Below, in pieces: positions 1 through 64,000 of a stretch of 64,000 bases of DNA (the stretch's first letter is position 1; the number at the start of each line of letters is the position of its first letter). The notes under the pieces were generated by a model, which saw nothing but the letters and a program-made list of their open reading frames with translations, ran no database searches and was not told where the DNA came from. Origin of the DNA: Jiella endophytica (lineage in GTDB: Bacteria > Pseudomonadota > Alphaproteobacteria > Rhizobiales > Rhizobiaceae); the NCBI RefSeq assembly GCF_004519335.1, contig NZ_SOZD01000003.1:496001-560000 (forward strand). Reading direction: 5' to 3'. The translations under genes were made by a program, and so were the position numbers.

Positions 1-506
1 GAATAGGCGGCGTCCTCGAGGTCCTTCGAAAAGGTCGCCAGCCGCGCCGAGACGACGATGATCACGTAAGGCAAAGCCAGCGCGACATGGCCGAGCAGGA
101 TCGCATGCAGCCCGCGGCCGACGCCGGTGCCGAAGAAGAAGATCAGCATCGCCGTGCCTGAGATCAGCCAGGGAATGGCGATCGGCGGGAAGAGCAGCGC
201 CTGCAGCACCCGCTTGCCGGCAAAGTCGTAGCGGAAGAGCGCCAGCGAGGCGGCGGTGCCGAGGATCGTCGCGATGATGGTGGTCATCACGGCGATCTCC
301 AGCGAGTTCAGCGTCGCGGCGATCAGACCGTCATTGTCCGACAGCGCCACGTACCATTCCGTCGTCCATTCGAAGGGCAGCTGGTAGAAGGGCGAGACGT
401 TGAAGGACATCGCCGCCATGATGACCAGCGGCAGATAGAGGAAGACGAGGACGAGGCCGATATAGAAACGGCCGAGCCCCGACAGGAAGGCGGGAGCGCG
501 GATCAT
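1..506 (-). CDS. ABC transporter permease, PotC-like (partial, runs off the left edge)
   Basis: The reading frame opens with ATG at 506-504 (MIRAPAFLSGLGRFYIG...) and is still open at base 1, so the C-terminal part is missing. A first membrane helix (about residues 10-33, rich in V, L and I) is followed by a periplasmic loop with ...FYQLPFEWT..., the usual N-terminus of PotC/spermidine-type inner-membrane permeases. The ATG overlaps the stop of the upstream permease (ATGA), so the pair is translationally coupled. Function by family: second channel subunit of a type I ABC importer. The substrate is not readable from this piece; polyamine-type systems carry many small cations or organic acids. 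Confidence 0.85.
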   Translation of the reverse strand, partial: MIRAPAFLSGLGRFYIGLVLVFLYLPLVIMAAMSFNVSPFYQLPFEWTTEWYVALSDNDGLIAATLNSLEIAVMTTIIATILGTAASLALFRYDFAGKRVLQALLFPPIAIPWLISGTAMLIFFFGTGVGRGLHAILLGHVALALPYVIIVVSARLATFSKDLEDAAY

Positions 507-1369
507 GCGGCTTTCCTCAGGACCGGCGCCGAGACGAGCAGGATCACCAGCACGACGGCGAGGAGGATGAAGGACAGAGCGGCGCCGAGCGGCCAGTTGT
601 AGACGGCGGTGAACTGGTCCTCGATGACCGTGCCGTAGAGCGTGCCACCGTGCCCGCCGAGAATGCGCGGCTCCATGAAGGAGCCGACGACGGGGATGAA
701 GATCAGCGCCGAGCCGGCGAGAACGCCCGGCAGCGCCAGCGGCGCGATCACCCGGCGCAGCGTCGTGAAGCGCGAGGCGCCGAGCGAGCGGGCAGCCTCG
801 ATCAGCGCGTCGTCGATCGCCTGCAGGCTGAGATAGCAGGTCAGCACCATATAGGGCAGATAGGAGTGGACGAGGCCGATGATGACGGCCGGATAGGAAT
901 ACATCAGGTCGAAGGTGACCTTGAACGGCAGGATGGCATTCAGCGCCGTATCGAGGATGCCGCCCTCGCGCAGCACCATCGACCAGGAGAACACCCGCAC
1001 CAGCGAGTTGCTCCAGAACGGCAGAATCACCAGGAGAAAGATCGCCTCGCGGGCGCGGCCCTTGAAGATCTTGGCGAGCACATAGGCCGCCGGAAAGCCG
1101 ATCAGGACGCAGACCAGCGTGACGATCAGCCCGAGTTCCAGCGAACGCACCAGCAGCGTCGCATAGAGCGGGTCGGAAAAGAACGTCGCGTAGTTGCCGA
1201 GCGTCAGCGTCGCCGACTGGCCGCTTGGCGACATCGAGGTCAGCAGCGAGAAATAGACCATGGCCGACAGCGGCAGGAAGATCGCCAGTGTCAGCCAGGC
1301 ATAGGCGGGCAGGAGAAGCGGCATCGCCTTCACCAGGCCGCTGTCTCGCCTCTTGCCGGTCATTGCCAT
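503..1369 (-). CDS. ABC transporter permease, PotB-like
   Basis: A 288-residue membrane permease from the ATG at 1369, which is preceded by a GGGAACAGG-type ribosome site. A longer in-frame start at 1447 exists but adds 26 polar residues that do not look like a permease N-terminus. Helices are visible near residues 15-37, 70-95, 105-125, 155-180 and 255-280. The EAA loop reads EAARSLGASRFTTLRRVIAPLALPG in two overlapping parts around residue 190, typical of PotB/PotH. It pairs with the PotC-like subunit through a 4-base overlap. It belongs to the operon headed by the GntR regulator at 5372. No ATPase for this importer lies within the window; it may follow the PotC gene beyond base 1. Confidence 0.88.
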   Translation of the reverse strand: MAMTGKRRDSGLVKAMPLLLPAYAWLTLAIFLPLSAMVYFSLLTSMSPSGQSATLTLGNYATFFSDPLYATLLVRSLELGLIVTLVCVLIGFPAAYVLAKIFKGRAREAIFLLVILPFWSNSLVRVFSWSMVLREGGILDTALNAILPFKVTFDLMYSYPAVIIGLVHSYLPYMVLTCYLSLQAIDDALIEAARSLGASRFTTLRRVIAPLALPGVLAGSALIFIPVVGSFMEPRILGGHGGTLYGTVIEDQFTAVYNWPLGAALSFILLAVVLVILLVSAPVLRKAA

Positions 1370-1453
1370 GATCCTGTTCCCTGCCCCGGAGCGACGTGCG
1401 TCCGACGGGACGCCCGAAGGCCGCTCCACCTCTTTGAGCAGACGCATCGTGCC

Positions 1454-1481
1454 GCCCGAACATCCATTCCGATGTTCGGGC
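1454..1481 (-). terminator. stem-loop between binding protein and permease genes
   Basis: An 11-bp perfect stem (1454-1464 with 1471-1481, arm GCCCGAACATC) around a 6-base loop CATTCC. It lies in the 192-base gap between the binding-protein stop and the PotB-like start. No T-run follows, so it is more likely an attenuator or mRNA 3'-end protector than a classical terminator. Confidence 0.5.
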
Positions 1482-1512
1482 CGGTGCAGCGCCGCTTCCG
1501 CCTCATTCGTCG

Positions 1513-1555
1513 TTCGCCCCGGCCGCTCTTTCGGTCCGCCTGCGGCCGGGGCGAA
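1513..1555 (-). terminator. strong stem-loop directly after the binding-protein gene
   Basis: A 14-bp perfect stem (1513-1526 with 1542-1555, arm TTCGCCCCGGCCGC) with a 15-base loop. It starts 6 bases past the stop codon of the binding-protein gene in the direction of transcription. Its position fits partial termination or protection of the binding-protein mRNA 3' end; there is no T-tract. Confidence 0.6.
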
Positions 1556-1561
1556 GCCGCC

Positions 1562-2611
1562 TCAGTTCGCGCCGACCTTCAGGCTCTGCCAGACCTTGAG
1601 ATAGTCCTCGCGCTGCTGGTCGGTGATCGGCTCCTGGAACTGGACCCGCTCGGCGACTTCCGGCGCGCCCATGACCTTGCGGTTGAAGCTGTCCTCGGGG
1701 AGTGCGGCGACGGCGCGCTTGCTGGCCGAGACCGGAGCGCCGACCGTTTCGTCCCACTCCTTGTAGAACTCCGGCGAGATCATGTAGTTGATGAACTTCT
1801 CGGCGCCCTCGACATTGGTCGAGCCGACCGGAATGGCGAAGCTGTCGAGCCAGCCGACGGCCCCTTCCTCGGGCACTGCGAGCGAGACCGGCAGGTTGAA
1901 CTTGGTCTTCGCCCGGCCGGCCGAGCCGGACCAGTAGGTGCCGAGGTCGATCTGGTTGGAGGCGACCATCTGGTTCCAGTCGTTCTCCGACGACCAGAAG
2001 GTGCGGATGTTCGGCAGGAGCTCGGAAAGCGACTGCTTGACCGCGTCCATGTCCTTGACGTCGTTGATGCTCTGCCCGGTGGCGAGCGCCCCCAGCTGGA
2101 TCGCCTCGACGGCGTCGTCGCGGATCGTCACGCGGCCCTTGTGGTCTTCCTTCCACATCTCCTTGATCGATGTCGGCGCGGTGTCGAAGGCCTTGTCGTT
2201 GACGGCGATGGTCGTCAGGCCCCAGGTCCAGGGCACGCCGTAGGTCTTGCCGTCGACATTCAGCATCTTCGACTGGGCCTGCGCCTCGTCGAGATCGCCG
2301 TAGTTCTGGATCGTCGCGGTGTCGATCGGCTGGACGAGCTTCTCGCCCAGCGCCTGTTGCATGAAGGCGGCGTTGATCATCACGACGTCGTAGAGGCCGG
2401 GATTGGTCCTCAGCTTGGTCAGCATTTCCTGTTCGGAATTGAAGAAGTCGTTGACGACCTTGTCGCCCGTCATCTCCTCGAAGGCCTTCGTGGCGAAGGG
2501 CTCGTCGGCGCCGTAGCCCTTCCAGTTGAGGACGTGGAGGTCCTTCGCCATGGCGGAGCTGGCGGTCAGAAGCAGGCCGAGGCCCGCAAGAATTGCCGTG
2601 GTCTTGTTCAT
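1562..2611 (-). CDS. ABC transporter substrate-binding protein, PotD/PotF-like
   Basis: A 349-residue periplasmic protein. The start is ATG at 2611 with AAAGGAAAA upstream; the frame stays open further 5' but enters the kinase gene. Residues 1-22 (MNKTTAILAGLGLLLTASSAMA) are a Sec signal peptide cut after AMA. The mature part begins KDLHVLNWKGYGADEPFA, the typical start of spermidine/putrescine-binding proteins (family SBP_bac_8), and contains VPWTWGLTTIAVN, the usual mid-domain motif. It delivers the ligand to the PotB/PotC-like channel encoded downstream. The neighbouring enzymes (PfkB kinase and ADP-ribosylglycohydrolase-like) make a nucleoside- or glycoside-like ligand as plausible as a polyamine; that is inference. 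Confidence 0.88.
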   Translation of the reverse strand: MNKTTAILAGLGLLLTASSAMAKDLHVLNWKGYGADEPFATKAFEEMTGDKVVNDFFNSEQEMLTKLRTNPGLYDVVMINAAFMQQALGEKLVQPIDTATIQNYGDLDEAQAQSKMLNVDGKTYGVPWTWGLTTIAVNDKAFDTAPTSIKEMWKEDHKGRVTIRDDAVEAIQLGALATGQSINDVKDMDAVKQSLSELLPNIRTFWSSENDWNQMVASNQIDLGTYWSGSAGRAKTKFNLPVSLAVPEEGAVGWLDSFAIPVGSTNVEGAEKFINYMISPEFYKEWDETVGAPVSASKRAVAALPEDSFNRKVMGAPEVAERVQFQEPITDQQREDYLKVWQSLKVGAN

Positions 2612-2640
2612 CGCGTTTTCCTTTCGGCCGTGCTGCCGGT

Positions 2641-3606
2641 TCAATGAGCCGTTTTCGTCGCGCCGGTTCTCTGCCGGCCTTGGTCCCGATGGGACAGGAA
2701 GCGAATGATCTCTTCGTGTGAAGGCCCCGAGGCGCCGCCGGCCCGCGTGACCGAGACGGCGGAGGCGGCATTGGCGTAGCGAACCGCCTCGACCGGCGAG
2801 AGGCCGCGGGCGAGCGCTCCGACGAAGGCGCCGAGATGGGTGTCGCCGGCTCCATTGGTGTCGATCGCATCCACCGTGAAGCCCGGCACCGCGACGGGTG
2901 CAGCCCCGCGGGCGAGAAGATGCGCGCCCTTCTCGCCGTCGCGCAGAACGATGCCCTCGGCGACCGGCATGCGGCGCGCGAGAATGCCGGCGGCGGCATC
3001 GAGGTCGGCTGCGCCGGAGATGATGGCGATCTCGCGCATATTGGCGCTCATCCAGTGCGTCCGGGCGAGGATGCGTTCGAGGGCCTCGGCCGGAACGTCG
3101 GCGATCACCGGCGCCGGGTCGAAGATCACGCGGACATCGGGATCGAGCGTCTCGACCAGCGCCAGGATCGCCTCGCGGCAAGCCGGATAGGAGAGGACAT
3201 AGCCGCTGACGGCGAGCCAGTCGCCGGCCGAGAGCCTGTCCGCAAGGCCGGCGAAACCGTCCGCCCTAGCCTCGGCGCCAGGCCAAGAGATGAAGGAGCG
3301 CTCGGCGTCCGGCGTGACGAGAACGGTGCAGTTGCCGCTGTCGATGTCGGCGAGGGGCGGCAGCAGCACTTCGATGCTCTCGGCACTCAGAAACGCCCGC
3401 AGCGCGTCGCCGTCCGGCCCGGTACCGAGATGGCCGCCGCAGGCGGTCGCAAGGCCGGTGCGCCGCGCCGCGACCATCATGTTGACGGCGCCGCCCGGCA
3501 GCCGCGCAAAGCTGGCGGCCATCAGTTCGGCCGCCCGCTCCGGCAGCGCGGGGACGCGATAGACATAGTCCATCACCGCTCCGCCGAGATGGACGAGCCG
3601 CGCCAT
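2641..3606 (-). CDS. PfkB-family carbohydrate/nucleoside kinase (YegV-like)
   Basis: A 321-residue cytosolic kinase from ATG at 3606. The N-terminal PfkB signature is seen as LPGGAVNMMVAARRTG (about 36-51), and the C-terminal signature DTNGAGD lies at 249-255 with catalytic Asp255 and anion-hole glycines. Ribokinase-fold enzymes phosphorylate sugars or nucleosides with ATP. The gene starts 2 bases after the stop of the ADP-ribosylglycohydrolase-like gene. Kinase, glycohydrolase and GntR regulator together match E. coli yegV, yegU and yegW. The substrate is not identifiable from sequence. A sugar released by the glycohydrolase would be a logical one, which is inference. Confidence 0.88.
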   Translation of the reverse strand: MARLVHLGGAVMDYVYRVPALPERAAELMAASFARLPGGAVNMMVAARRTGLATACGGHLGTGPDGDALRAFLSAESIEVLLPPLADIDSGNCTVLVTPDAERSFISWPGAEARADGFAGLADRLSAGDWLAVSGYVLSYPACREAILALVETLDPDVRVIFDPAPVIADVPAEALERILARTHWMSANMREIAIISGAADLDAAAGILARRMPVAEGIVLRDGEKGAHLLARGAAPVAVPGFTVDAIDTNGAGDTHLGAFVGALARGLSPVEAVRYANAASAVSVTRAGGASGPSHEEIIRFLSHRDQGRQRTGATKTAH

Positions 3607-3608
3607 GG

Positions 3609-4643
3609 TCAGGCCGCTTCCGTCGTCGGGGCGGCAGCGTTTCGCAGGGCGAGCAGGCCTTTCGCGAGGTCGCCGGCGTGCCCGAGGTCGAAGCCGCGCA
3701 GTTCGGCGATCCTGTCGGCGGGAAGCTCCGACTGGCCGGTCGCGGCGCCGGCCATCGCTCCGGCAATCGCGCCGATCGTATCGGTGTCGCCGCCGAGATT
3801 GGCGGAGATCACCGCCGCGCGCCAGGGATCGCCATTGGCGGCGGCGACCACGGCGAAGGCTGCCGGGATCGATTCCTGCGAGGCGACGGAGGTGCCGACG
3901 AGATCGACGATCGCCGAGATCGCCTCCTGCTCGTTGGCCCCCGAGACGAGCCCCCTCGCCCATTCGATCCGGGCGGCGATGTCCGGCCCCGCCGACCAGG
4001 CGCCGACATGGCGGGCGGCGCGGGCCGCCTCGATGCCGCGCTCGGCGGCGTCGTTCCAGGCGTGACCGTCGATCGCCGCGCTGATCGCGGCGGCGACGGC
4101 GGCCGCCGAGGAAATCGCGATCGTCGTCGCATGGGTGGCCGCGCAGGTCTCCTCGATGCGCGCGACGAGCCGCTCGAGCGGATCGACCGGCGTCGCGATG
4201 GCGACCGGCGCGATGCGCATCGCCGCGCCGTTGGTCGTTCCCTCGCGGCCGGCCTCCTGGGCCGGCGTGCCGGAGCGGATCAGATCGATCGCCCGCTTGG
4301 TCGAGGGGCCGAGGAGGTCGTAGCTGCCCCGCGCCTTGACATCGATCTCCCAGGCAAGCAGCCGCTCGACCCAGGCCGCGTGATCGAAGCGCTCGGGGCT
4401 TGCCAGCAGCTGCTCGGCGAGAAGCAGCGTCTGCTCGGTGTCGTCGGTGATCATCCCGGCGGGCAGGCCACGCGAGACCGGATGGTCGTCGGTCGGCGTC
4501 ACGAAACGATCGACATGGCCGTAGCCGCGGCGGATCTCGTCGGCGGACAGAAGCTGCGTCGGCATGCCGAGCGCGTCGCCGAGCGCCCCGCCGACAAGCG
4601 CCCCCATGGCGCGATCGAATTGCCGGTCTTCAGTTGCGGCCAT
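3609..4643 (-). CDS. ADP-ribosylglycohydrolase family protein (YegU-like)
   Basis: A 344-residue all-alpha protein of the DraG/ARH family. Metal-binding motifs are visible at both ends: DDTE at 67-70 after GALVGGALGDALG (14-26), and GGDTDT at 284-289. These place acidic residues for a binuclear metal site that cleaves N-glycosidic bonds, classically ADP-ribose from arginine. The family also holds members acting on free small glycosides. Sitting in an uptake and kinase operon, this one more likely processes an imported nucleoside or glycoside than a modified protein; that is inference. It starts 3 bases after the stop of the GntR gene, so the genes are cotranscribed. Confidence 0.88.
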   Translation of the reverse strand: MAATEDRQFDRAMGALVGGALGDALGMPTQLLSADEIRRGYGHVDRFVTPTDDHPVSRGLPAGMITDDTEQTLLLAEQLLASPERFDHAAWVERLLAWEIDVKARGSYDLLGPSTKRAIDLIRSGTPAQEAGREGTTNGAAMRIAPVAIATPVDPLERLVARIEETCAATHATTIAISSAAAVAAAISAAIDGHAWNDAAERGIEAARAARHVGAWSAGPDIAARIEWARGLVSGANEQEAISAIVDLVGTSVASQESIPAAFAVVAAANGDPWRAAVISANLGGDTDTIGAIAGAMAGAATGQSELPADRIAELRGFDLGHAGDLAKGLLALRNAAAPTTEAA

Positions 4644-4646
4644 GTT

Positions 4647-5372
4647 CTAGAACTCTCGATGCAATGCGAAATGGGACGGGTTGAGCAGGCTGGTGATGTG
4701 TTCCATCACACGCCCCTCCTGCGTGCGAATGACACGGCGGGTGCGCAGGAACATCGTCCCCGGCTCGCAGCGCATGATCTCGGCCTCTTCGGCGGCGAGC
4801 GCGACGACGTCGATCCACTCCTCGCCATGGTCCGGAAAGAGCCCGGCCTCGCGCAAGGTCGCGTGAAGCGAGCCGTCCCGCAGCCCCTTGACCGGAAGGT
4901 TCTCGATCTCCGGCATCATCGGGATCCGCGAATGCTCGATCGAGATCGCATGGCCGTCGCGGGCGTCGGTGCGGGCGCGGTCGAGGGCGATGAATTCGCT
5001 GCCGTCGAGGCCGAGCTTTTCGGCCAGCGCCGCGTCCTCGACGATCTCGAGCCGCAGCGTCCGGGTGACGGCGTTGGCGCCGGCCTTTTCCAGCGCCTTG
5101 GTCCAGCCCGCCTCGTCGGCGACGACATTGCCGTCGAAGGTCACGAAGGAACCGATGCCGACGCTGGTCTTGATGAGGCCGCGCCTGGACAGTTCGCTGA
5201 GGCTCTTGCGGACGGTCGAGCGGCTGACCGAAAAGCGCCGCACCAGCTGGTTCTCGCTCTGCAGCTGATCGCCATGGGCGAGCTGGCCTGAGCGGATCTC
5301 CCGTTCGAGAATCCGGACGATCTTTTCCGGCTTGCCGGCCGCTATCGCAGAAGAATCCTCGGATCTTGCCAC
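4647..5372 (-). CDS. GntR-family regulator with UTRA ligand domain (HutC/YegW type)
   Basis: From GTG at 5372 the protein is 241 residues, the usual size for HutC-type regulators. The frame also stays open to ATGs at 5537 and 5594, but those add a low-complexity, Arg/Pro-rich extension without a ribosome site. The winged helix covers about 10-75 (PEKIVRILEREIRSG..., FSVSRSTVRKSLSELSRRG), followed by a UTRA domain ending FALHREF. UTRA domains bind the effector, often the imported sugar or a phosphorylated form. It heads the operon with the glycohydrolase, kinase and importer. A pair of direct repeats abuts its start codon (5372-5408) and is a likely autoregulatory operator. Confidence 0.87.
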   Translation of the reverse strand: MARSEDSSAIAAGKPEKIVRILEREIRSGQLAHGDQLQSENQLVRRFSVSRSTVRKSLSELSRRGLIKTSVGIGSFVTFDGNVVADEAGWTKALEKAGANAVTRTLRLEIVEDAALAEKLGLDGSEFIALDRARTDARDGHAISIEHSRIPMMPEIENLPVKGLRDGSLHATLREAGLFPDHGEEWIDVVALAAEEAEIMRCEPGTMFLRTRRVIRTQEGRVMEHITSLLNPSHFALHREF

Positions 5373-5408
5373 TGTCTGGACCTGTCCATCAAACCTGTCT
5401 GTACCTGT
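5372..5408. promoter_or_regulatory. candidate GntR/UTRA operator: two 14-bp direct repeats
   Basis: CTGTCTGGACCTGT (5372-5385) and CTGTCTGTACCTGT (5395-5408) differ at one of 14 bases and repeat with a 23-bp period, about two helical turns. They sit directly upstream of the GTG start of the regulator at the head of its operon. The assignment to this regulator is inference from position. Confidence 0.5.
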
Positions 5409-5630
5409 ATCTTTCCGAAATTCGACGACCGTGTCAATGGCCTGATCGACGGCCCGAGCCGGAGCGCAGTTTATATTTTCCCCGGACGGTGGGGCATCCG
5501 GGTCAGGCTCGATATTCGGCAGGCTGGGTCGTCTCATCTGAACGGTCTGACGGGAACGGAACGGCCTGCGGAGAGCGGGCCGAACGGCCGGCACGCCCCC
5601 GAAACGCTGATGCCGCCCTTCGGCAAGCGT

Positions 5631-6872
5631 TCAGAGCGTGTCGAGAAACGTCCCGATCGCCGCGACGAGACTTCGCGTCAGGGCCTGGGCCTCGCCCGGG
5701 CAACTGGAGGTGCTCGCGGTGAATGTCCGGTCCGGATCTTCGAAGCGTTGCCGGGCGACAAGCTGGCTGCCGAAGCGCAGCCCGTGCTGGCGGGGTGCTC
5801 CCGGCACCGGGCAGCGCCCGACGAGGATGTCAGCAGCTTCCAGCTCGGCCATGATCCGTCTGGTCATATCGAGGTCGCCGACGGGAACCACGACCTGATG
5901 GGTCCTGGCGGGTTCGTCCGGCAGCAGCACCGGCAGCCCGGCAGCGACGAAGTTGCGCTTCAGCCGGTCGGCGAGGTCGACCGTCAAAGCCGCATAGGCG
6001 CCGGTCTCGGCAAATTCGGCGAGGACGCCGCAGAGCGGGCCGAGCCGCGCGGCGTTCTGATTGGCGAGCAGCGCCATATCGAGGAAATCGGCAAAGCGCG
6101 CGCCGTGGCTTTCGTCGCGGCCGAGGACGATCGCCCCGGTCGGGCCGGCGAGGGTCTTGTAGGTCGAGGTCGTCATCAGGTCGACGCCGGCCTCGAACGG
6201 ATTCGCAAAGACGCCGCCGGCGATGAGGCCCGCGACATGCGAGGCATCGTAGAGCGACAGGGCGCCGACGTCCCGGCAGGCCGAGACCACCGGTTCGAGA
6301 TCGTCCGGGCCGAGGATGACGCTCCGGCCGAGAACGACGAGGGCCGGCCGTAGCCGCCGGATGTCCCTCGCTGCCGCCTCGCTGTCGAGCCGCTGGCAAC
6401 CCGTATCGAAGGGCAGATCCTCGACCGCCAGCCCGAGCACGGTCGGCGTGCCGCCCCGTCGCTGGCTGAGATGGCCGCCGTCGGCGGCGGCGGGGGCGAG
6501 GACGAGATCGCCCCGCGCGGCGAAACAGGCGAAGGCGGCGAGATTGGCGATGGTGCAGCTCGGCAGCCGGCAGTCGGCCCAGCCTGCCTTGAAGACCTTG
6601 CAGGCCAGCCGCGAAGCGAGCGCCTCCAGCGAAGCGACGAAATCGCTGCCAGGCTGCTCCTTATCCTCGGGCGGCCCCATCGCCGGCATCAGGCTGAGGG
6701 CCGGATCGAAGGCGGCGGCGATGTCGGCGGTCAGGATGTTCGCGCCGGCATAAAGGATCAGGCGCTCCTCCCGCAGCCCGCGGGCATGGCGGGCGACCCT
6801 CGCGGCGAGTTCCGCCTTGAGGCCGTCGCCGCCGAGCCCGTCGAGATCGTCGAAGAGGTCCGTCCGCGTCAC
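5631..6872 (-). CDS. serine hydroxymethyltransferase-like PLP enzyme (divergent)
   Basis: A 413-residue fold-type I PLP enzyme starting with GTG at 6872 inside a GTGA overlap with the CoA-transferase gene. The PLP lysine is Lys239 in TSTYKTLAGPTGA, equivalent to the TTTHKTLRGPRGG motif of GlyA. Asp209 and His212 in YDASHVAGL match the GlyA DxAHxAGL motif. The N-terminal region LILYAGANILTADI corresponds loosely to the LIASEN segment of GlyA, but with Glu replaced. Much of the folate-binding sequence of GlyA is not recognisable, so a folate-independent aldolase or alpha-methylserine-type transferase is possible. It is last in a seven-gene operon with a serine-glyoxylate-type aminotransferase, which supports a role in C2/C3 amino acid chemistry. 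Confidence 0.78.
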   Translation of the reverse strand: MTRTDLFDDLDGLGGDGLKAELAARVARHARGLREERLILYAGANILTADIAAAFDPALSLMPAMGPPEDKEQPGSDFVASLEALASRLACKVFKAGWADCRLPSCTIANLAAFACFAARGDLVLAPAAADGGHLSQRRGGTPTVLGLAVEDLPFDTGCQRLDSEAAARDIRRLRPALVVLGRSVILGPDDLEPVVSACRDVGALSLYDASHVAGLIAGGVFANPFEAGVDLMTTSTYKTLAGPTGAIVLGRDESHGARFADFLDMALLANQNAARLGPLCGVLAEFAETGAYAALTVDLADRLKRNFVAAGLPVLLPDEPARTHQVVVPVGDLDMTRRIMAELEAADILVGRCPVPGAPRQHGLRFGSQLVARQRFEDPDRTFTASTSSCPGEAQALTRSLVAAIGTFLDTL

Positions 6873-8092
6873 GGACCGGATCGGGGAGACGCAGCGCGAA
6901 CCGCTCCGCTTTCGACCATGCGGCCGATCTCCTCCTCCGAATAGCCGCTCTCGGAAAGGATCTCGCGGCTGTGCTCGCCGAGCAGCGGCGCGTGCCGCCC
7001 GACCTTTCCGGGTGTCTCGGAAAACTTGATCGGCAGGCCGATCGCCTTCACCTCACCCGCCACCGGATGCGTCGTCTCGACGATCATCTCGCGGGCGAGC
7101 GCCTGCGGGTCGGCATGCATCTCGCGGATACTCAGCACCGGCCCGGCGGGAACGCCGGCCGCCTCGAGGCGGGCGAGCCAGGCCTCGGAGGTGTCCTTGA
7201 CGAAGTACTCGTTGAGGATCGCCTCGAGCGCCGGCAGATTGATCATCCGGCCGTGATTGGTCAGGAAGCGTTCGTCGTCCTTGAGCTCCTCGGCACCGAT
7301 CACCGTCAGCATCCGCTCCCAGTTCTTCTGGTTCGCGGCACCGAGATTGATCCAGCCGTCGCTGGTGCGAAACGCCTGGTAGGGCGCGTTGAGGGGATGG
7401 GCCGAGCCGAGCGGCTCCGGCGAATTGCCCGTCGCAAAGGCGATCGCCGATTGCCAGTAGGTATGGGTGATCCCGGCCTCGAAGAGCGAGGTGTCGACCT
7501 TCTGCCCCTCGCCGGTCTTCAGCTTCCGTGTATAGGCGGCGACGCAGCCGAGGGCGCCGAGAATGCCGGCGGTGATGTCGGAGACCGGCGCGCCGGATTT
7601 CACCGGCGGGCGCCCTGGCCCCTCGCCGGTGATTGACATCAGCCCGCTCATGCCCTGGGCGATCAGGTCGAAGCCGCCGCGCGAGGCATAGGGGCCGGTG
7701 CGGCCGAAGCCGGAGATCTCGCAATAGATGAGGCCCGGATTGACCTTCTTCAGCTCCTCATAGCCGAGGCCGAGCTTCTCCATCGTCCCCATGCGGTAGT
7801 TCTCGATGACGACGTCGGCGCTCTCCAGCATGCGCCTCAGCGCCGCCTTGCCATCCTCGCTCTTGAGGTCGATGACGATGCCGCGCTTATTGCGGTTCAT
7901 CATCATGAAGGCGGCGGATTCGCCCTTAATGTCCGGCGGCAGGAAGCGGCGGGTATCGTCGCCCTCGGGCTTTTCCACCTTGACGACGTCGGCCCCCATG
8001 TCGGCGAGCATCATGCCGCAGACCGGGCCGGCCATGATGTGGGCGAGCTCGACGACCTTCATGCCGGCGAGCGGTCCGAAGCTCTCCGCCAT
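6869..8092 (-). CDS. CaiB/BaiF family CoA-transferase (class III)
   Basis: A 407-residue enzyme. The typical N-terminus GMKVVELAHIMAGPVCGMML (10-29) is followed by LADMGADVVKVEKPEGDD and the catalytic Asp172 in PVSDITAGILGA. Class III CoA-transferases move CoA between carboxylic acids through an aspartyl-CoA thioester. Its ATG overlaps the stop of the crotonase gene by one base (TGATG), so the two are translated together. Together they probably activate an imported organic acid and act on its CoA ester. The acid is not known; the TRAP system in the same operon suggests a carboxylate or hydroxycarboxylate. Confidence 0.92.
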   Translation of the reverse strand: MAESFGPLAGMKVVELAHIMAGPVCGMMLADMGADVVKVEKPEGDDTRRFLPPDIKGESAAFMMMNRNKRGIVIDLKSEDGKAALRRMLESADVVIENYRMGTMEKLGLGYEELKKVNPGLIYCEISGFGRTGPYASRGGFDLIAQGMSGLMSITGEGPGRPPVKSGAPVSDITAGILGALGCVAAYTRKLKTGEGQKVDTSLFEAGITHTYWQSAIAFATGNSPEPLGSAHPLNAPYQAFRTSDGWINLGAANQKNWERMLTVIGAEELKDDERFLTNHGRMINLPALEAILNEYFVKDTSEAWLARLEAAGVPAGPVLSIREMHADPQALAREMIVETTHPVAGEVKAIGLPIKFSETPGKVGRHAPLLGEHSREILSESGYSEEEIGRMVESGAVRAASPRSGP

Positions 8093-8865
8093 CACCTGCC
8101 GCTCCACTGAGGCTTGCGCTTGCCGAGAAAGGCCTCGAGCCCCTCCTTGAAGTCCTCGCTCATATAGGCGGCGAGCACGAGGTCGCGGTCGCTGGCCGAG
8201 GCGCCCTCGGTGCGCAGGCGCCGCAGCGCCTCCTTGGTGGTGCGAAGGGTGATCGGCGCGTGGCCGGTCAGCGTCGTCGCGAGCTCTGCCGCCCGGGCGA
8301 TCAGCGCCGGATGATCGGCGACGATATCGGAGATCAGCCCGACCGCCTTCGCCTCCTCGGCCCCGACCAGCCGGGCGGTGAAGATGACGTCCTTGACCCG
8401 CCCCGCCCCCATCAGGGCGGAAAGCCGCGAGAGATTGGCGATCGACAGGCAGTTGCCGAGGGTGCGGGCGATCGGGAAGCCGAAGCGCAGATCGGCGGTG
8501 GCGATGCGGATGTCGCAGGCCGCCGCGATACCGGCCCCGCCGCCGGTGCAGGCGCCGGAAATCGCCGCGATGGTGGGGATCGGGCATGCCTCGACCGCAC
8601 TGAGGACGGTGTCGATCCGGTGTTCGTAGTCGAGCGCGTCCTGATCCGTCGAAAAGCCGCGGAACTGGGTCATGTCGGTACCCGCCGCAAAGGCCTTCTC
8701 GCCGGCGCCGGTGACGACGAGGCATCTGACGTCGCCCGGCTCCCGGCAGATCCCGGCCAGCCGGTCGTACATCGCGAAGGTCAGGGCGTTGCGTGCCTGC
8801 GGCCGGTTGAGGGTGATCCAGCCGACGCCGTCCCTCGCCTCGTAGAGAAGTTCCGTCTCGGACAT
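8092..8865 (-). CDS. crotonase-fold (enoyl-CoA hydratase/isomerase family) protein lacking both hydratase glutamates
   Basis: A 257-residue crotonase from ATG at 8865, 4 bases after the DctM stop. The oxyanion-hole segments AFAAGTDM (about 58-65) and GACTGGGAGIAAACDIRIA (about 100-118) are clear. Compared with rat mitochondrial hydratase, both catalytic glutamates are replaced: the GGGCE position reads GGGAG, and the FGxPE position reads FGFPI. The following GTIPGAGG segment reads GNCLSIAN. By family logic it is therefore not a normal enoyl-CoA hydratase. It could be another crotonase activity such as a decarboxylase, hydrolase or C-C lyase. The one-base overlap with the CoA-transferase supports a CoA-ester substrate. 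Confidence 0.88.
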   Translation of the reverse strand: MSETELLYEARDGVGWITLNRPQARNALTFAMYDRLAGICREPGDVRCLVVTGAGEKAFAAGTDMTQFRGFSTDQDALDYEHRIDTVLSAVEACPIPTIAAISGACTGGGAGIAAACDIRIATADLRFGFPIARTLGNCLSIANLSRLSALMGAGRVKDVIFTARLVGAEEAKAVGLISDIVADHPALIARAAELATTLTGHAPITLRTTKEALRRLRTEGASASDRDLVLAAYMSEDFKEGLEAFLGKRKPQWSGR

Positions 8866-8869
8866 CGCA

Positions 8870-10147
8870 TCACCTGTAGAAGAAGTCGACGAGGAACATC
8901 GGGATTGCCGGCACATAGGTGCAGAGCATCAGCACGAAGAGAAGCACGCCGACGAAGGGCAGGTTCCACTTCGACACCTCCCATATGTTCGCCTTGGCGA
9001 TCGAACAGGCGGTGATCAGCACCGAGGCCACCGGCGGGGTTTGCTGGCCGATGGCAAGGTTGAGCGTCACCACCAGGCCGAAATGCACCGGGTCGATGCC
9101 GGCCTGATTGATCAGCGGCACGATGATCGGGACGACGAGGATGATCGCCGCCGAGGAATGCAGGAAGAAGCCGATCACCAGGAAGAAGATGTTGAGGATC
9201 AGAAGGATCAGGTACTGATTGGTCGTCAGGTCCAGGATCGCCGAGGCAAGCGCCTGCGGCACCCGCGCCGTCGTCAGGTAGGAGCCCATCAGGATCGAGG
9301 CTGCCACCAGCAGCATCACCACGGCGGTCTGGATGCCGCCTTCGAGGGTCGCTTCCTTCAGCTGCTTCCAGTCGATCTCGCGATACCAGAGGCCGACGAG
9401 GATCGCCGCGACGACGGCAAGGCCCGCACCCTCCGTCGCGGTGACGACGCCGCCGAAGATGCCGCCGAGGATGATCACCGGCAGGGCGAAGCAGGGCAGC
9501 GCCTCGACGAAACTCTTGCGCAGCCGCGCCAGATTGAAGGCGGCCTCGGTCGGAAAATCGTAGCGCCGGGCGAAGTAGTAGGCGGTGCCCATCAGTCCGG
9601 CGGCGCCGATCAGGCCCGGCACGACGCCGGCGACGAAGAGCTGCTCGATCGACGCGCCGGAAGCGACGCCGTAGAGGATCATCGGGATCGATGGCGGGAT
9701 GATGATCGCCAGCGAGGCCGCCGAGGAGGTCACCGCCGCGGCGAACGGCGCCGGATAGCCGCGCTTCTTCATTTCCGGAATGAGGATCGAGCCGATCGCC
9801 GCGACGTCGGCGACGGCCGAGCCGGAGATCTCGGCGAAAAACAGCGAGACGCCGATATTGACCATCGACAGGCCGCCGCGAACGAAGCCGACGATCGCCG
9901 AGACGAAGGCGATGAGCCGCCTGGTGATGCCGGTGGCGTTCATGATCGCGCCGGCGAAGACGAACATCGGGATGGCGATCAGCGAGAAGCTCTTGGCCCC
10001 GGCATACATGTCGAGCGCGATGGTGACGAGCGCGCCGGTGCCGTCGGTGATCGCGATGGCGAGCACCGCCGAGAGGGCGAGCGCCACGGCGATCGGCACG
10101 TTGATGCAAACCATCGCGACGAGGGCGAGGAAGATCGCGAGCAGCAT
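8870..10147 (-). CDS. dctM: TRAP transporter large permease DctM
   Basis: A 425-residue protein with about 12 hydrophobic segments across the whole length, starting MLLAIFLALVAMVCINVPIAV. It carries the conserved DctM stretches PMFVFAGAIM, FFAEISGSAVADVAAIG and SIPMILYGV. It is the sodium-driven channel subunit of a tripartite TRAP importer working with DctQ and the periplasmic DctP. The start overlaps the DctQ stop (TGATG). TRAP systems of this kind usually carry C4-dicarboxylates, 2-oxo acids or other organic anions, in line with the CoA-transferase and 2-hydroxyacid dehydrogenase nearby. Confidence 0.95.
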   Translation of the reverse strand: MLLAIFLALVAMVCINVPIAVALALSAVLAIAITDGTGALVTIALDMYAGAKSFSLIAIPMFVFAGAIMNATGITRRLIAFVSAIVGFVRGGLSMVNIGVSLFFAEISGSAVADVAAIGSILIPEMKKRGYPAPFAAAVTSSAASLAIIIPPSIPMILYGVASGASIEQLFVAGVVPGLIGAAGLMGTAYYFARRYDFPTEAAFNLARLRKSFVEALPCFALPVIILGGIFGGVVTATEGAGLAVVAAILVGLWYREIDWKQLKEATLEGGIQTAVVMLLVAASILMGSYLTTARVPQALASAILDLTTNQYLILLILNIFFLVIGFFLHSSAAIILVVPIIVPLINQAGIDPVHFGLVVTLNLAIGQQTPPVASVLITACSIAKANIWEVSKWNLPFVGVLLFVLMLCTYVPAIPMFLVDFFYR

Positions 10148-10692
10148 CAGCCCTGCCCTCCGTTCGAGGAAGGTCGTTCGGGCGTCGCGTCATGCGCCAT
10201 CACCGCGTGCTCCGTCGAATGGCCGGACATCACCAGCCGCCAGTAGTCCGGCAGGCTGAGAAGCTCGCAGACGATGAACAGGACGGCGCCGATCGGAATG
10301 ACCGACTGGGTCAGCGAGACCGGCACCCAGGTGAGGCTGACGAGGGTCTCGCCCTGAAGGATCGTCAGCACCGTGTAGCCCGCCCAGGCGAGTAGGGCGA
10401 AAAAGAACAGCACGAGGAACTCGGCGACGATCACCGCGACCTTGCGGGCCGGGATCGGCAGCGACAGGAGCACGTCGTCGAAGCCGATATGGCCGCGTTT
10501 CAGGGCGGCGAGTGCCGCGCCGTAATAGGTGATCCAGGCGAGCAGGACCGAAGCCACCTCGTCATACCAGGAGAGCGACGCCCCCGCCTTGCGATAGATC
10601 ACCGCGACGATGACGACCGTCGTCAGCACCACCATCAGGCCGATCACCACCCAGGTGAGGATCTCTCCCAGAAACTTCGCCGCTTGGCGCAC
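10147..10692 (-). CDS. dctQ: TRAP transporter small permease DctQ
   Basis: A 181-residue four-helix membrane protein, with helices near 9-30, 42-60, 84-107 and 125-148. The start chosen is GTG at 10692 with GGGAGGG 5 bases upstream; this gives VRQAAKFLGEILTWVVIG, a normal DctQ N-terminus. A longer open frame to 10818 would run through the stem-loops described below and adds low-complexity residues. The KRGHIGFDDVLLSLP segment matches the DctQ family loop between helices 2 and 3. It is the small membrane subunit bridging DctM and DctP. The C-terminal tail after residue 160 is polar and probably cytoplasmic. Confidence 0.9.
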   Translation of the reverse strand: MRQAAKFLGEILTWVVIGLMVVLTTVVIVAVIYRKAGASLSWYDEVASVLLAWITYYGAALAALKRGHIGFDDVLLSLPIPARKVAVIVAEFLVLFFFALLAWAGYTVLTILQGETLVSLTWVPVSLTQSVIPIGAVLFIVCELLSLPDYWRLVMSGHSTEHAVMAHDATPERPSSNGGQG

Positions 10693-10705
10693 AAATCCCT
10701 CCCAC

Positions 10706-10723
10706 GCCCCCGACGATGGGGGC
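10706..10723 (-). repeat. small stem-loop just upstream of the dctQ ribosome site
   Basis: GCCCCC (10706-10711) pairs with GGGGGC (10718-10723) around a 6-base loop. It lies 13 bases upstream of the dctQ GTG and next to its GGGAGGG ribosome site, so it could modulate dctQ translation. Confidence 0.4.
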
Positions 10724-10751
10724 GGCTGCCGTCCTCGATCGTCCCGATTGC

Positions 10752-10783
10752 CGGCGGGGCGCCCCTCCCGGACAGCCCCGCCG
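10752..10783 (-). repeat. stem-loop in the dctP-dctQ gap
   Basis: A 9-bp perfect stem: CGGCGGGGC at 10752-10760 with GCCCCGCCG at 10775-10783, loop of 14 bases. It is the second of three stem-loops packed into the 150-base gap between dctP and dctQ. Confidence 0.4.
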
Positions 10784-10801
10784 CGATAGTCCCGCAGATC
10801 G

Positions 10802-10830
10802 CCGGGCAGCGCCAGCATGGCGCGGCCCGG
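10802..10830 (-). terminator. strong stem-loop directly after dctP
   Basis: CCGGGC-A-GCGCCA (10802-10814) pairs with TGGCGC-G-GCCCGG (10818-10830): 12 base pairs with one A-G mismatch and a 3-base loop. It begins 12 bases beyond the dctP stop in the transcribed direction, without a T-run. It probably causes partial termination or protects the dctP mRNA. Confidence 0.6.
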
Positions 10831-10842
10831 ACGCCGTCTGCG

Positions 10843-11814
10843 TCAGGAGCCCTTGGCGAGCGCCTGGATGTCGTCGATCAGCTTCTGGCCGCCCTCGACC
10901 TCTTCGCCGAACTGCTTGTAGATCGGCTTCGAAGCCTCGATGAAGGCGTCCTTGTCGGCCTCGTTGACCGCCGTGTCGGCGGCCTCGATCTTGCTGACCA
11001 GATCCTCGTCCATCTGGGCCGAGGTCTTGTAGGCGAAGTCGCTCGACTTGGTGGCGCAGTCCTGCACCGCCGTCTTCACCTCGTCGTCCCAGCCGTCCCA
11101 GTTGCGCGAGGAGGTGGCGAGGAAGGCCGGCGAATAGACGTGGCCGGTCATCGAGAGGTACTTCTGCACCTCCTGGAACTTGCCGGAATAGATCTGGGCG
11201 AGCGGGTTTTCCTGGCCGTCGATGACGCCGGTCTTCAGCGCGGTGAAGACCTCCGAGAAGGACATCGGCGTCGGGTTGGCGCCGTAGCTCTGGAACATCT
11301 TGACGCGCCATTCGCCCTTCGGGGTGCGCAGCTTGACGCCCTTCAGATCCGCCGGGACGTTGATCGGCCGGACATTGTTGGTGATGTTGCGGAAGCCGTT
11401 CTCCCAGAAGCCGAGGATCTGGTAGCCCTTCTCCTTGGCCGCATCGACGAAGGTGCCGCGCATCTTGTCGCGCACCCGCCGCATGTGGTCGCGGTCCTTG
11501 ATCAGATAGGGCATCTCGAAGACGCCGAAGGTCGGCGACACCGAGCTCATGATCGACGACGGCAGCGAGAACGCGATCTGCCCGAGCTTCAGCTTCTGCA
11601 GCATCTCCTCGTCACTACCGAGCTGCGACGAGCCATAGGTCTCGACGGTGGCGACACCGGTATCGTTGACGCATTTGGCGAAGTTGTTGGCGGTCGCCTC
11701 GTAGAGCGAGCCGGGATCGCCGACATGGCCGAGCTTCAGGGTCGGCCCGGCCTCGGCGGCCGTGGCGGAAAGCGCGAGCGCCGCGGCGCCCAGCATCAGT
11801 TTGCGCAGTTTCAT
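10843..11814 (-). CDS. dctP: TRAP transporter substrate-binding protein DctP
   Basis: A 323-residue periplasmic protein. Residues 1-22 (MKLRKLMLGAAALALSATAAEA) form a Sec signal peptide. The DctP fold is shown by LKLGHVGDPGSLYEATANNFAK at the mature start (read in two parts) and by LKGVKLRTPKGEWRV and FSEVFTALKTGVIDGQENPLAQ in the middle. That segment contains the Arg that commonly salt-bridges the ligand carboxylate and the conserved GxxDGQENP. It binds an organic anion and passes it to DctQM. Three stem-loops separate it from dctQ, which should favour binding-protein excess. Confidence 0.94.
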   Translation of the reverse strand: MKLRKLMLGAAALALSATAAEAGPTLKLGHVGDPGSLYEATANNFAKCVNDTGVATVETYGSSQLGSDEEMLQKLKLGQIAFSLPSSIMSSVSPTFGVFEMPYLIKDRDHMRRVRDKMRGTFVDAAKEKGYQILGFWENGFRNITNNVRPINVPADLKGVKLRTPKGEWRVKMFQSYGANPTPMSFSEVFTALKTGVIDGQENPLAQIYSGKFQEVQKYLSMTGHVYSPAFLATSSRNWDGWDDEVKTAVQDCATKSSDFAYKTSAQMDEDLVSKIEAADTAVNEADKDAFIEASKPIYKQFGEEVEGGQKLIDDIQALAKGS

Positions 11815-11873
11815 GGTCTTCCTCCCAGGTTTCGTTGATCGAAGGGCGGCTCCTCTTCCGCCCGTCCTTGCTT

Positions 11874-13070
11874 CTATTCGGCCGCCTGACGCGCCTCCTT
11901 CGCGGTTGCCGAGACGAGCACCGCCATGGCAGCGTCGACACCACCCTTTTGATGCGGAACGCCGCTGGCCTCCAGCCCCATCTCGACGCCTCCCAGCGTT
12001 CCGATCAGGGTGAGATCGTTGAAGTCGCCGAGATGGCCGATCCGGAAGATCTTGTCGGCGAGCTTCGACAGGCCGGCACCGAGCGACATGTCGAAGCGCT
12101 CAAGGATCGTCTTTCGCAGCGCGTCGGCGCCCGTCTCGCCGGGCATCAGCACGGCGGTCAGCGACCCGGAGTGATGGGCCGGCTCGGCGCACAGCACCTC
12201 GAGGCCCCAGGCCTCGACGGCCGCCCGCGTCGCCGCCCCGTGCCGCTGGTGGCGGGCAAAGACGTTGGCAAGGCCCTCCTCGTGCAGCATTTCGATCGCG
12301 GCATCGAGGCCGTAGAGGAGATTGGTCGCCGGCGTGAAGGGAAAGAAGCCCTTGTCGTTCATCGCCAGCATCTCGTCCCAGGCCCAGTAGGACCTTGCCA
12401 GAGAGGCGGTCTTCGAGGCTTCGATCGCCTTGTTCGAAATGGCGTTGAAGGAGAGCCCCGGCGGCAGCATCAGCCCCTTCTGCGAGCCGCCGACGGTGAC
12501 GTCGACGCCCCAGGCGTCGTGGCGGTAGTCGAGCGAGCCGAGCGAGGAGATGGTGTCGACCATCAGGAGCGCCGGATGGCCCGCCGCGTCGATCGCCTTG
12601 CGCACCTCGCCGATCTGCGACACGCAGCCGGTGGAGGTCTCGTTGTGGACGACGCAGACCGCCTTGATCTCGTGGCCGGCATCCTTCTTCAGCCGCTCGC
12701 CGATCGCGGCGGAATCGGCACCGTGACGCCAGTCGCCGGCGATGAACTCGGTTTTCAGTCCGAGTTTTTCGGCAAGCTTCTTCCACAGGCTGGCGAAGTG
12801 GCCGGTCTCGTACATCAGGACGAGATCGCCCGGCGACAGCGTGTTGACGAGGGCGGCCTCCCAGGCGCCGGTGCCGGAGGCCGGATAGATGATCACCGGA
12901 TTTTCGGTCTGGAAGATCGTCCTGATTCCGGTGAGGACGCGCTTCGCCATCGCCTGGAATTCCGGGCCGCGATGATCCATCGTCGGCATGTCCATGGCCC
13001 GCAGCACGCGGTCCGGCACGTTGGTGGGGCCGGGGATCTGCAGGAAGTGGCGGCCGGCATGATAGGTCAC
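11874..13070 (-). CDS. serine-glyoxylate / alanine-glyoxylate-type aminotransferase
   Basis: A 398-residue fold-type I class V aminotransferase. The N-terminus FLQIPGPTNVPDRVLRAMDM (9-28) and MDHRGPEF (31-38) are the family hallmark. The PLP lysine is Lys198 in TVGGSQKGLMLPPG, with the PLP-binding Asp at VDTIS (171-175). Relatives transfer the amino group of serine, alanine or aspartate to glyoxylate. It closely resembles SgaA of serine-cycle bacteria, and also BhcA (aspartate-glyoxylate) of the beta-hydroxyaspartate cycle. No other Bhc genes are seen here, so the serine-type assignment is preferred. It is first in the operon with the TRAP genes and lies opposite a 2-hydroxyacid dehydrogenase that could supply glyoxylate or a similar 2-oxo acid. 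Confidence 0.88.
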   Translation of the reverse strand: MTYHAGRHFLQIPGPTNVPDRVLRAMDMPTMDHRGPEFQAMAKRVLTGIRTIFQTENPVIIYPASGTGAWEAALVNTLSPGDLVLMYETGHFASLWKKLAEKLGLKTEFIAGDWRHGADSAAIGERLKKDAGHEIKAVCVVHNETSTGCVSQIGEVRKAIDAAGHPALLMVDTISSLGSLDYRHDAWGVDVTVGGSQKGLMLPPGLSFNAISNKAIEASKTASLARSYWAWDEMLAMNDKGFFPFTPATNLLYGLDAAIEMLHEEGLANVFARHQRHGAATRAAVEAWGLEVLCAEPAHHSGSLTAVLMPGETGADALRKTILERFDMSLGAGLSKLADKIFRIGHLGDFNDLTLIGTLGGVEMGLEASGVPHQKGGVDAAMAVLVSATAKEARQAAE

Positions 13071-13161
13071 GTGAGCGTCTCCCGTTCACCGCGCAGCGCC
13101 CCTCTCGAACGCCCGCTGGTCGTCTCGCGCTCTTGTCGGCGCGCTGGTTTTCGGCTCCAAT

Positions 13162-13183
13162 TGGATTATGAATTCATTATTCA
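13162..13183. promoter_or_regulatory. 22-bp imperfect palindrome, candidate FCD-GntR operator
   Basis: A 22-bp inverted repeat with a perfect 10-bp core ATGAATTCAT (13168-13177); the 11-base arms agree at 9 of 11 positions. It is an AT-rich island in GC-rich DNA inside the 159-base divergent promoter region between the aminotransferase operon (minus) and the FAD/Fe-S dehydrogenase (plus). Its size and symmetry fit FadR-type regulators, one of which is encoded at 16274. The link is inference. Confidence 0.55.
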
Positions 13184-13229
13184 GTCAAGCAGCTAGAACA
13201 AAAACTGCGTCTCGGGAGGGCGTGAACTG

Positions 13230-16193
13230 ATGTCGGAAACGATCCGCCCCGGCCTGTCCCGGCGGCTTTCGCGGGAGATTGCCGGCGAGGTCCTGTTCGA
13301 CCGGTTTTCCCGGGGCCGCTATGCCACGGATGCCTCGATCTACCAGATGATGCCGGCCGGCGTGGTCGTCGCGAAGGGCGCCGACGACGTCGCCGCGGCG
13401 CTCGACGCCGCCCGGGAGGAAGGCATCGCCCTGACCATGCGCGGCGGCGGCACCTCGCAATGCGGCCAGACGGTCAATTCCGGCCTGATCGTCGACACGT
13501 CGAAGCACATGAACCGGCTGATCGAGCTCGACGTTGCCGGCCGGCGCGCGCTGGTCGAGCCGGGCATCGTCCTCGACGATCTCAACCGGCTCCTGAAACC
13601 GCACGGCCTGTGGTTCCCGGTCGACGTCTCCACCGCCTCGCGTGCGACGATCGGCGGCATGGCGGGCAACAATTCCTGCGGCTCGCGCTCGCTGCGCTAC
13701 GGCACCATGCGCGACAACGTCATCGCCATCGACGCGATTCTCGCCGACGGCACGAAGGGCCGATTCGCGACGCTGGAGCAGGCGGCGCGGGGCGAGCCGC
13801 CGCGCGACCTGATCACCGCCATGCTGGCGCTCGGCCGGCGCGAAGCCGAAGAGATCGCCGCGCGCTTTCCGAAGGTGCAGCGCCGGGTCGGCGGCTACAA
13901 TCTCGATGCCCTCGTCGAGGACGATGCACCGGTCAATCTCGCCCATCTGCTCGTCGGCTCGGAGGGAACGCTCGGCATCTCGACCGCCGTCGAGATCAGG
14001 CTGTCGCCGCTGCCGAAAGCGTCGAAGCTTCTCGGCGTCTGCCATTTTCCGACCTTCCGGGCGGCGATGGAGGCGGCGCAGCACATCGTCGCGCTGAAGC
14101 CGACCTCGGTCGAACTGGTGGATTCGACGATGATCGGCCTTGCCCGCGACATCCCGATGTTCCGGCCGACCCTCGAGGCCTTCGTCGAAGGCCGGCCGGC
14201 GGCGCTGCTCCTCACCGAATTTGCCGACGAGCCGGAGGAGAACGCCGAAAGCATCGAGCGGCTCGAAGCGGTGATGAGCGATCTCGGCTACGGCTTTTCG
14301 CGAGGCGGAGCCCATGAGGGCGGCGTCGTGACGGTGTCCGATCCAAAACTCCAGAGCGCCATCGCCGAACTGCGGGCCGCCGGCCTCAACATCATGATGT
14401 CGATGAAGGAGGCGGGAAAGCCGGTCTCCTTCGTCGAGGACTGCGCCGTGCCGCTGGAGCATCTTGCCGACTACACAGACAGGCTGACCGCGATCTTCGA
14501 GGGGCACGGGACCCGCGGCACCTGGTACGCCCACGCCTCGGAAGGCTGCCTGCACGTGCGCCCGGTCCTGAACGTCAAGCTCGAGAACGACGTCAGGACC
14601 ATGCGGGCGATCGCCGAGGAGGCCTTCGCCATGGTCCGCGAATACAAGGGCTCGCATTCCGGCGAGCATGGCGACGGCATCGTGCGCTCGGAGTTCCACG
14701 AGGCGATGTTCGGCGCCCGGATCGTCGGCGCTTTCAAGGAGGTGAAGACCGCCTTCGATCCGTCGAACCTCCTCAATCCCGGCAAGATCGTCGATCCGCC
14801 GAAGATGGATGACCGCAGCCTGATGCGCTATCCGCCGGGCTATGCCGGCGAAGACTTTGCCACCGTCTTCGACTGGTCGTCCTGGACCGGTTCGGCCGGC
14901 GGTTTCCAGGGCGCCGTCGAGATGTGCAACAACAACGGCGCCTGCCGGAAATCCGCCGGCGCGGTGATGTGCCCGAGCTACCGCGTCACCCGTAACGAGC
15001 GGGACGTCACCCGCGGCCGGGCGAACACCCTCAGGCTGGCGATCTCCGGCCAGCTCGGGCCGGAAGCGCTCCATTCCGACGAGATGGCCGAGACGCTGAA
15101 ACTCTGCGTCTCCTGCAAGGCCTGCCGGCGGGAATGCCCGACCGGCGTCGACATGGCGAAGATGAAGGCCGAGGTCCTCTATCAGCGCGGCAGGAAGCGC
15201 GGCTTTTCGGCCAAGGACCGGCTGATCGCCAACCTGCCGCTGACGGCGCCGCTCGCCGCCCGGATCGGCGGTGCCCTCGGCCTGCGCGACAAGGTCGGCA
15301 CCTTCGCCGGCCTCTCGGAAAAGCTGTTCGGCTTCTCCGCCAGGCGCTCGCTGCCGAAATTCCGGCGCGATCATTTTCGCGACGCGGAGGGCGACGTTCC
15401 GGCCGGTGCTCGGGCGCACGGCACCGCCGAGGGCTCGGCCGAAAAGCCCGGCGTCGTCCTTCTCGCCGACACCTTCGGGCGCTGGTTCGATCCGCAGACC
15501 CTGCGGGCCGCGGTCAAGGTGCTGGGCGCGGCCAGATACGCCGTCGAAACCGCCCGCCCCCTCTCCGGCAGGCGGCCGCTCTGCTGCGGCCGCACCTATG
15601 TCGCGAGCGGCATGGCCGACCGCGCGAAAGAGGAGGCCGAGCGGACCATCGCCGCATTGCTTCCGCATGTTCGGGCCGGCCGGCTGATCGTCGGTCTCGA
15701 ACCCTCCTGCCTCTTGACGCTGCGCGACGAGTTTCCCGCCCTCGTCCCCGGTAAGGAGTCCGCGGAAATTGCATCCGCAGCGCTGCTCTTCGAGGAGTTC
15801 CTCGCCCGCGAGATCAAGGCTGAGCGGCTGTCGCTGCCGCTGGCGCCGCTCGGCCGCAAAGCCTATCTTCACGGCCATTGCCACCAGAAGGCCTTCGGCG
15901 CCATGCCGGCCGTCGAGGCAGCGCTGCGGCTGATCCCGGACATCGACCTCGTCACGATCGAAAGCTCGTGCTGCGGCATGGCCGGCGCCTTCGGCTACGA
16001 CGCCGAGACGATCGACGTGTCGCTGGCGATGGGCGAGGCCTCGCTGTTGCCGGCGGTGCGCGCCGCGCCCGAAGATGCGCTGATCGTCGCGGACGGCACC
16101 TCCTGCCGCCACCAGATCCACGACGGCGCAGATCGCCAGGCGGTGCATGTCGCCGAGGTGCTCGCCGGCGCTTTGGCGTCCGGCGATGGTTGA
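13230..16193 (+). CDS. FAD-linked oxidase fused to 4Fe-4S/CCG domains, D-2-hydroxyacid dehydrogenase family (YdiJ-like)
   Basis: A 987-residue three-part enzyme from ATG at 13230 with GGGAGG upstream. The PCMH-type FAD domain occupies about 40-270 (TMRGGGTSQCGQTVN, IGGMAGNNSCGSRSLRYG). The FAD-oxidase C-terminal domain runs to about 530, including ASEGCLHVRP and HSGEHGDGIVRSE. Next come CNNNGACRK and the ferredoxin motif CVSCKACRRECPTG near 628-641. A CCG-type domain ends the protein (GHCHQKAFG, SSCCGMAGAFGYD). Such enzymes oxidise D-2-hydroxyacids (lactate, glycolate or 2-hydroxyglutarate class) and send electrons to the respiratory chain. The divergent operon suggests the product 2-oxo acid feeds the glyoxylate-type aminotransferase. 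The exact substrate is unknown. Confidence 0.92.
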   Translation: MSETIRPGLSRRLSREIAGEVLFDRFSRGRYATDASIYQMMPAGVVVAKGADDVAAALDAAREEGIALTMRGGGTSQCGQTVNSGLIVDTSKHMNRLIELDVAGRRALVEPGIVLDDLNRLLKPHGLWFPVDVSTASRATIGGMAGNNSCGSRSLRYGTMRDNVIAIDAILADGTKGRFATLEQAARGEPPRDLITAMLALGRREAEEIAARFPKVQRRVGGYNLDALVEDDAPVNLAHLLVGSEGTLGISTAVEIRLSPLPKASKLLGVCHFPTFRAAMEAAQHIVALKPTSVELVDSTMIGLARDIPMFRPTLEAFVEGRPAALLLTEFADEPEENAESIERLEAVMSDLGYGFSRGGAHEGGVVTVSDPKLQSAIAELRAAGLNIMMSMKEAGKPVSFVEDCAVPLEHLADYTDRLTAIFEGHGTRGTWYAHASEGCLHVRPVLNVKLENDVRTMRAIAEEAFAMVREYKGSHSGEHGDGIVRSEFHEAMFGARIVGAFKEVKTAFDPSNLLNPGKIVDPPKMDDRSLMRYPPGYAGEDFATVFDWSSWTGSAGGFQGAVEMCNNNGACRKSAGAVMCPSYRVTRNERDVTRGRANTLRLAISGQLGPEALHSDEMAETLKLCVSCKACRRECPTGVDMAKMKAEVLYQRGRKRGFSAKDRLIANLPLTAPLAARIGGALGLRDKVGTFAGLSEKLFGFSARRSLPKFRRDHFRDAEGDVPAGARAHGTAEGSAEKPGVVLLADTFGRWFDPQTLRAAVKVLGAARYAVETARPLSGRRPLCCGRTYVASGMADRAKEEAERTIAALLPHVRAGRLIVGLEPSCLLTLRDEFPALVPGKESAEIASAALLFEEFLAREIKAERLSLPLAPLGRKAYLHGHCHQKAFGAMPAVEAALRLIPDIDLVTIESSCCGMAGAFGYDAETIDVSLAMGEASLLPAVRAAPEDALIVADGTSCRHQIHDGADRQAVHVAEVLAGALASGDG

Positions 16194-16273
16194 GGCTAAG
16201 ACTTTTCGCGGGGCAGCCCACGGGTCTGCCGCCGCTCGCCGGCCGCCCCCGAACCGCGCGGATTGAACGTCAA

Positions 16274-16960
16274 ATGGCAGACACAGCGATGAGCCTACTC
16301 GATCTCGAAAAACCCCTGGTTCGCCCGGCGCTGTCGGTGGAGATCACCGACCGGATGCGGCGGATGATCATGGAGGGGGAGCTGAAGCCCGGCGAAAAGG
16401 TGCCGGAAAAGGCCCTGACCGAGCATTTCGGCGTCTCCCGCACGCCGATCCGCGAAGCGGTGAAGATCCTTGCCCATGAAGGCCTCGTCGAACTCGTGCA
16501 GAACCGCGGCGCCATCGTCGCGCCTCAGACGGCCGACGAGCTGCGCGAGCTCTTCCCCGTCATCGCTGCGCTGGAAGGCGCGGCCGGCGAGCTCGCCGCG
16601 GGCCATGCGAGCGACGCGGCGATCGCGGCGCTCGGCGAGCGCTGCGTCGCGATGCGGGCGGCCTATGAATCCGGCGACCGGCCGACCTATTTCGACATCA
16701 ACCAGCAGATCCATGCCGGCATCCTGAAGGCCGCCGGCAATCCGACCATCATGCGTCACCATGCGGCGCTGGCGAGCCGTGTCTTCCGGGCGCGCTACCA
16801 GGCCAATCTCTCAGGCGACCGCTGGCATGCCGCGACGCTGGAGCACGAGGCGATCCAGGCGGCGCTCGAGGCACGCGACGGCAAGCGGCTCGGCGAGTTG
16901 ATGCGCGAACACCTCATGCACAAGCTGGAATCTTTGACGCGCACTCTCCTTCCCGAATGA
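16274..16960 (+). CDS. GntR-family regulator, FadR/FCD subfamily
   Basis: A 228-residue regulator starting [15 protein letters not shown] at 16274. The winged helix covers about 22-85 with the recognition segment [21 protein letters not shown]. The all-helical FCD domain follows, with the metal/ligand residues of the family in [16 protein letters not shown] (about 137-152) and [14 protein letters not shown] near 195-208. FCD regulators bind small organic acids and usually repress neighbouring catabolic genes. It lies 80 bases behind the FAD/Fe-S dehydrogenase, on the same strand. The palindrome at 13162-13183 is its likeliest operator. Confidence 0.9.
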
Positions 16961-17021
16961 CGGCAGGGTTTTGCCAACAAATTCCGTTGTCGCCTCCGCC
17001 ACCGGATGGCAGACCACGCAG

Positions 17022-17345
17022 ATGACCATCCTCGCCTATTTCGGGGCGGCCATCGCCGAGATCGCCGGATGTTTCGGCTTCTGGGCGTGGCTGCGGCTCG
17101 GCCGGACAGCTTTGTGGCTGGTCCCGGCCGCGGCCTCGCTCTGCCTGTTCGCCTATCTCCTGACACTCGTCGAGGCGGACCAGGCGGGCCGCGCCTATGC
17201 CGCCTATGGGGGCGTCTATATCGCCGCCTCGCTCGGCTGGCTCTGGCTGATCGAGGGCAGCCGGCCCGACCGCTGGGACCTTTGCGGCGCGGCGATCTGC
17301 CTTGCCGGCGCCGCCGTCATCATCTGGGGACCGCGCGGCGCGTAA
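17022..17345 (+). CDS. YnfA/UPF0060 family small membrane protein
   Basis: A 107-residue protein with four hydrophobic segments, starting [20 protein letters not shown] at ATG 17022; this start gives the usual family length of about 108. It contains the signature [19 protein letters not shown], then [22 protein letters not shown], then [22 protein letters not shown]. YnfA proteins resemble SMR-type multidrug exporters, but their physiological role is unsettled. It sits between the FCD regulator and a convergent deaminase gene and seems independent of the adjoining catabolic operons. Confidence 0.92.
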
Positions 17346-17352
17346 CAAAGGC

Positions 17353-17826
17353 TCACCAGAAGTCCCGGTGGACCTCGGCCGATTCCGCCTCGATCAGAGG
17401 GCCCACGACCTCGACCTGCCGCTGGCCGGCGGCGAACACCGTTCGGCAGGGAAGGTCCATCGTGAGGTTTTCCGGATTCGGGCCAATCAGTTCCTTCAGG
17501 CCCTTTTCGCCGAGGCCGTAGACGACCCGCCCGAGCCCCGCCCAATAGGCGGAGCCGGCGCACATCGCGCAGGGCTCGGCATTGGCGACCATCGTGCAGC
17601 GCGACAGGAACGCCGCGTCATAGGCCAGCGAGGCGTCGGTCATCAGGTTGCGCTCGGCATGGCCGGTCCTGTCGCCCCTGGTGCCGCCGGTGTTCATCGC
17701 CTCCATCAGCTTCTCGCCGTTGGGCCCGAGAAGGATCGCGGCAAAGGGATGATCGCCCCGCTCGCGGCTCTTCCAGGCGAGCGCGATGGTCTCGCGGACC
17801 CATTCGACGTCGGATTTTCCGGCCAT
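17353..17826 (-). CDS. nucleoside/nucleobase deaminase, zinc-dependent CDA fold
   Basis: A 157-residue single-domain deaminase from ATG at 17826. The zinc site is complete: HAERN (about 56-60) supplies His and the proton-shuttling Glu, and EPCAMC (about 84-89) supplies two Cys. Family relatives are guanine deaminase, tRNA adenosine deaminase TadA and cytosine deaminase FCY1. The short length and the C-terminal FAAGQRQVEVVGPLIEAE fit a free-base deaminase of the guanine-deaminase type better than TadA. It is convergent with YnfA and 7 bases from it, and it precedes the purine-like cluster beginning at 18.0 kb. A part in nucleobase breakdown is therefore plausible but unproved. Confidence 0.85.
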   Translation of the reverse strand: MAGKSDVEWVRETIALAWKSRERGDHPFAAILLGPNGEKLMEAMNTGGTRGDRTGHAERNLMTDASLAYDAAFLSRCTMVANAEPCAMCAGSAYWAGLGRVVYGLGEKGLKELIGPNPENLTMDLPCRTVFAAGQRQVEVVGPLIEAESAEVHRDFW

Positions 17827-18032
17827 GTGATCGATCGCCCTTTCGCGCTCCGATTCCCTTTTCCGCAGGGTGCAGGCGGCTTACCCCGGCCGCAATGGCC
17901 CGACGCGATGAAGATTTGCGCGCTGCTGCTTCATCATTGAGCATTTAGCAATCGCGCCCCGCAAGCGGCGCCCCGAGAGGCCGACGGAGCCGCCCCCGAT
18001 GCGGCTGGCACGGCCTTTGCATCGTCACCGCC

Positions 18033-18072
18033 GAGTAGAAGCGGTCAGGCGGTTTCCGCCGGGACATTGCTC
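18033..18072 (+). promoter_or_regulatory. NMT1-motif (xanthine) riboswitch aptamer, copy 1
   Basis: Seen: GAGTAGAAGCGGTCAG, then a 5-bp hairpin GGCGG-TTT-CCGCC (18048-18060), then GGGACATTGCTC. The outer GAG (18033-18035) can pair with CTC (18070-18072). The two single-stranded blocks TAGAAGC-n-GTCAG and GG-n-n-ATTGCTC match the NMT1 aptamer as I recall it (GUAGAAGC-GUUCAG ... CCGGAAAUUGCUCC). That class binds xanthine and close analogues and was named for the NMT1-type transporter genes it precedes; here the next gene is such a binding protein, 122 bases on. The same architecture recurs at 22226-22273, which makes chance unlikely. Confidence 0.85.
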
Positions 18073-18143
18073 AGTTGGGCGTACCGACACCGGTCCGTGG
18101 CCCGCTGATCCGCTTTTGCCGCGATCCACGGACAACGCCCACT
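18073..18143 (+). promoter_or_regulatory. long hairpin downstream of riboswitch 1 (candidate expression platform)
   Basis: GTCCGTGG (18093-18100) pairs perfectly with CCACGGAC (18126-18133). An outer stem pairs AGTTGGGCGT (18073-18082) with ACGCCCACT (18135-18143) with one bulge. It starts at the first base after the aptamer's 3' strand, so ligand-dependent closing of the aptamer stem could compete with it. How it controls expression is not readable. Confidence 0.45.
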
Positions 18144-18194
18144 CTGATGCCACAAGGCGCGCCGCTCCGGCCCGCCCAAACGGAGCTGAAGGGC

Positions 18195-19208
18195 ATGGCA
18201 CGAAACGATCTTCTCCCGCGTCTCATCGGCGGTCTTTTCGCCGGCTGCGCGCTTCTTGCCGCCGGCAGCGCCAGCGCCGCCGACAAGGTCGCCTACCAGC
18301 TCGACTGGCTGCCCGGCGGCGACAAGGCGCCGATCTATGTCTGCGTCGACAAGGGGTTCTGCGCCGATGCCGGGCTCGACGTCTCGATCGTCCCGGGCCG
18401 CGGCTCCTCCGAGGCGATCACCAAGATCGCCACCGGTGCGTCGGATATCGGCTCCGCCGACATCGGCGCGCTGATGGCCGCCCGCGTCAACGAGAGCGTG
18501 CCGGTCATCGCCGTCATGTCGATCTTCAACAAGGGCCCGCACGCCTTCTACACGCTGGAGGGCAGCGGCGTCGAAACCATCACCGACGTCAAGGGCAAGA
18601 CGGTCGCGACCTCGCCCTTCACCTCCTCCAACGTCTTCCTGCCGCTGGTCCTCAAGGATGTCGGCCTCACCGAGGACGACATCACCCTCACCAAGGCCGA
18701 TCCCGGCGCCCTCGGCCCGATGCTGATGACCGGCGCCAGCGACGTCATCATCGCCTGGATGACCGACGTCTCCCGCTATACCGGCCAAGCGAAGAATGCC
18801 GGCAAGACGATCAAGGTGTTTCCCTGGTCGGCGGCCGGGCTCGAGCTCTATTCGGCATCGCTGATCGCCAATGAGGGCTTCCTGAAGGACCGCCCGGACG
18901 TCGCCAGACGCTTCATCGCCGCCTTCAGGAAATCCGTCGAGTTCTGCATCGCCAATCCGCAGGAAGCCGCCGAGTCGGTCTCCCACATCGTGCCGGAGCT
19001 CACCGCCGAGAACGTCCTCGGCTCGCTCAAGGACACGCTCGTCCTCGTCGACAACGACGTCACCGAGAAGGACGGGCTCGGCGTCTTCGAGCCGAAGCGT
19101 CTCGCCGCCACCTGGGAGCGGGTTTCCGCCGCCCAGCAGCTCGACAAGGACGTCCTCGATCCCGAGACGGTGGTCGATCGCGCCTTCGTTCCAGGCGCCA
19201 CCCAGTGA
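18195..19208 (+). CDS. ABC transporter substrate-binding protein, NMT1/SsuA/ThiY-like
   Basis: A 337-residue periplasmic protein from ATG at 18195 with GGAG 10 bases upstream. The signal peptide is MARNDLLPRLIGGLFAGCALLAAGSASAA (in two parts), cut near residue 28. The mature part shows the NMT1/THI5-like fold: VAYQLDWLPGGDKAPIYVCVDKGF, ITKIATGASDIGSADIGALMAAR, VKGKTVATSPFTSSN. Relatives bind pyrimidines (ThiY), sulfonates or nitrate. The upstream xanthine-type riboswitch points to an oxidised purine or analogue as ligand. It overlaps the ATPase gene by 4 bases (GTGA). Confidence 0.9.
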   Translation: MARNDLLPRLIGGLFAGCALLAAGSASAADKVAYQLDWLPGGDKAPIYVCVDKGFCADAGLDVSIVPGRGSSEAITKIATGASDIGSADIGALMAARVNESVPVIAVMSIFNKGPHAFYTLEGSGVETITDVKGKTVATSPFTSSNVFLPLVLKDVGLTEDDITLTKADPGALGPMLMTGASDVIIAWMTDVSRYTGQAKNAGKTIKVFPWSAAGLELYSASLIANEGFLKDRPDVARRFIAAFRKSVEFCIANPQEAAESVSHIVPELTAENVLGSLKDTLVLVDNDVTEKDGLGVFEPKRLAATWERVSAAQQLDKDVLDPETVVDRAFVPGATQ

Positions 19209-20002
19209 CCCCGGCCAACGATCGGCCGGGCGACCCGGCGATCGTCTTCGACGGCCTTGGCCAGGTGTTCCACACCCGGTCGGGCCGCACCCACGCGCTC
19301 GACCATGTGGATTTCACCGTGGCGCGGCACCAGTTCGTCGCCGTGCTCGGGCCGTCGGGCTGCGGCAAGTCGACCCTCTTGCGGATGATCGCCGGGCTGC
19401 TGCAGCCGACATCGGGCGAGGTCCGCGTCTTCGGCCTCAAGGTCGCCGAGCCGCGCGACGACGTCGGCATCGTCTTCCAGAAGCCGACGCTGCTGCCCTG
19501 GGCGAGCGCCGAGGACAACGTCGTCTTCCCGCTCCGCCACAAGACCGGACGGGTCGACGCCGCCGACTGGGAACGGGCCCGCGCACTGCTGACCACGGTC
19601 GGTCTCGGCGGCTTCGAAGAGCGGCTGCCGGCAGAGCTTTCCGGCGGCATGCAGCAGCGCGTCGGCATCGCCCGGGCGCTCTTCATGGAGCCGGACATCC
19701 TGTTGATGGACGAGCCGTTCTCGGCCCTCGACGCGCTGACCCGCGAGGAGATGGGCTTCGAGCTCGTCCGGGTCTGGGAGGCCCAGCCGAAGACCGTCGT
19801 CTTCATCACCCATTCGATCTCCGAGGCGCTGCTCCTCGCCGACCGCATCGTCGTCATGAGCCCGCGCCCGGGCCGGGTGATCGAGGACCTGATCGTTCCC
19901 CTCTCCCGGCCGCGCGCCGGCGAGACGGGATTTCAAAACGCCGGAAAGATCCATGAGCTCTCAGGACATCTCCGCAGCCTCCTCGTCCAGCGCGCGGCCT
20001 AG
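19205..20002 (+). CDS. ABC transporter ATP-binding protein, SsuB/TauB/ThiZ-like
   Basis: A 265-residue ATPase that starts with GTG at 19205, overlapping the binding-protein stop. Walker A is GPSGCGKST (about 50-58), the Q-loop VFQKPTLLPW, the signature LSGGMQQRVGIARAL and Walker B ILLMDEPFSALD; the switch His is in FITHSI. The LPW after the Q-loop and the short C-terminus are typical of nitrate/taurine/pyrimidine-type importers. It powers the permease encoded downstream, whose start lies inside the last 50 bases of this gene. Confidence 0.93.
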   Translation: MTPANDRPGDPAIVFDGLGQVFHTRSGRTHALDHVDFTVARHQFVAVLGPSGCGKSTLLRMIAGLLQPTSGEVRVFGLKVAEPRDDVGIVFQKPTLLPWASAEDNVVFPLRHKTGRVDAADWERARALLTTVGLGGFEERLPAELSGGMQQRVGIARALFMEPDILLMDEPFSALDALTREEMGFELVRVWEAQPKTVVFITHSISEALLLADRIVVMSPRPGRVIEDLIVPLSRPRAGETGFQNAGKIHELSGHLRSLLVQRAA

Positions 20003-20804
20003 GCCGGCGGCAAGGCAACCGGGGCCGGGCTTAGCGGCCCGCGCCCTCGCCGCGCCCGGCCTCGTTCCGGTCGCGACCTTCGTGGCGATCCTCCTCGTCT
20101 GGGAGATCGCCTGCCGGGTCTTCGCCATACCCTCCTTCGTGCTGCCGGCGCCGAGCCGCATCGTCGAGGGGTTCGGTGCCGTCAGCCTCGGACGCTGGAT
20201 CGAACATATCTGGGCGACCCTCAGCGTCGCGCTGATGGGTTTCGCTCTGTCGATCGCCATCGCGATCCCGATCGCCGTCTTGCTGGCGCGCTCCGAGACC
20301 CTGTCGCGGGCGCTCTATCCGATCCTCGTCGTCATCCAGTCGACGCCGATCGTCGCGGTCGCGCCCATCATCATCGTCGTGATGGGCGCCGGCGACGCGC
20401 CGCGGGTCGCCATCACCTGCCTGATCACCTTCTTCCCGCTCGTCGTCTCCACCACCACCGGCCTGATGGCGACGCCGCCGGAACTCATCGAACTGTCGCG
20501 CTCGCTGCGCGCGCCGGCGATCCGCGAGATCACCCAGATCCGCTTGCCCTATGCGGTGCCCTTCATCTTCTCGGCGCTGAAGATCTCGGTCACCCTCGCG
20601 GTCATCGGCGCCGTGGTGGCCGAGTTCGTCGCGGCGGAAAAGGGCGTCGGCTACTTCATCCAGTTCTCGACCTCGATGTTCCAGATCCAGCAGGCCTGGT
20701 CGGGCCTCGTCGTCCTCGTCCTGATGTCGCTGGCGCTGTTCCAGCTCGTCAATCTGGCGCAGAGGCTGTTCTTCCCCTGGAGCCTGTCGGAGAAGGGCCG
20801 ATGA
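19953..20804 (+). CDS. ABC transporter permease, SsuC/ThiX-like
   Basis: A 283-residue inner-membrane permease from ATG at 19953 (GGAAAG upstream), overlapping the ATPase gene by 50 bases. The first 35 residues are Ser/Ala/Pro-rich and cytoplasmic. Five or six helices follow (about 36-58, 90-112, 122-150, 155-175, 215-240, 250-270). The EAA-type loop reads ELIELSRSLRAPAIREITQIRLPYAVPF in overlapping parts near 190-215, the SsuC-type sequence. The end overlaps the amidohydrolase start (ATGA), so importer and deaminase-type enzyme are one translational unit. Confidence 0.92.
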   Translation: MSSQDISAASSSSARPRPAARQPGPGLAARALAAPGLVPVATFVAILLVWEIACRVFAIPSFVLPAPSRIVEGFGAVSLGRWIEHIWATLSVALMGFALSIAIAIPIAVLLARSETLSRALYPILVVIQSTPIVAVAPIIIVVMGAGDAPRVAITCLITFFPLVVSTTTGLMATPPELIELSRSLRAPAIREITQIRLPYAVPFIFSALKISVTLAVIGAVVAEFVAAEKGVGYFIQFSTSMFQIQQAWSGLVVLVLMSLALFQLVNLAQRLFFPWSLSEKGR

Positions 20805-22192
20805 CGAGCTTCCTCGTCACCGGCGCCGTCGGCATCCTCACCGGTCTTCCCGGCGAGGCGGCGCGCGCTGCCGGCGACATCCGCGTCGAGGCCGGCACCA
20901 TCACCGAACTCGGCGATCTGGCCGCCCGCCCCGGCGAGCGGATCGTCGACGCCTCCGGCTGCGTCGTCACGCCCGGCCTCGTCAACACCCACCACCATCT
21001 CTTCCAGAGCGTGCTCAAGGCCGTGCCCGCCGGCATGAACGAGCCGCTGGCGCCCTGGCTGCGGCTGGTGCCGTACTCCTACTGGCATCTCATCGACGAT
21101 GAGGCGCTGCGGGTCGCGGCCCGCATCGGCCTCGCCGAGCTGATGCTCTCCGGCGCGACCACCGTCGCCGATCATCACTATTTCTACTCCGACCGCTTCG
21201 ACTACGATCCGAGCGCCGTCCTTTTCGAGGAAGCCGAGAGGCTGGGCATCCGTTTCGCGCTGCTGCGCGGCGGCGCCACCAAGGCCAGGCGTTTCGACGG
21301 GACCGACATGGTGCCGCTGCCGACCGAGAGCTTTTCGGCGATGACGGCCGCCGTCGAGCGCGACGTCGCGCGCTTCCACGATCCGGCGCCGGGTGCCATG
21401 CGCCGCGTCGTCTTCGCGCCGACGACGCCGACCTATTCGCTGCACCCCCACGAACTGGTCGAGGCGGCGCGCTTTGCCCGTTCTCTCGGCATCAGGCTGC
21501 ATTCGCATCTGTCGGAGGATACCGGCTACGCCGCCTTCACCCTTGCCGAATATGGCGCCCGACCGGTGGAGTGGCTGGCCGGCCACGAATGGCTCGGCGA
21601 CGACGTCTGGTTCGCCCATCTCGTCGACCTGTCCGAGCGCGAGATCGCCCTTCTCGCCGAGACCGGCACCGGCATGGCCCATTGCCCGCAGGCGAACGCT
21701 CGGCTCGGCTCGGGGATCGCGCCTGCGCCGGAGCTTGCGGCACGCGGCGGCGCGGTGTCGCTGGCGGTCGACGGCGCGGCAGCCAACGAGGCGGCGGATA
21801 TGGCGAGCGCGCTCTTTGCGGCCTTTTCGCTGCACCGGGCCGCGAAGGGCGCGAAGGCGGTGCGCACCGAAGAGATCATGCGCTGGGCGACGGCAGGCGG
21901 CGCCCAGGTTCTCGGCCTTCCGGCCATCGGCACGATCGCGGTCGGCAAGCAGGCAGACCTTGCCCTCTTCGATATGTCCAACCCCCGCTACCTCGGCCAG
22001 CACGACGCGGTTCTGGGGCCCGTCATCTCGGGCGGTCAGGCACAAATCCGCGCAAGTTTCGTCGCCGGCAAGGAGATCGTCGTGGACGGCCGCATCCCCG
22101 GCCTCGACCTCGGCGAACTCGGCGCGGCGGCGACCCGCGTCGTCGCGCGCATCAAGCAGCGCGCAAAGAAGGGAGGCGCCCTGGCCGCTTGA
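20801..22192 (+). CDS. amidohydrolase-superfamily deaminase, TRZ/ATZ - 8-oxoguanine deaminase type
   Basis: A 463-residue COG0402 enzyme. Metal ligands are visible in VNTHHHLFQSV (about 61-71), LHSHLSE (about 231-237), the FAHLVDL strand (about 268-274), and Asp in AVDGAAANEAADM (about 317-329), the counterpart of the family's TDGxASN motif. COG0402 members deaminate guanine, 8-oxoguanine, isoxanthopterin or S-adenosylhomocysteine, or dechlorinate triazines. The xanthine-type riboswitch in front of the operon favours an amino-purine or pterin whose deamination would give a xanthine- or urate-like product. That choice is inference. Its start overlaps the permease stop. Confidence 0.88.
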   Translation: MTSFLVTGAVGILTGLPGEAARAAGDIRVEAGTITELGDLAARPGERIVDASGCVVTPGLVNTHHHLFQSVLKAVPAGMNEPLAPWLRLVPYSYWHLIDDEALRVAARIGLAELMLSGATTVADHHYFYSDRFDYDPSAVLFEEAERLGIRFALLRGGATKARRFDGTDMVPLPTESFSAMTAAVERDVARFHDPAPGAMRRVVFAPTTPTYSLHPHELVEAARFARSLGIRLHSHLSEDTGYAAFTLAEYGARPVEWLAGHEWLGDDVWFAHLVDLSEREIALLAETGTGMAHCPQANARLGSGIAPAPELAARGGAVSLAVDGAAANEAADMASALFAAFSLHRAAKGAKAVRTEEIMRWATAGGAQVLGLPAIGTIAVGKQADLALFDMSNPRYLGQHDAVLGPVISGGQAQIRASFVAGKEIVVDGRIPGLDLGELGAAATRVVARIKQRAKKGGALAA

Positions 22193-22225
22193 GGGTCGCC
22201 AGCCCGACAGGATGCATCGGACCCC

Positions 22226-22273
22226 GGGAGTAGAAGCAGTCAGCGCTCGATCGTCGGCGCCGGTCATTGCTCC
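22226..22273 (+). promoter_or_regulatory. NMT1-motif (xanthine) riboswitch aptamer, copy 2
   Basis: Seen: GGGAGTAGAAGCAGTCAG, a hairpin GCGC-T-CGA(TCG)TCG-GCGC (22243-22260), then CGGTCATTGCTCC; GGAG (22227-22230) can pair with CTCC (22270-22273). The two conserved loop blocks agree with copy 1 (TAGAAGC-n-GTCAG and ATTGCTC), while the hairpin sequence differs and keeps its pairing. Such covariation is what a real structured RNA shows. It lies between the amidohydrolase stop and the oxygenase start, 47 bases before the ATG. The oxygenase can thus be controlled apart from the transporter genes. Confidence 0.85.
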
Positions 22274-22320
22274 TTCGGAACGCGGCGACGGCCGCCTTTG
22301 ATCGAAACGGAGAACTGAAA

Positions 22321-23325
22321 ATGACGGCAACCGCAACGCCCACCACGCCCTATGGCCTCGCCGAGCTCGAAAAGGAGCGCGGCTTCGGCGGCATGGGCAC
22401 CACCAAGGCCCGCAACGTCCCGCAGATCGACATGAGCGACTTTGCCGCCCGCAAGGCCGAGATCGCCGATCAGCTCTGGGACGCCTCCACCGAGATCGGC
22501 TTCTTCCAGCTCGTCAATCACGGCATCCCGCAGGCGCAGATCGACGAGGCCTTCGCCATGGCCGAGCGCTTCTTCGACCTCAAGGAAGCGACCAAGGCGC
22601 AATATCCGCTTCTGAAGGGCACCAATGCCGGCTGGGAATACAAGAGCCAGGTGCGCCCCTCGACCGGCACCGCCGACAACAAGGAGAGCTACCAGATCAC
22701 CCTGCCCCGCATGGAAAAGCTCTGGCCGACCGGCGAGGAGCTTTCCGGCTTCAAGGTGGTGATGCTGGCCTTCGAGCGCGCCAACTGGGCGCTCGGCATG
22801 AAGGTCCTGTCCTGTTTTGCCATGAAGCTCGGCTTTCCCGCCGACTTCTTCACCGACGCCCACGACCCGCTGCAGCCGGACTATCAGTCGACGCTGCGGC
22901 TGATCCACTATCTCCCCATGGTCGGCGCCAAGCCCGAGGACTTCACCGGCTGGCGCGCCGGCGCCCACACCGACTTCGACTGCCTGACGCTGCTTCACCA
23001 GAAGGTCGGTCAGGGCGGGCTGCAGCTCTGCCCGGGGCGCGAGGCAAGCGGCGAACTCGCATGGACCGATGTCGAGCCGAAGCCCGGCGTCGTCACCTGC
23101 AATATCGGCGACATGCTGATGCGCTGGAGCGACGACAGGCTGCAGTCGACGCTGCACCGGGTGCGGATGCCGCGAGAGGACGAGTATCTCGGGCCCCGCT
23201 ATTCGCTGCCGTTCTTCTGCCAGGCGAACAAGGGCGCGATGATCCAGGGGCCGGAGAAGAAATACCAGCCGATCACCGCCCACGACTACCTGCAGCAGCG
23301 GATCGCGGCGAACTTCGCCAAGTGA
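22321..23325 (+). CDS. Fe(II)/2-oxoglutarate-dependent oxygenase, isopenicillin N synthase family (copy 1)
   Basis: A 334-residue enzyme from ATG at 22321 (GGAG upstream). The DIOX_N region is seen as IGFFQLVNHGIP (59-70). The iron ligands are His216 and Asp218 in AHTDFD and His279 in STLHRVRMP; Arg293 and Ser295 in RYSLPFF bind 2-oxoglutarate. Family members hydroxylate or demethylate small molecules in the cytosol. It lies directly behind its own xanthine-type aptamer and follows a purine-type deaminase gene. Hydroxylation of a purine is therefore an attractive but untested role. The known 2-oxoglutarate xanthine hydroxylase (fungal XanA) is of a different subfamily (TauD-like). Confidence 0.92.
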   Translation: MTATATPTTPYGLAELEKERGFGGMGTTKARNVPQIDMSDFAARKAEIADQLWDASTEIGFFQLVNHGIPQAQIDEAFAMAERFFDLKEATKAQYPLLKGTNAGWEYKSQVRPSTGTADNKESYQITLPRMEKLWPTGEELSGFKVVMLAFERANWALGMKVLSCFAMKLGFPADFFTDAHDPLQPDYQSTLRLIHYLPMVGAKPEDFTGWRAGAHTDFDCLTLLHQKVGQGGLQLCPGREASGELAWTDVEPKPGVVTCNIGDMLMRWSDDRLQSTLHRVRMPREDEYLGPRYSLPFFCQANKGAMIQGPEKKYQPITAHDYLQQRIAANFAK

Positions 23326-23343
23326 CCCGCGGTGCCCCGCATG

Positions 23344-23367
23344 GCCGGGCGCCTCGTCGCGCCCGGC
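23344..23367. terminator. bidirectional stem-loop between convergent genes
   Basis: GCCGGGCGC (23344-23352) pairs perfectly with GCGCCCGGC (23359-23367) around CTCGTC. It lies 18 bases past the oxygenase stop and 15 bases past the creatininase stop on the other strand, so it can serve both genes. No T-run. Confidence 0.6.
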
Positions 23368-23382
23368 AGCCGTCACGCGCTT

Positions 23383-24177
23383 TCAGCAGAACAGACGCGC
23401 TTGCCTGACGTCATCGAGCAGACGCACGAAGCCCGCCGCCTGATGGTCGGCGATCGCCCTGCCCTTTTCGGCGGTCGCGGCGGACGCGTCGCCGACGGTG
23501 CCCTTGCCGTTGAGGTCGCTGGCGATCCAGGCATAGGCGTGGGTGCCGGTCGGGCGCAGAAGCTCGAAGTCCCGTTCGAAATCGGTGGCGGTGGAGACGA
23601 AATTCTCCGCCTTCGCCATGTCGACCGCCTCCGGCCGGAAATGCAGCATCAGCGAGGTCTCGGCGTCGCCGCCATGGATGCCGTGGCGTTTCTCCAGGTC
23701 GTCGATCATTCCCTCGGGCGAGCCGAAGCGCGACCAGGACGTCTTCACCACCAGCATCTTGGCGCGGACGCGGAGCTCGCGGGCGACGATGCCCATGATC
23801 TCCTCGTTGCCGCCATGGGAGTTGACCATCACCAGCTTGCGGATTCCGGCCCGGGCGACGGAGAGGCCGAGTTCGCTCCAGGCCTCGATCAGAAGCGCCG
23901 GCGGCAGCGTCAGCGTGCCGGGCGCATGGAGATGCTCGTTCGACTTGCCGACCGCCTGGATCGGCAGGATGCGCAGGTCGAGATCGCCCGGCAGCCTCTC
24001 GATCACCGTGTGCAGCATGCCGTGATTGATCACGGTGTCGGTGCCGACGGGAAGATGCGGCCCGTGCTGCTCGACCGCGGCGATCGGCAGGACGGCGATC
24101 GTCGCCATCGGGTCGAGATTTTCGAAGGCGGTGGTCGGAAAGTCGGACCACCAGACAGGTCGCCGGGCTTGGCTCAT
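23383..24177 (-). CDS. creatininase-family amidohydrolase
   Basis: A 264-residue metalloenzyme. ATG at 24177 is preceded by AGGAG; an upstream ATG at 24198 lacks a good site. Family motifs: AAVEQHGPHLPVGTD (about 33-47) with Glu, His and Asp metal ligands, NSHGGNEE (about 118-125), and HGGDAETSLML (about 157-167). The family cleaves cyclic or linear amides: creatinine, formamido-pyrimidines (ArfB) or peptides of modified cofactors. It is transcribed away from the second ABC operon, together with RidA, from a shared divergent promoter region. It could open a ring or remove a formyl/amide group from an intermediate; that is inference. Confidence 0.9.
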   Translation of the reverse strand: MSQARRPVWWSDFPTTAFENLDPMATIAVLPIAAVEQHGPHLPVGTDTVINHGMLHTVIERLPGDLDLRILPIQAVGKSNEHLHAPGTLTLPPALLIEAWSELGLSVARAGIRKLVMVNSHGGNEEIMGIVARELRVRAKMLVVKTSWSRFGSPEGMIDDLEKRHGIHGGDAETSLMLHFRPEAVDMAKAENFVSTATDFERDFELLRPTGTHAYAWIASDLNGKGTVGDASAATAEKGRAIADHQAAGFVRLLDDVRQARLFC

Positions 24178-24210
24178 TGCGTCTCTCCTCTTGCGCATCC
24201 GAAGCGTCCG

Positions 24211-24591
24211 TCACGCGGCGGCGACTACCTCGATCTCGACCACGAATTCTTCCCTGGCAAAGCCTGTGACGATCATCAGCGTCGAGGCCGGATAGGGCGC
24301 CGGAAACAGCCGGTCGCGCACCGCCATGTATGGCTTCAGATGCTCGCGCCCGGTCACATAGGCGTTGATCCGCACGACGTTTGCGAGCGTCATGCCGGCA
24401 TCGGCGAGGATCGCCGCGACATTGGCGAAACAGCGCTCCGCCTGAGCGCCGCAGCCTTCGGGGATCGTGCCGTCGGCATCGATGCCGAGCTGGCCGGAGA
24501 GAAAGACGGTTCGCGCCCCGGGCGGCACTTCGATGCCGTGGGAATAGGCCGCAAACGGCGGATGGATGGTCTCGGCGCGAAGGGTCTTCAT
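24211..24591 (-). CDS. RidA family (YjgF/YER057c/UK114) protein
   Basis: A 126-residue protein with the family layout: PFAAYSHGIEVPPGARTVFLSGQLG, RCFANVAAILADAGMTLANVVRINAYVT, and an Arg (RD...) followed by PAPYPASTLMIVTGF. RidA deaminates reactive enamine/imine intermediates. Pathway-specific relatives such as RutC act on aminoacrylate-type products of pyrimidine ring opening. The usual Arg at position about 105 is not in its standard context here: TLMIVTGFAREEFVVEIEVVAA carries Thr-Gly-Phe-Ala before the Arg. It may therefore be a non-archetypal subgroup. It starts the creatininase operon with a 33-base gap. Confidence 0.88.
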   Translation of the reverse strand: MKTLRAETIHPPFAAYSHGIEVPPGARTVFLSGQLGIDADGTIPEGCGAQAERCFANVAAILADAGMTLANVVRINAYVTGREHLKPYMAVRDRLFPAPYPASTLMIVTGFAREEFVVEIEVVAAA

Positions 24592-24670
24592 CCCGCTCTC
24601 CCGGATTGGCTCGACCGAGCCTTAGCCGCTGTGATCACGGAAATAAATGTTGCCGCCGCAATTAAATGCC

Positions 24671-24705
24671 TTGCAACTGGGCGTGCCTCAAAAATAGACT
24701 TTTTG
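24671..24705 (+). promoter_or_regulatory. candidate promoter with inverted repeat for the second NMT1-type operon
   Basis: TTGCAA (24671-24676), an 18-base spacer and TAGACT (24695-24700) resemble a sigma-70 promoter pointing to the binding-protein gene 80 bases on. An inverted repeat CAAAAA-TAGAC-TTTTTG (24689-24705) overlaps the -10 element and could bind a regulator. No riboswitch aptamer is present in this leader. Confidence 0.35.
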
Positions 24706-24780
24706 CGGATGCGAGATCGTTCCCACCCCTCGTCGAAACGCGCGCCGACGCGTCGCCGACCTCTGCGAAGGATTGACGAC

Positions 24781-25803
24781 ATGATGCCGACTTCCCCTAC
24801 CCTGACGGCGATCGCCTTCGCCCTGCTTCTCGGCTCCGCCGGGGCTGCCATGGCCGATGACAGCGAGCCGGTCGCCGTCTCCTTCGGCACCAACTGGCTC
24901 GCCCAGGCCGAGCACGGAGGCTACTACCAGGCGCTCGCCGACGGCACCTACAAGAAATACGGGCTCGACGTGACGATCCGCCAGGGCGGCCCGCAGGCGG
25001 CCAACCGCAACCTCCTGATCGCCGGGCAGATCGACTTCTACATGGGCGGCACCCTCGGCTCCTTCGACGCGGTCAAGCAGGGCGTTCCGCTGATCACCGT
25101 CGCGGCGATCTTCCAGAAGGATCCGCAGATGCTGATGGCCCATCCGGACCAGGGCATCGACGATTTCGCCGACCTCGCCAAGCTGCCGACGATCTTCATG
25201 GGGAAGGAGGGCTTCATCACCTACTTTTCCTGGATGAAGGCGAATTACGAGGGCTTCTCCGACGCCCAGTTCAAGCCGTACCAGTTCAATCCCGCCCCCT
25301 TCATCGCCGACCCGAAGTCGGCCCAGCAGGGCTACATCACCTCCGAACCCTACGAGGTCGAGAAACAGGCCGGCTGGGCGCCGAAGACCTTCCTCCTCGC
25401 CGACCAGGGCTTCGATCCCTATTCGACGACGATCGAGACCCAGCGCTCGATGGTCGAGGAGAAGCCCGAGGTGGTCCAGAAGTTCGTCGATGCCACGATC
25501 ATCGGCTGGTACAACTATCTGAACGGCGACAATTCGGCCGCCAACGAATTGATCAAGAAAGACAATCCGGAAATGACCGACGAGCAGCTCGCCTTCTCGC
25601 TGGCGAAGATGAAGGAGACCGGCATCGTCGTCTCCGGCGCCGCCGAGGAGAAGGGCATCGGCTGCATGACCGACGAGCGCTACAAGGACTTCTTCGACAA
25701 GATGGTGGCGATCGACGTGGTCGACGCCTCGCTCGACTACAAGAGCGCCTACACCCTCGACTTCGTCTGCAAGGGCGTCGGCATGAAGGCCGCCGGCAAA
25801 TGA
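24781..25803 (+). CDS. ABC transporter substrate-binding protein, NMT1/THI5-like (second system, copy 1)
   Basis: A 340-residue periplasmic protein from ATG at 24781 (GAAGGA upstream; an ATG at 24784 is equally possible). The signal peptide is about MMPTSPTLTAIAFALLLGSA plus GAAMA. The mature protein shows VSFGTNWLAQAEHGGYYQAL, GLDVTIRQGGPQ, KDPQMLMAHPDQG and DPKSAQQGYITSEPY. It is clearly paralogous to the protein encoded at 30954 (NWLAETEHCGFYQA, KDPQTLVAHPGQG, DPKAVQQGYITEDAY). The WLA-x-x-EH-x-G-x-YQA motif is typical of the pyrimidine/thiamin-precursor-like group. It leads an eight-gene operon. Confidence 0.9.
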   Translation: MMPTSPTLTAIAFALLLGSAGAAMADDSEPVAVSFGTNWLAQAEHGGYYQALADGTYKKYGLDVTIRQGGPQAANRNLLIAGQIDFYMGGTLGSFDAVKQGVPLITVAAIFQKDPQMLMAHPDQGIDDFADLAKLPTIFMGKEGFITYFSWMKANYEGFSDAQFKPYQFNPAPFIADPKSAQQGYITSEPYEVEKQAGWAPKTFLLADQGFDPYSTTIETQRSMVEEKPEVVQKFVDATIIGWYNYLNGDNSAANELIKKDNPEMTDEQLAFSLAKMKETGIVVSGAAEEKGIGCMTDERYKDFFDKMVAIDVVDASLDYKSAYTLDFVCKGVGMKAAGK

Positions 25804-25849
25804 CGCCGGCGCTTGCTCGCCCCGCCCGCTGAACCAACCGGAACCCGCC

Positions 25850-26677
25850 ATGTCCAGCGCCGCCGTCGCCGAAAGGCCGGCCGCCAGCACGCGCCAACGG
25901 CCCGTGGTCTCGGCCCGCAACGTCTCCAAGCGCTTCTCCAACGGAACGCTGGCCCTGTCGGACATGACGCTCGACATCATGCCGGGGGAGTTCGTCAGCC
26001 TGCTCGGCCCGTCGGGCTGCGGCAAGTCGACGGCGCTGCGCATCATTGCCAGCCTCGGCGAGGCGACCACCGGCACGATCGACTGGCCGACCTCGCGGAT
26101 CGACAGCCGCGGCAAGCCGGCCTCCAGCATCGGCTTCGTCTTCCAGGAGCCGACGCTGATGCCCTGGCGCACGGTGTTTGGCAATGTCTACCTGCCGCTC
26201 CGGCTGAAGGGCCAGTCGAAGTCTGCCTCCCGCGAGCGCATCATGGCGGCACTGGAAACCGTCGGGCTCGGGGACTTCGCCAAAGCCTATCCGCGCGAAC
26301 TCTCGGGCGGCATGAAGATGCGCGTCTCGATCGCCCGCGCCCTCGTCACCGAACCTGCCATCCTGTTGATGGACGAGCCCTTCGGCGCCCTCGACGAGAT
26401 CACCCGCCAGAAGCTCAATGACGACGTCCTGAGGCTCTGGCACGAGGCCGGCCTCACCGTCGTCTTCGTCACCCATTCCGTCTACGAGGCCGCCTATCTG
26501 TCGAGCCGCATCATCGTCATGGGCTCGCGGCCGGGCCGCGTCGTCACCGACATGCCGATCGACAGTCCCTGGCCCCGCGACGAGGGCTTCCGCTCGAGCG
26601 AGGACTACGCGGCGCTGAGCCGCAAGGTGTCGGACGCCCTCCAGCATGCGATCCACCAGACGGGAGAAGCCGCATGA
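25850..26677 (+). CDS. ABC transporter ATP-binding protein, SsuB/TauB-like (second NMT1 system)
   Basis: A 275-residue ATPase with Walker A GPSGCGKST (about 52-60), VFQEPTLMPWRT, signature LSGGMKMRVSIARAL and Walker B ILLMDEPFGALDE; the switch His is in FVTHSVYEAAYLSSR. It is closely related in type to the ATPase at 19205 but is a separate gene. It couples to the permease through an ATGA overlap. As the only ATPase in an operon with two binding-protein genes, it probably serves both. Confidence 0.93.
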   Translation: MSSAAVAERPAASTRQRPVVSARNVSKRFSNGTLALSDMTLDIMPGEFVSLLGPSGCGKSTALRIIASLGEATTGTIDWPTSRIDSRGKPASSIGFVFQEPTLMPWRTVFGNVYLPLRLKGQSKSASRERIMAALETVGLGDFAKAYPRELSGGMKMRVSIARALVTEPAILLMDEPFGALDEITRQKLNDDVLRLWHEAGLTVVFVTHSVYEAAYLSSRIIVMGSRPGRVVTDMPIDSPWPRDEGFRSSEDYAALSRKVSDALQHAIHQTGEAA

Positions 26678-27561
26678 GCGATCTTCCCGCCACCAGCGCC
26701 GTCGCCGCTCCCGCTGAAGACGAAGCGAAGGAACTCGCCGTTCGCGGCAGGCAGGAGCCCCGCGAGATCAGCGCCAGGGCGGACCTGGTGCTGCGGATCG
26801 CCGTTCCGACCTTTGTCCTGCTTTTGACCGTTCTCGCCTGGCAGCTCTATGTCGTTTTCGCCGAGGTGCCGGCCTACATCCTGCCGAGCCCGGTCGCCGT
26901 CGCCACAGCGCTCTGGACCGACTGGGGCACGCTCTATCCGGCGCTGCTCGTCACCCTGAAGATCACCTTCACCGCGCTGATCCTGGCGCTCGCCGGCGGC
27001 GTCGCGCTCGCGGTGCTGCTGGTCCAGTCGCGCTGGATCGAGCTTGCCCTCTATCCCTATGCGGTGATCATGCAGGTGACGCCGATCGTCGCCATCGCGC
27101 CGCTGCTCCTCGTCTACGTCTCCTCGACCCAGACGGCGCTCTTGATCTGCGCCTTCATCGTCGCCTTCTTCCCGATCCTGTCGAACATGGTCCAGGGCCT
27201 GAAGAGCGTCGACCACAACCTCCTCAACCTCTTCGACCTGTACGGTGCTTCGCGGATGCAGACGCTGTGGCTTTTGAAGCTGCCGGCCGCGCTACCCTAT
27301 TTCATGGCGGGGCTGAAGATCGGCGGCGGTCTCGCGCTCATCGCCGCGGTGGTCGCCGAATTTGCCGCCGGCTCGGCGGGCGCCGGTTCCGGCCTCGCCT
27401 TCCGCCTGCTCGAATCCCAGTACCGCCTCAACATCCCGCGCCTCTTCGCCGCGCTGATCCTGTTGTCGGTGACCGGCGTCGCGATCTTCGGCCTGACCTC
27501 GCTGATCTCCTGGCTTTCGCTCCGCCGCTGGCACGAGAGCGCGCTGAAACGGGAGAACTGA
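26674..27561 (+). CDS. ABC transporter permease, SsuC/ThiX-like (second NMT1 system)
   Basis: A 295-residue permease. About 45 charged N-terminal residues precede helices near 47-68, 105-128, 135-160, 165-185, 225-248 and 262-285. The EAA-type loop reads LNLFDLYGASRMQTLWLLKLPAALPYF in overlapping parts near 195-220, as in SsuC-type permeases. It lies between its ATPase and a cytosine-deaminase-like gene with only 3 bases to the latter. By family it forms a homodimeric channel for a small planar or anionic ligand. Confidence 0.92.
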   Translation: MSDLPATSAVAAPAEDEAKELAVRGRQEPREISARADLVLRIAVPTFVLLLTVLAWQLYVVFAEVPAYILPSPVAVATALWTDWGTLYPALLVTLKITFTALILALAGGVALAVLLVQSRWIELALYPYAVIMQVTPIVAIAPLLLVYVSSTQTALLICAFIVAFFPILSNMVQGLKSVDHNLLNLFDLYGASRMQTLWLLKLPAALPYFMAGLKIGGGLALIAAVVAEFAAGSAGAGSGLAFRLLESQYRLNIPRLFAALILLSVTGVAIFGLTSLISWLSLRRWHESALKREN

Positions 27562-27564
27562 GCC

Positions 27565-28893
27565 ATGAGCATCATCGAGGAAGCAGCGGGGGGCGAACGC
27601 CGGCTGCGGAGTGCCACCCTGCCGCAGGCTTTGACGCCGGCAGGCGGCACCGGCCTCAACCTGGTCGACATCGACATTTCGGACGGGCGCATCGCCGCGA
27701 TCGCCCCGGCCGGCACCCTCCCCGAGCGGCCGGGCGCTGCCCTCCACGATTGCGACGGCGGCCTCGTCTTTCCCGCCTTCATCGACCTCCACACCCATCT
27801 CGACAAGGGTCATATCTGGCCGCGCAAACCCAATCCCGACGGCAGCTTCATGAGCGCCCTCAACGCAGTGATGGCCGACCGCGAGGCAAGCTGGAGCGCT
27901 GCCGACGTCGAGCGGCGGATGGATTTCGCCTTGCGCTGCGCCTATGCCCACGGCACGGCGGCGATCCGCACCCACATCGATTCCGCCCCGCCCCAGCACG
28001 AGATCTCCTGGCCGGTCCTTGGAGCGATGCGCGAGCGCTGGGCCGGCCGGATCGAGTTGCAGGGCGTCGCCCTCCTCGGCCCCGACCACCTTCTCGACCC
28101 GGGCCTGCTCGAGCGGGTCGCTTCGACCGCCAGGGCCGCCGGCGGCAGGCTCGGCGGCGCGATCTCGGTCTTCGACAGGGCCAGGGAAGCGATCGCAGCG
28201 GCGGTCGAGGCCGCCGGGCGCCACGGGCTCGATCTCGACCTTCATATCGACGAGAGCGAGGAGACCGCCTCGCGCTCGCTGGCGATCCTCGCCGAGACCG
28301 TCATTGAGACCGGCTTCTCCGGCAAGGTGGTCGCCGGGCACTGCTGCTCGCTCGCCGTCCACGACGAGACCTTCGCGAGGGAAACCATCGAGCGTGTCGC
28401 CGAGGCCGGCATCGCCATCGTCTCGCTGCCGATGTGCAACCTCTACCTCCAGGACCGGCACGGCGAGAACGGCCCGCGCACGCCGCGCTGGCGGGGCGTC
28501 ACCCTCGTCAACGAGCTGCGCGCGGCCGGCGTCGCGGTCAGCCTCGCCTCGGACAACACCCGCGATCCGTTCTACGCCTATGGCGACCTCGACGGGCTCG
28601 AGGTGCTGCGGGAAGCGGCGCGGATCGCCCATCTCGACCATCCCGCCGACGAGGCGTTCTCCTGGGCCCGGGCGGTGACGTCGACGCCCTCTGAGGTCGG
28701 CGAGTTTTCCTGGCGCGGCGAGATCGCCGTCGGCGCGCCGGCGGACTGCATCCTCTTTCGCGCCCGCAGCTGGACCGAGCTGATGGCGCGGCCGCAATCC
28801 GACCGCATCGTGCTGCGCGCCGGCCGGCCGATCGACCGGACCCTCCCCGACTATCGCGAGCTCGACAACCTGATGGGCGCGCCCCAGCCATGA
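27565..28893 (+). CDS. cytosine deaminase-like amidohydrolase (CodA/AtzC group)
   Basis: A 442-residue amidohydrolase. Metal ligands: His pair in FIDLHTHLDKGHIW (about 72-85), His in LHIDESEE (about 228-235), His in VVAGHCCSLA (about 255-264), and Asp in ASDNTRDPFYAYGDLDG (about 330-346). The SDN-x-RDPF motif is diagnostic for the cytosine deaminase / N-isopropylammelide hydrolase group. It removes an amino or alkylamino group from a pyrimidine- or triazine-like ring in relatives. The start is 3 bases after the permease stop and the end overlaps the FAD enzyme gene (ATGA). It should act on the imported ring compound or a breakdown product. Confidence 0.9.
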   Translation: MSIIEEAAGGERRLRSATLPQALTPAGGTGLNLVDIDISDGRIAAIAPAGTLPERPGAALHDCDGGLVFPAFIDLHTHLDKGHIWPRKPNPDGSFMSALNAVMADREASWSAADVERRMDFALRCAYAHGTAAIRTHIDSAPPQHEISWPVLGAMRERWAGRIELQGVALLGPDHLLDPGLLERVASTARAAGGRLGGAISVFDRAREAIAAAVEAAGRHGLDLDLHIDESEETASRSLAILAETVIETGFSGKVVAGHCCSLAVHDETFARETIERVAEAGIAIVSLPMCNLYLQDRHGENGPRTPRWRGVTLVNELRAAGVAVSLASDNTRDPFYAYGDLDGLEVLREAARIAHLDHPADEAFSWARAVTSTPSEVGEFSWRGEIAVGAPADCILFRARSWTELMARPQSDRIVLRAGRPIDRTLPDYRELDNLMGAPQP

Positions 28894-30308
28894 CGAGGAC
28901 AGCCCCCTTGGACATCGACGCCTTCCGCCGTGATCTCGGCGACATTCCGGTCGAGGACAATCCCAAGCTCGTCCTGCAGAAGAGCCGGGACTTCTACTGG
29001 TATTCGCCGGTCCTGAAGCGCCAGCTCGATCATGTGACCGCCGACCTCGTGGTCACTCCGCGGACCATCGACGACGTGGTGACGACCCTCGCCAGCGCCC
29101 ATCGCCACGGCGTGCCGGTGACGCCGCGCGGTGCCGGGACCGGCAATTACGGCCAGGCGATGCCGCTCTCCGGCGGCGCCGTCCTCAACCTCGCCGGTCT
29201 GACCAAAGTCGTCGCGTCGAGCCCGATGACGGTGCGCGCCGAGGCCGGCGCCATCCTTGCCAGGATCGACGAGGAGACACGGGCGGCCCATGGCGCCGAG
29301 ATGCGCTTCCACCCCTCGACCTATCGCACCGCGACGATCGGCGGCTTCGTCGCCGGCGGCTCGGGCGGCGTCGGATCGATCCGCTGGGGCGGCCTTCGCA
29401 ACTTCGGCAACATCATCTCGCTGAAGGTGGTGACCTGCGAGGCGAGCCCGCGCATCCTCGACATCGAGGGCACCGACATTCTGAAGGTCGCCCACGCCTA
29501 CGGCACCAACGGCATCATCGTCGAGGCGGAAGTGCCGCTGACGGCCGGCTACGACTGGGTCGACGTCCTTGCCGGCTTCGACACGATCGAAGACGCCGTG
29601 CGCTTTGCCCGCAACGTCGCCCTGCAGGACGGGATGCTGCTGAAGGAGATCGCGCCGATCGCGGCGCCCGTTCCCCACGACTATTTCGTCCGGCACCAGA
29701 AGTTCATCCGCAAGGATCAGTCGGTCGTCGTGATGATGGCCGCGCCGCAGGCGATGGCCGCGCTGTCGATCTTCCTCGCCCACGAGAAGGGCGAGATGCT
29801 CTACCGTTCTGACGCGGCGAGCGAAGAGGACTTGAAGCGCCTGCCGCCGGCCTACGAGCTCGCCTGGAACCACACGACGCTGCGCGGCCTCAAGGTCGAT
29901 CCGTCGATCACCTATCTGCAGACGCAATATCCCGATCTGGAGACTCTCAAGAAGATCATCGCGCTCCTCGGCGACGAGATGCCGATGCACAACGAGATGA
30001 TCCGCTTCGACGGGCGGGTGGTCTTTTCCGGCCTGCCGATCGTGCGCTTCTCCACCGAGGAGCGGCTGGAGGAGATCATCCGGATCCACGAGGACAATGG
30101 CTGTCTCGTCTTCAATCCGCACCGCTACACGCTGGAGGAAGGCGGCATGAAGCGCTCCGATCCCGGCCAGCTCGCCTTCAAGCGCGAGGCCGATCCGAAG
30201 GGCATCCTCAACCCCGGCAAGATGATCGCCTGGGAGAATCCCGACTTCGACTTCGCCTCCGGCAAGGCCTGGCTGTTCTCCGGCCTGCAGAGCGCGGGGG
30301 CGGACTGA
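28890..30308 (+). CDS. FAD-binding (PCMH-type) oxidoreductase, GlcD-like
   Basis: A 472-residue flavoenzyme. The PCMH FAD domain is at about 45-225: DLVVTPRTIDDVVTTLASA, VTPRGAGTGNYGQAMPLSGG, and the second FAD segment GGFVAGGSGGVGSIRWGG. The C-terminal substrate domain ends with LAFKREADPKGILNPGKMIAW, the usual GlcD/VAO end. The residue after the PP-loop is Asn-Tyr rather than the Gly-His that bears covalent FAD in oxidases, so FAD is probably bound non-covalently. It overlaps the deaminase gene. It may dehydrogenate an intermediate of the same ring compound, passing electrons to a partner such as the flavodoxin-like protein that follows. Confidence 0.9.
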   Translation: MTRTAPLDIDAFRRDLGDIPVEDNPKLVLQKSRDFYWYSPVLKRQLDHVTADLVVTPRTIDDVVTTLASAHRHGVPVTPRGAGTGNYGQAMPLSGGAVLNLAGLTKVVASSPMTVRAEAGAILARIDEETRAAHGAEMRFHPSTYRTATIGGFVAGGSGGVGSIRWGGLRNFGNIISLKVVTCEASPRILDIEGTDILKVAHAYGTNGIIVEAEVPLTAGYDWVDVLAGFDTIEDAVRFARNVALQDGMLLKEIAPIAAPVPHDYFVRHQKFIRKDQSVVVMMAAPQAMAALSIFLAHEKGEMLYRSDAASEEDLKRLPPAYELAWNHTTLRGLKVDPSITYLQTQYPDLETLKKIIALLGDEMPMHNEMIRFDGRVVFSGLPIVRFSTEERLEEIIRIHEDNGCLVFNPHRYTLEEGGMKRSDPGQLAFKREADPKGILNPGKMIAWENPDFDFASGKAWLFSGLQSAGAD

Positions 30309-30312
30309 GCCG

Positions 30313-30897
30313 ATGCGCGTTCTCGTGGTCCACGCCCATCCGGTCGAGACGAGCTACAGCGCGGCGCTCAACACCATCGTTCTCGACGAACTGGCGAAGG
30401 CCGGGCATGCGGTCGATCACCTCAGCCTCTATGGCGAGGGCTTCGATGCCGTCCTCTCCCGCGAGGAGCGGCTCGCCTATCACGATGTCCCGGACAACCT
30501 GACCGACGCCATCCGCCCTTACGTCGAGAGGGTCAAGGCGGCGGACGCCCTGGTCTTCGTTTATCCGGTGTGGAACTTCGGCCTGCCGGCGATCCTGAAG
30601 GGCTTTTTCGACCGGGTCTTCGTGCCAGGCGTCGCCTTCGAGATGCGCGGCGGCCAGCTGGTACGGGTGCTGCCGCCGAAGAAGAAGATCGCCGTCGTCA
30701 CCACCTATGGCGGCGACCGGCTGCGGGCGCTTCTGATGGGCGATCCGCCCCGCAAGGTCGCCTGCCGGGTGTTTTGGACGGTGTTCCGCCCGCGCCGCCC
30801 CGTCCAGTATCTCGCTCTCTACGACATGAACAACAACGGCCCCGGAAAGCTCGACGCCTTCAAGGCGCGGGTCGCCCGGGCGATGGCGCGGTTCTGA
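30313..30897 (+). CDS. NAD(P)H dehydrogenase (quinone), flavodoxin-like fold
   Basis: A 194-residue protein of the NQO1/MdaB group. The FMN/FAD phosphate loop is at the N-terminus (VVHAHPVETSYSAAL, 5-19). The conserved ADALVFVYPVWNFGLPAILK (about 77-96) and FFDRVFVPGVAF (about 98-109) follow. Such enzymes reduce quinones or related acceptors with NAD(P)H by two electrons. It starts 4 bases after the FAD enzyme gene, so the two are cotranscribed. It might recycle an electron acceptor or reduce an unsaturated ring intermediate; no substrate is evident. Confidence 0.9.
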   Translation: MRVLVVHAHPVETSYSAALNTIVLDELAKAGHAVDHLSLYGEGFDAVLSREERLAYHDVPDNLTDAIRPYVERVKAADALVFVYPVWNFGLPAILKGFFDRVFVPGVAFEMRGGQLVRVLPPKKKIAVVTTYGGDRLRALLMGDPPRKVACRVFWTVFRPRRPVQYLALYDMNNNGPGKLDAFKARVARAMARF

Positions 30898-30953
30898 GCC
30901 GCGCCGGCGGGATGCGCCGAAAATATCCAAGCCTTAGTTGAAGGACCCTTCAC

Positions 30954-31934
30954 ATGCGAAACCCGAGACGACTGCCGGCCCTCATCCTCGCCGCGGCCAG
31001 CGCCGCCTTTGCCACTGCCCCGGCCGCCCGGGCCGCCGAGGCGATCACCTTCGGCCTCAACTGGCTCGCCGAGACCGAGCATTGCGGCTTCTACCAGGCG
31101 AAGGCCGCCGGGCTCTATGATGAAGCCGGTCTCGACGTGACGCTGGTGCCGGGCGGGCCGGACGCCAATGTCCCGCTGCTGGTCGCCTCCGGCAAGTACC
31201 AGCTCGGCATGGGGTCGAGCTTCACGACGCTGAACCTCCTCGCCCAGGACATTCCGGCAAAGACCGTCGCGGCCTTCCTGAAGAAGGACCCGCAGACGCT
31301 GGTTGCCCATCCCGGCCAGGGCGTCGAGACGCTGGAGGACCTGAAGGGCAGGACGATCATGATCGCCAAGTTCTCCCAGCAGGAGTTCTGGCAGTTTCTG
31401 AAGACCAGATACGGCTTTTCCGACGAGCAGCTGAAACCCTACACCTATTCCGCGGCGCCCTTCCTCGCCGACCCGAAGGCGGTTCAGCAGGGCTACATCA
31501 CCGAGGACGCCTATCTCCTCGGCAAGGAGATGCCCGAGCCGCCGGTCTCGCTGCTGCTTGCCGACTACGGCTACCAGAACTACGCCTCGACGGTGTTTGG
31601 CCGCAGCGACTGGATCGACGCGCACAAGGATGCCGTCAGGGCTTTCGTCGAGGCGACGGCGAAGGGCTACCAGGCCTGCCTCGACGGCAAGGCGAGCGCC
31701 GGCGAGGAGGCGATCCTGACCGCCAATCCCGACCACACCAAGGGCCTCTACGACTTCAAGCTGAAGCAGATGAAGGAGCGCAACATGGTGACCGGCGAGG
31801 ACGGCGGGCCGATCGGCCAGATGACCGACGAGCGATGGAAGGACTTCTTCGACACGATGGTCGCGTCGGGCGTCTACGCGAAAGACCTCGACTACAAGGC
31901 CGCCTACGACCTGTCCTTCGTCGACGGCGAATAA
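30954..31934 (+). CDS. ABC transporter substrate-binding protein, NMT1/THI5-like (second system, copy 2)
   Basis: A 326-residue periplasmic protein with signal peptide MRNPRRLPALILAAASAAFA plus TAPAARA. The mature start AEAITFGLNWLAETEHCGFYQA, the GLDVTLVPGGPDAN stretch and DPKAVQQGYITEDAYLLG match the paralogue at 24781. It lies downstream of the catabolic genes with no ATPase or permease of its own, so it probably feeds the transporter at 25850-27561. Ligand-lining positions differ (HCGFY versus HGGYY; SSFTT versus GTLGS). This suggests a related but different ligand, such as the substrate versus a derivative. Confidence 0.9.
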   Translation: MRNPRRLPALILAAASAAFATAPAARAAEAITFGLNWLAETEHCGFYQAKAAGLYDEAGLDVTLVPGGPDANVPLLVASGKYQLGMGSSFTTLNLLAQDIPAKTVAAFLKKDPQTLVAHPGQGVETLEDLKGRTIMIAKFSQQEFWQFLKTRYGFSDEQLKPYTYSAAPFLADPKAVQQGYITEDAYLLGKEMPEPPVSLLLADYGYQNYASTVFGRSDWIDAHKDAVRAFVEATAKGYQACLDGKASAGEEAILTANPDHTKGLYDFKLKQMKERNMVTGEDGGPIGQMTDERWKDFFDTMVASGVYAKDLDYKAAYDLSFVDGE

Positions 31935-31945
31935 GGAGATCTGCC

Positions 31946-32917
31946 ATGGCCGAGATCGCGCTTCCCCTCGTCGACCTCTCCTCCTTCATCGGCGGCGACG
32001 CCGCGGCCCGGGCGAACGTCGCCAGGGAGTTCACAAAGGCATTCGAGACGGTCGGTTTTGCCGTCGTCGTCGGCCACGGCATTCCCGAGCCGCTGATCGA
32101 CGAAACCTATGCCGCGATGACCGCCTTCTTCGACGCGAGCTTCGAGGCAAAGAGCGCCTATACCCCGCCGGAAAAGGCCAAGGGCCGCGGCTATCTGCCA
32201 ATGGGGATCGAGAGCGTCGGCAAGACGCTCGCCGGCGAGACGCCGCCCGACCTCTGCGAGGCGCTGGTCTTCGGCGCGCCGCACCGCGAGGGCCGGCCGG
32301 GCCACCGGCCGAACTTCTATCCGGAACAGCCGCCGGAACTCGCCGGGCTGGTCAAGCGCTACAGCGCCGAGATCCTGAAGCTCAACGCCCATCTGGTGCA
32401 GCTGATGGCGCTGGCGCTCGACATGGAGGAGGACGCGCTCGACCCCCTCCACACCGATCCCGCTCTGACCCTGCGCTTCGTCAACTATCCCGACCAGGTG
32501 GAGGAGCCGAAGCCCGGCCAGCTTCGCTACGGCGAGCATCACGACTACGGCACACTGACGATCCTCAGGCAGGACGCCGCCCCCGGCGGCCTGGAGATCC
32601 GCGATTTCGACGGCGTCTGGAAGGAAGCGACGGTGGTGCCGGGCTCCTTCGTCATCAATGTCGGCGATCTCCTCGCCCGCTGGACCAACGACCGCTGGCG
32701 CTCGACGCTGCACCGGGTGTCGAACCCGCCGCGCGGGCTCACCGGCTCGACGAAACGGCTGTCGATGGTCGCCTTCACCGGGCCGAACGAGGACGCCGAG
32801 ATCACCGTGCTGCCGACCTGCAGAAGCGAGGATGCGCCGGCGAAATATCCGCCGGTCAAAGCGGGCGAATACATCCTGTCGAAGATCGCCGCGAGCCACG
32901 AGATCAAGGCGGACTGA
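31946..32917 (+). CDS. Fe(II)/2-oxoglutarate-dependent oxygenase, isopenicillin N synthase family (copy 2)
   Basis: A 323-residue enzyme from ATG at 31946 with AAGGAG upstream, 11 bases after the binding protein. Iron ligands are His198 and Asp200 in GEHHDYG and His256 in STLHRVSNP; Arg271 and Ser273 in RLSMVAF bind 2-oxoglutarate. The DIOX_N part shows VGFAVVVGHGIP (36-47). It is only distantly similar to the oxygenase at 22321, so the two are not a recent duplication. It ends the operon that starts at 24781. Role by context: oxygenation or N/O-dealkylation of the imported ring compound (inference). Confidence 0.92.
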   Translation: MAEIALPLVDLSSFIGGDAAARANVAREFTKAFETVGFAVVVGHGIPEPLIDETYAAMTAFFDASFEAKSAYTPPEKAKGRGYLPMGIESVGKTLAGETPPDLCEALVFGAPHREGRPGHRPNFYPEQPPELAGLVKRYSAEILKLNAHLVQLMALALDMEEDALDPLHTDPALTLRFVNYPDQVEEPKPGQLRYGEHHDYGTLTILRQDAAPGGLEIRDFDGVWKEATVVPGSFVINVGDLLARWTNDRWRSTLHRVSNPPRGLTGSTKRLSMVAFTGPNEDAEITVLPTCRSEDAPAKYPPVKAGEYILSKIAASHEIKAD

Positions 32918-32945
32918 GAACGGGGTTTGGCCGACCGTCACGGCC

Positions 32946-33665
32946 TCAGCGCAGCAGGTCGGCCACGCGCCGGATCTCGCCGGGCGCAAGGCCGCAATCG
33001 GCGAGATAGCCCTCGGCGCCGCCCCAGCGCTCGCGCAGCAAGTTGAGCGCCGGGCTCAGCATCTCGACCTTCGCGGCGTAGACCTGATTGGCGGCGGCGC
33101 GGCCCGTCGGATCGTGGCTTTCGCGCAGGCGCTTCAAGAGCGCCGCGCCGGCGGTCTCGGTCAGCGCATAATCGGCGAGGATGTCGGTTTCAGAGACCCC
33201 CGCGGCACCAAGCACCAGCGCCGCGACGAGACCGGTGCGGTCCTTGCCGGCGGTGCAATGGACGAGCAGCGGCGCCTTGCTTTTCGCGATCGCCCGGAAG
33301 ACGCTGGCGAAGGCCGGACCGCAGGTCTCGAAGGCGGCAACGTAACGGTCGGCCATCGAGAAGCTTCGGCCCGCCGCCATCGCCGCCAGCGGCTGCAGGC
33401 GGGCAAACAGCGGGATGTGCCGGTAGTCGATGCCGGTACGGCCGAGGAGGCGGGCCGGATCGCGGCCGAGTTCGTCCTCGGTGCGCAGGTCGATGACGAG
33501 GCCGAGGCCGGTGGCGGCGAGCGCCTCGAGCCCCGCCGCATCGAGGCCGTGCTGGCCGCAGCCACGGAACACCCGGCCAAAGGCGGTGGTGCCGCCGGAC
33601 GCCACCGCATAGCCGCCGAGATCGCGGATATTGTGGACGCCGCCAAGCGGCAGGAGCCGCGTCAT
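32946..33665 (-). CDS. tyrosine/dual-specificity phosphatase-like protein
   Basis: A 239-residue protein of the Y_phosphatase3 (MptpB-like) group. The P-loop is HCTAGKDRTG (about 102-111) with nucleophile Cys and Arg, and the N-terminus has VHNIRDLGGYA (10-20), also diagnostic. MptpB-type enzymes dephosphorylate phosphotyrosine, phosphoserine and phosphoinositides. Located as the last gene of a Ugp-like operon (4-base ATGA overlap with the permease), it more likely removes phosphate from an imported organophosphate or an inositol-phosphate-like compound than acts in signalling. That is inference. Confidence 0.88.
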   Translation of the reverse strand: MTRLLPLGGVHNIRDLGGYAVASGGTTAFGRVFRGCGQHGLDAAGLEALAATGLGLVIDLRTEDELGRDPARLLGRTGIDYRHIPLFARLQPLAAMAAGRSFSMADRYVAAFETCGPAFASVFRAIAKSKAPLLVHCTAGKDRTGLVAALVLGAAGVSETDILADYALTETAGAALLKRLRESHDPTGRAAANQVYAAKVEMLSPALNLLRERWGGAEGYLADCGLAPGEIRRVADLLR

Positions 33666-34474
33666 TTCAGTCCCGAGCGCATGAAGCTGTCGATGATCTG
33701 CCGGTGCAGGACGAGATAGAGCGCCAGGATCGGCAGCGACGCCAGCGTCGCGGCCGCCATCATCGGTCCCCATTGATTGCCCTCCTGGCTCATGAACATT
33801 TCCAGCCCGATCTGCACCACCGCATTCTCGATGTGCCGGGTCAGAAGCAGCGGCCAGAAATACTCGTTCCAGGCCGAGATGAAGGCGAGCACGGTGAGTG
33901 CCGCAAGTGCCGGACGCATGTTCGGCGCGACGATCTGCCAGAGGATCCGCGAGGCCCCTGCCCCGTCCATCCGCGCCGCCTCGATCACCTCCTTCGGGAA
34001 GGAGCGCATGGCATTGTAAAAAACGATGACGGCGAAGGCGGCGGCGGCATTCGGGATGACGAGGCCGGCGATGGTGTCGCGCAGGCCGAGTTCGGTGGCG
34101 AGGACATAGTTCGGGATCATCGTCACCTGGAAGGGCACCAGCCAGGACAGGCCGATCACCGCCTGGGCCAGCTTCACCCCCGGAAACGGCCAGCGGACCA
34201 GCGCATAGGCCGCCAGGAGGCCCGTCAGCACCTGCGCGGCGGCGGTGGCCGAAGCCATCAGCGCGGTGTTCCAGAGGATGCGCAGCATCGGGATCGCCTC
34301 GAGGACGTAGCCGAAATTCTCGAGCGACGGCGCCTTGGGCCAGAGCGCTGTCGAGAAGATTTCGGTCTCCGGCTTCAGCGCCGTGACGATCATCCAGTAG
34401 ACCGGGAACAGCGCGAGGACCGACAGGACGATCATCATCGCGTGGACGGGGAGTTGGCGCGGCCTATTCGTCAT
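33662..34474 (-). CDS. ABC transporter permease, UgpE/MalG-like
   Basis: A 270-residue permease with a first helix at about 10-32 (MMIVLSVLALFPVYWMIVTAL). The EAA loop EAARMDGAGASRILWQIVAPNMRP lies near 165-188 (two overlapping parts), as in the carbohydrate-type CUT1 MalG family. It pairs with the UgpA-like gene just upstream, overlapping it by 11 bases. Together with the binding protein at 35447 and the ATPase at 37578 it forms a type I importer, probably for glycerol-3-phosphate or a glycerophosphodiester, given the phosphoesterase in the operon. Confidence 0.92.
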   Translation of the reverse strand: MTNRPRQLPVHAMMIVLSVLALFPVYWMIVTALKPETEIFSTALWPKAPSLENFGYVLEAIPMLRILWNTALMASATAAAQVLTGLLAAYALVRWPFPGVKLAQAVIGLSWLVPFQVTMIPNYVLATELGLRDTIAGLVIPNAAAAFAVIVFYNAMRSFPKEVIEAARMDGAGASRILWQIVAPNMRPALAALTVLAFISAWNEYFWPLLLTRHIENAVVQIGLEMFMSQEGNQWGPMMAAATLASLPILALYLVLHRQIIDSFMRSGLK

Positions 34475-35393
34475 AGACGGCGAGCCTCTTCATCAGCCGC
34501 AGCATGAGGAGCGCGACGGCCGCCAGCGTGACGAAGGTGAGGATGCCGGCGGCGGCACTCCAGCCGGCCGACAGCGTCTTGAAGCCGTAGTCCCACATCA
34601 GGAAGAAGACGTTGGTGGTCGATTTCAGCGGCCCGCCGCCGGTCAGGACGTTGACGTAGATGAAGCTCCACTGCGCCCCGAACAGCGCCGTCATCATCGT
34701 CAGGAGCAGGATCGTCGGCGACAGCAGCGGCAGCCGGATGTCGCGGATCACCTGCCAGCGGCTGGCGCCGTCCATCCGCGCCGCCTCGATGTAGCTCGGC
34801 GCGATGGTCGCATTGGCGGCCGAGAGCAGCAGCGTCGAAAAGCCGATCAGCTTCCAGCCGGTGATCCAGACGAGGGTCCAGAGCGCGATGTCCGGATCCT
34901 GCAGGAAGCCCACCGGGCCGAAGCCGAGCACTTCGAGCCCGGCATTGACGAGGCCGTGGGTGTCGTTGAGGAGCCAGCGCCAGAGGATCGCGGCGACCAC
35001 CGGCGCAACGATCATCGGCACGAAGATCAGCGAGCGGTAGATGCCGCGGGCGCGGCCGGTCATGTCCTGGGTGAGGATCGCGACGGCGAGCGGGATCAGC
35101 ACCGAAAGCGGCAGCAGCCCGACGATGTAGAGAACGGTGTTCAGCGCCGCCCGGCTCATGTCGGGCAGCGTCAGGAGGTTGCGGTAGTTGTCCCAGCCGA
35201 CGAAGCGCTGCGGCGAGGTCGGCAGCATGTTCCACTGGTAGAAGGAGAGCTTCGCCGCCTCGATCAGCGGCAGGTAGATCCAGACCAGCGTGATCAGCAG
35301 CGCCGGGGCGAGATAGGCCCAGGGCAGCGCTGCCGAGCGGAGCCGCGGCAGGGCAAGTCCGGTGGGAGCAAAGATCTCGGCAATCGCAGTCAT
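34464..35393 (-). CDS. ABC transporter permease, UgpA/MalF-like
   Basis: A 309-residue permease from ATG at 35393; the frame is open further upstream but runs into the binding-protein gene. The first helix is about 26-46 (YLAPALLITLVWIYLPLIEA). A CUT1-type EAA loop EAARMDGASRWQVIRDIRLPLLSP lies near 220-243. It forms the heterodimeric channel with the UgpE-like protein. Between it and the binding-protein gene upstream is a 10-bp stem-loop, probably lowering permease expression relative to the binding protein. Confidence 0.92.
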   Translation of the reverse strand: MTAIAEIFAPTGLALPRLRSAALPWAYLAPALLITLVWIYLPLIEAAKLSFYQWNMLPTSPQRFVGWDNYRNLLTLPDMSRAALNTVLYIVGLLPLSVLIPLAVAILTQDMTGRARGIYRSLIFVPMIVAPVVAAILWRWLLNDTHGLVNAGLEVLGFGPVGFLQDPDIALWTLVWITGWKLIGFSTLLLSAANATIAPSYIEAARMDGASRWQVIRDIRLPLLSPTILLLTMMTALFGAQWSFIYVNVLTGGGPLKSTTNVFFLMWDYGFKTLSAGWSAAAGILTFVTLAAVALLMLRLMKRLAVYDE

Positions 35394-35410
35394 GGCAGGT
35401 CCCGGGCAAG

Positions 35411-35433
35411 CGGGCGCTCCAGGGGAGCGCCCG
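35411..35433 (-). terminator. strong stem-loop directly after the UgpB-like gene
   Basis: CGGGCGCTCC (35411-35420) pairs perfectly with GGAGCGCCCG (35424-35433), with a 3-base loop. It begins 13 bases past the stop codon in the transcribed direction, in the 53-base gap before the permease gene. No T-run, so likely attenuation or 3'-end protection. Confidence 0.62.
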
Positions 35434-35446
35434 GATCGTTCGGCGG

Positions 35447-36748
35447 TCAGGACGACGGCATCAGCGGCTGGGCCTGGTCCTGGGCGGCCTTCAGGACGGC
35501 GCGCGGATCGCCGTGACCGAAGACCGCCTCGACCACGGCGTCCTTCATCATGTTCTCGACCTGGCGGTAGTTGGGCCCCGGAAAGGCGACGTTCGGCGTC
35601 AGGTTCTGCAGCTGTTCGAGGTTCGGCTGCAGCATCGGATGGGCCTCGACATAGCCCTTGAGGTATTTCGGGTCGTCGATGATGTCGAGGCGCAGCGGCA
35701 GATAGCCGATCTCGCTGGTGATGATCGTATAGGCCTCCTTGGAGGTCAGATACTTCATCAGCTCCCATGCGGCCCGCTGCTTGACCGGATCCTTCGACAG
35801 AAGGAACAGCGCCGAGCCGGAATTGGTCGGCGCGGTCGGCTTGTCGCCGAAGGACGGCATCTTGGCGAGGCGCATCTCGAACTTGCCGGCGGTGGATTTC
35901 TCGAAACGCGACATCACCGCGCTGGTGAACAGGAACATGCCGAGTTCGCCTGCCTGGAAGGTGTCCATGTGGCTCGCCGGATCGATCCGCGCGTGCGAGC
36001 CCTCGTCCATCGCCTCGCGCAGCATCACCACCGCGTCGGCGGCGCCGTCGTCGGCGAAGGTCAGCTTGTTGCCCTCGCGGACCATGCCACCGTTCGACAT
36101 GGCGATCGCCTGATAGACGAAGGTGCCGTCGATCGGGCCGTAGGCGCCGGGGAAGAAGCCGCCCTTGCCGGTCTTTTCGTGGATCGCCTTGCCGGCGGCG
36201 CGCACCTCGTCCCAGGTCCGCGGCGGATTTTCGGGATCGAGTCCCGCGGCGCGGAACAGATCGGCATTGATGAACAGCACCGGCGTCGAGAAGGTGAAGG
36301 CGAGGCCGTAGGTCTTGCCGTCGACCTTGCCGAGGTCGAGGCCCTTCGGCGCCATGCCTCTGGCATGTTCGGCCAGCTCCTCGCCGGCCAGGTCCTCCAG
36401 CGCTTCGGCGCCGAGGTCGCGGGCGATGTAGATCAGGTCGCGGAAGACCAGCTGGGCGAGATCCGGCTGGTCGCCGGCGACGAGATCGGCCTGGACGCGG
36501 CTGAGGATCTCGTTCGACTGGGCGGCGATCGCATCGACCTTGATCAGCGGATGGGCCTTCATGAAGCCGGCGATCAGCTTTTCCGTCGCCTCCTTGCCGA
36601 GGCCGGCGGAAGCCAGATTGTAGTCGTAGAAGCTGATGGTGACCGGCTCGGTGATCTCGCCGGCCATCGTCGCGTGGGCAAGGCGCGGCGCCAGCGGGGC
36701 GAGAAGCGCGGCGGCCGAAGCCGTGGCCAGGAAGTCTCTGCGGTTCAT
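35447..36748 (-). CDS. ABC transporter substrate-binding protein, UgpB-like (family 1)
   Basis: A 433-residue periplasmic protein from ATG at 36748 with AAGGAG upstream. The N-terminus MNRRDFLATASAAALLAPLA is a twin-arginine (Tat) signal (RRDFL), with cleavage near HAT-MAGE. The mature domain shows PVTISFYDYNLASAGLGKEATEKLIAGF in two parts and the family-1 pattern VDGKTYGLAFTFSTPVLFINADLF. In UgpB, aromatic and Arg residues bind glycerol-3-phosphate; individual contacts cannot be assigned here. Tat export suggests the protein folds before crossing the membrane. Confidence 0.9.
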   Translation of the reverse strand: MNRRDFLATASAAALLAPLAPRLAHATMAGEITEPVTISFYDYNLASAGLGKEATEKLIAGFMKAHPLIKVDAIAAQSNEILSRVQADLVAGDQPDLAQLVFRDLIYIARDLGAEALEDLAGEELAEHARGMAPKGLDLGKVDGKTYGLAFTFSTPVLFINADLFRAAGLDPENPPRTWDEVRAAGKAIHEKTGKGGFFPGAYGPIDGTFVYQAIAMSNGGMVREGNKLTFADDGAADAVVMLREAMDEGSHARIDPASHMDTFQAGELGMFLFTSAVMSRFEKSTAGKFEMRLAKMPSFGDKPTAPTNSGSALFLLSKDPVKQRAAWELMKYLTSKEAYTIITSEIGYLPLRLDIIDDPKYLKGYVEAHPMLQPNLEQLQNLTPNVAFPGPNYRQVENMMKDAVVEAVFGHGDPRAVLKAAQDQAQPLMPSS

Positions 36749-36771
36749 GGTCCTGTCTCCTTGGAAGGGCG

Positions 36772-37608
36772 TCATTCGGCGGCCCTGGCGGCGCGTTCGC
36801 GCAGCATCGCCAGCGGATAGCGGTTGAGTTCGGCTCTGTCGGAGGGCAGCGGCACCAGCGCCATGGTGAGGCCGGAGGGCCGGATCGTGCCGATGCCGAA
36901 GCCCGCGCCCCGCACCATCCGCAGTTCCTCGGTGGCGAGGATGTCGGTGGCGGCGTGCTGGCCGATGCCGACGACCAGAAGCATGCCGTGCCAGGAGGAG
37001 ACGCGGTCGTGATGGATGTGGCCGGAAAGGATGCCGACGACGCCCTTGTCCTTCAGCATCGCCGCGAGCTTTGCCGACTGCTCGGGGTTCACCATCCGCC
37101 AGGGCGTGCCGCCGTCGTCCTCGCCGAGGGCCGGCGGGTGATGGATCACCAGGAGCTTCGGCAGATCGGTGTGCCTTGCCAGCGCCTCGCCCAGCCAGGC
37201 GAACTGCTCCGGCTCGATGCTGCCGCCGATGGCGCCGGGAATGGTGGAATCGATGGTGACGATGTGGATCCCGGCAATCACCGTGTCATGGTCGTAGGGA
37301 GCGGAGAGGTCGTCGCTCCGTCCCAGCATCCCTTCGTAGAAGCCTGCCCGGGTATCGTGATTGCCGATCGCATAGACGACAGGCAGCCCGGTCTCCTCCA
37401 TCACCGCCTTCAGCCGCCGATAGCTCGCCGCTTCGCCGCGGTTCGACAGATCGCCGCTCGCCACGATGAAGGCAGGCGCCGGATCGATGGTGGCGACGAG
37501 GGCGAGGATCTCGCCGAGCGTCGCGTCGGTGTCGCTGAAGAGATGGGCATCGTCCGGATCGCCGAGATGGAGGTCGGTCAGATGGACGAATGTCGTCTCG
37601 CGTCCCAT
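36772..37608 (-). CDS. calcineurin-like metallophosphoesterase (GpdQ/CpdA-like)
   Basis: A 278-residue cytosolic enzyme from ATG at 37608 (AAGGAG upstream), with its first 31 bases inside the UgpC-like gene. The five metallophosphoesterase motifs are complete: DLHLGD (12-17), GDLSNRG (52-58), GNHDTR (82-87), HHPP (about 155-158) and GHIHHD (about 196-201). Class III phosphodiesterases (GpdQ, CpdA) cleave glycerophosphodiesters or cyclic nucleotides. Inside a Ugp-type importer operon it probably takes the place of UgpQ, releasing glycerol-3-phosphate from an imported diester; that is inference. Confidence 0.9.
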   Translation of the reverse strand: MGRETTFVHLTDLHLGDPDDAHLFSDTDATLGEILALVATIDPAPAFIVASGDLSNRGEAASYRRLKAVMEETGLPVVYAIGNHDTRAGFYEGMLGRSDDLSAPYDHDTVIAGIHIVTIDSTIPGAIGGSIEPEQFAWLGEALARHTDLPKLLVIHHPPALGEDDGGTPWRMVNPEQSAKLAAMLKDKGVVGILSGHIHHDRVSSWHGMLLVVGIGQHAATDILATEELRMVRGAGFGIGTIRPSGLTMALVPLPSDRAELNRYPLAMLRERAARAAE

Positions 37609-38705
37609 GCGGGGGCTCCTTGCCTGAGAGTTTCGGCGGCGTCCGGCTCGATCCTCAGACCGGTCTCGGCGTCGAAGAGATGGACGGCCCGCGGCGGGAT
37701 CGCGACCGCGAAGCTGGTGTCGATCGGCGGCGCGTCGGCATGACGCTGCAGGATGAGGTCGATGCCCTCGCCGCGGGCGTGGACGTGGATCTCGGTGCCG
37801 AGATCCTCGACGAGATCGGCGGTGAAGACCGGCCCCCCGCCGGCAGGAGGCATTGGTGCGAGCGCGTCGGGGCGTACGCCGAGATGGACCGCGCGCCCGG
37901 CCGCCGCCCGGAAGCGCAGACCGTCGCAGGGGCGCCAGCCACCGACCGCCAGCGTCCCTTCCGCGGTGACCGCGGCATCGATCAGGTTCATCCGCGGTGC
38001 GCCGATGAAGCCGGCGACGAAGCGGCTCGCCGGGCGGCGGAAGACGTCTGCGGGCGGGCCGACCTGCTCGACCCTGCCGGCATTCATCACCACCAGCCTA
38101 TCGGCCATGCCCATCGCCTCCACCTGGTCGTGGGTGACGAAGACCGAGGTGGTGCGCAGCTCGCGGTGGAGGCGCTTGATCTCGCCGCGCATCTGCTGGC
38201 GGAGGATGGCGTCGAGATTCGACAAGGGCTCGTCGAACAGGAACACCCGCGGATTGCGGATCATCGCGCGGCCCATGGCGACGCGCTGGCGCTGGCCGCC
38301 AGACAGTGCCGCAGGCCGGCGATCGAGCAGCGTCTCGATGTCCAGCATCGCCGCGGTGCTGCGCACGCGGGCCTCCCGCTCGCGTTTCGGCACGCCGGCG
38401 ACGCGCAGCCCATAGCCGATGTTCTCCGCGACCGTCATATGCGGATAGAGCGCGTAGTTCTGGAACACCATGGCGCAGCCGCGCCGGCCCGGCTCGACAC
38501 CGTTCATCGGGACGCCGTCGAGGCTGACGGTTCCGGCCGAAACCGCCTCGAGACCGGCGATCATGCGGAGAAGGGTCGACTTGCCGCAGCCGGACGGGCC
38601 GAGGATGACGACGAATTCGCCCGAGGCGATCGCAAGGTCGACGCCGCGGACCGCGTGGCTCTCGCCGAAGCGTTTCTCGATTCCCGCAAGTTCGATCGCC
38701 GCCAT
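37578..38705 (-). CDS. ABC transporter ATP-binding protein, UgpC/MsmK-like
   Basis: A 375-residue ATPase. Walker A GPSGCGKST (35-43), MVFQNYALYPHMTV (about 79-92), signature LSGGQRQRVAMGRAM (about 135-149) and Walker B VFLFDEPLSNLD are all present. A C-terminal TOBE/OB regulatory domain follows from about 240 (FVAGFIGAPRMN, HLGVRPDAL, LVEDLGTEIHVHARG). This layout is the CUT1/UgpC-MalK type. It starts 24 bases after the TetR gene, so regulator and transporter are probably one transcript. It drives the UgpA/UgpE-like channel. Confidence 0.93.
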   Translation of the reverse strand: MAAIELAGIEKRFGESHAVRGVDLAIASGEFVVILGPSGCGKSTLLRMIAGLEAVSAGTVSLDGVPMNGVEPGRRGCAMVFQNYALYPHMTVAENIGYGLRVAGVPKREREARVRSTAAMLDIETLLDRRPAALSGGQRQRVAMGRAMIRNPRVFLFDEPLSNLDAILRQQMRGEIKRLHRELRTTSVFVTHDQVEAMGMADRLVVMNAGRVEQVGPPADVFRRPASRFVAGFIGAPRMNLIDAAVTAEGTLAVGGWRPCDGLRFRAAAGRAVHLGVRPDALAPMPPAGGGPVFTADLVEDLGTEIHVHARGEGIDLILQRHADAPPIDTSFAVAIPPRAVHLFDAETGLRIEPDAAETLRQGAPAWDARRHSSI

Positions 38706-38729
38706 GTGTTCCCCTTTGCGGGGGACCGT

Positions 38730-39416
38730 CTACGCCGGCTTTGTTGCCTGCTCGCGACGCTTCTCGAACGTTGTTCGAATCGCGGCATCGAGGGTCGGCG
38801 GCGCGAACATCGGCGCAATGGCCGCGACGGTCTCGCGGATCAGCGCCTCGGGATCGTCGAGGTCCATGGCATTGCGGGTCAGCACGGCGGTCCGCTCGCG
38901 CTGGCGGGTGATCTGGGTCCTGACGCCGAGGGCGCAGCTGAGCCGGAAGCCGATCTCGACCTCGTCGAACCAGGGGGCGATCTCCGCCAGGCAGCGGATG
39001 AAGACGCGGTGATGCTCCACCGTCTCGATCACCGGGCGATACTGGTCGGGATGGTGCGACATCACCGACAGGCGATGAAAGAACAGCATCACCGGATAAG
39101 CGCTGGCCGGATCGAGGCTCCAGCGGATCGACGCCCCGACGAGGGCGGCGAGCACCTCGTCGATCTCGGGCGGATACGGGCTCGCCCTGTCGCGGGCCCT
39201 CTGCAGCGCATCGAGCCGCTCGGCGTTGATGCGCCGGTAGACGAGCTTGGTCGTCTCGGCGACCAGCCCCTCCATCGAGCCGAAATGATAGTTGATCGCG
39301 CCGAGATTGGTGCCCGCGACGGCGACGATGCGGCGCACCGACACCTCGCGGAAATCGTCGGCGCTGCAGATCACCTCCTGGCAGGCGGCGATCAGTTTGG
39401 TGCGGGCATCCTGCAT
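38730..39416 (-). CDS. TetR-family transcriptional regulator
   Basis: A 228-residue regulator starting MQDARTKLIAACQEVICSAD at ATG 39416. The helix-turn-helix is seen at about 25-50 (VSVRRIVAVAGTNLGAINYHFGSMEGLV; the YHFGSMEGL piece is the classical TetR end of helix 3). The rest is a helical ligand domain with no further recognisable motif. It is the first gene before the Ugp-like operon, 24 bases ahead of the ATPase gene. It may sense the imported compound or a lipid-like signal. Confidence 0.9.
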   Translation of the reverse strand: MQDARTKLIAACQEVICSADDFREVSVRRIVAVAGTNLGAINYHFGSMEGLVAETTKLVYRRINAERLDALQRARDRASPYPPEIDEVLAALVGASIRWSLDPASAYPVMLFFHRLSVMSHHPDQYRPVIETVEHHRVFIRCLAEIAPWFDEVEIGFRLSCALGVRTQITRQRERTAVLTRNAMDLDDPEALIRETVAAIAPMFAPPTLDAAIRTTFEKRREQATKPA

Positions 39417-39828
39417 GGTCTCTTCGGGGCCGGGTGGAACGCCGGATTGTACAGGCTGCGAGGCGTCAGCCGCATGACAGTCTTCGGGCGGGCGTGTCGG
39501 GCCCCACCCTCGCAAGGCGCCACGCAGTGGAGACTGCGCGATACGGGAGGGCGATCGTGTGGCCGCGGCTTTGCCGTTGACGGCCCGTGGCCCTGGATGT
39601 ATCCGGACCCTGCAGCCGAGGCTGCCGTAGGCGTTACCGTCATCCAACGCATCCATGTCGAGAGGGCCCGGGCTCGGAAATCTCGATTGTTCGGATGCAG
39701 CGGTCGCCACTCCTTTCGCCCGTCGTTTCGATCCCGACGCCTCCGGCCTTGCCGCCGGACCGTGCGGATCTGCGAGCCGATTGCGGCAACGGCCCCGGCA
39801 TCCTTCACGCGATGAAGGAAAGTCACGC
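39417..39828. other. 412-base intergenic region between divergent TetR and SDR genes
   Basis: It should hold the promoters of both genes. It is GC-rich and has short, overlapping open frames that lack ribosome sites and resemble nothing known. I found no convincing palindrome, RNA structure or gene in it. Confidence 0.5.
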
Positions 39829-40584
39829 ATGAACATCACAGGCAACACGGTTCTCGTCGCCGGCGGCAGCAGCGGGATCGGCCGCGGCATCGCCGAGACC
39901 CTCCACGACCGCGGCAACCGGGTGATCGTCGCCGGCAGACGATCGGGGCAAATGGCGGAGATGGCGCGGCTGAGACCCGGCCTCTCCTGGCTGGAACTCG
40001 ACGTCACCGACCCGGCCTCGGTGAGCCGCATGGCCCGGCAGCTCTCGGAGGAATTCCCGCAGACCAATGTCGTCTTCGCCAATGCCGGCGTCTCACGCAC
40101 CGAAGACCTGACCGGCACCGGCTGGACGGCGGAAGCTGCGCAGGCGGTGGTCGAGACCAACATCCTCGGCGTGATCCGGCTGATCGGCGCCCTGATCCCA
40201 CTGCTGGCGGCCCAGGACCATGCGACGCTGGTCGCGACCGGCTCGGCCCTCGCTTTCGTGCCGCGGGCGGATTTTCCGAGCTATTGCGCCAGCAAGGCAT
40301 TCCTCCACTCCTGGCTCCTGTCGCTGCGCCATCAGCTTCGCGGGCACAAGATCGAGGTGCTGGAACTCTCGCCGCCCTATGTGCAGACGAGCCTGACGGG
40401 CGAGGCGCAGGCCAGCGATCCGCGGGCGATGCCGCTCGCAGGCTATGTCGCCGCGGTGATGGAAAAGCTCGAGGCCGGCGACCATCCGAACGGCGAGATC
40501 CTTCTCGACGTCGATCTCCCACGCCGCCATGCGGAGCGTGACGGCCGCTTTGCCGAAGTCTTCGCACGGCTGAACCCGGCCTGA
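39829..40584 (+). CDS. short-chain dehydrogenase/reductase (DltE-like)
   Basis: A 251-residue Rossmann enzyme from ATG at 39829 (GAAGGAA upstream). The NAD(P)-binding motif is VAGGSSGIGRGIAE (about 10-23), FANAGVS lies near 83-89, and the catalytic Ser-Tyr-Lys is seen as GSAL (near 138) and SYCASKAF (near 152-159). The sequence resembles DltE-type classical SDRs, whose substrates vary. It is transcribed divergently from the TetR gene and may be controlled by it. A stem-loop follows the gene. Confidence 0.9.
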   Translation: MNITGNTVLVAGGSSGIGRGIAETLHDRGNRVIVAGRRSGQMAEMARLRPGLSWLELDVTDPASVSRMARQLSEEFPQTNVVFANAGVSRTEDLTGTGWTAEAAQAVVETNILGVIRLIGALIPLLAAQDHATLVATGSALAFVPRADFPSYCASKAFLHSWLLSLRHQLRGHKIEVLELSPPYVQTSLTGEAQASDPRAMPLAGYVAAVMEKLEAGDHPNGEILLDVDLPRRHAERDGRFAEVFARLNPA

Positions 40585-40590
40585 CACGAG

Positions 40591-40615
40591 GGGCGGGCGT
40601 CACCGGCACCCGCCC
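40591..40615 (+). terminator. stem-loop after the SDR gene
   Basis: GGGCGGG (40591-40597) pairs with CCCGCCC (40609-40615) around an 11-base loop, 6 bases after the SDR stop. No T-run. Confidence 0.45.
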
Positions 40616-40778
40616 ATGGCAACGCCGGCGAAGATGTCTCGGGGGATCCGCGGCTGAACCGCCCGGAGCCTCGACGGACGACCGCCTCACGTCGCTTCGC
40701 CGGTCGCTCGGGCGATCCCGCCCGAACCGCCCACCGCGGATCCGGCGGCGAGCGCAATTTCCTTGCATGACTGGTCGA

Positions 40779-40795
40779 TGATATATCATATGTCA
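40779..40795. promoter_or_regulatory. 17-bp inverted repeat, candidate operator A of the FCD regulator at 42198
   Basis: TGATATATCATATGTCA: arms TGATATAT and TGACATAT (reverse complement of the right half) agree at 7 of 8 positions around a central C. It includes the perfect 12-mer ATGATATATCAT (40778-40789). It lies 27 bases before the aminotransferase start in an AT-rich pocket, and matches operator B at 43078. Confidence 0.6.
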
Positions 40796-40822
40796 AATGA
40801 TGAAACGGATGGAGAGCCGGTC

Positions 40823-42058
40823 ATGAGCCTCGACCGCACCAACTCGCTGGACAGCCGCCTTCGCGAGAGAGCCCGACAGGTGATCCCCGGCGGCATGTTC
40901 GGCCACCTCCACGCCAAGGGCCTGCCCGAGGGCTATCCGCAATTCTTCCGCTCGGGTCAGGGCTGCCGCCTGACCGACGTCGATGGCCGCGAATATCTCG
41001 ATTTCATGTGCAGCTGGGGGCCGAACGTCCTCGGCCATCGCCATCCGGAGGTCGAGGAGGCGGTGCGCCGCCAGCTCGATCTCGGCGACTGCCTGAACGG
41101 GCCGACCGAGCACATGGTGACGCTCGCCGAGCGCTTCGTCGATCTCCTGCCCCATGCCGCCTGGGCGCTGTTCCAGAAGAACGGCACCGACGCCACCACC
41201 ACCTGCGTGACGCTGTCTCGCGCCAAGACCGGTCGCCGCAAGATCCTCGTCGCGGCCGAGGCCTATCACGGCGCGGTGCCCTGGTGCTCGCCCTCGCTGC
41301 TTGGCGTCACCGCCGAGGACCGCGCCCATATCGGCACTTATGTCTATAACGACGTCGCCAGCCTCGAGGCGGCGGTGGAGCGGGCGTCCGGCGATCTTGC
41401 GGCGATCCTCGTCTCGCCGTTCAAGCACGACTACGGCAAGGAACAGGCGTTGCCGACGCCGGAATTCGCCGCCGCCGCGCGCCGGCTCGCCGACGCCGAG
41501 GATGCGGCGCTCGTCCTCGACGAGGTGCGCTGCGGCTTCCGGCTGTCGATGCAGGGCAGCTGGCACGCCCTCGGCGTCGAGCCTGACCTCTGCTCCTGGA
41601 GCAAGGCCATCGCCAACGGCTATCCGCTGGCGGCTGTGACCGGCGGCGAGGCGTTCCGGCAGGCGGCGTCCGAACTCTTCGTCACCGGTTCGTTCTGGTG
41701 CGGCGGCGCGGCGATGGCCGCCTCGGTGGCAACGCTCGCCGTGCTGGAGCGCGAGGACGGGCCGGGCCACATGCGAAGGATGGGCCAGCGCCTTCGCGAC
41801 GGCATCGCGGCGCAGGCGGCGACCCACGGCGTCGACCTCGTCAACAGCGGCCCGCCGCAGATGCCGCTGATCCTCTTTGCCGATGACGTGGACTACCGGA
41901 AGGGCGAGTTGTTCGCCCGCGAGACCCTGGCGCGCGGCGTCTACATGCATCCGCGTCACAACATGTTCCTCTCGCTGGCGCATACCGAAGCCGACATCGA
42001 CGAGGCGCTGGAAGCGACGGACGCCGCCCTTGCGGCGGTGGCGCAGCACGGCGCCTGA
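40823..42058 (+). CDS. class III aminotransferase, glutamate-1-semialdehyde aminomutase-like
   Basis: A 411-residue PLP enzyme. The start chosen is ATG at 40823 (GGAGA upstream), because earlier in-frame starts (40763, 40790) fall within the operator. Family motifs: GGMFGHLHAKG (near 20-30), LDFMCSWGPNVLGHRHPEV (about 56-74), FQKNGTDATTTC for PLP phosphate (about 116-127), LVLDEVRCGFR (about 230-240) with the PLP Asp, and the Schiff-base Lys in CSWSKAIANGYPLAAVTG (about 258-275). Many catabolic relatives deaminate beta- or omega-amino acids. Its operon neighbours are an FCD regulator and a dipeptide-type importer, so the substrate is probably an imported amine or amino acid. Confidence 0.92.
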   Translation: MSLDRTNSLDSRLRERARQVIPGGMFGHLHAKGLPEGYPQFFRSGQGCRLTDVDGREYLDFMCSWGPNVLGHRHPEVEEAVRRQLDLGDCLNGPTEHMVTLAERFVDLLPHAAWALFQKNGTDATTTCVTLSRAKTGRRKILVAAEAYHGAVPWCSPSLLGVTAEDRAHIGTYVYNDVASLEAAVERASGDLAAILVSPFKHDYGKEQALPTPEFAAAARRLADAEDAALVLDEVRCGFRLSMQGSWHALGVEPDLCSWSKAIANGYPLAAVTGGEAFRQAASELFVTGSFWCGGAAMAASVATLAVLEREDGPGHMRRMGQRLRDGIAAQAATHGVDLVNSGPPQMPLILFADDVDYRKGELFARETLARGVYMHPRHNMFLSLAHTEADIDEALEATDAALAAVAQHGA

Positions 42059-42197
42059 TGCCGGCCGCGCCGTCCCCGGGGCAATCGGCGGATTTGCCGA
42101 ATCGGCCTTCGCCCCGCATCGTGGAAGCGGCGCGGCTCGTCCGCCGGCCCGGCCGGGCGCGGCGGGAGGCGGCGGGAGGAGCGGAAGGGCCGGACGA

Positions 42198-42902
42198 ATG
42201 TCGAGCGTGAAGGTGATCGGCCTCGAGCCGGTCGGCAGTGCCAGTCTCAGCGACCAGATCTACGGACAGCTGCGGGACGAACTGATGAGCGGCCGGCTGA
42301 AGCCGCACCAGCGGCTGCGGATCCGCGACCTTGCCCAGTCTCTCGGGACCAGCGAGACGCCTGTGCGCGAGGCGGTGTTTCAGCTGGTGCGTGACGGCGC
42401 GCTGGAGCTGAAGGCGCGGCACTACATCCGCGTCCGTGGCCTGACGCTCGGCGAATATATGGAAAACCGCGACATCCGCCTGCTGCTCGAGCCGCTCGCC
42501 GGCGAGCGGGCGATGCCGCTGATCGGTGCCGAGGGCATCGCCGAGCTCGCCGAGATCCATCGCAGCCTGATCGAGGCCGAGGACTCCGGCGACTGGCCGA
42601 CCGCGATCAACGCGAACTACGCCTTCCATTTCGGCCTCTACCGGCATTCCGGCCTGCCGACGCTGACCGAGGCGCTGGTGCGGCTGTGGCTGCGGCTCGG
42701 CCCGATGCTGAACCATCTCTATCCGCATGGCCATCCCCGCTATAGCGGCCGGCACCAGCACGAGAACATCCTCGACGCGCTGCGGCGCAGGGACGGCGCC
42801 GATCTCGCCGCGTCGATCCGTGATGACATGCTGGAGGGCGGCCGCGGCTTCGTGCGGCGGCTGGAGGAGATCGAGCAGGACACCGAGTTCGAGGGCGACT
42901 GA
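42198..42902 (+). CDS. GntR-family regulator, FadR/FCD subfamily (second)
   Basis: A 234-residue regulator from ATG at 42198. The winged helix covers about 17-80 (SDQIYGQLRDELMSGRLKPHQ, LAQSLGTSETPVREAVFQLV). The FCD domain shows DIRLLLEPLAGERA, ANYAFHFGLYRHSG (about 137-150) and RHQHENILDALRRRD (about 193-207), with the acid and His positions expected for metal/ligand binding. It sits between the aminotransferase and binding-protein genes. Both carry near-identical 17-bp inverted repeats in front (40779 and 43078), so it very probably controls both. Confidence 0.9.
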   Translation: MSSVKVIGLEPVGSASLSDQIYGQLRDELMSGRLKPHQRLRIRDLAQSLGTSETPVREAVFQLVRDGALELKARHYIRVRGLTLGEYMENRDIRLLLEPLAGERAMPLIGAEGIAELAEIHRSLIEAEDSGDWPTAINANYAFHFGLYRHSGLPTLTEALVRLWLRLGPMLNHLYPHGHPRYSGRHQHENILDALRRRDGADLAASIRDDMLEGGRGFVRRLEEIEQDTEFEGD

Positions 42903-43053
42903 TCGCCGGCAAGTCAGTCCGCCTGGGCCGGCGAGCGGATCGCGGGTAGCTTGGCGCAGCCACCGACCGGCTCGCCATCCTTGCCCAGCCTGAGGGCAAC
43001 TGCCCAGAATTTTAGCACTCCTTCCGGCAGCGCGAAAAACCACCAGGGGACGC

Positions 43054-43094
43054 TTGACACGACCCGCCCCGGCAGCCTGATATATTGTGTATCA
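43054..43094 (+). promoter_or_regulatory. promoter with overlapping 17-bp operator B upstream of the dipeptide-type importer
   Basis: TTGACA (43054-43059) and TGATAT (43078-43083) with an 18-base spacer form a plausible sigma-70 promoter. The operator TGATATATTGTGTATCA (43078-43094) covers the -10 element; its arms TGATATAT and TGATACAC agree at 6 of 8. It starts with the same eight bases as operator A (40779). This placement predicts repression. Confidence 0.62.
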
Positions 43095-43112
43095 GCCGAG
43101 AGAGGTGAACCC

Positions 43113-44723
43113 ATGACCAGCCCGATCCGCCGCACCGCCCTTGCCCGCCTGCTTCTCGCGACAGCTCTCGCAGCCTCCGTCGGCGGCTTCGCCGGTCCGG
43201 CAGCTGCCGCCGAGGACACGCCGATCGTGGTGGCCCGGAACATGGACGTGAACTCGCTCGATCCCGCCCGCGGCTTCTGCGACACCTGCCAGATCTACCT
43301 CACCGCCGTCTACGACACGCTGCTGACCCTCGGCGACGACAACAAGACGCTGGTGCCGAAGCTCGCCACGAGCTGGGAGGCGAATGACGACCAGACCGCC
43401 TTCACCTTCCACATCGCGCCGAACGCCACCTTCGCCGACGGTTCGCCGGTCACCTCCGAGGACGTCGCCTGGACGCTGCAGCGGCTGAAGAACATCAAGG
43501 GCGACCCGTCCTTCCTGATGGACTCCCTCGCCTCGATCGAGACTCCCGACGACAAGACGGTGGTCATCCACACCAGCGAGCCCAATTCGGAGTTCCTCGG
43601 CATTCTCGCCGCCTCCTACACCGGCATCATCAACAAGAAGCTCGCCGAGGCGAACGGCGCCACTGCCGGCGAGGACGCGGCCACCGCCGACCAGGCCGAT
43701 ACGTGGTTCTTCGCCAATTCCGCCGGCGGCGGCGCCTACGAGCTCGACAGCTACCGGACCGGCGACGAATTGCGGCTCAAGGCCAATCCGAACTACTGGG
43801 ACAAGAAGCCGGCGATCTCCGAGGTCATCATCAAGCAGGTCGAGGACGCGGTCACCCAAGCGCAGATGCTGCAGACCGGCGACGCCGACATCGCCATGCA
43901 GATCGACCCCGACACCGCCGCGACGATCAGCGATCCGGAGATCGTCGTTGACACCGTGCCGAGCTTCAACTTCCTTTATATCGCCGTCAGCCCCGGCGCG
44001 AAGGGCAACAGCGTGCCGCTGACCAAGCCGGTGCGCGAGGCGATCGCCGACGCCATCGACTACGAGGGCATGATCGACTTCACCGTCGGCGGCAAGGGCA
44101 AGCTTCAGCCGGTGGCGATCCCCAACGGCTTCCCCGGCACCGACGACCTGCCGATGCCGAAGCAGGACCTCGACAAGGCCAAGTCGCTGCTCGCCGAGGC
44201 CGGGCTCTCCGACGGCTTCACCATCGAGGCGCACTATCCGGCGGTGAACGCCTATGGCGTCGACATCTCGCTGATGATGCAGAAGGTGCAGCAGGACCTC
44301 TCGCGGGTGAACATCTCGCTGAACCTCACCCCGACGACCTTCGCCGTCTGGCGCGAGGAGGTCGGCGGCGACGGCATTCCGATGACCGCGGTCTACTATG
44401 CTCCGGACTATTTCGGCTCGGCCCAGTACGTCCAGTACTTTTCGATGATCCCCGGCCAGCCCTGGGCGAAGCGCGCCGGCGTCGGCAAGGTCGAGGATCT
44501 CGGGAATGGCGAGAAGGAAGCCGAGCTGCTGAAGAAAGCGATGGCCTCCTCCGGTGACGCGATGGTCGGGGCCTATCACGACATCGCCTTGCAGATGATC
44601 GACGACAAGGTGATCATCCCGCTGGTCAGCCCCGATCTCGTCCTCGCCTCGCGCAAGGGCATCGAGGGCGTGCGCTACAGTGCCTGCTGCAACCTCGCCC
44701 TCGGCCAGCTGAGCCGCGACTGA
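43113..44723 (+). CDS. ABC transporter substrate-binding protein, family 5 (dipeptide/oligopeptide type)
   Basis: A 536-residue periplasmic protein from ATG at 43113 (GAGAGG upstream). The signal peptide is about MTSPIRRTALARLLLATALA plus ASVGGFAGPAAAA. Family-5 hallmarks: VARNMDVNSLDPARGFCD at the mature start, LATSWEANDDQTAFTFHI, ATFADGSPVTSEDVAWTLQR, and AGGGAYELDSYRTGDELRLKANPNYW in two parts. Such proteins bind peptides, amines, opines, glycosides or nickel complexes. It is first in a five-gene transporter operon and has the promoter/operator described at 43054-43094. The aminotransferase partner suggests an amino compound. Confidence 0.93.
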   Translation: MTSPIRRTALARLLLATALAASVGGFAGPAAAAEDTPIVVARNMDVNSLDPARGFCDTCQIYLTAVYDTLLTLGDDNKTLVPKLATSWEANDDQTAFTFHIAPNATFADGSPVTSEDVAWTLQRLKNIKGDPSFLMDSLASIETPDDKTVVIHTSEPNSEFLGILAASYTGIINKKLAEANGATAGEDAATADQADTWFFANSAGGGAYELDSYRTGDELRLKANPNYWDKKPAISEVIIKQVEDAVTQAQMLQTGDADIAMQIDPDTAATISDPEIVVDTVPSFNFLYIAVSPGAKGNSVPLTKPVREAIADAIDYEGMIDFTVGGKGKLQPVAIPNGFPGTDDLPMPKQDLDKAKSLLAEAGLSDGFTIEAHYPAVNAYGVDISLMMQKVQQDLSRVNISLNLTPTTFAVWREEVGGDGIPMTAVYYAPDYFGSAQYVQYFSMIPGQPWAKRAGVGKVEDLGNGEKEAELLKKAMASSGDAMVGAYHDIALQMIDDKVIIPLVSPDLVLASRKGIEGVRYSACCNLALGQLSRD

Positions 44724-44759
44724 GGGCGCCGACCGCCCGCGACCGACGCAAGGCCCGCG

Positions 44760-45779
44760 ATGACCCGTACGCTCATCCGTCGCATCCTGATGATGCCGTT
44801 CCTCGTGCTCGGCATCGTCACGGTCGCCTTCATGCTGTCGCAGATCACCCGCGGCGATCCGCTCGCCGCGCTGATCGGCGAAAGGCAGATGGGCAATCCG
44901 ACCATCGTCGCCGCCGCCAAGGCGAAATGGGGCCTCGATCGCTCGCTGCCGGAGCGCTACGCCATCTATCTCGGCAATCTCGTCCAGGGCGACATGGGGA
45001 CCTCCTTCCGCACCCGCCAGCCGGTGGCGAGCGACCTCTCCCGCCGCCTGCCGGCGACTCTCGAACTGGTGGTCGCGGCGGTGCTGATCGGCGGCGTCAC
45101 CGGCGTCTTTCTCGGCGTCCTCGCCGCGAAATACCGCGACACGATCGTCGACACGGTGGTGCGGCTCCTGGCGCTGACCGGCTCGTCGGTGCCGATGTTC
45201 TGGCTGGGGCTCCTCGTCCTCTTCATCTTCTCGGTCCGGCTCGGCATCCTGCCCGGCCCGGGGCGGCTCGACACACGGACGGCGGCGCCGGAATTCGTCA
45301 CCGGCTTCTTCACCATCGACAGCCTTCTCGCCGGCCAGTTCGCCAAGTTCCGCGAGGCGCTGGCGCATCTCGTCCTGCCGGCCTCGGTTCTCGGCTGGAC
45401 GGTCACCGGCATCGTCGCGCGGCTGGTGCGCGCCAGCATGATCGACGTGATGTCGCAGGATTTCGTGCTGGCGGCGCGGGCCAAGGGGGCCGGCGCCTGG
45501 CGCGTCCTCCTCAATCACGGCCTGCGCAACGCCCTCATCCCGACCCTGACGATCCTCGGCTTCACCTTCGCCTATCTGATCACCGGCGCCGTCCTCACCG
45601 AGACGATCTTCTCCTGGCCCGGCATCGGCTCCTATGCCGTCGACGCGGCGCGCTCGCTCGACTATCCCGCGATCATCGGCGTCACCATCGTCGGCGGCTT
45701 CGCCTTTCTCATCGCCAACCTTCTGACCGACATCGCCTATGCGATCGTCGATCCGCGGGTGCGGACGGGCGGCGCATGA
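44760..45779 (+). CDS. ABC transporter permease, DppB-like
   Basis: A 339-residue permease with the DppB N-terminus (MTRTLIRRILMMPFLVLGIV) and six helices. A segment GLDRSLPERYAIYLGNLVQGDMGTSF in two parts is diagnostic for DppB/OppB/GsiC. The EAA-like loop lies near 230-260 (DFVLAARAKGAGAWRVLLNHGLRNALIP in two parts). It is 36 bases after the binding protein and overlaps the DppC-like gene by 4 bases. It pairs with that protein as the channel. Confidence 0.94.
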   Translation: MTRTLIRRILMMPFLVLGIVTVAFMLSQITRGDPLAALIGERQMGNPTIVAAAKAKWGLDRSLPERYAIYLGNLVQGDMGTSFRTRQPVASDLSRRLPATLELVVAAVLIGGVTGVFLGVLAAKYRDTIVDTVVRLLALTGSSVPMFWLGLLVLFIFSVRLGILPGPGRLDTRTAAPEFVTGFFTIDSLLAGQFAKFREALAHLVLPASVLGWTVTGIVARLVRASMIDVMSQDFVLAARAKGAGAWRVLLNHGLRNALIPTLTILGFTFAYLITGAVLTETIFSWPGIGSYAVDAARSLDYPAIIGVTIVGGFAFLIANLLTDIAYAIVDPRVRTGGA

Positions 45780-46645
45780 GCCGGCAGGAGCTGGCCCTGG
45801 CGCTTCCGCCCGGCCGTCCGGCGCGGCGCTGGCGCGCCCGCTGGATGTCGGTCCCGGTGCTCTGCGGCCTTGCGGTCGTCGCCGCCTGGCTGATCGTCGG
45901 CCTCACCGTCCACCTCTGGGCGCCCTACGACCCGGTGATGCTCGCCGGCCGCCGCCTGCAGCCGCCGAGCGCCGCCCACTGGCTCGGCACCGATGCGCTC
46001 GGCCGCGACGTCCTCGTGCGCACCCTCTACGGCGTGCGCTATTCGCTGCCGATCGCCGCCGCGGTGCTGGCAGTCGCCGTCGCCATCGGCTGCGCCCTCG
46101 GCGCCGTCGCCGGTTTCTTCGGCACGCTCGTCGACGGCATCATCATGCGCCTCGCCGACATCACCCTGTCCTTCCCGCCGATGCTGCTCGCCATGGCGAT
46201 CGCCGCATCGCTCGGGCCGGGCCTCGTCAATGCCGGCCTTGCCATGGTGATCGTCTGGTGGCCGATCTATGCCCGCCTGATGCGCGCCCAGGTCTTGAGC
46301 ATCCGCGCGCTCGATCATGTCGAGGCGGCCGTCGCCGGCGGCGCCAAGCCCGGGCGGGTGCTGATCAAGCACATCGTGCCGCTCTGCTGGAGCCCGATCC
46401 TCGTCAATGCGACGATCGACGTCGGCCAGGTCGTGCTCTTGATCGCCGGCCTCAGCTTCATCGGCCTCGGCGCCAAGCCCCCGACGCCGGAATGGGGCCA
46501 GATGATCGCCGAAGGCGCCTCGAGCTTCTATCACTGGTGGATCGCCACCGGGCCGGGCGTTGCGATCTTCTCGCTGTCGCTCGCCTTCAGCTTCATCGGC
46601 GACGGCATCCGCGACCTCCTCGATCCGCGGACGATGCAGGAATGA
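45776..46645 (+). CDS. ABC transporter permease, DppC-like
   Basis: A 289-residue permease starting in an ATGA overlap. It has the N-terminal helix near 25-48 and the family motif HWLGTDALGRDVLVRTLYGVR (read in two parts, about 68-88). The EAA-type loop lies at HVEAAVAGGAKPGRVLIKHIV near 180-200. A final GDGIRDLLDPR (about 276-286) is the standard DppC/OppC ending. It overlaps the first ATPase gene by 4 bases. Confidence 0.94.
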   Translation: MSRQELALALPPGRPARRWRARWMSVPVLCGLAVVAAWLIVGLTVHLWAPYDPVMLAGRRLQPPSAAHWLGTDALGRDVLVRTLYGVRYSLPIAAAVLAVAVAIGCALGAVAGFFGTLVDGIIMRLADITLSFPPMLLAMAIAASLGPGLVNAGLAMVIVWWPIYARLMRAQVLSIRALDHVEAAVAGGAKPGRVLIKHIVPLCWSPILVNATIDVGQVVLLIAGLSFIGLGAKPPTPEWGQMIAEGASSFYHWWIATGPGVAIFSLSLAFSFIGDGIRDLLDPRTMQE

Positions 46646-47649
46646 CGCCGCCCCGGCTTCTCGACATTCGCGGTCTGACGATCACGCTGCCCCAGCGCGA
46701 CAGGCGGATCACCGCGGTGAGCGGCGTCGATCTCGAGGTCGAGCGCGGCGAGATCCTCGGGCTGGTCGGCGAATCCGGCTCGGGCAAGAGCCTGTCGATG
46801 CTGGCGGTGCTCGGCCTCCTGCCGCGCTCGGCGAAGGTCGGCGGGTCGGTCCGGCTCGACGGCGAGGAGATCCTCGGCGCGCCGGAGCGACGGCTGCGCA
46901 AGCTGCGCGGCAAGCGCGTCGGCATGGTGTTCCAGGACCCGATGACGGCGCTCGACCCGGTGATGACCGTCGGCGCCCAGCTGATCGAGACCCTGCGCAT
47001 CCACGAGCCGGGCCTCTCGCGCTCGCTGGCCCGGCGCCGCGCGATCGACCTCCTCGGCCAGGTGGCGATCGCCGCGCCCGAACAGCGCATCGACCAGTAT
47101 CCGCACGAATTTTCCGGCGGCATGCGCCAGCGCGTCGTCATCGCCATGGCCATCGCCAACGATCCGGAGCTGCTGATCGCCGACGAGCCCACCACGGCGC
47201 TCGACGTCACCATCCAGGCGCAGATCGTCGAGCTTCTGGAACGGCTGCGGCGCGAGCGCAATCTCGGCCTGGTGCTGATCACCCACGATCTCGGCCTGAT
47301 CGCCGGCCTCGCCGACAAGGTGACGATCCTCTATTCCGGCGCGATCGTCGAGCGCGGGCCGGTCTTCGACATCTTCGCCAATTCCCATCATCCCTATACC
47401 CGCGGCCTCCTGCGGGCGATGCCGGGCGCCGAGGCGGAGGGCGAGCGGCTCGTTGCCATCCCCGGAACGCCGCCCTCGCCGGCAAGCCGGCCGGAGGGCT
47501 GCCCCTTCCATCCGCGCTGCCGGCTGGCGGTGCCGCGCTGCTCTGCCGAGGCTCCGGCCTTCCGCTGGTTCGGCCAGTCGATGGCCGCCTGCCACCTTGC
47601 CGAAGAGGCGGCACGAATGGAGCTACGGGAGACGGCCCATGGCGTCTGA
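46642..47649 (+). CDS. ABC transporter ATP-binding protein, DppD-like
   Basis: A 335-residue ATPase from ATG at 46642 (ATGA overlap). Walker A GESGSGKS (about 44-51), [16 protein letters not shown], signature [15 protein letters not shown] and Walker [17 protein letters not shown] are present. The C-terminal oligopeptide-transporter domain contains [14 protein letters not shown] (about 295-308), the Fe-S-like Cys motif of DppD/OppD proteins. It works as a heterodimer with the DppF-like ATPase that overlaps its 3' end by 11 bases. Confidence 0.94.
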
Positions 47650-48664
47650 CAGCGCGGCCGCCCAGCCGGCCGCCCTGCCCGCCGCCGAACCGGTGCTGTC
47701 GGTGCGCGGCCTCAGCGTCGCCTTTCCGGTGCGCAAGGGCATCGTCTTCGAGCGCACCGTCGGCGCAGTGCAGGCAGTCGCAGACGTCAGCTTCGATCTT
47801 GCCCGCGGCGAGACCCTCGGCCTCGTCGGCGAATCCGGTTGCGGCAAGTCGACCCTTGCCCGCAGCATCCTGCGGCTGGTGGCGCCGACCGGCGGCGAGA
47901 TCGTCTTCGACGGCACCGATCTGGCGAGCCTCTCGCTCGAGGCGATGCGCGAGCGGCGCCGGCACCTGCAGATCGTCTTCCAGAACCCTTACGCTTCGCT
48001 GCATCCGCGCATGACCGCCGGGCAGATCCTCGCCGAACCCTTGCGCAACCTGCCGCTGCCCCAGGCGGAAAAGCAGAAGCGCATCCGCGAGGCGATGCTG
48101 CGCGTCGGGCTGCTGCCCGAGCATCTCGAACGCTACCCCTTCGCCTTTTCCGGCGGCCAGCGCCAGCGCATCGGCATCGCCCGCGCGCTGGTGCTCGATC
48201 CGCAGGTCATCGTCCTCGACGAGCCGGTCTCGGCCCTCGACGTCTCGATCCAGGCCGGCATCATCAACCTCTTGAAGGACCTGCAGGAGGAGCGCGGCCT
48301 CTCCTACCTGTTCATCGCACACAATCTCTCGGTGGTCCGCAACATCTCCCACCGGGTGGCGGTGATGTATCTCGGCAGGATCGTCGAGGTCGCCGACCGT
48401 CAGACCCTCTACGACCGTCCGGCGCATCCCTATACGGCGGCGCTGCTCTCGGCGGCGCCGGTCAACGATCCGGTGCGCGAGCGTGCCCGCAGTCGCATCG
48501 TCCTCGAGGGCGAGGTGCCCTCGCCGGCGAGCCCCCCCTCCGGCTGCCGCTTCCGCACCCGCTGTCCGCGCGCGCAGGCGCTCTGCGCCGAGGTCGAGCC
48601 GGAGCTGACGCCGCGATCCCCCTCGCACCGTTTCGCCTGCCATTTCCCGCTGACAGAAGCCTGA
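47639..48664 (+). CDS. ABC transporter ATP-binding protein, DppF-like
   Basis: A 341-residue ATPase from ATG at 47639. Walker [10 protein letters not shown] (about 65-73), [17 protein letters not shown], signature [15 protein letters not shown] and Walker [17 protein letters not shown] are all intact. The C-terminal Cys motif reads [14 protein letters not shown] (about 302-315). It completes the ABC importer that starts at 43113, so this is the only dipeptide-type system here with its own separate pair of ATPases. Confidence 0.94.
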
Positions 48665-48724
48665 GCCCCGTCGGCCAAGCGCGCGGTCCGGAAACGCCCC
48701 TCCCCCGACCGGGCCCCGCGACCA

Positions 48725-48800
48725 CGGGCACCGCATCACGACCCGGCGAGCGGTGCCGCGCCCGCGGGCAACGCATCACGACCCGGCGAGCGGCCCCGCG
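48725..48800. repeat. 40-bp tandem duplication (two copies of about 36 bases)
   Basis: Bases 48725-48760 and 48765-48800 match at 33 of 36 positions with a 40-base period; both contain CGCATCACGACCCGGCGAGC. The repeat lies in the 246-base gap between the DppF-like gene and the hydrolase gene. It does not form a good hairpin with itself. Origin by slippage is the simplest view. Confidence 0.7.
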
Positions 48801-48882
48801 GCTCGCTTCCTGCGGTCATTCTCGTCAGATATGCTTAGTACCGGCGTGGCCCCTTCCGGCGGCCGCGTCTTTGTTATTGGCA

Positions 48883-48892
48883 AACGATCGTT
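48883..48892. promoter_or_regulatory. 10-bp palindrome upstream of the hydrolase gene
   Basis: AACGATCGTT is perfectly palindromic and sits 18 bases before the hydrolase start codon, where an operator could block transcription. No matching regulator is adjacent. Confidence 0.3.
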
Positions 48893-48910
48893 CACCGAAG
48901 GGATCAAGCC

Positions 48911-49747
48911 ATGCCATTTGCCACCACCAGGGACGGCGTCGAGATTTTCTACAAGGACTGGGGTCCGAAGGACGCGCCGGCGATCATGTTCCACCACGGA
49001 TGGCCGCTTTCGGCCGACGACTGGGACACGCAGATGCTGTTCTTCCTCGCCAATGGCTACCGGGTCGTCGCCCATGACAGGCGCGGACACGGCCGCTCGT
49101 CGCAGGTCTGGGACGGGCACACGATGGACAATTACGCGGCCGACGCCTTCGCCGTGGTCGAGGCGCTCGACCTTCGCGGCGTCGTCCATATTGGCCATTC
49201 GACCGGCGGCGGCGAGGTGGCGCGCTATGTCGCGAAATTCGGCGAGCCGGCCGGCCGGGTGGCCAAGGCGGTGCTGGTCAGCGCGGTGCCGCCGCTGATG
49301 GTGAAGACCGAGGCGAACCCCGGCGGCCTGCCGATCGAGGTCTTCGACGGCTTCCGCAAGGCGCTCGCCGACAACCGCGCGCAGTTCTTCCTCGACGTGC
49401 CGACCGGCCCCTTCTACGGCTACAATCGCGAGGGCGCGAAGATCGATGAGGGCGTCATCCAGAACTGGTGGCGGCAGGGGATGATGGGCAGCGCCAAGGC
49501 CCATTACGACGGCATCAAGGCGTTTTCCGAGACCGACCAGAGCGAGGATCTGAAGGCGATCAGCGTGCCGACGCTGGTGCTGCACGGCGAGGACGACCAG
49601 ATCGTGCCGATCGGCGCCAGTGCGCGGGAATCGATCAAGCTTCTCCCGAGCGGCACGCTGAAGACCTATCCCGGCTTCGGCCACGGCATGCTGACGGTGA
49701 ACGCCGACATCCTCAACGCCGACCTCCTCGCCTTCGTGAAGAGCTGA
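48911..49747 (+). CDS. alpha/beta hydrolase, non-heme chloroperoxidase / arylesterase group
   Basis: A 278-residue hydrolase from ATG at 48911 (GAAGGGA upstream). The catalytic triad is visible: Ser in GHSTGGGE (about 96-103), Asp in LHGEDDQIVP (about 218-227), and His in GFGHGM (about 256-261). The oxyanion region is HHGWPLSADDW and the DRRGHGRSS strand follows. These enzymes hydrolyse esters and, with peroxide and acetate, show perhydrolase or haloperoxidase activity in vitro. No signal peptide. It stands alone between two transporter clusters with its own upstream region. Confidence 0.92.
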   Translation: MPFATTRDGVEIFYKDWGPKDAPAIMFHHGWPLSADDWDTQMLFFLANGYRVVAHDRRGHGRSSQVWDGHTMDNYAADAFAVVEALDLRGVVHIGHSTGGGEVARYVAKFGEPAGRVAKAVLVSAVPPLMVKTEANPGGLPIEVFDGFRKALADNRAQFFLDVPTGPFYGYNREGAKIDEGVIQNWWRQGMMGSAKAHYDGIKAFSETDQSEDLKAISVPTLVLHGEDDQIVPIGASARESIKLLPSGTLKTYPGFGHGMLTVNADILNADLLAFVKS

Positions 49748-49761
49748 CGCAGACATCCGGA

Positions 49762-49789
49762 AGGCGGGCTGCCCGCGGGCGACCCGCCT
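49762..49789. terminator. stem-loop between convergent hydrolase and FAD oxidase genes
   Basis: AGGCGGG (49762-49768) pairs with CCCGCCT (49783-49789); the loop holds a further palindrome GCCCGCGGGC (49771-49780). It lies 14 bases after the hydrolase stop and 34 bases past the stop of the gene on the other strand. Confidence 0.5.
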
Positions 49790-49823
49790 CCCCTTCGAGC
49801 GTGCCCCGTTCGAAATGCCCCGG

Positions 49824-51146
49824 TCAGGCGTGCGGCGGCAGCGGCGCGCCAGCCGCTTTTGCCGAGAGCCAGTCGCGGGCGCGGTGATAGCGCAGTGAGA
49901 GCTGCGGCCCGAAGCCCATGTAGAAGGGTGCCGAGCGCTGAGGCTCCAGCCGCAGCGAGAGCTCCTTCTCCGGGACGCCCATCGCCCATTCGGACAGGAT
50001 GCCGCCGAGCATCGAGCCGGTCGGCACCCCCCGGCCGGAGAGGCCCGTCAGGCCGACGACGCCGGGCGCGAGGTCGTAGAGCCGCGGCACCGTGCGATAC
50101 TGCATGTCGAGTTCGCCGAACCAGAGATACTCCCAACGGATCTCCTCGCCAATGTCCGGATGCAGCCATTTGAGCCGATCAGTCAGGACTTGTCGCGTAT
50201 AGGCGATATCCCGGCCGCGCCGGCCCATTGGGAACATCGAGGCGACGATCCTGCCCTCGTGATTGTACTTGTAGACAAAGATGTCGCCGCGTCCGTCATG
50301 CATCGTCGTGTTGCGCGGCAGGACCTTGCGGCGCGTCTCTTCCGACAGGGGTTGCGTCGCGGCGACGAAGACGCGAATGATCTTGAACGTCTGGTCGAGC
50401 TTCGGCCAGCCGTCGACCGTGTAGGCGCCCGTCGCGAAGATCACCTTGTCGGCCGATACCGCGCCGTTCGGCGTTGCGACCCGCCATTTGCCCTCCTCGC
50501 GCTCGACCGATTTTGCTGGCGAGGCGGTATGGAGCCGGGCCCCTTCCTGGATGACGGCACGGGCGAGCCCCCTCGCATAGCCGAGCGGATTGAGGTGGCC
50601 GCCCTCCTCGTGCAGCCAGCCGGCCATCAGGCGCGGCGAGCCGGTGATCTCGCGGGCTTCGTCGGCATCGATCAGTCGTGTCCGGGCACCGACCGCGTTG
50701 TATTCGGCGACCTTCTGTTCGAGCGTGCGGTGCGTCGAAGGCTGCAGCGCGCCCATGACATAGCCGTTCTGCTGCCACTCGCAGGCGATCTGATAGTCTC
50801 GGATCATCGCCGCGACCCGGTCGTTGGCGCGGGTCTGGCGCTGGATCAGCCGTTCGGCCCAGGGCTCGCCGAGCATACTGCGCAACTCGCCGAGGGAGTA
50901 GTGGGTGAAGGTCGGTGTGCAGTGGCCGGCGTTGCGACCGGAGCCGCCGAAGCCGGCTTCCATGGCTTCCAGCACGACGACCGAGACGCCTTGTCTGGCA
51001 AGCTCCAGCGCCGTCGTCAGCCCGGTATAGCCGGCTCCGACGATGCAGACGTCGGCGGCAACGGTCTCCTCGAGCTCCCGTGTCTCGGGCGCCTTTTCGG
51101 CGGTGGCGTACCAAAGGGAGGTCTCGAAAGGCGAGAAACGGTTCAT
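49824..51146 (-). CDS. FAD-dependent amine/amino-acid oxidase, PuuB (gamma-glutamylputrescine oxidase)-like
   Basis: A 440-residue DAO-family flavoprotein from ATG at 51146. The Rossmann FAD motif is VCIVGAGYTGLTTALELARQG (about 33-53, two parts), followed by VLEAMEAGFGGSGRNAGHCT with the SGRNAG motif of PuuB/YgaF-type oxidases. The N-terminal FSPFETSLWYATA is also typical of PuuB relatives. The C-terminal FAD segment is GLTGLSGRGVPTGSMLGG (about 375-392). Enzymes of this type oxidise the C-N bond of an amine or N-alkyl amino acid. As last gene of a dipeptide-type importer operon, it should act on the imported compound. Confidence 0.92.
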   Translation of the reverse strand: MNRFSPFETSLWYATAEKAPETRELEETVAADVCIVGAGYTGLTTALELARQGVSVVVLEAMEAGFGGSGRNAGHCTPTFTHYSLGELRSMLGEPWAERLIQRQTRANDRVAAMIRDYQIACEWQQNGYVMGALQPSTHRTLEQKVAEYNAVGARTRLIDADEAREITGSPRLMAGWLHEEGGHLNPLGYARGLARAVIQEGARLHTASPAKSVEREEGKWRVATPNGAVSADKVIFATGAYTVDGWPKLDQTFKIIRVFVAATQPLSEETRRKVLPRNTTMHDGRGDIFVYKYNHEGRIVASMFPMGRRGRDIAYTRQVLTDRLKWLHPDIGEEIRWEYLWFGELDMQYRTVPRLYDLAPGVVGLTGLSGRGVPTGSMLGGILSEWAMGVPEKELSLRLEPQRSAPFYMGFGPQLSLRYHRARDWLSAKAAGAPLPPHA

Positions 51147-51156
51147 GGCGTCGCCC

Positions 51157-52044
51157 TCAGCTGATGTCGCTGCGGGCGTCGAGCGCATCGCGCAAGCCGT
51201 CGCCGACGAAGTTGAAGCCGGTCACGGCAAGGGTGATCGCGACGCCCGGCACGATTGCCAGCCAGGGCGCCGAGGCGAGATATTGTTGGGCGCCGTTGAG
51301 CATGTTGCCCCAGCTCGGCAGCGGCGGCTGGATGCCGTAGCCGAGGAAGCTGACATAGGCTTCGAGGAGGATCGCCCGCGCCACGGTCAGCGTCGCCGCG
51401 ACGATGATCGGGCCGACGGCATTCGGCAGGAGCTCGCGGAACATGATCTGGCTGTTCGACAGGCCGAGGGTGCGCGCCGCCATGATGAAGTCGCGGTCGC
51501 GCAGCGACTTGATCTCCGCCTCGACGATGCGGGTGATTTCCATCCAGCTCGTCGCCGCGATGATCAGGGTGATCATCATCGGGCTCGGCTTGATGAAGGC
51601 GGCGAGCGCCAACAGCAGGAAGATGCTCGGAAACGACAGCATCGCGTCGACGAAGCGCATCAGGACAGCGCCGATCTTGCCGCCGTAATAACCGGCAACG
51701 ATGCCGATCAGGCTGCCGAAGACCGTCGAGATCAGCATTGCGGCAAAGCCGACGAGAAGCGAGATGCGCCCGGCCATGAACAGCCGTGCGGCAAGATCCC
51801 GGCCGAGCGGATCGGTTCCGAAGATATGCGGACCGGAGAAGGGCGGCGAAAAGCGTGCTCGCAAGTCGATATAGAGATCGTCGAAGGGGAGGAGATACGG
51901 CCCGAAGACACAGCAAAGCACCAGGACGACGATGATCGCCAGGCCGAACAGCGCCAGCCTGTGGCGCAGGAAGCGCTTGACCGCGCGCCGCTGCCACCAG
52001 CGCTGGACGGGGGCGGGATCGACCTTGAAAGCCATGTCGGTCAT
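51157..52044 (-). CDS. ABC transporter permease, DppC-like (second dipeptide-type system)
   Basis: A 295-residue permease. The first helix is about 30-52 (ALFGLAIIVVLVLCCVFGPYL), the DppC motif is HIFGTDPLGRDLAARLFMAG (about 74-93), the EAA loop DFIMAARTLGLSNSQIMFRELLPN (about 183-206, two parts), and the end GDGLRDALDAR. It is 10 bases upstream of the PuuB-like oxidase start and 11 bases after the DppB-like stop. Its partner ATPase is probably the fused protein encoded at 57708. Confidence 0.94.
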   Translation of the reverse strand: MTDMAFKVDPAPVQRWWQRRAVKRFLRHRLALFGLAIIVVLVLCCVFGPYLLPFDDLYIDLRARFSPPFSGPHIFGTDPLGRDLAARLFMAGRISLLVGFAAMLISTVFGSLIGIVAGYYGGKIGAVLMRFVDAMLSFPSIFLLLALAAFIKPSPMMITLIIAATSWMEITRIVEAEIKSLRDRDFIMAARTLGLSNSQIMFRELLPNAVGPIIVAATLTVARAILLEAYVSFLGYGIQPPLPSWGNMLNGAQQYLASAPWLAIVPGVAITLAVTGFNFVGDGLRDALDARSDIS

Positions 52045-52055
52045 GTCGCGCCCCC

Positions 52056-53006
52056 TCAGCCGAGCCTGATGCGCGGATCGATGATCGCCACCGCGATATC
52101 CGCCATGAGATTGCCGATGAGGACGAGGATCGCCGACAGCATCAGGAGACCCATCACCACCGGATAGTCGCTGTAACCGAGGCTATCGAGGAACAGCCGG
52201 CCCATGCCGGGCCAGGTGAACACCGTCTCCGTCACCAGTGCGCCGCCGAGAATGGTCGGCAGCTGCAGGCCGAGCAGCGTGATCATCGGCACCAGGGCGT
52301 TGCGCAGGATGTGGCGCATCAGCACCGCGAAGCGGGTGAGGCCCTTGGCCCGCGCCGTTCGGACGAAGTCCTGGTTCATCACGTCGAGGACGGCCGTGCG
52401 CATGTAACGGCTCCAGACGGCGACGTTGACGAGGGCAAGGACGAGGCTCGGCATGATCAGGTGGACGGCATAGTCGAGCATCGAGCCGTCGCCGATCGTG
52501 TACATGTTGCCGGCCGGCAGCCAGCCGAGACGCAGCGAGAACAGGTAGATGGCGATCAGGCCGAACCAGAAGGTGGGGATCGACAGCGCCACCATCGCGC
52601 CGACCGTCGCGGCATAGTCGAAGACCGAATATCGGCGGATGGCACCGAGAACCCCGACCCAGGTCCCGATCAGCACCGAGATAAGCGTCGAGGTGCCCAT
52701 CAGGAGAAGCGTCGCCCAGAGATGGCTGCCGATGACCGCGAGCACGGGCTGGTTGTCGCGATAGGAGCGTCCCCAGTCGCCCTGCAGGAGGCGGGTGAAC
52801 CACTCCCAGTACTGCACGGGAAGCGGGCGATCGAGGCCCATCTGGTGGGCGATGCGGGCGAGCTGCGCCTGCGTCATGCCCGGCGTCAGGGCAAATTGCG
52901 ACAGCGGCCCGCCGGGCGCGAGGTTCAACACGGCAAAGCCGATCACCGAGACGATGACAAGAAGGATGAGGCTCTGCCAGAGCCGGCCGAACAGAAAGCG
53001 CAGCAT
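52056..53006 (-). CDS. ABC transporter permease, DppB-like (second dipeptide-type system)
   Basis: A 316-residue permease with N-terminus MLRFLFGRLWQSLILLVIVS and the DppB segment GLDRPLPVQYWEWFTRLLQGDWG (about 58-80, two parts). The EAA-like loop is DFVRTARAKGLTRFAVLMRHI and the C-terminus LMADIAVAIIDPRIRLG. The helices are well spaced for six membrane passes. It follows the binding-protein gene after a 113-base gap that contains two stem-loops. Confidence 0.94.
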   Translation of the reverse strand: MLRFLFGRLWQSLILLVIVSVIGFAVLNLAPGGPLSQFALTPGMTQAQLARIAHQMGLDRPLPVQYWEWFTRLLQGDWGRSYRDNQPVLAVIGSHLWATLLLMGTSTLISVLIGTWVGVLGAIRRYSVFDYAATVGAMVALSIPTFWFGLIAIYLFSLRLGWLPAGNMYTIGDGSMLDYAVHLIMPSLVLALVNVAVWSRYMRTAVLDVMNQDFVRTARAKGLTRFAVLMRHILRNALVPMITLLGLQLPTILGGALVTETVFTWPGMGRLFLDSLGYSDYPVVMGLLMLSAILVLIGNLMADIAVAIIDPRIRLG

Positions 53007-53027
53007 CGTCGGATTCGCTTCCTCATG

Positions 53028-53047
53028 GTCCGCCCCGGCGGGCGGAC
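53028..53047 (-). repeat. stem-loop upstream of the DppB-like gene
   Basis: GTCCGCCC (53028-53035) pairs perfectly with GGGCGGAC (53040-53047) around CGGC. It lies about 21 bases before the permease start codon on the transcript. Confidence 0.45.
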
Positions 53048-53085
53048 GCCGGGCGGCGGTTGCGAGAATCTGTGCGAAAGCGCCA

Positions 53086-53106
53086 CGGCCGGCAGGTCAC
53101 CGGCCG
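53086..53106 (-). terminator. stem-loop directly after the binding-protein gene
   Basis: CGGCCGG (53086-53092) pairs with CCGGCCG (53100-53106) with a 7-base loop, beginning 13 bases beyond the binding-protein stop on the transcript. No T-run. Confidence 0.52.
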
Positions 53107-53119
53107 CGGCTGCAGGAGC

Positions 53120-54787
53120 CTACTTGTCCCAGTACCAGGTAGCGACGTCCCAGCTGTCGATGCGCACGTTGATGTTCGGCACGACGCCTTCGACACCTTC
53201 CTTGTGGCCACGGACCGTGGCGTACTGGAACATCGGAAGGAACGGCAGGTCGTTGCGCACCACCTCCTGCAGCTTCACATAGACGGACTTGCGCTCCTCG
53301 GCGGCGAAGGTGGATCCGCCCTCCTTCAGAAGCTTGCCGACCTCGTCGTTCTCATACTGCCAGGTATTCTGGCCGGCGCCACCCTTGGCGGGGATCGAGG
53401 TGGGGGCGAGATAGTTCGACACGTCCGGGTCGGAACCGGTGAGGAAGTTGATGCCGACGACGACGGAATCGAATTTCGACATCATCCAGTAGTCGCCCCA
53501 CATCACCGCCGGCGGCAGGTTGGAGATCGACATGTCGACGCCGATGTCCTTGAAGGACTGCTGGATGAACTGCTGGGCCTGCTCGCGAATGTGGTTGCCG
53601 GCGGTTGTCGAGTTGGTGAAGGCGAGCTTCACCCCGTCCTTCTCGCGGATGCCGTCGCTGCCGGGTGTCCAGCCGGCCTCGTCGAGCAGGCTCTTGGCCT
53701 TTTCCGGGTCGTATTCATGCTTCGGCAGGTCGGCATTGTAGTAGGCCGACTGCTGCGGCATGAAGGTCTCGGTCGGCGTCGGCAATCCGTAATAGAGCGC
53801 GTCGATGATGGTCTGCTTGTCGAGCGCGTAATAGAGCGCCTGACGGACCTTCGGATCCTGGAACTGTGGTCGACCCATATTGAAGGACAGCGACTCCACC
53901 GTCGCGCCGGGGACCACTTCGACGGCTTTGCCCGGAAGGTCCTTGGCCTCCTCGTATTTGTCCGGCGTGATCCACTGCAGCCCGACGACGTCGATGTCGC
54001 CGGTCTTGAACTGGGTGTAGAGGACGGTGAGATCGGGAATGTACTTGTAGATCAGCCGTTCGAGATACGGCCCGTCGCCGAAATAGTCCTTGTTGGCGTC
54101 GAGGGTGATGTGATCGCCGGCCATGCGCTCGGCCCATTTGAACGGGCCCGTGCCGATCGGGGCGTTGTTGAACGGCGCATTGTTCGGGTCGATGTCGGCA
54201 AAAGCGTGCTTCGGCACGATGAAGGTCGCAGCCAGGATCGACGGATAGGGCGCGTAGGGGCTCTTCAGGTCGAAGGTCAGTTCCGTCGGCGAGACGACCT
54301 TAATGTTCTCGACGAGCTCGTGGCCGTCGCGCCGCCAGCTCTTGAAGTCGGGATCGACCAGGAGCTCGATGGTGAACTTGACGTCCTCGGCGGTGAAGGG
54401 CTCGCCGTCGTGCCATTTGACGCCGTCGCGCAGCTTGATCTTCCAGTGCAGGCCGTCCTTGGAGATGCCACCATTCTCGGCGCTCGGCACTTCCGTCGCC
54501 AGCGCCGGCTGGAACTCGCCCTTCTCGTCGACGATGAACAGCGGATCGAAGACGGAGAAGTGGATGCCCTCGTCCACCTCGATATGCGGCATGTGCGGGT
54601 TGAAGACGGTCGGCTCCTGCGAGAAACCGACGATCACCTGCCCGGTCGGCTCGGAGGGCGGCGCGGCCAATGCCGAGCCTCGGCCGAGAAGCCCGGGAGC
54701 GACGAGGCCCGCAGCCGATGCTCCCATCAGGGTGAGGACGCGCCGCCGCGACGGGCGGAACCACGAGGAGATATGATCGTCTGCCAT
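53120..54787 (-). CDS. ABC transporter substrate-binding protein, family 5 (second dipeptide-type system)
   Basis: A 555-residue periplasmic protein. The N-terminus has a twin-arginine motif SRRRVLTLMGAS (about 13-24) followed by a hydrophobic stretch and AAPPSE, so Tat export is likely. Family-5 motifs: VIVGFSQEPTVFNPHMPHIE, LATEVPSAENGGISKDGLHWKIKL (two parts), VKWHDGEPFTAEDVKFTIELL and GTGPFKWAERMAGDHITLDANKDYFG (two parts). The HDG-x-PFTAEDV core is diagnostic. It lies between two FAD oxidase genes in its operon, which suggests an amine, N-methyl amino acid or opine ligand (inference). Confidence 0.93.
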   Translation of the reverse strand: MADDHISSWFRPSRRRVLTLMGASAAGLVAPGLLGRGSALAAPPSEPTGQVIVGFSQEPTVFNPHMPHIEVDEGIHFSVFDPLFIVDEKGEFQPALATEVPSAENGGISKDGLHWKIKLRDGVKWHDGEPFTAEDVKFTIELLVDPDFKSWRRDGHELVENIKVVSPTELTFDLKSPYAPYPSILAATFIVPKHAFADIDPNNAPFNNAPIGTGPFKWAERMAGDHITLDANKDYFGDGPYLERLIYKYIPDLTVLYTQFKTGDIDVVGLQWITPDKYEEAKDLPGKAVEVVPGATVESLSFNMGRPQFQDPKVRQALYYALDKQTIIDALYYGLPTPTETFMPQQSAYYNADLPKHEYDPEKAKSLLDEAGWTPGSDGIREKDGVKLAFTNSTTAGNHIREQAQQFIQQSFKDIGVDMSISNLPPAVMWGDYWMMSKFDSVVVGINFLTGSDPDVSNYLAPTSIPAKGGAGQNTWQYENDEVGKLLKEGGSTFAAEERKSVYVKLQEVVRNDLPFLPMFQYATVRGHKEGVEGVVPNINVRIDSWDVATWYWDK

Positions 54788-54830
54788 GTCCTTGATCCTT
54801 TCGGTTGCTGAAATTGTCTGCCTTCAGATC

Positions 54831-56162
54831 CTAGAAGCCGCTGATCGGGCGCACCTTCGAGCCGTCGGTAAAGCGGGAGAAGCGGAACTCGCCCGGGTCG
54901 ACGACCGGCGTGCGGTTGGTCACGATGTCGGCCATCAGTCGTCCGGCCCCGGGGCCGATGCCGAAGCCGTGGCCGGAAAAGCCGGTGGCGACATGGAAGC
55001 CGGGAATCTCGTCGATGGCTGAGATCACCGGGATGGCGTCGGGTGTGACGTCGATCCGGCCGCCCCAGTGCTGCTCGATCTCGGCCTTGGCGAAGGCCGG
55101 GAAGGCGCGGCTCAGCTCGGCGAGCGCCTTTTCGGTCATGCGCTTTTCCGGCTTCGGATCGAGCACCCGGCAATATTCGAAGGGGCTCGCCTCATCGAGC
55201 GACCATCTTTTCGGCGTGCGGGCCTCCTCGAAGAATCGTGAGGAGAGCCGGAAATTCAGGGAATTCCAGTCCTCGCGCAGCGCCGGGAGAAAGCGCCGGG
55301 CGTAGCGGAAGGAGTTCGGCACGATGTCGACGACGTTCTCGTGGCCGCAGGCGATGGTGTAGCCGCCGTCCCTGCGCTTGCGGCAGGCAAAGTCCATCGC
55401 CCAGATCGCCTGGTCAGGACCGCCCTCCAGCGGTTTCGTCCTCAAGACAGAGGCCAGCACCGTCAGCTGCGGCAGGTCGAGACCGTAGAGCCCGCAGAAG
55501 AGGTTCGACCAAGCGCCACCGGCCAGCACCACCGATGAACAGGCGATGCGGCCGCGCTCGGTGACGACGCCCGACACCCGGCCGCCGCTCGTCTCGACGC
55601 CCCTGACGGCGCATTCGGTGAGGATCGCCGCGCCCTTGTCGCGGGCCGCCTCGGCAATCGCCGGGGCGGCGATCTGCGGCTCCGCCCGCCCGTCGGCGGG
55701 TGTATAGAGCGCGCCCTTCACCTTGAACTGCGCCTCGGGGAACATCGCCTCGAATTCCGAGGCGCTGAGCATGCGCGCCTCGATCTGCCAGGGTTCGAGA
55801 TGGCGCATCCAGTTGGTGTAGTTCTGAACGTCCTTGTCGCTCGCGCAGGTGAAGACGATGCCGGAGCGGGCGTAGCCGGTCTCGCGGCCGGTGCGCCGGT
55901 CGAGGTCGCGCCAGATGCGCAGGGCCTCGGCCATCAGCGGCACCTCGCGCGGGTCGCGCCGCGAGATGCGCACCCAGCCCCAGTTGCGGCTCGACTGCTC
56001 CTGGCCAATTCCGCCCTTCTCGCAAAGCGCGACACTGACACCGCGCTCGGCGAGTTCGAGCGCCGTCGAGACACCGACGATGCCGCCGCCGATGACCACC
56101 ACATCGACGGCCGCGGGCAGGTCGAGATCGCCATGGACAGGGGTTACGAATGGACCGGGCAT
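54831..56162 (-). CDS. FAD-dependent amino-acid oxidase, sarcosine oxidase beta/DadA-like
   Basis: A 443-residue DAO-family enzyme. The FAD motif is VDVVVIGGGIVGVSTALELA (about 18-37), then CEKGGIGQEQSSRNWGWVR (about 47-65), where SSRNWGW is typical for the sarcosine oxidase/SoxB neighbourhood. The C-terminal segment is ATGFSGHGFGIGPGAGRLMADI (about 392-413, two parts). It should oxidise a secondary or tertiary amino acid to an imine and carbonyl. It is only distantly related to the PuuB-like oxidase in the same operon, so the two may catalyse successive steps. Confidence 0.92.
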   Translation of the reverse strand: MPGPFVTPVHGDLDLPAAVDVVVIGGGIVGVSTALELAERGVSVALCEKGGIGQEQSSRNWGWVRISRRDPREVPLMAEALRIWRDLDRRTGRETGYARSGIVFTCASDKDVQNYTNWMRHLEPWQIEARMLSASEFEAMFPEAQFKVKGALYTPADGRAEPQIAAPAIAEAARDKGAAILTECAVRGVETSGGRVSGVVTERGRIACSSVVLAGGAWSNLFCGLYGLDLPQLTVLASVLRTKPLEGGPDQAIWAMDFACRKRRDGGYTIACGHENVVDIVPNSFRYARRFLPALREDWNSLNFRLSSRFFEEARTPKRWSLDEASPFEYCRVLDPKPEKRMTEKALAELSRAFPAFAKAEIEQHWGGRIDVTPDAIPVISAIDEIPGFHVATGFSGHGFGIGPGAGRLMADIVTNRTPVVDPGEFRFSRFTDGSKVRPISGF

Positions 56163-56164
56163 CG

Positions 56165-56860
56165 TCAGTACTGTTCCTCGAGCTGGCAGTTCACGGCGAA
56201 TTCGGCGACGCTCGCCGTGTTCGACAGGCCGATCAGCATGGCGACGACGTCGGCAAGTTCGGCCGGGTCGGTCATCGCCGCGTCGTCACGATCGGTGATC
56301 TGCCGCGCCATGTCGGTGGCAACGAAGCCGGGGCAGACGGCGGTGGCGCGGATGCCCCGGTCGTAGCCCGCCTGGCGGATCGCATGGGACAGCGCCACGG
56401 CCGCGAATTTGGTCATCGAGTAGAGACCGGATTTTGCCGATTTCACCCGCTTGCCGGACAGCGAGGCGAGGATGATCACCCGGCCGCGGCCGGTTGCTGC
56501 CAGCGGCTCGAAGGCCGCCTTCACCATCCGGCGGGGCGCCTTGACGTTGACGGCGAACATCGCGTCGAGATCGTCGTCCTCGGCCTCGATGACCGACTTC
56601 GGGATCATCACGCCGGCATTGGCGACCACCGCGTCGATGCGGCCGAAGCGCTCCGTCACCTCCGCCACCCAGGCGGCCTCGCTCGACGCGAGCGCGTCGT
56701 ATTCGAAGGGATGCGTGTGCTCCGGATCGACGCCCTCGGGCATCACGGCGTGGCGCATGCCAAGCGAGAGCGCCCAACCATCCTGCGACAGCCGCCGGGC
56801 GACGGCGAGGCCGATGCCGCGGCTGGCGCCGGAAATCATCGCGACCGGTCTTTCGCTCAC
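56165..56860 (-). CDS. short-chain dehydrogenase/reductase
   Basis: A 231-residue SDR. The start chosen is GTG at 56860 (AAGGGA upstream), 4 bases after the MarR stop; the longer frame upstream lies inside the MarR gene. NAD(P) motif ISGASRGIGLAVARRL (about 9-24), VANAGVMIP (about 81-89) and the catalytic Ser and Tyr in LASLSGKRVKSAKSGLYSMTKFA (two parts, about 130-152) with Lys are present. It may reduce or oxidise the carbonyl product of the two flavin oxidases. It ends 2 bases before the FAD oxidase gene start. Confidence 0.88.
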   Translation of the reverse strand: MSERPVAMISGASRGIGLAVARRLSQDGWALSLGMRHAVMPEGVDPEHTHPFEYDALASSEAAWVAEVTERFGRIDAVVANAGVMIPKSVIEAEDDDLDAMFAVNVKAPRRMVKAAFEPLAATGRGRVIILASLSGKRVKSAKSGLYSMTKFAAVALSHAIRQAGYDRGIRATAVCPGFVATDMARQITDRDDAAMTDPAELADVVAMLIGLSNTASVAEFAVNCQLEEQY

Positions 56861-56864
56861 GCCG

Positions 56865-57368
56865 TCATCCCTTCTGCTGGTTGCTCTTGACGACACGCCA
56901 GTAGATCCCGCGCAGAAGATCGATGACCTGGGTGTATTCCTCATCGGAGATGTCGTGGAAGAAGTCCCGGGACTGACGGACGATCGCGCGAACGTCCTCC
57001 GCCAGTCTCTCGCCCTTTTCGGTCAGATGCAGCGCCTGGACACGGCCGTCGGCGATGTCGGCCTCGCGGCGGATGAGACCCTGCTTCTCCATGTCGCCGA
57101 GGACCCGCGCCATTGCTGAACGGTCCTTCATCGCCGCCGCGGCGATCACCGACGGGCGGATGCCCGGATGCCGGCCGATCAGGAACAAGGCAGTGATCTT
57201 GCCGGTCCCGTGCGCGACCTCCATCCCCTCCAGCCGTGCCTCGAGATCGCGGGTCACGGCAAGGTTGAGGGCGCGAACGAAGAAGCTCAGCGTGTCGTCG
57301 AGAACGCCGAGATCGACATCTTCGACACGCGTCACCGCAGCGCTCGGATCGCTTTTGCCAGCCGTCAT
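56865..57368 (-). CDS. MarR-family transcriptional regulator
   Basis: A 167-residue regulator from ATG at 57368. The winged helix is seen in GHPGIRPSVIAAAAMKDRSAMARVLGDMEKQGLIRREADIADGRVQ (in three parts, about 65-110). The DRSAMARVL recognition helix and the D-x-R wing are normal for MarR. It is the first gene of the SDR/oxidase/importer operon and so probably autoregulates it. The sequence before it is unusually AT-rich for this window (57440-57480). Confidence 0.9.
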   Translation of the reverse strand: MTAGKSDPSAAVTRVEDVDLGVLDDTLSFFVRALNLAVTRDLEARLEGMEVAHGTGKITALFLIGRHPGIRPSVIAAAAMKDRSAMARVLGDMEKQGLIRREADIADGRVQALHLTEKGERLAEDVRAIVRQSRDFFHDISDEEYTQVIDLLRGIYWRVVKSNQQKG

Positions 57369-57707
57369 CACGGCTCCGGAAAACTGGAGAAGATGGTGCG
57401 CCGGGTGCCCTGCCCGGCTGCGTCTGGATCGATTGCTTTCGACACGAACTATCAAAAATATGATGGACGATGTCAATCAGTTTTGCTGCCTATTTCGGCG
57501 TTCTGCGAAATGCTCAGGCTTTGTGCAATGCGGAATCGGAAAGGGCACAGGTCGAGTGAGCAGGCCTGCTCACAAAGGCGGTTCAGCCGCGCGAACAGGC
57601 TCCGGCGCAACAGATCGCGCTGCAAAAGCGAACGGCCCGAGGGTCGGCAGGCCTAATCGCGTAGAGGCAGTCGCTTGCAACGGACTTGAACGGTCGGCTT
57701 TTGCCGG
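57369..57707. other. 339-base region between MarR and fused ATPase genes (both minus)
   Basis: Holds the MarR promoter region with an AT-rich stretch (57440-57480) and the 18-bp palindrome at 57556-57573. No gene or tRNA was recognised. Confidence 0.5.
57556..57573. repeat. 18-bp perfect palindrome
   Basis: GTGAGCAGGCCTGCTCAC is perfectly self-complementary. It lies 135 bases past the stop of the fused ATPase gene and about 190 bases before MarR. With no loop and no T-run it looks more like a protein-binding site than a terminator. Confidence 0.5.
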
Positions 57708-59342
57708 TCAGGCGGCGTTTTCCCAGCGCCCACCGGGGATCGCCGCGACCAGCGTGCGGGTGTAGTCGTGATGCGGGTTGCGGAAGACCTGCGCCGGCGG
57801 GCCCGCCTCCACCATGCGGCCGTTCTGCATGACGACGATCTCGTCACAGATCCGGCTGGCGATGCGCAAATCGTGGGTGATGAAGATCATCGCGAGCTTC
57901 ATCTCTTCCTGGACCTCGGCGAGGAGATCGAGGATCTGCGCCTGCACCGAGACGTCGAGGGCCGAGACGGCCTCGTCGGCGATGATTAGCTGCGGATCGA
58001 ACATCAGCGCCCTGGCGATGCCGACGCGCTGCCGCTGGCCGCCGGAAAATTCATGCGGATAGCGCTCGAATGCCGAGGGATCGAGCCCCACCCGCGACAG
58101 GAGCCGATGGGCCCGCGACTTCGCCTCTCGAAAGGAGACGCCGTGCGCCATGGGGCCCGAGATCAGGATGCGTCCGACCGTCTGGCGCGGATTGAGCGAA
58201 GCGAAGGGATCCTGGAACACCATCTGGATCAGCGGGCGATGGCGGCGGAACTCGGCCTCCGGCATGCCGGCGATCTCCTGGCCGTTGAAGGTGATCGAGC
58301 CGCCGTCGGCATCGAGGATCTTCATCAGGAGACGGCCGAGCGTCGATTTGCCAGAGCCGGATTCGCCGACGATACCGACCGTCTCGCCCTTGCGGACGGT
58401 GAGGCTGACGTCGTCGACGGCATTGATGGTGCGCGGCGGCTTGAGAAAGGCGCCGGGTAGCCGGAACACCTTCTTCAGACCGTTCGCTTCGATAACCACC
58501 GAGGCTTCCTTGGCGGCGAGCGCCTCGGCTTCGCTCATCCGCGGCACCGCGGCGATGAGGCGCTGGGTATAGGGATGGCTCGGGGCGCCGAGAACCTCGC
58601 TCGCCGGGCCCTCTTCAACCAGCCGCCCCTTTTCCATGACGATGACCCGGTCGGCGATGTCGGCGACGACCCCGAAATCGTGGGTGATGAACATCACCCC
58701 CATGCCTTCCTTGCGCTGGATGTCGCGGATGAGATCGAGGATCTGCGCCTGGGTGGTGACGTCGAGGGCCGTTGTCGGCTCGTCCGCAATCAGCACCGCC
58801 GGCTCGAGCGCCAACGCCATGGCGATCATCACCCGCTGGCGTTGGCCGCCCGATAGGCGGAACGGATACTGCTTGCGGATGATCTCCGGGTCGGGGAGGC
58901 CGACCTCGGCGAGAAGCTCGAGAACCCGGGCCTTCGGGTCGATCGTCCCGCGCAGCCGGTGCGCGTCGATCACCTCGGCGATCTGGTCGCCGATGGTCAT
59001 CAGCGGATTGAGCGCCGACAGCGGATCCTGAAAGACGATCGAGACGATCCGCCCGCGCAGGTCCCGCAGCTCGGCGGCGGCCATTCCGAGAAGGTCTTTT
59101 CCCCGAAGCAGGATGCGGCCGCCCATGACAGTCAGGGCATCTGGCAGGAGACCCATGATGGCATTGGCGGTGACCGACTTGCCGGAGCCGGATTCGCCGA
59201 CGATGCAAAGGATCTCGCCGGAGGCGAGGTCGAAGGAGACCTCCTCGACGGCGAAATCGCGATCCATTCCCGCTGGCAGCGATACGGTGAGGTTTTCGAC
59301 ACGCAGCAGCGGTTCGGCTTGGGCTTCCAACATCGCGCTCAT
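57708..59342 (-). CDS. fused dual ATP-binding protein, DppD-DppF type
   Basis: A 544-residue protein carrying two complete ABC ATPase domains. Domain 1: Walker [10 protein letters not shown] (about 46-54), VFQDPLSALNPLMTIG, signature LSGGQRQRVMIAMAL, Walker [14 protein letters not shown]. Domain 2: Walker [10 protein letters not shown] (about 325-333), MVFQDPFASLNPRQTVG, signature [15 protein letters not shown], Walker B LIIADEAVSALDVSVQ. Domain 2 has Ala after DE instead of Pro, a mild deviation. The start is ATG at 59342. Such fusions (GsiA/YejF type) serve dipeptide-type importers. Flanking it on both sides are permease pairs lacking ATPases, so it may energise either or both. Confidence 0.92.
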   Translation of the reverse strand: MSAMLEAQAEPLLRVENLTVSLPAGMDRDFAVEEVSFDLASGEILCIVGESGSGKSVTANAIMGLLPDALTVMGGRILLRGKDLLGMAAAELRDLRGRIVSIVFQDPLSALNPLMTIGDQIAEVIDAHRLRGTIDPKARVLELLAEVGLPDPEIIRKQYPFRLSGGQRQRVMIAMALALEPAVLIADEPTTALDVTTQAQILDLIRDIQRKEGMGVMFITHDFGVVADIADRVIVMEKGRLVEEGPASEVLGAPSHPYTQRLIAAVPRMSEAEALAAKEASVVIEANGLKKVFRLPGAFLKPPRTINAVDDVSLTVRKGETVGIVGESGSGKSTLGRLLMKILDADGGSITFNGQEIAGMPEAEFRRHRPLIQMVFQDPFASLNPRQTVGRILISGPMAHGVSFREAKSRAHRLLSRVGLDPSAFERYPHEFSGGQRQRVGIARALMFDPQLIIADEAVSALDVSVQAQILDLLAEVQEEMKLAMIFITHDLRIASRICDEIVVMQNGRMVEAGPPAQVFRNPHHDYTRTLVAAIPGGRWENAA

Positions 59343-59664
59343 TCGGCTCTCGTTTTCCGAGGATCGTCTCAGCTCGCCGATCAAAAGGCAAATTCCGTAC
59401 CAGCCGCACGGATGTCGGGCGCGGGACTTCGCCGCCTGCACGAACACGCCCGTCGCCAGCGCTTCGTCGCGATCTGCGACGCCAAGGGTGTGCGGCGACG
59501 CGGACGTGTGGCGGCCCGCCGGGCAATCTCGATCAGACGAGCCGGCAAGCGGGGGCAGCGGGCTGGCTGTTGCGCTGCAAGATCATGCGGCATCTTGACA
59601 AGCTGCCCATCTCCCGCGCAACATCTTCAATAATGGAGCTTATTACCGAATAAAGGAATATGCC
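59343..59664. other. 322-base divergent intergenic region
   Basis: Lies between the fused ATPase (minus) and a binding-protein gene (plus). A TTGACA hexamer is at 59595-59600, and an inverted repeat AATAA-TGGAGC-TTATT at 59629-59644 is next to the binding-protein start. No gene was recognised. Confidence 0.4.
59629..59644. promoter_or_regulatory. AT-rich inverted repeat ahead of the third dipeptide-type operon
   Basis: AATAA (59629-59633) and TTATT (59640-59644) flank TGGAGC, 20 bases before the binding-protein ATG. It could be part of a promoter/operator, but the arms are short. Confidence 0.3.
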
Positions 59665-61185
59665 ATGAAGAAGACCCTGACTTTCGCGCTGGCTGCGGCG
59701 CTCGCCGCCATCGCCCCTCCGGCGATGGCCAAGGACGTCATCAACGTCGCCATCGTCGGCGAGCCGGATACGCTCGATCCGATGGTTTCCACCAAGGACG
59801 TCGTCTCGATCGTCACCCAGCACGTGGTCGAAACGCTCTACACCTTCGACGGCTCCTGGAACGTTGCGCCCCTCCTCGCCGAGGATCTTCCGAAGATTTC
59901 CGACGACGGCAAGACCTACGACATCAAGCTGCGCGAGGGCATCACCTTCTCCGACGGCTCGAAGCTCGATTCCGCCGACGTCGTCGCCTCGCTCGAGCGC
60001 TGGATGAAAATCGCCTCGCGCGGCAAGACCGTTGCCGACAAGGTCACCTCGGTGACCGCCAAGGGCCCGAACGCGATCGAGATCAAGATGAGCGCGCCCT
60101 ATGCGCCGCTGCTGTCGCTTCTCGCCTTCTCCAATTCCGCCGCGGCGATTTATCCCTCGGAGATCATTCCCGAAGGCGACGGCCAGATCGACAAGGTGAT
60201 CGGCACCGGCCCCTACGAATATGGCGAGCACGTGCCTGACCAGTATCTGCAGCTGGTGCCCTTCAAGGGCTTCGTGCCGCGCGACGAGCCGGCCAATGGC
60301 GGCGCCGGCAAACGCGGCCAGGCGCCCGACGAGATCCGCTTCATCCCGGTTCCCGATCCGAACACCCGCGTCGAGGGCCTCGTCTCAGGCCAGTTCGACT
60401 TCGCCGACTCCCTGCCTGCCGAAAGCTACGACCGCATCGAACAGAGCGACAAGGCGAAGCCCGTCCTGCTGCAGGATTTCGGCTGGCCGGTCTGGGCGAT
60501 CAACCACAAGGCCGGCCTCCTCACCGACAGGAAGATCCGCCAGGCGCTGCTGGCCGCCCTGCCCTTCGACGACATGCTGTTCGCAGCCTTCGGCGACGAC
60601 AAGTTCTTCAAGGTCGACGGCGCGCTCTATCCGGAAGGCTGGGCCTGGCATAGCGAAGAGGGCGCCGACCTCTACAATCAGAACGACCCGTCCAGGGCCG
60701 GCGAGCTTCTGGAGGAGGCCGGCTACGACGGCACGCCGCTGCGCATCCTCACCTCGCGGCAATACGAGTTCCACTACAAGATGGCGGAGGTCGCCAAGCA
60801 GGCGCTGGAAGCGGCCGGCTTCAAGGTCGAGATGGACGTCGTCGACTGGGCGACCCTCGGCCAGCGGCGCAACGATCCGGCGCTCTGGGACATCTACATC
60901 TCCCACTCGCCCTTCCTGCCGGAGCCGGCGCTGACCGACATGTGGTTCCCCTCCTCGCGCATCGGCTGGGCGAACCCCGACAAGGACAAGATCGCCGACG
61001 CCTTCGTCTCGGAGACCGATCCGAAGAAGCGCGCGGAGTTGTTCGCCAAGATGCAGAAGGCCAATCTCGAGGATGTCGGCTTTATCAAGGTCGGCAACTT
61101 CAATGCCCTTCTCGGCGAGGCAAAGAGCCTTGAGGGCGTGCCGCCCTCGCCCTGGCCGTATTTCTGGAACGCCACGAAGAAGTAG
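59665..61185 (+). CDS. ABC transporter substrate-binding protein, family 5 (third dipeptide-type system)
   Basis: A 506-residue periplasmic protein from ATG at 59665 (AAAGGAA upstream). Signal peptide MKKTLTFALAAALAAIAPPA plus MA. Family-5 features: VINVAIVGEPDTLDPMVSTKDV, LAEDLPKISDDGKTYDIKLREG (two parts), ITFSDGSKLDSADVVASLERW (two parts) and IGTGPYEYGEHVPDQYLQL. It is distinct from the other two family-5 proteins in the window. A very strong stem-loop follows the gene. The downstream amidohydrolase hints at an acylated or cyclic ligand; that is inference. Confidence 0.93.
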   Translation: MKKTLTFALAAALAAIAPPAMAKDVINVAIVGEPDTLDPMVSTKDVVSIVTQHVVETLYTFDGSWNVAPLLAEDLPKISDDGKTYDIKLREGITFSDGSKLDSADVVASLERWMKIASRGKTVADKVTSVTAKGPNAIEIKMSAPYAPLLSLLAFSNSAAAIYPSEIIPEGDGQIDKVIGTGPYEYGEHVPDQYLQLVPFKGFVPRDEPANGGAGKRGQAPDEIRFIPVPDPNTRVEGLVSGQFDFADSLPAESYDRIEQSDKAKPVLLQDFGWPVWAINHKAGLLTDRKIRQALLAALPFDDMLFAAFGDDKFFKVDGALYPEGWAWHSEEGADLYNQNDPSRAGELLEEAGYDGTPLRILTSRQYEFHYKMAEVAKQALEAAGFKVEMDVVDWATLGQRRNDPALWDIYISHSPFLPEPALTDMWFPSSRIGWANPDKDKIADAFVSETDPKKRAELFAKMQKANLEDVGFIKVGNFNALLGEAKSLEGVPPSPWPYFWNATKK

Positions 61186-61194
61186 CGTGCGCCG

Positions 61195-61241
61195 TCGGCG
61201 CGGGGTGGGCGGCGTTGGGGCGTCCGCCCACCCCGTGCCGG
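61195..61241 (+). terminator. very strong stem-loop directly after the binding-protein gene
   Basis: A 12-bp perfect stem CGGGGTGGGCGG / CCGCCCACCCCG (61201-61212 with 61224-61235) extends outward by four more Watson-Crick pairs and two G-T pairs to 61195 and 61241; the loop has 11 bases. It starts 9 bases past the stop codon. No T-run follows, so it fits a transcript-stabilising or partially terminating element. Confidence 0.7.
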
Positions 61242-61320
61242 CCGTGCCAAAACCCTTCTGCAGACACACGGCACCATCTTGCCGGCGGTGCCGCCGACCC
61301 GTCCTCGATGCGGCGACACG

Positions 61321-62262
61321 ATGCTGAAATACGTTCTCAATCGCCTGTTCGGCATGGTGGTGGTGCTGTTCCTGGTGCTAACCATCACCTTCGTCATCGT
61401 CCGCGTCGCGCCGGGCGATCCGGCGGCGCTGATGCTCGGCCCCGACGCGACGCCGCAGGATGCCGCGGCGCTGCGCATCGAACTCGGCCTCGACCAGCCG
61501 ATCCTCGTGCAGTACGGAAAATTCCTCCTCAGCGCCGCCGCCGGCGATCTCGGCCAGTCGCTGTTCTTCCACCGGCCGGTGCTGTCGGTGCTCGCAGAAA
61601 GGGCCGAGCCGACCGCCTTCCTCGCTCTGTTCTCGCTGATCTTCTCGATCGTCATCGCGGTGCCGATCGGCATCTATGTCGCCTATCGGCGTGGCGGCGC
61701 GGCCGACCAGGGAGCCGTCTCGGCGGCGATGCTCGCAGCCTCGGTGCCTTCCTTCTGGACCGGCCTCGTCCTGCAGCGATGGCTCGCCTCCGATCTCGGC
61801 TGGTTTCCCGCCTCCGGCTATGGCGGCCCCGGCGCCGGCTTTTTCGACCGCATGGGTTACCTGATCCTGCCGTCGATCGTCCTCGGCATCGTCAATTCGG
61901 CCCTGATCCTGCGCTTCACCAGAGCCTCGATGCTCGACGTCCTCGGCGAGGACTACATCCGTACCGCCCGCTCGAAGGGCATGTCGGAGGGCCGCGTCGT
62001 CCTCAGGCACGCCCTGAAGAACGCCGCGATCCCGATCGTCACGGTGGTCGGCCTGACCTTCGCGCTGCTCGTCTCCGGCGCCGTCGTCACCGAGCGGGTG
62101 TTCAACATTCCCGGCATGGGCAGCCTCGTGGTGGGGGCCGTGCTGCGGCGCGACTATCCGATCATCCAGGGGACGCTGATCGTCGTCGCGGCGCTCTACA
62201 TCCTGATCAATCTCTGCACCGATCTCCTCTATCTGCTGATCGACAAGCGGGTGCGCTACTGA
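61321..62262 (+). CDS. ABC transporter permease, DppB-like (third dipeptide-type system)
   Basis: A 313-residue permease from ATG at 61321; an upstream in-frame start at 61279 would add 14 non-membrane residues. It shows MLKYVLNRLFGMVVVLFLVL, ELGLDQPILVQYGKFLLSAAAGDLGQS (two parts), and the EAA-like loop DYIRTARSKGMSEGRVVLRHA. The C-terminus DLLYLLIDKRVRY is the usual DppB ending. Its last base is the first base of the DppC-like start codon (TGATG). Confidence 0.94.
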   Translation: MLKYVLNRLFGMVVVLFLVLTITFVIVRVAPGDPAALMLGPDATPQDAAALRIELGLDQPILVQYGKFLLSAAAGDLGQSLFFHRPVLSVLAERAEPTAFLALFSLIFSIVIAVPIGIYVAYRRGGAADQGAVSAAMLAASVPSFWTGLVLQRWLASDLGWFPASGYGGPGAGFFDRMGYLILPSIVLGIVNSALILRFTRASMLDVLGEDYIRTARSKGMSEGRVVLRHALKNAAIPIVTVVGLTFALLVSGAVVTERVFNIPGMGSLVVGAVLRRDYPIIQGTLIVVAALYILINLCTDLLYLLIDKRVRY

Positions 62263-63122
62263 TGGCCGCCGCAACGTTTTCCGACGAACCCGGCCTATTC
62301 CGCAGCCTGACGGCCAGGCCGGCGGTGCTCGCAGCCCTCGTCGTCTTCGGGCTGATCCTCGTCGCCGCGCTGCTGGCGCCGTGGATCTCACCGGCCGATC
62401 CGGCCCGCATGTCGGTGCGCGCGCGCCTCAGTCCACCCTTCGGCGGGGCCTATCTCCTAGGCGCCGACGCCTTCGGCCGCGACGTCCTCTCGCGCCTGCT
62501 CTTTGCCGGGCGGGTGTCGCTGTCGATCGGCCTCGGCGTCGCCGTCGTCTCGACCGCGCTCGGCATCCTCATCGGCCTTGCCGCCGGCTTCTTCCGCAGG
62601 CTCGACGCGCCGCTCTCGCGGCTGATCGATGCGATGATGGCGTTTCCCGACATCCTCCTCGCCATCGCCCTCGTCGCGATCCTCGGCGGCTCGATCCTCA
62701 ACGTCATCCTGGCCCTGTCGATCGTCTACACGCCGCGCATCGCCCGCATCGTCAGGGCGGCGACGCTGGTAATCCGCGAACTGCCCTTCGTCGAGGCCGC
62801 CCGGGCGCTCGGCTCGTCGAACCTTTCGATCATGGCCTGGCACGTCCTGCCGAACATCGTCTCGCCGGTGACGGTGCAGGCGACCTTCATCTTCGCCTAT
62901 GCGATGCTCGCCGAGGCCGGCCTCTCCTTCCTCGGCGTCGGCGTCGATCCGTCGATCCCGACCTGGGGAACCATGGTCAACGAGGGCCGGCAATATCTCG
63001 ACCAGGCGCTCTACCTCATCCTGTTTCCGGGCATTGCGATCTCGCTCGCCGTCCTCAGCCTGCAGCTGATCGGCGACGGGCTGCGCGATGCGCTCGACCC
63101 CCGCCTCGCAAAGGACGTCTGA
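62262..63122 (+). CDS. ABC transporter permease, DppC-like (third dipeptide-type system)
   Basis: A 286-residue permease with the DppC motif LLGADAFGRDVLSRLLFAGR (about 66-85), where the family Thr is Ala. The EAA loop is PFVEAARALGSSNLSIMAWHVLPN (about 172-195, two parts) and the end is GDGLRDALDPRLAKDV. One-base overlap with the DppB-like gene. No ATPase gene follows directly; the next gene is an amidohydrolase. The fused ATPase at 57708 or genes beyond the window must supply energy. Confidence 0.94.
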   Translation: MAAATFSDEPGLFRSLTARPAVLAALVVFGLILVAALLAPWISPADPARMSVRARLSPPFGGAYLLGADAFGRDVLSRLLFAGRVSLSIGLGVAVVSTALGILIGLAAGFFRRLDAPLSRLIDAMMAFPDILLAIALVAILGGSILNVILALSIVYTPRIARIVRAATLVIRELPFVEAARALGSSNLSIMAWHVLPNIVSPVTVQATFIFAYAMLAEAGLSFLGVGVDPSIPTWGTMVNEGRQYLDQALYLILFPGIAISLAVLSLQLIGDGLRDALDPRLAKDV

Positions 63123-63128
63123 CCTCAA

Positions 63129-64000
63129 ATGGCCTTCACCCTCACCAATTTTCGGCCGATCGGCTTTGCGGCGTCGCCTGCCGCCGTTCATGTCAGCGAC
63201 GACGGTCTCATCGCCGGTGCGGCGCCTGCCGGCGCCGGGGCGATCGACTGCGGCGGCGCCTTTCTCTCCCCCGGCTGGTGCGATCTCCATGTCCATGTCT
63301 GGCACGGCGGCACCGATATCTCCGTGCGCGCCTCGCAGGCCGGGCGTTCGACGGGCGTCACCGCCATGGCCGATGCCGGCAGCGCCGGCGAGGCGAATTT
63401 CCACGGCCTGCGCGAATACGTCATCCAACCGGCCTCGGAGACCATCCGGGCCTTCCTCAACATCGGCTCGATCGGCCTCGTCGCCTGCAACCGGGTGCCG
63501 GAACTCATCGACATGCGCTCGATCGACGTCGACCGGACGCTGGCGGTGATCGAGGCCAATCGCGACGTCATCTGCGGGGTCAAGGTGCGCGCTTCCGGCG
63601 TCATCGTCGGCGGCTGGGGCATCACCCCGGCGAAGATCGCCAAGCGCGTCGCCGAGATCGTCAACCTGCCGCTGATGGTGCATGTCGGCGAGCCGCCGCC
63701 GCTGATCGACGAGGTCTTCGACATCCTCACCGAGGGCGACATCGTCACCCATTGCTTCAACGGCAAGAAGGCCGGCTCGATCGCCGACACCGAAAAGCTC
63801 TGGGAACATGCGATCCGCCTTGCCGGCGAGGGCATCCGCATGGATGTCGGCCATGGCGCCGCCTCCTTCGACTTCGCCGTCGCCCGCAGGGCGATCGAGC
63901 GGGGGCTGAAGCCCTGGTCGATCTCCACCGACCTTCATCTCAACAACATTCGCGGGCCGGTCCACGACATGGCGACGACGATCGCCAAGCTCCTCGCCGT
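63129..64000 (+). CDS. amidohydrolase/deacetylase family metallohydrolase, COG3964 type (partial, runs off the right edge)
   Basis: At least 290 residues from ATG at 63129; no stop before the window ends. The metal-binding HxH is in GWCDLHVHVWHGG (about 50-62). The bridging Lys is probably in GVKVRASGVIVGGWG (about 154-168). His ligands follow in LMVHVGEPPP and VTHCFNGKK. This pattern is that of the Atu3266/Ef0837 group of the amidohydrolase superfamily, some of which hydrolyse acetylated 2-hydroxy acids and others of which go with 2-amino-2-deoxy-sugar-acid or oxo-acid pathways. It lies 6 bases after the importer permease, so it likely acts on the imported ligand. Confidence 0.9.
   Translation, partial: MAFTLTNFRPIGFAASPAAVHVSDDGLIAGAAPAGAGAIDCGGAFLSPGWCDLHVHVWHGGTDISVRASQAGRSTGVTAMADAGSAGEANFHGLREYVIQPASETIRAFLNIGSIGLVACNRVPELIDMRSIDVDRTLAVIEANRDVICGVKVRASGVIVGGWGITPAKIAKRVAEIVNLPLMVHVGEPPPLIDEVFDILTEGDIVTHCFNGKKAGSIADTEKLWEHAIRLAGEGIRMDVGHGAASFDFAVARRAIERGLKPWSISTDLHLNNIRGPVHDMATTIAKLLA

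Follow-up and report, generated by a model that had tools for sequence, protein, structure and literature searches.

Two in-line xanthine-class aptamers in a gene cluster of Jiella endophytica, the second preceding a 2-oxoglutarate oxygenase gene with hints of ON polarity

The window, a stretch of 64,000 nucleotides from Jiella endophytica (contig NZ_SOZD01000003.1, positions 496,001 to 560,000), carries a gene cluster with an ABC transporter, an amidohydrolase, a 2-oxoglutarate/Fe(II) oxygenase of isopenicillin-N-synthase (IPNS) type and two aptamers (Table 1). The closest solved chain of the amidohydrolase was 2paj_A (E 4.5e-139), which we take to be isoxanthopterin deaminase, followed by 3hpa (2.6e-75, named amidohydrolase) and 7ww2 (9.3e-73, 8-oxoguanine deaminase). 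According to the text of PMC5270733, isoxanthopterin and pterin-6-carboxylate are substrates of relatives of 8-oxoguanine deaminase from the Sargasso Sea. The small divergent deaminase was not assigned to TadA (tRNA adenosine deaminase), as it scored 45.8 bits against a cut-off of 150 for NF008113. No terminator-like site was found in 17800-23500. A sigma-70-type promoter was not found in the same range either, which is not informative because only 0.3 were expected by chance.

Table 1. Features of the cluster, in window coordinates
Feature	Position	Strand	Remarks
Small CDA-fold deaminase	17353..17826	-	PF00383; divergent from copy 1; recurrent cluster partner
First aptamer (copy 1, RF03054), leader of transporter/deaminase operon	18028..18077	+	50.9 bits, E 2.4e-8; P1 3' strand ends GCUCA
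NMT1/THI5-like ABC substrate-binding protein (SBP)	18195..19208	+	PF09084, 141.7 bits for 18198-19208
ABC transporter ATPase	19205..20002	+	PF00005
ABC transporter permease	19953..20804	+	PF00528
Amidohydrolase, guanine/8-oxoguanine/isoxanthopterin deaminase group	20801..22192	+	NF009059 (PRK12393), 646.1 bits, cut-off 543
Second aptamer (copy 2, RF03054)	22223..22277	+	48.5 bits, E 1.1e-7
Copy 2 P1 5' strand GGAGUA	22227..22232	+	Rfam alignment
Copy 2 P1 3' strand UGCUCC	22268..22273	+	Includes CUCC, 22270-22273
Local hairpin GCGGC-GACG-GCCGC	22282..22295	+	Between aptamer and ribosome site; hairpin at same place in related leaders
Shine-Dalgarno GGAG	22309..22312	+	8 nt before ATG 22321
2-Oxoglutarate/Fe(II) oxygenase (IPNS type)	22321..23325	+	PF03171 + PF14226; followed by minus-strand genes

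A second nucleobase-like cluster is located at 23383-32917. It begins with creatininase and Rid family genes on the minus strand, continues with an ABC ATPase, a permease, a cytosine-deaminase-like amidohydrolase (PRK07583) and a FAD-binding protein, and also includes an NAD(P)H oxidoreductase, an NMT1 binding protein and a second IPNS-type oxygenase. Parts of a cluster of this type adjoin the oxygenase in six related loci.

The sequence-only reading had proposed a second xanthine-type aptamer about 4.2 kb downstream of a first one, with the same loop blocks and a covarying hairpin. The covariance-model search, suggested there as a check, agrees with it: cmscan over the whole window gave two RF03054 (xanthine/NMT1 riboswitch) matches, both full length and above the gathering score of 36 bits, with starts 4,195 nt apart. 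Both copies carry the two conserved blocks and the P1 and P2 helices with conserved junctions, their P2 hairpins are different yet paired, and both precede purine transport or oxidation genes, the context of the family. Apart from these two, no RF03054 match at E<=0.001 was found in the window's assembly (5.25 Mb, 97% complete). Over the whole structure, 43 aligned aptamers had 106 cells with double-sided changes (85 of them in P2, the other 21 in the outermost pair of P1), compared with 50.9 (sd 5.0) in shuffles that ignore the relatedness of the aptamers; none of 500 shuffles was as high. P1 of copy 2 ends at 22273, so that 47 nt separate it from the oxygenase ATG, as had been read. Because the genes after the oxygenase are on the other strand, copy 2 can serve the oxygenase only, which was also part of that reading.

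The leader was then compared across relatives, namely the best 80 of 568 oxygenase relatives in named genomes. Their aptamers were called with a covariance model from 43 aptamers, some of them from the same loci, and matches down to 25 bits were counted. In 76 of these best 80, an aptamer lies no more than 300 nt ahead of the oxygenase match; of the four loci with no aptamer upstream, one has its gene starting at a contig edge. A chance resemblance or a decayed duplicate is hardly conceivable for copy 2, in view of this conserved position and of a score well above the cut-off. Sequence and conservation show the element at 22223-22277 to be a genuine aptamer of the xanthine class, lying in the leader of a single gene for a 2-oxoglutarate/Fe(II) oxygenase.

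Two same-strand aptamers in line were found in 53 of the best 80 loci, a single aptamer in 23 and none in 4, and 44 of the 53 pairs are arranged around transporter and/or deaminase genes. The order aptamer, SBP, ATPase, permease, amidohydrolase, aptamer, oxygenase occurred in 26 of the best 80 loci (aptamer spacing 4.1-4.3 kb), and the same order lacking the amidohydrolase in 15 (2.8-3.0 kb). Two loci had only the amidohydrolase between the aptamers, and one more was like them with a TadA-like gene added. In nine loci no gene was recognised between the aptamers, which stand 192-332 nt apart, start to start; such a leader can be read either as a tandem switch or as a remnant after loss of the transporter operon.

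Clustering of the neighbours of the best 80 loci and the window, for families in at least six loci, recovered the known cluster. Beyond it, 15 loci had a second oxygenase, 11 had a cytosine-deaminase-like gene, and LysR regulators formed two families of 7 loci each; three further recurrent ORF families look like antisense frames. A second IPNS-type oxygenase, about 31-36% identical, was seen directly behind the first in nine loci. On a wider scale, RF03054 was present in 9 of 297 genomes of the order, 2 of 385 of the class and 17 of 398 of the phylum, the own genome being counted each time and the stricter filters of these searches losing some weak matches. The oxygenase was not detected at E<=1e-60 in nine of nine other genomes of the genus, so the cluster is accessory.

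The CUCC in the P1 3' strand of copy 2 has two complementary partners, the aptamer's own GGAG in P1 and the GGAG of the Shine-Dalgarno (SD). We compared this feature among related leaders, with start codons and SDs picked by script and the window included in the counts. GCUCC was the P1 3' strand in 62 of 64 oxygenase leaders whose start lies <62 nt from the aptamer, and in 2 of 13 longer ones (start >=62 nt). It was found in none of 41 transporter (SBP) leaders, which read GCUCG (24) or GCUCA (17) instead, and in neither of two deaminase leaders. GGAG was the SD in 73 of 77 oxygenase leaders versus 14 of 41 transporter leaders. The earlier suggestion that importer/deaminase and oxygenase are separately tuned stands as far as these regular differences go: they are in line with separate tuning.

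GCUCC close to GGAG was also found in both oxygenase leaders of L032 and L036, two genomes outside the class, and 5 of the 9 tandem leaders have GCUCC in their upstream copy as well, at a long distance from the SD. None of eight other out-of-class oxygenase leaders, presumably from betaproteobacteria, reads GCUCC; their oxygenase match lies 146-351 nt after the aptamer start. GCUCC may simply go back to one of two ancient aptamer lineages, so that the counts are not independent. It could also simply strengthen P1. Four of the eight out-of-class leaders that lack GCUCC (L019, L023, L024, L025) contain a downstream segment with about 9-10 nt of complementarity to the P1 3' strand, which offers P1 an alternative partner.

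Another type of leader feature was seen before the transporter. Of 43 transporter leaders, 13 contain an ORF that starts 22-70 nt past the aptamer at an SD-like site and runs to the start codon of the SBP, which would suit translational coupling of the two; the window has no such ORF. Overlaps of this kind from starts without SD were seen at 10 loci, and the peptides differ.

Control by copy 2 would most likely act at translation initiation, because no terminator was found and the ribosome site is 36 nt after P1. UGCUCC could pair alternatively with GGAGUA, forming P1 in the ligand-bound state, or, across the short hairpin, with the SD GGAG. With CUCC locked into P1 by the ligand, the SD would be free and the ribosome site accessible; the prediction is therefore that xanthine or a xanthine-like ring turns the oxygenase ON.

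Folding was evaluated on leaders of 30-61 nt, of which 29 were left after thinning at 75% linker identity. Predicted pairing of the SD with the P1 3' strand was 0.21 versus 0.07 with shuffled linkers (p 0.006), and the difference in SD accessibility between bound and free state was 0.10 versus 0.00 (p 0.003). In predicted folds of the unthinned leaders of 30-61 nt, 18 of 39 opened the SD by >0.1 on binding and 4 closed it. The flanks of CUCC and GGAG fitted their own partner better than permuted ones (n=29; dG p 0.012, run of pairs p 0.001). The hairpin between CUCC and SD was more stable than in letter shuffles (mean z -2.34), with 28 of 32 related leaders below -1. The ligand-free SD was no better hidden than with shuffled linkers (0.40 versus 0.37; p 0.83 in a separate run), so the excess lies in the bound state.

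Leaders <30 nt showed no opening excess (3 of 21 open, 2 close) and no excess in the flank-fit test (n=14). When they were pooled with the others (n=43), the flank dG test failed (p 0.46) and the run of pairs held (p 0.007). RNAalifold gave no fold on the 29 leaders. For the full-length leader of the window, predicted pairing of the SD with the P1 3' strand was 0.01 and SD accessibility was 0.30 bound and 0.41 free; CUCC-SD pairing appeared only in a truncated fold. The models of related 30-61 nt leaders lean to ON, and that of the window leader alone leans slightly to OFF.

The published polarity of the class is OFF, and this is a quite possible alternative for copy 2. Bound P1 near the ribosome site would hinder initiation, the product would repress the oxygenase, and CUCC would only strengthen P1. 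This is matched with the published reporter, which reads OFF with a Hydrogenophaga leader, and with the steps upstream of xanthine and urate at which its authors place the genes under control (text of PMC7373994). The lack of an ON signal in leaders <30 nt and the slight OFF tendency of the window leader also speak for it. The flank fit of CUCC and SD, the greater opening in the bound state and the conserved hairpin of the 30-61 nt leaders argue against it. The published test, as given in the text of PMC7373994, concerned one leader and one point mutant in two media with no ligand series. Since the out-of-class leaders are different and the published OFF result was obtained with a Hydrogenophaga leader, polarity may differ by leader type.

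Taken with the modelled folding of related leaders, the complementarity of GCUCC to the SD is a hint of ON control, the reverse of the published OFF polarity. Our best explanation, which we favour tentatively, is a translational ON switch for the oxygenase, with the two copies tuned apart and with a substrate like the product of the deaminase. The upstream copy would serve importer and deaminase via a different, longer leader; as the copies act through different leaders, the two halves of the cluster would be tuned apart. A stronger form, which we regard as somewhat doubtful, is that the two copies have opposite signs in one cluster: the importer/deaminase copy would repress, in keeping with the published polarity of the class, and the oxygenase copy, with its P1 3' strand as anti-Shine-Dalgarno, would activate. 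If so, xanthine or a xanthine-like deaminase product would halt import and at the same time induce the enzyme by which it is removed.

The oxygenase matched PF03171 with 72.6 bits (cut-off 23) and PF14226 with 73.2 bits (cut-off 27.3), which agrees with the family given in the sequence-only reading. The residues of its HxD...H and RxS motifs (H216, D218, H279, R293, S295) are invariant in 21 of 21 orthologues, and the AlphaFold model has a mean pLDDT of 87.8. The substrate of isopenicillin N synthase proper is the ACV tripeptide, and the oxygenase is 21-23% identical to the IPNS chains in the Foldseek list. The first fold match was thymine-7-hydroxylase, a fungal 2-oxoglutarate oxygenase (PDB 5c3p-5c3s; Foldseek E 9.5e-28), with VIA Z 33.9, rmsd 2.3, 285 aligned residues and 33% identity. 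The counterparts of its Arg190 (R193), Phe292 (F299) and metal ligands are invariant in the 21 orthologues, whereas Tyr217, Glu122 and Asn294 are replaced by Phe219, Gln125 and Gln301, and Asn87 lies outside the alignment. This likeness does not fix the substrate, because the next-ranked family scores Z 32.2 and because 3oox and 9ovh share several of the residues. The fungal xanthine dioxygenase XanA belongs to the TauD family (TauD domain, PF02668). The XanA family was rejected for our oxygenase, which matched only PF03171 and PF14226 at E<=1e-3 and has no TauD domain.

Xanthine dehydrogenase (xdhA, TIGR02963 above cut-off) was found in 21 of 21 genomes carrying the oxygenase and in 15 of 18 non-carriers; for OHCU decarboxylase the numbers were 21 and 16 in the same two sets. 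We therefore set aside the oxygenase as a simple substitute for xanthine dehydrogenase. With both enzymes in all 21 carriers tested, the oxygenase is unlikely to be the sole enzyme that oxidises xanthine, and another purine or related ring is as plausible a substrate as xanthine. The oxygenase would stand beside xanthine dehydrogenase, not in its place. The aptamer reads the 2-oxo edge of xanthine, and deamination of a 2-amino ring yields such an edge. We take the oxygenase most likely to act on the 2-oxo ring made by the cluster deaminase, or on a near relative of it.

Two other substrates were considered. In the first reading, unlikely in our estimation, the substrate is a modified purine, from which the oxygenase would by demethylation or hydroxylation supply xanthine or urate to the xanthine dehydrogenase route, and the switch would report the product. 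The presence of that route in all carriers would suit this, as would the rejection of methylated xanthines and urates by the aptamer (text of PMC7373994) and a VanA-type Rieske oxygenase in the place of the oxygenase in genome G691. Neighbour clustering, limited to families in at least six loci, few of them annotated, revealed no recurrent methylpurine or formaldehyde gene, and induction by a product would be odd if the ON reading holds. The Rieske gene of G691 (L053:10136-11155) stands under a divergent aptamer, and a urease accessory gene is close by.

A pteridine pathway seems very unlikely. Here a pterin would be imported and converted by the amidohydrolase to a lumazine, the aptamer would sense the 2,4-dioxo ring, and the oxygenase would hydroxylate the lumazine. 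That 2paj is the best solved relative of the amidohydrolase, ahead of 3hpa and 7ww2, favours it, and so does the pocket, which reads the 2-oxo edge and leaves C8 open (text of PMC8266621). Xanthine and urate, however, bind in published work, and the contacts at N7 and N9 of xanthine may leave no room for a larger second ring. The xdhA gene adjoining the cluster in genome G797 and the urease accessory gene in G691 also point the pathway to purines.

If the oxygenase copy is ON as we favour, this enzyme may be the one, missing so far, that uses up the ligand, and both its substrate and the purpose of the switch could be tested directly. The class is described only as OFF in the text of PMC7373994, so an ON form would be a new one there. 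Two-copy clusters are natural matched pairs for seeing how one aptamer is wired to different leaders.

The xanthine riboswitch class, its ligands and its place before isopenicillin-N-synthase-like oxygenases were already published by Yu and Breaker (2020, PMC7373994), whose text also proposes purine substrates for these oxygenases. They note no genes that degrade oxidised purines under the switch, leave its purpose open, and list isoxanthopterin among the compounds bought for the ligand panel. Other members of the class bind xanthine, urate and 8-azaxanthine (texts of PMC7373994 and PMC8266621). Among the search results and main-text passages covered, we found no in-line pairs and no ON form.

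The HpxDE system of Klebsiella, cited in the text of PMC7373994, is of Rieske type, as is the oxygenase under an aptamer in at least one genome (L053); the IPNS-type oxygenase of the cluster has an unrelated fold. Compared with the NMT1 motif RF03054 described in PMC7373994, our locus has the same aptamer and the same partners (NMT1 binding protein, PRK12393 amidohydrolase and pcbC-type oxygenase), and again no terminator. We conclude that copy 2 genuinely belongs to a known riboswitch class and is well conserved, and that its opposite polarity is an unproven but testable hint. The locus differs from the published class in two respects: the window has two in-line copies where the main text of PMC7373994 describes a divergent pair, and the P1 3' strand of copy 2 is complementary to the SD, which makes it possibly an ON switch, compared with the OFF switch published for another leader.
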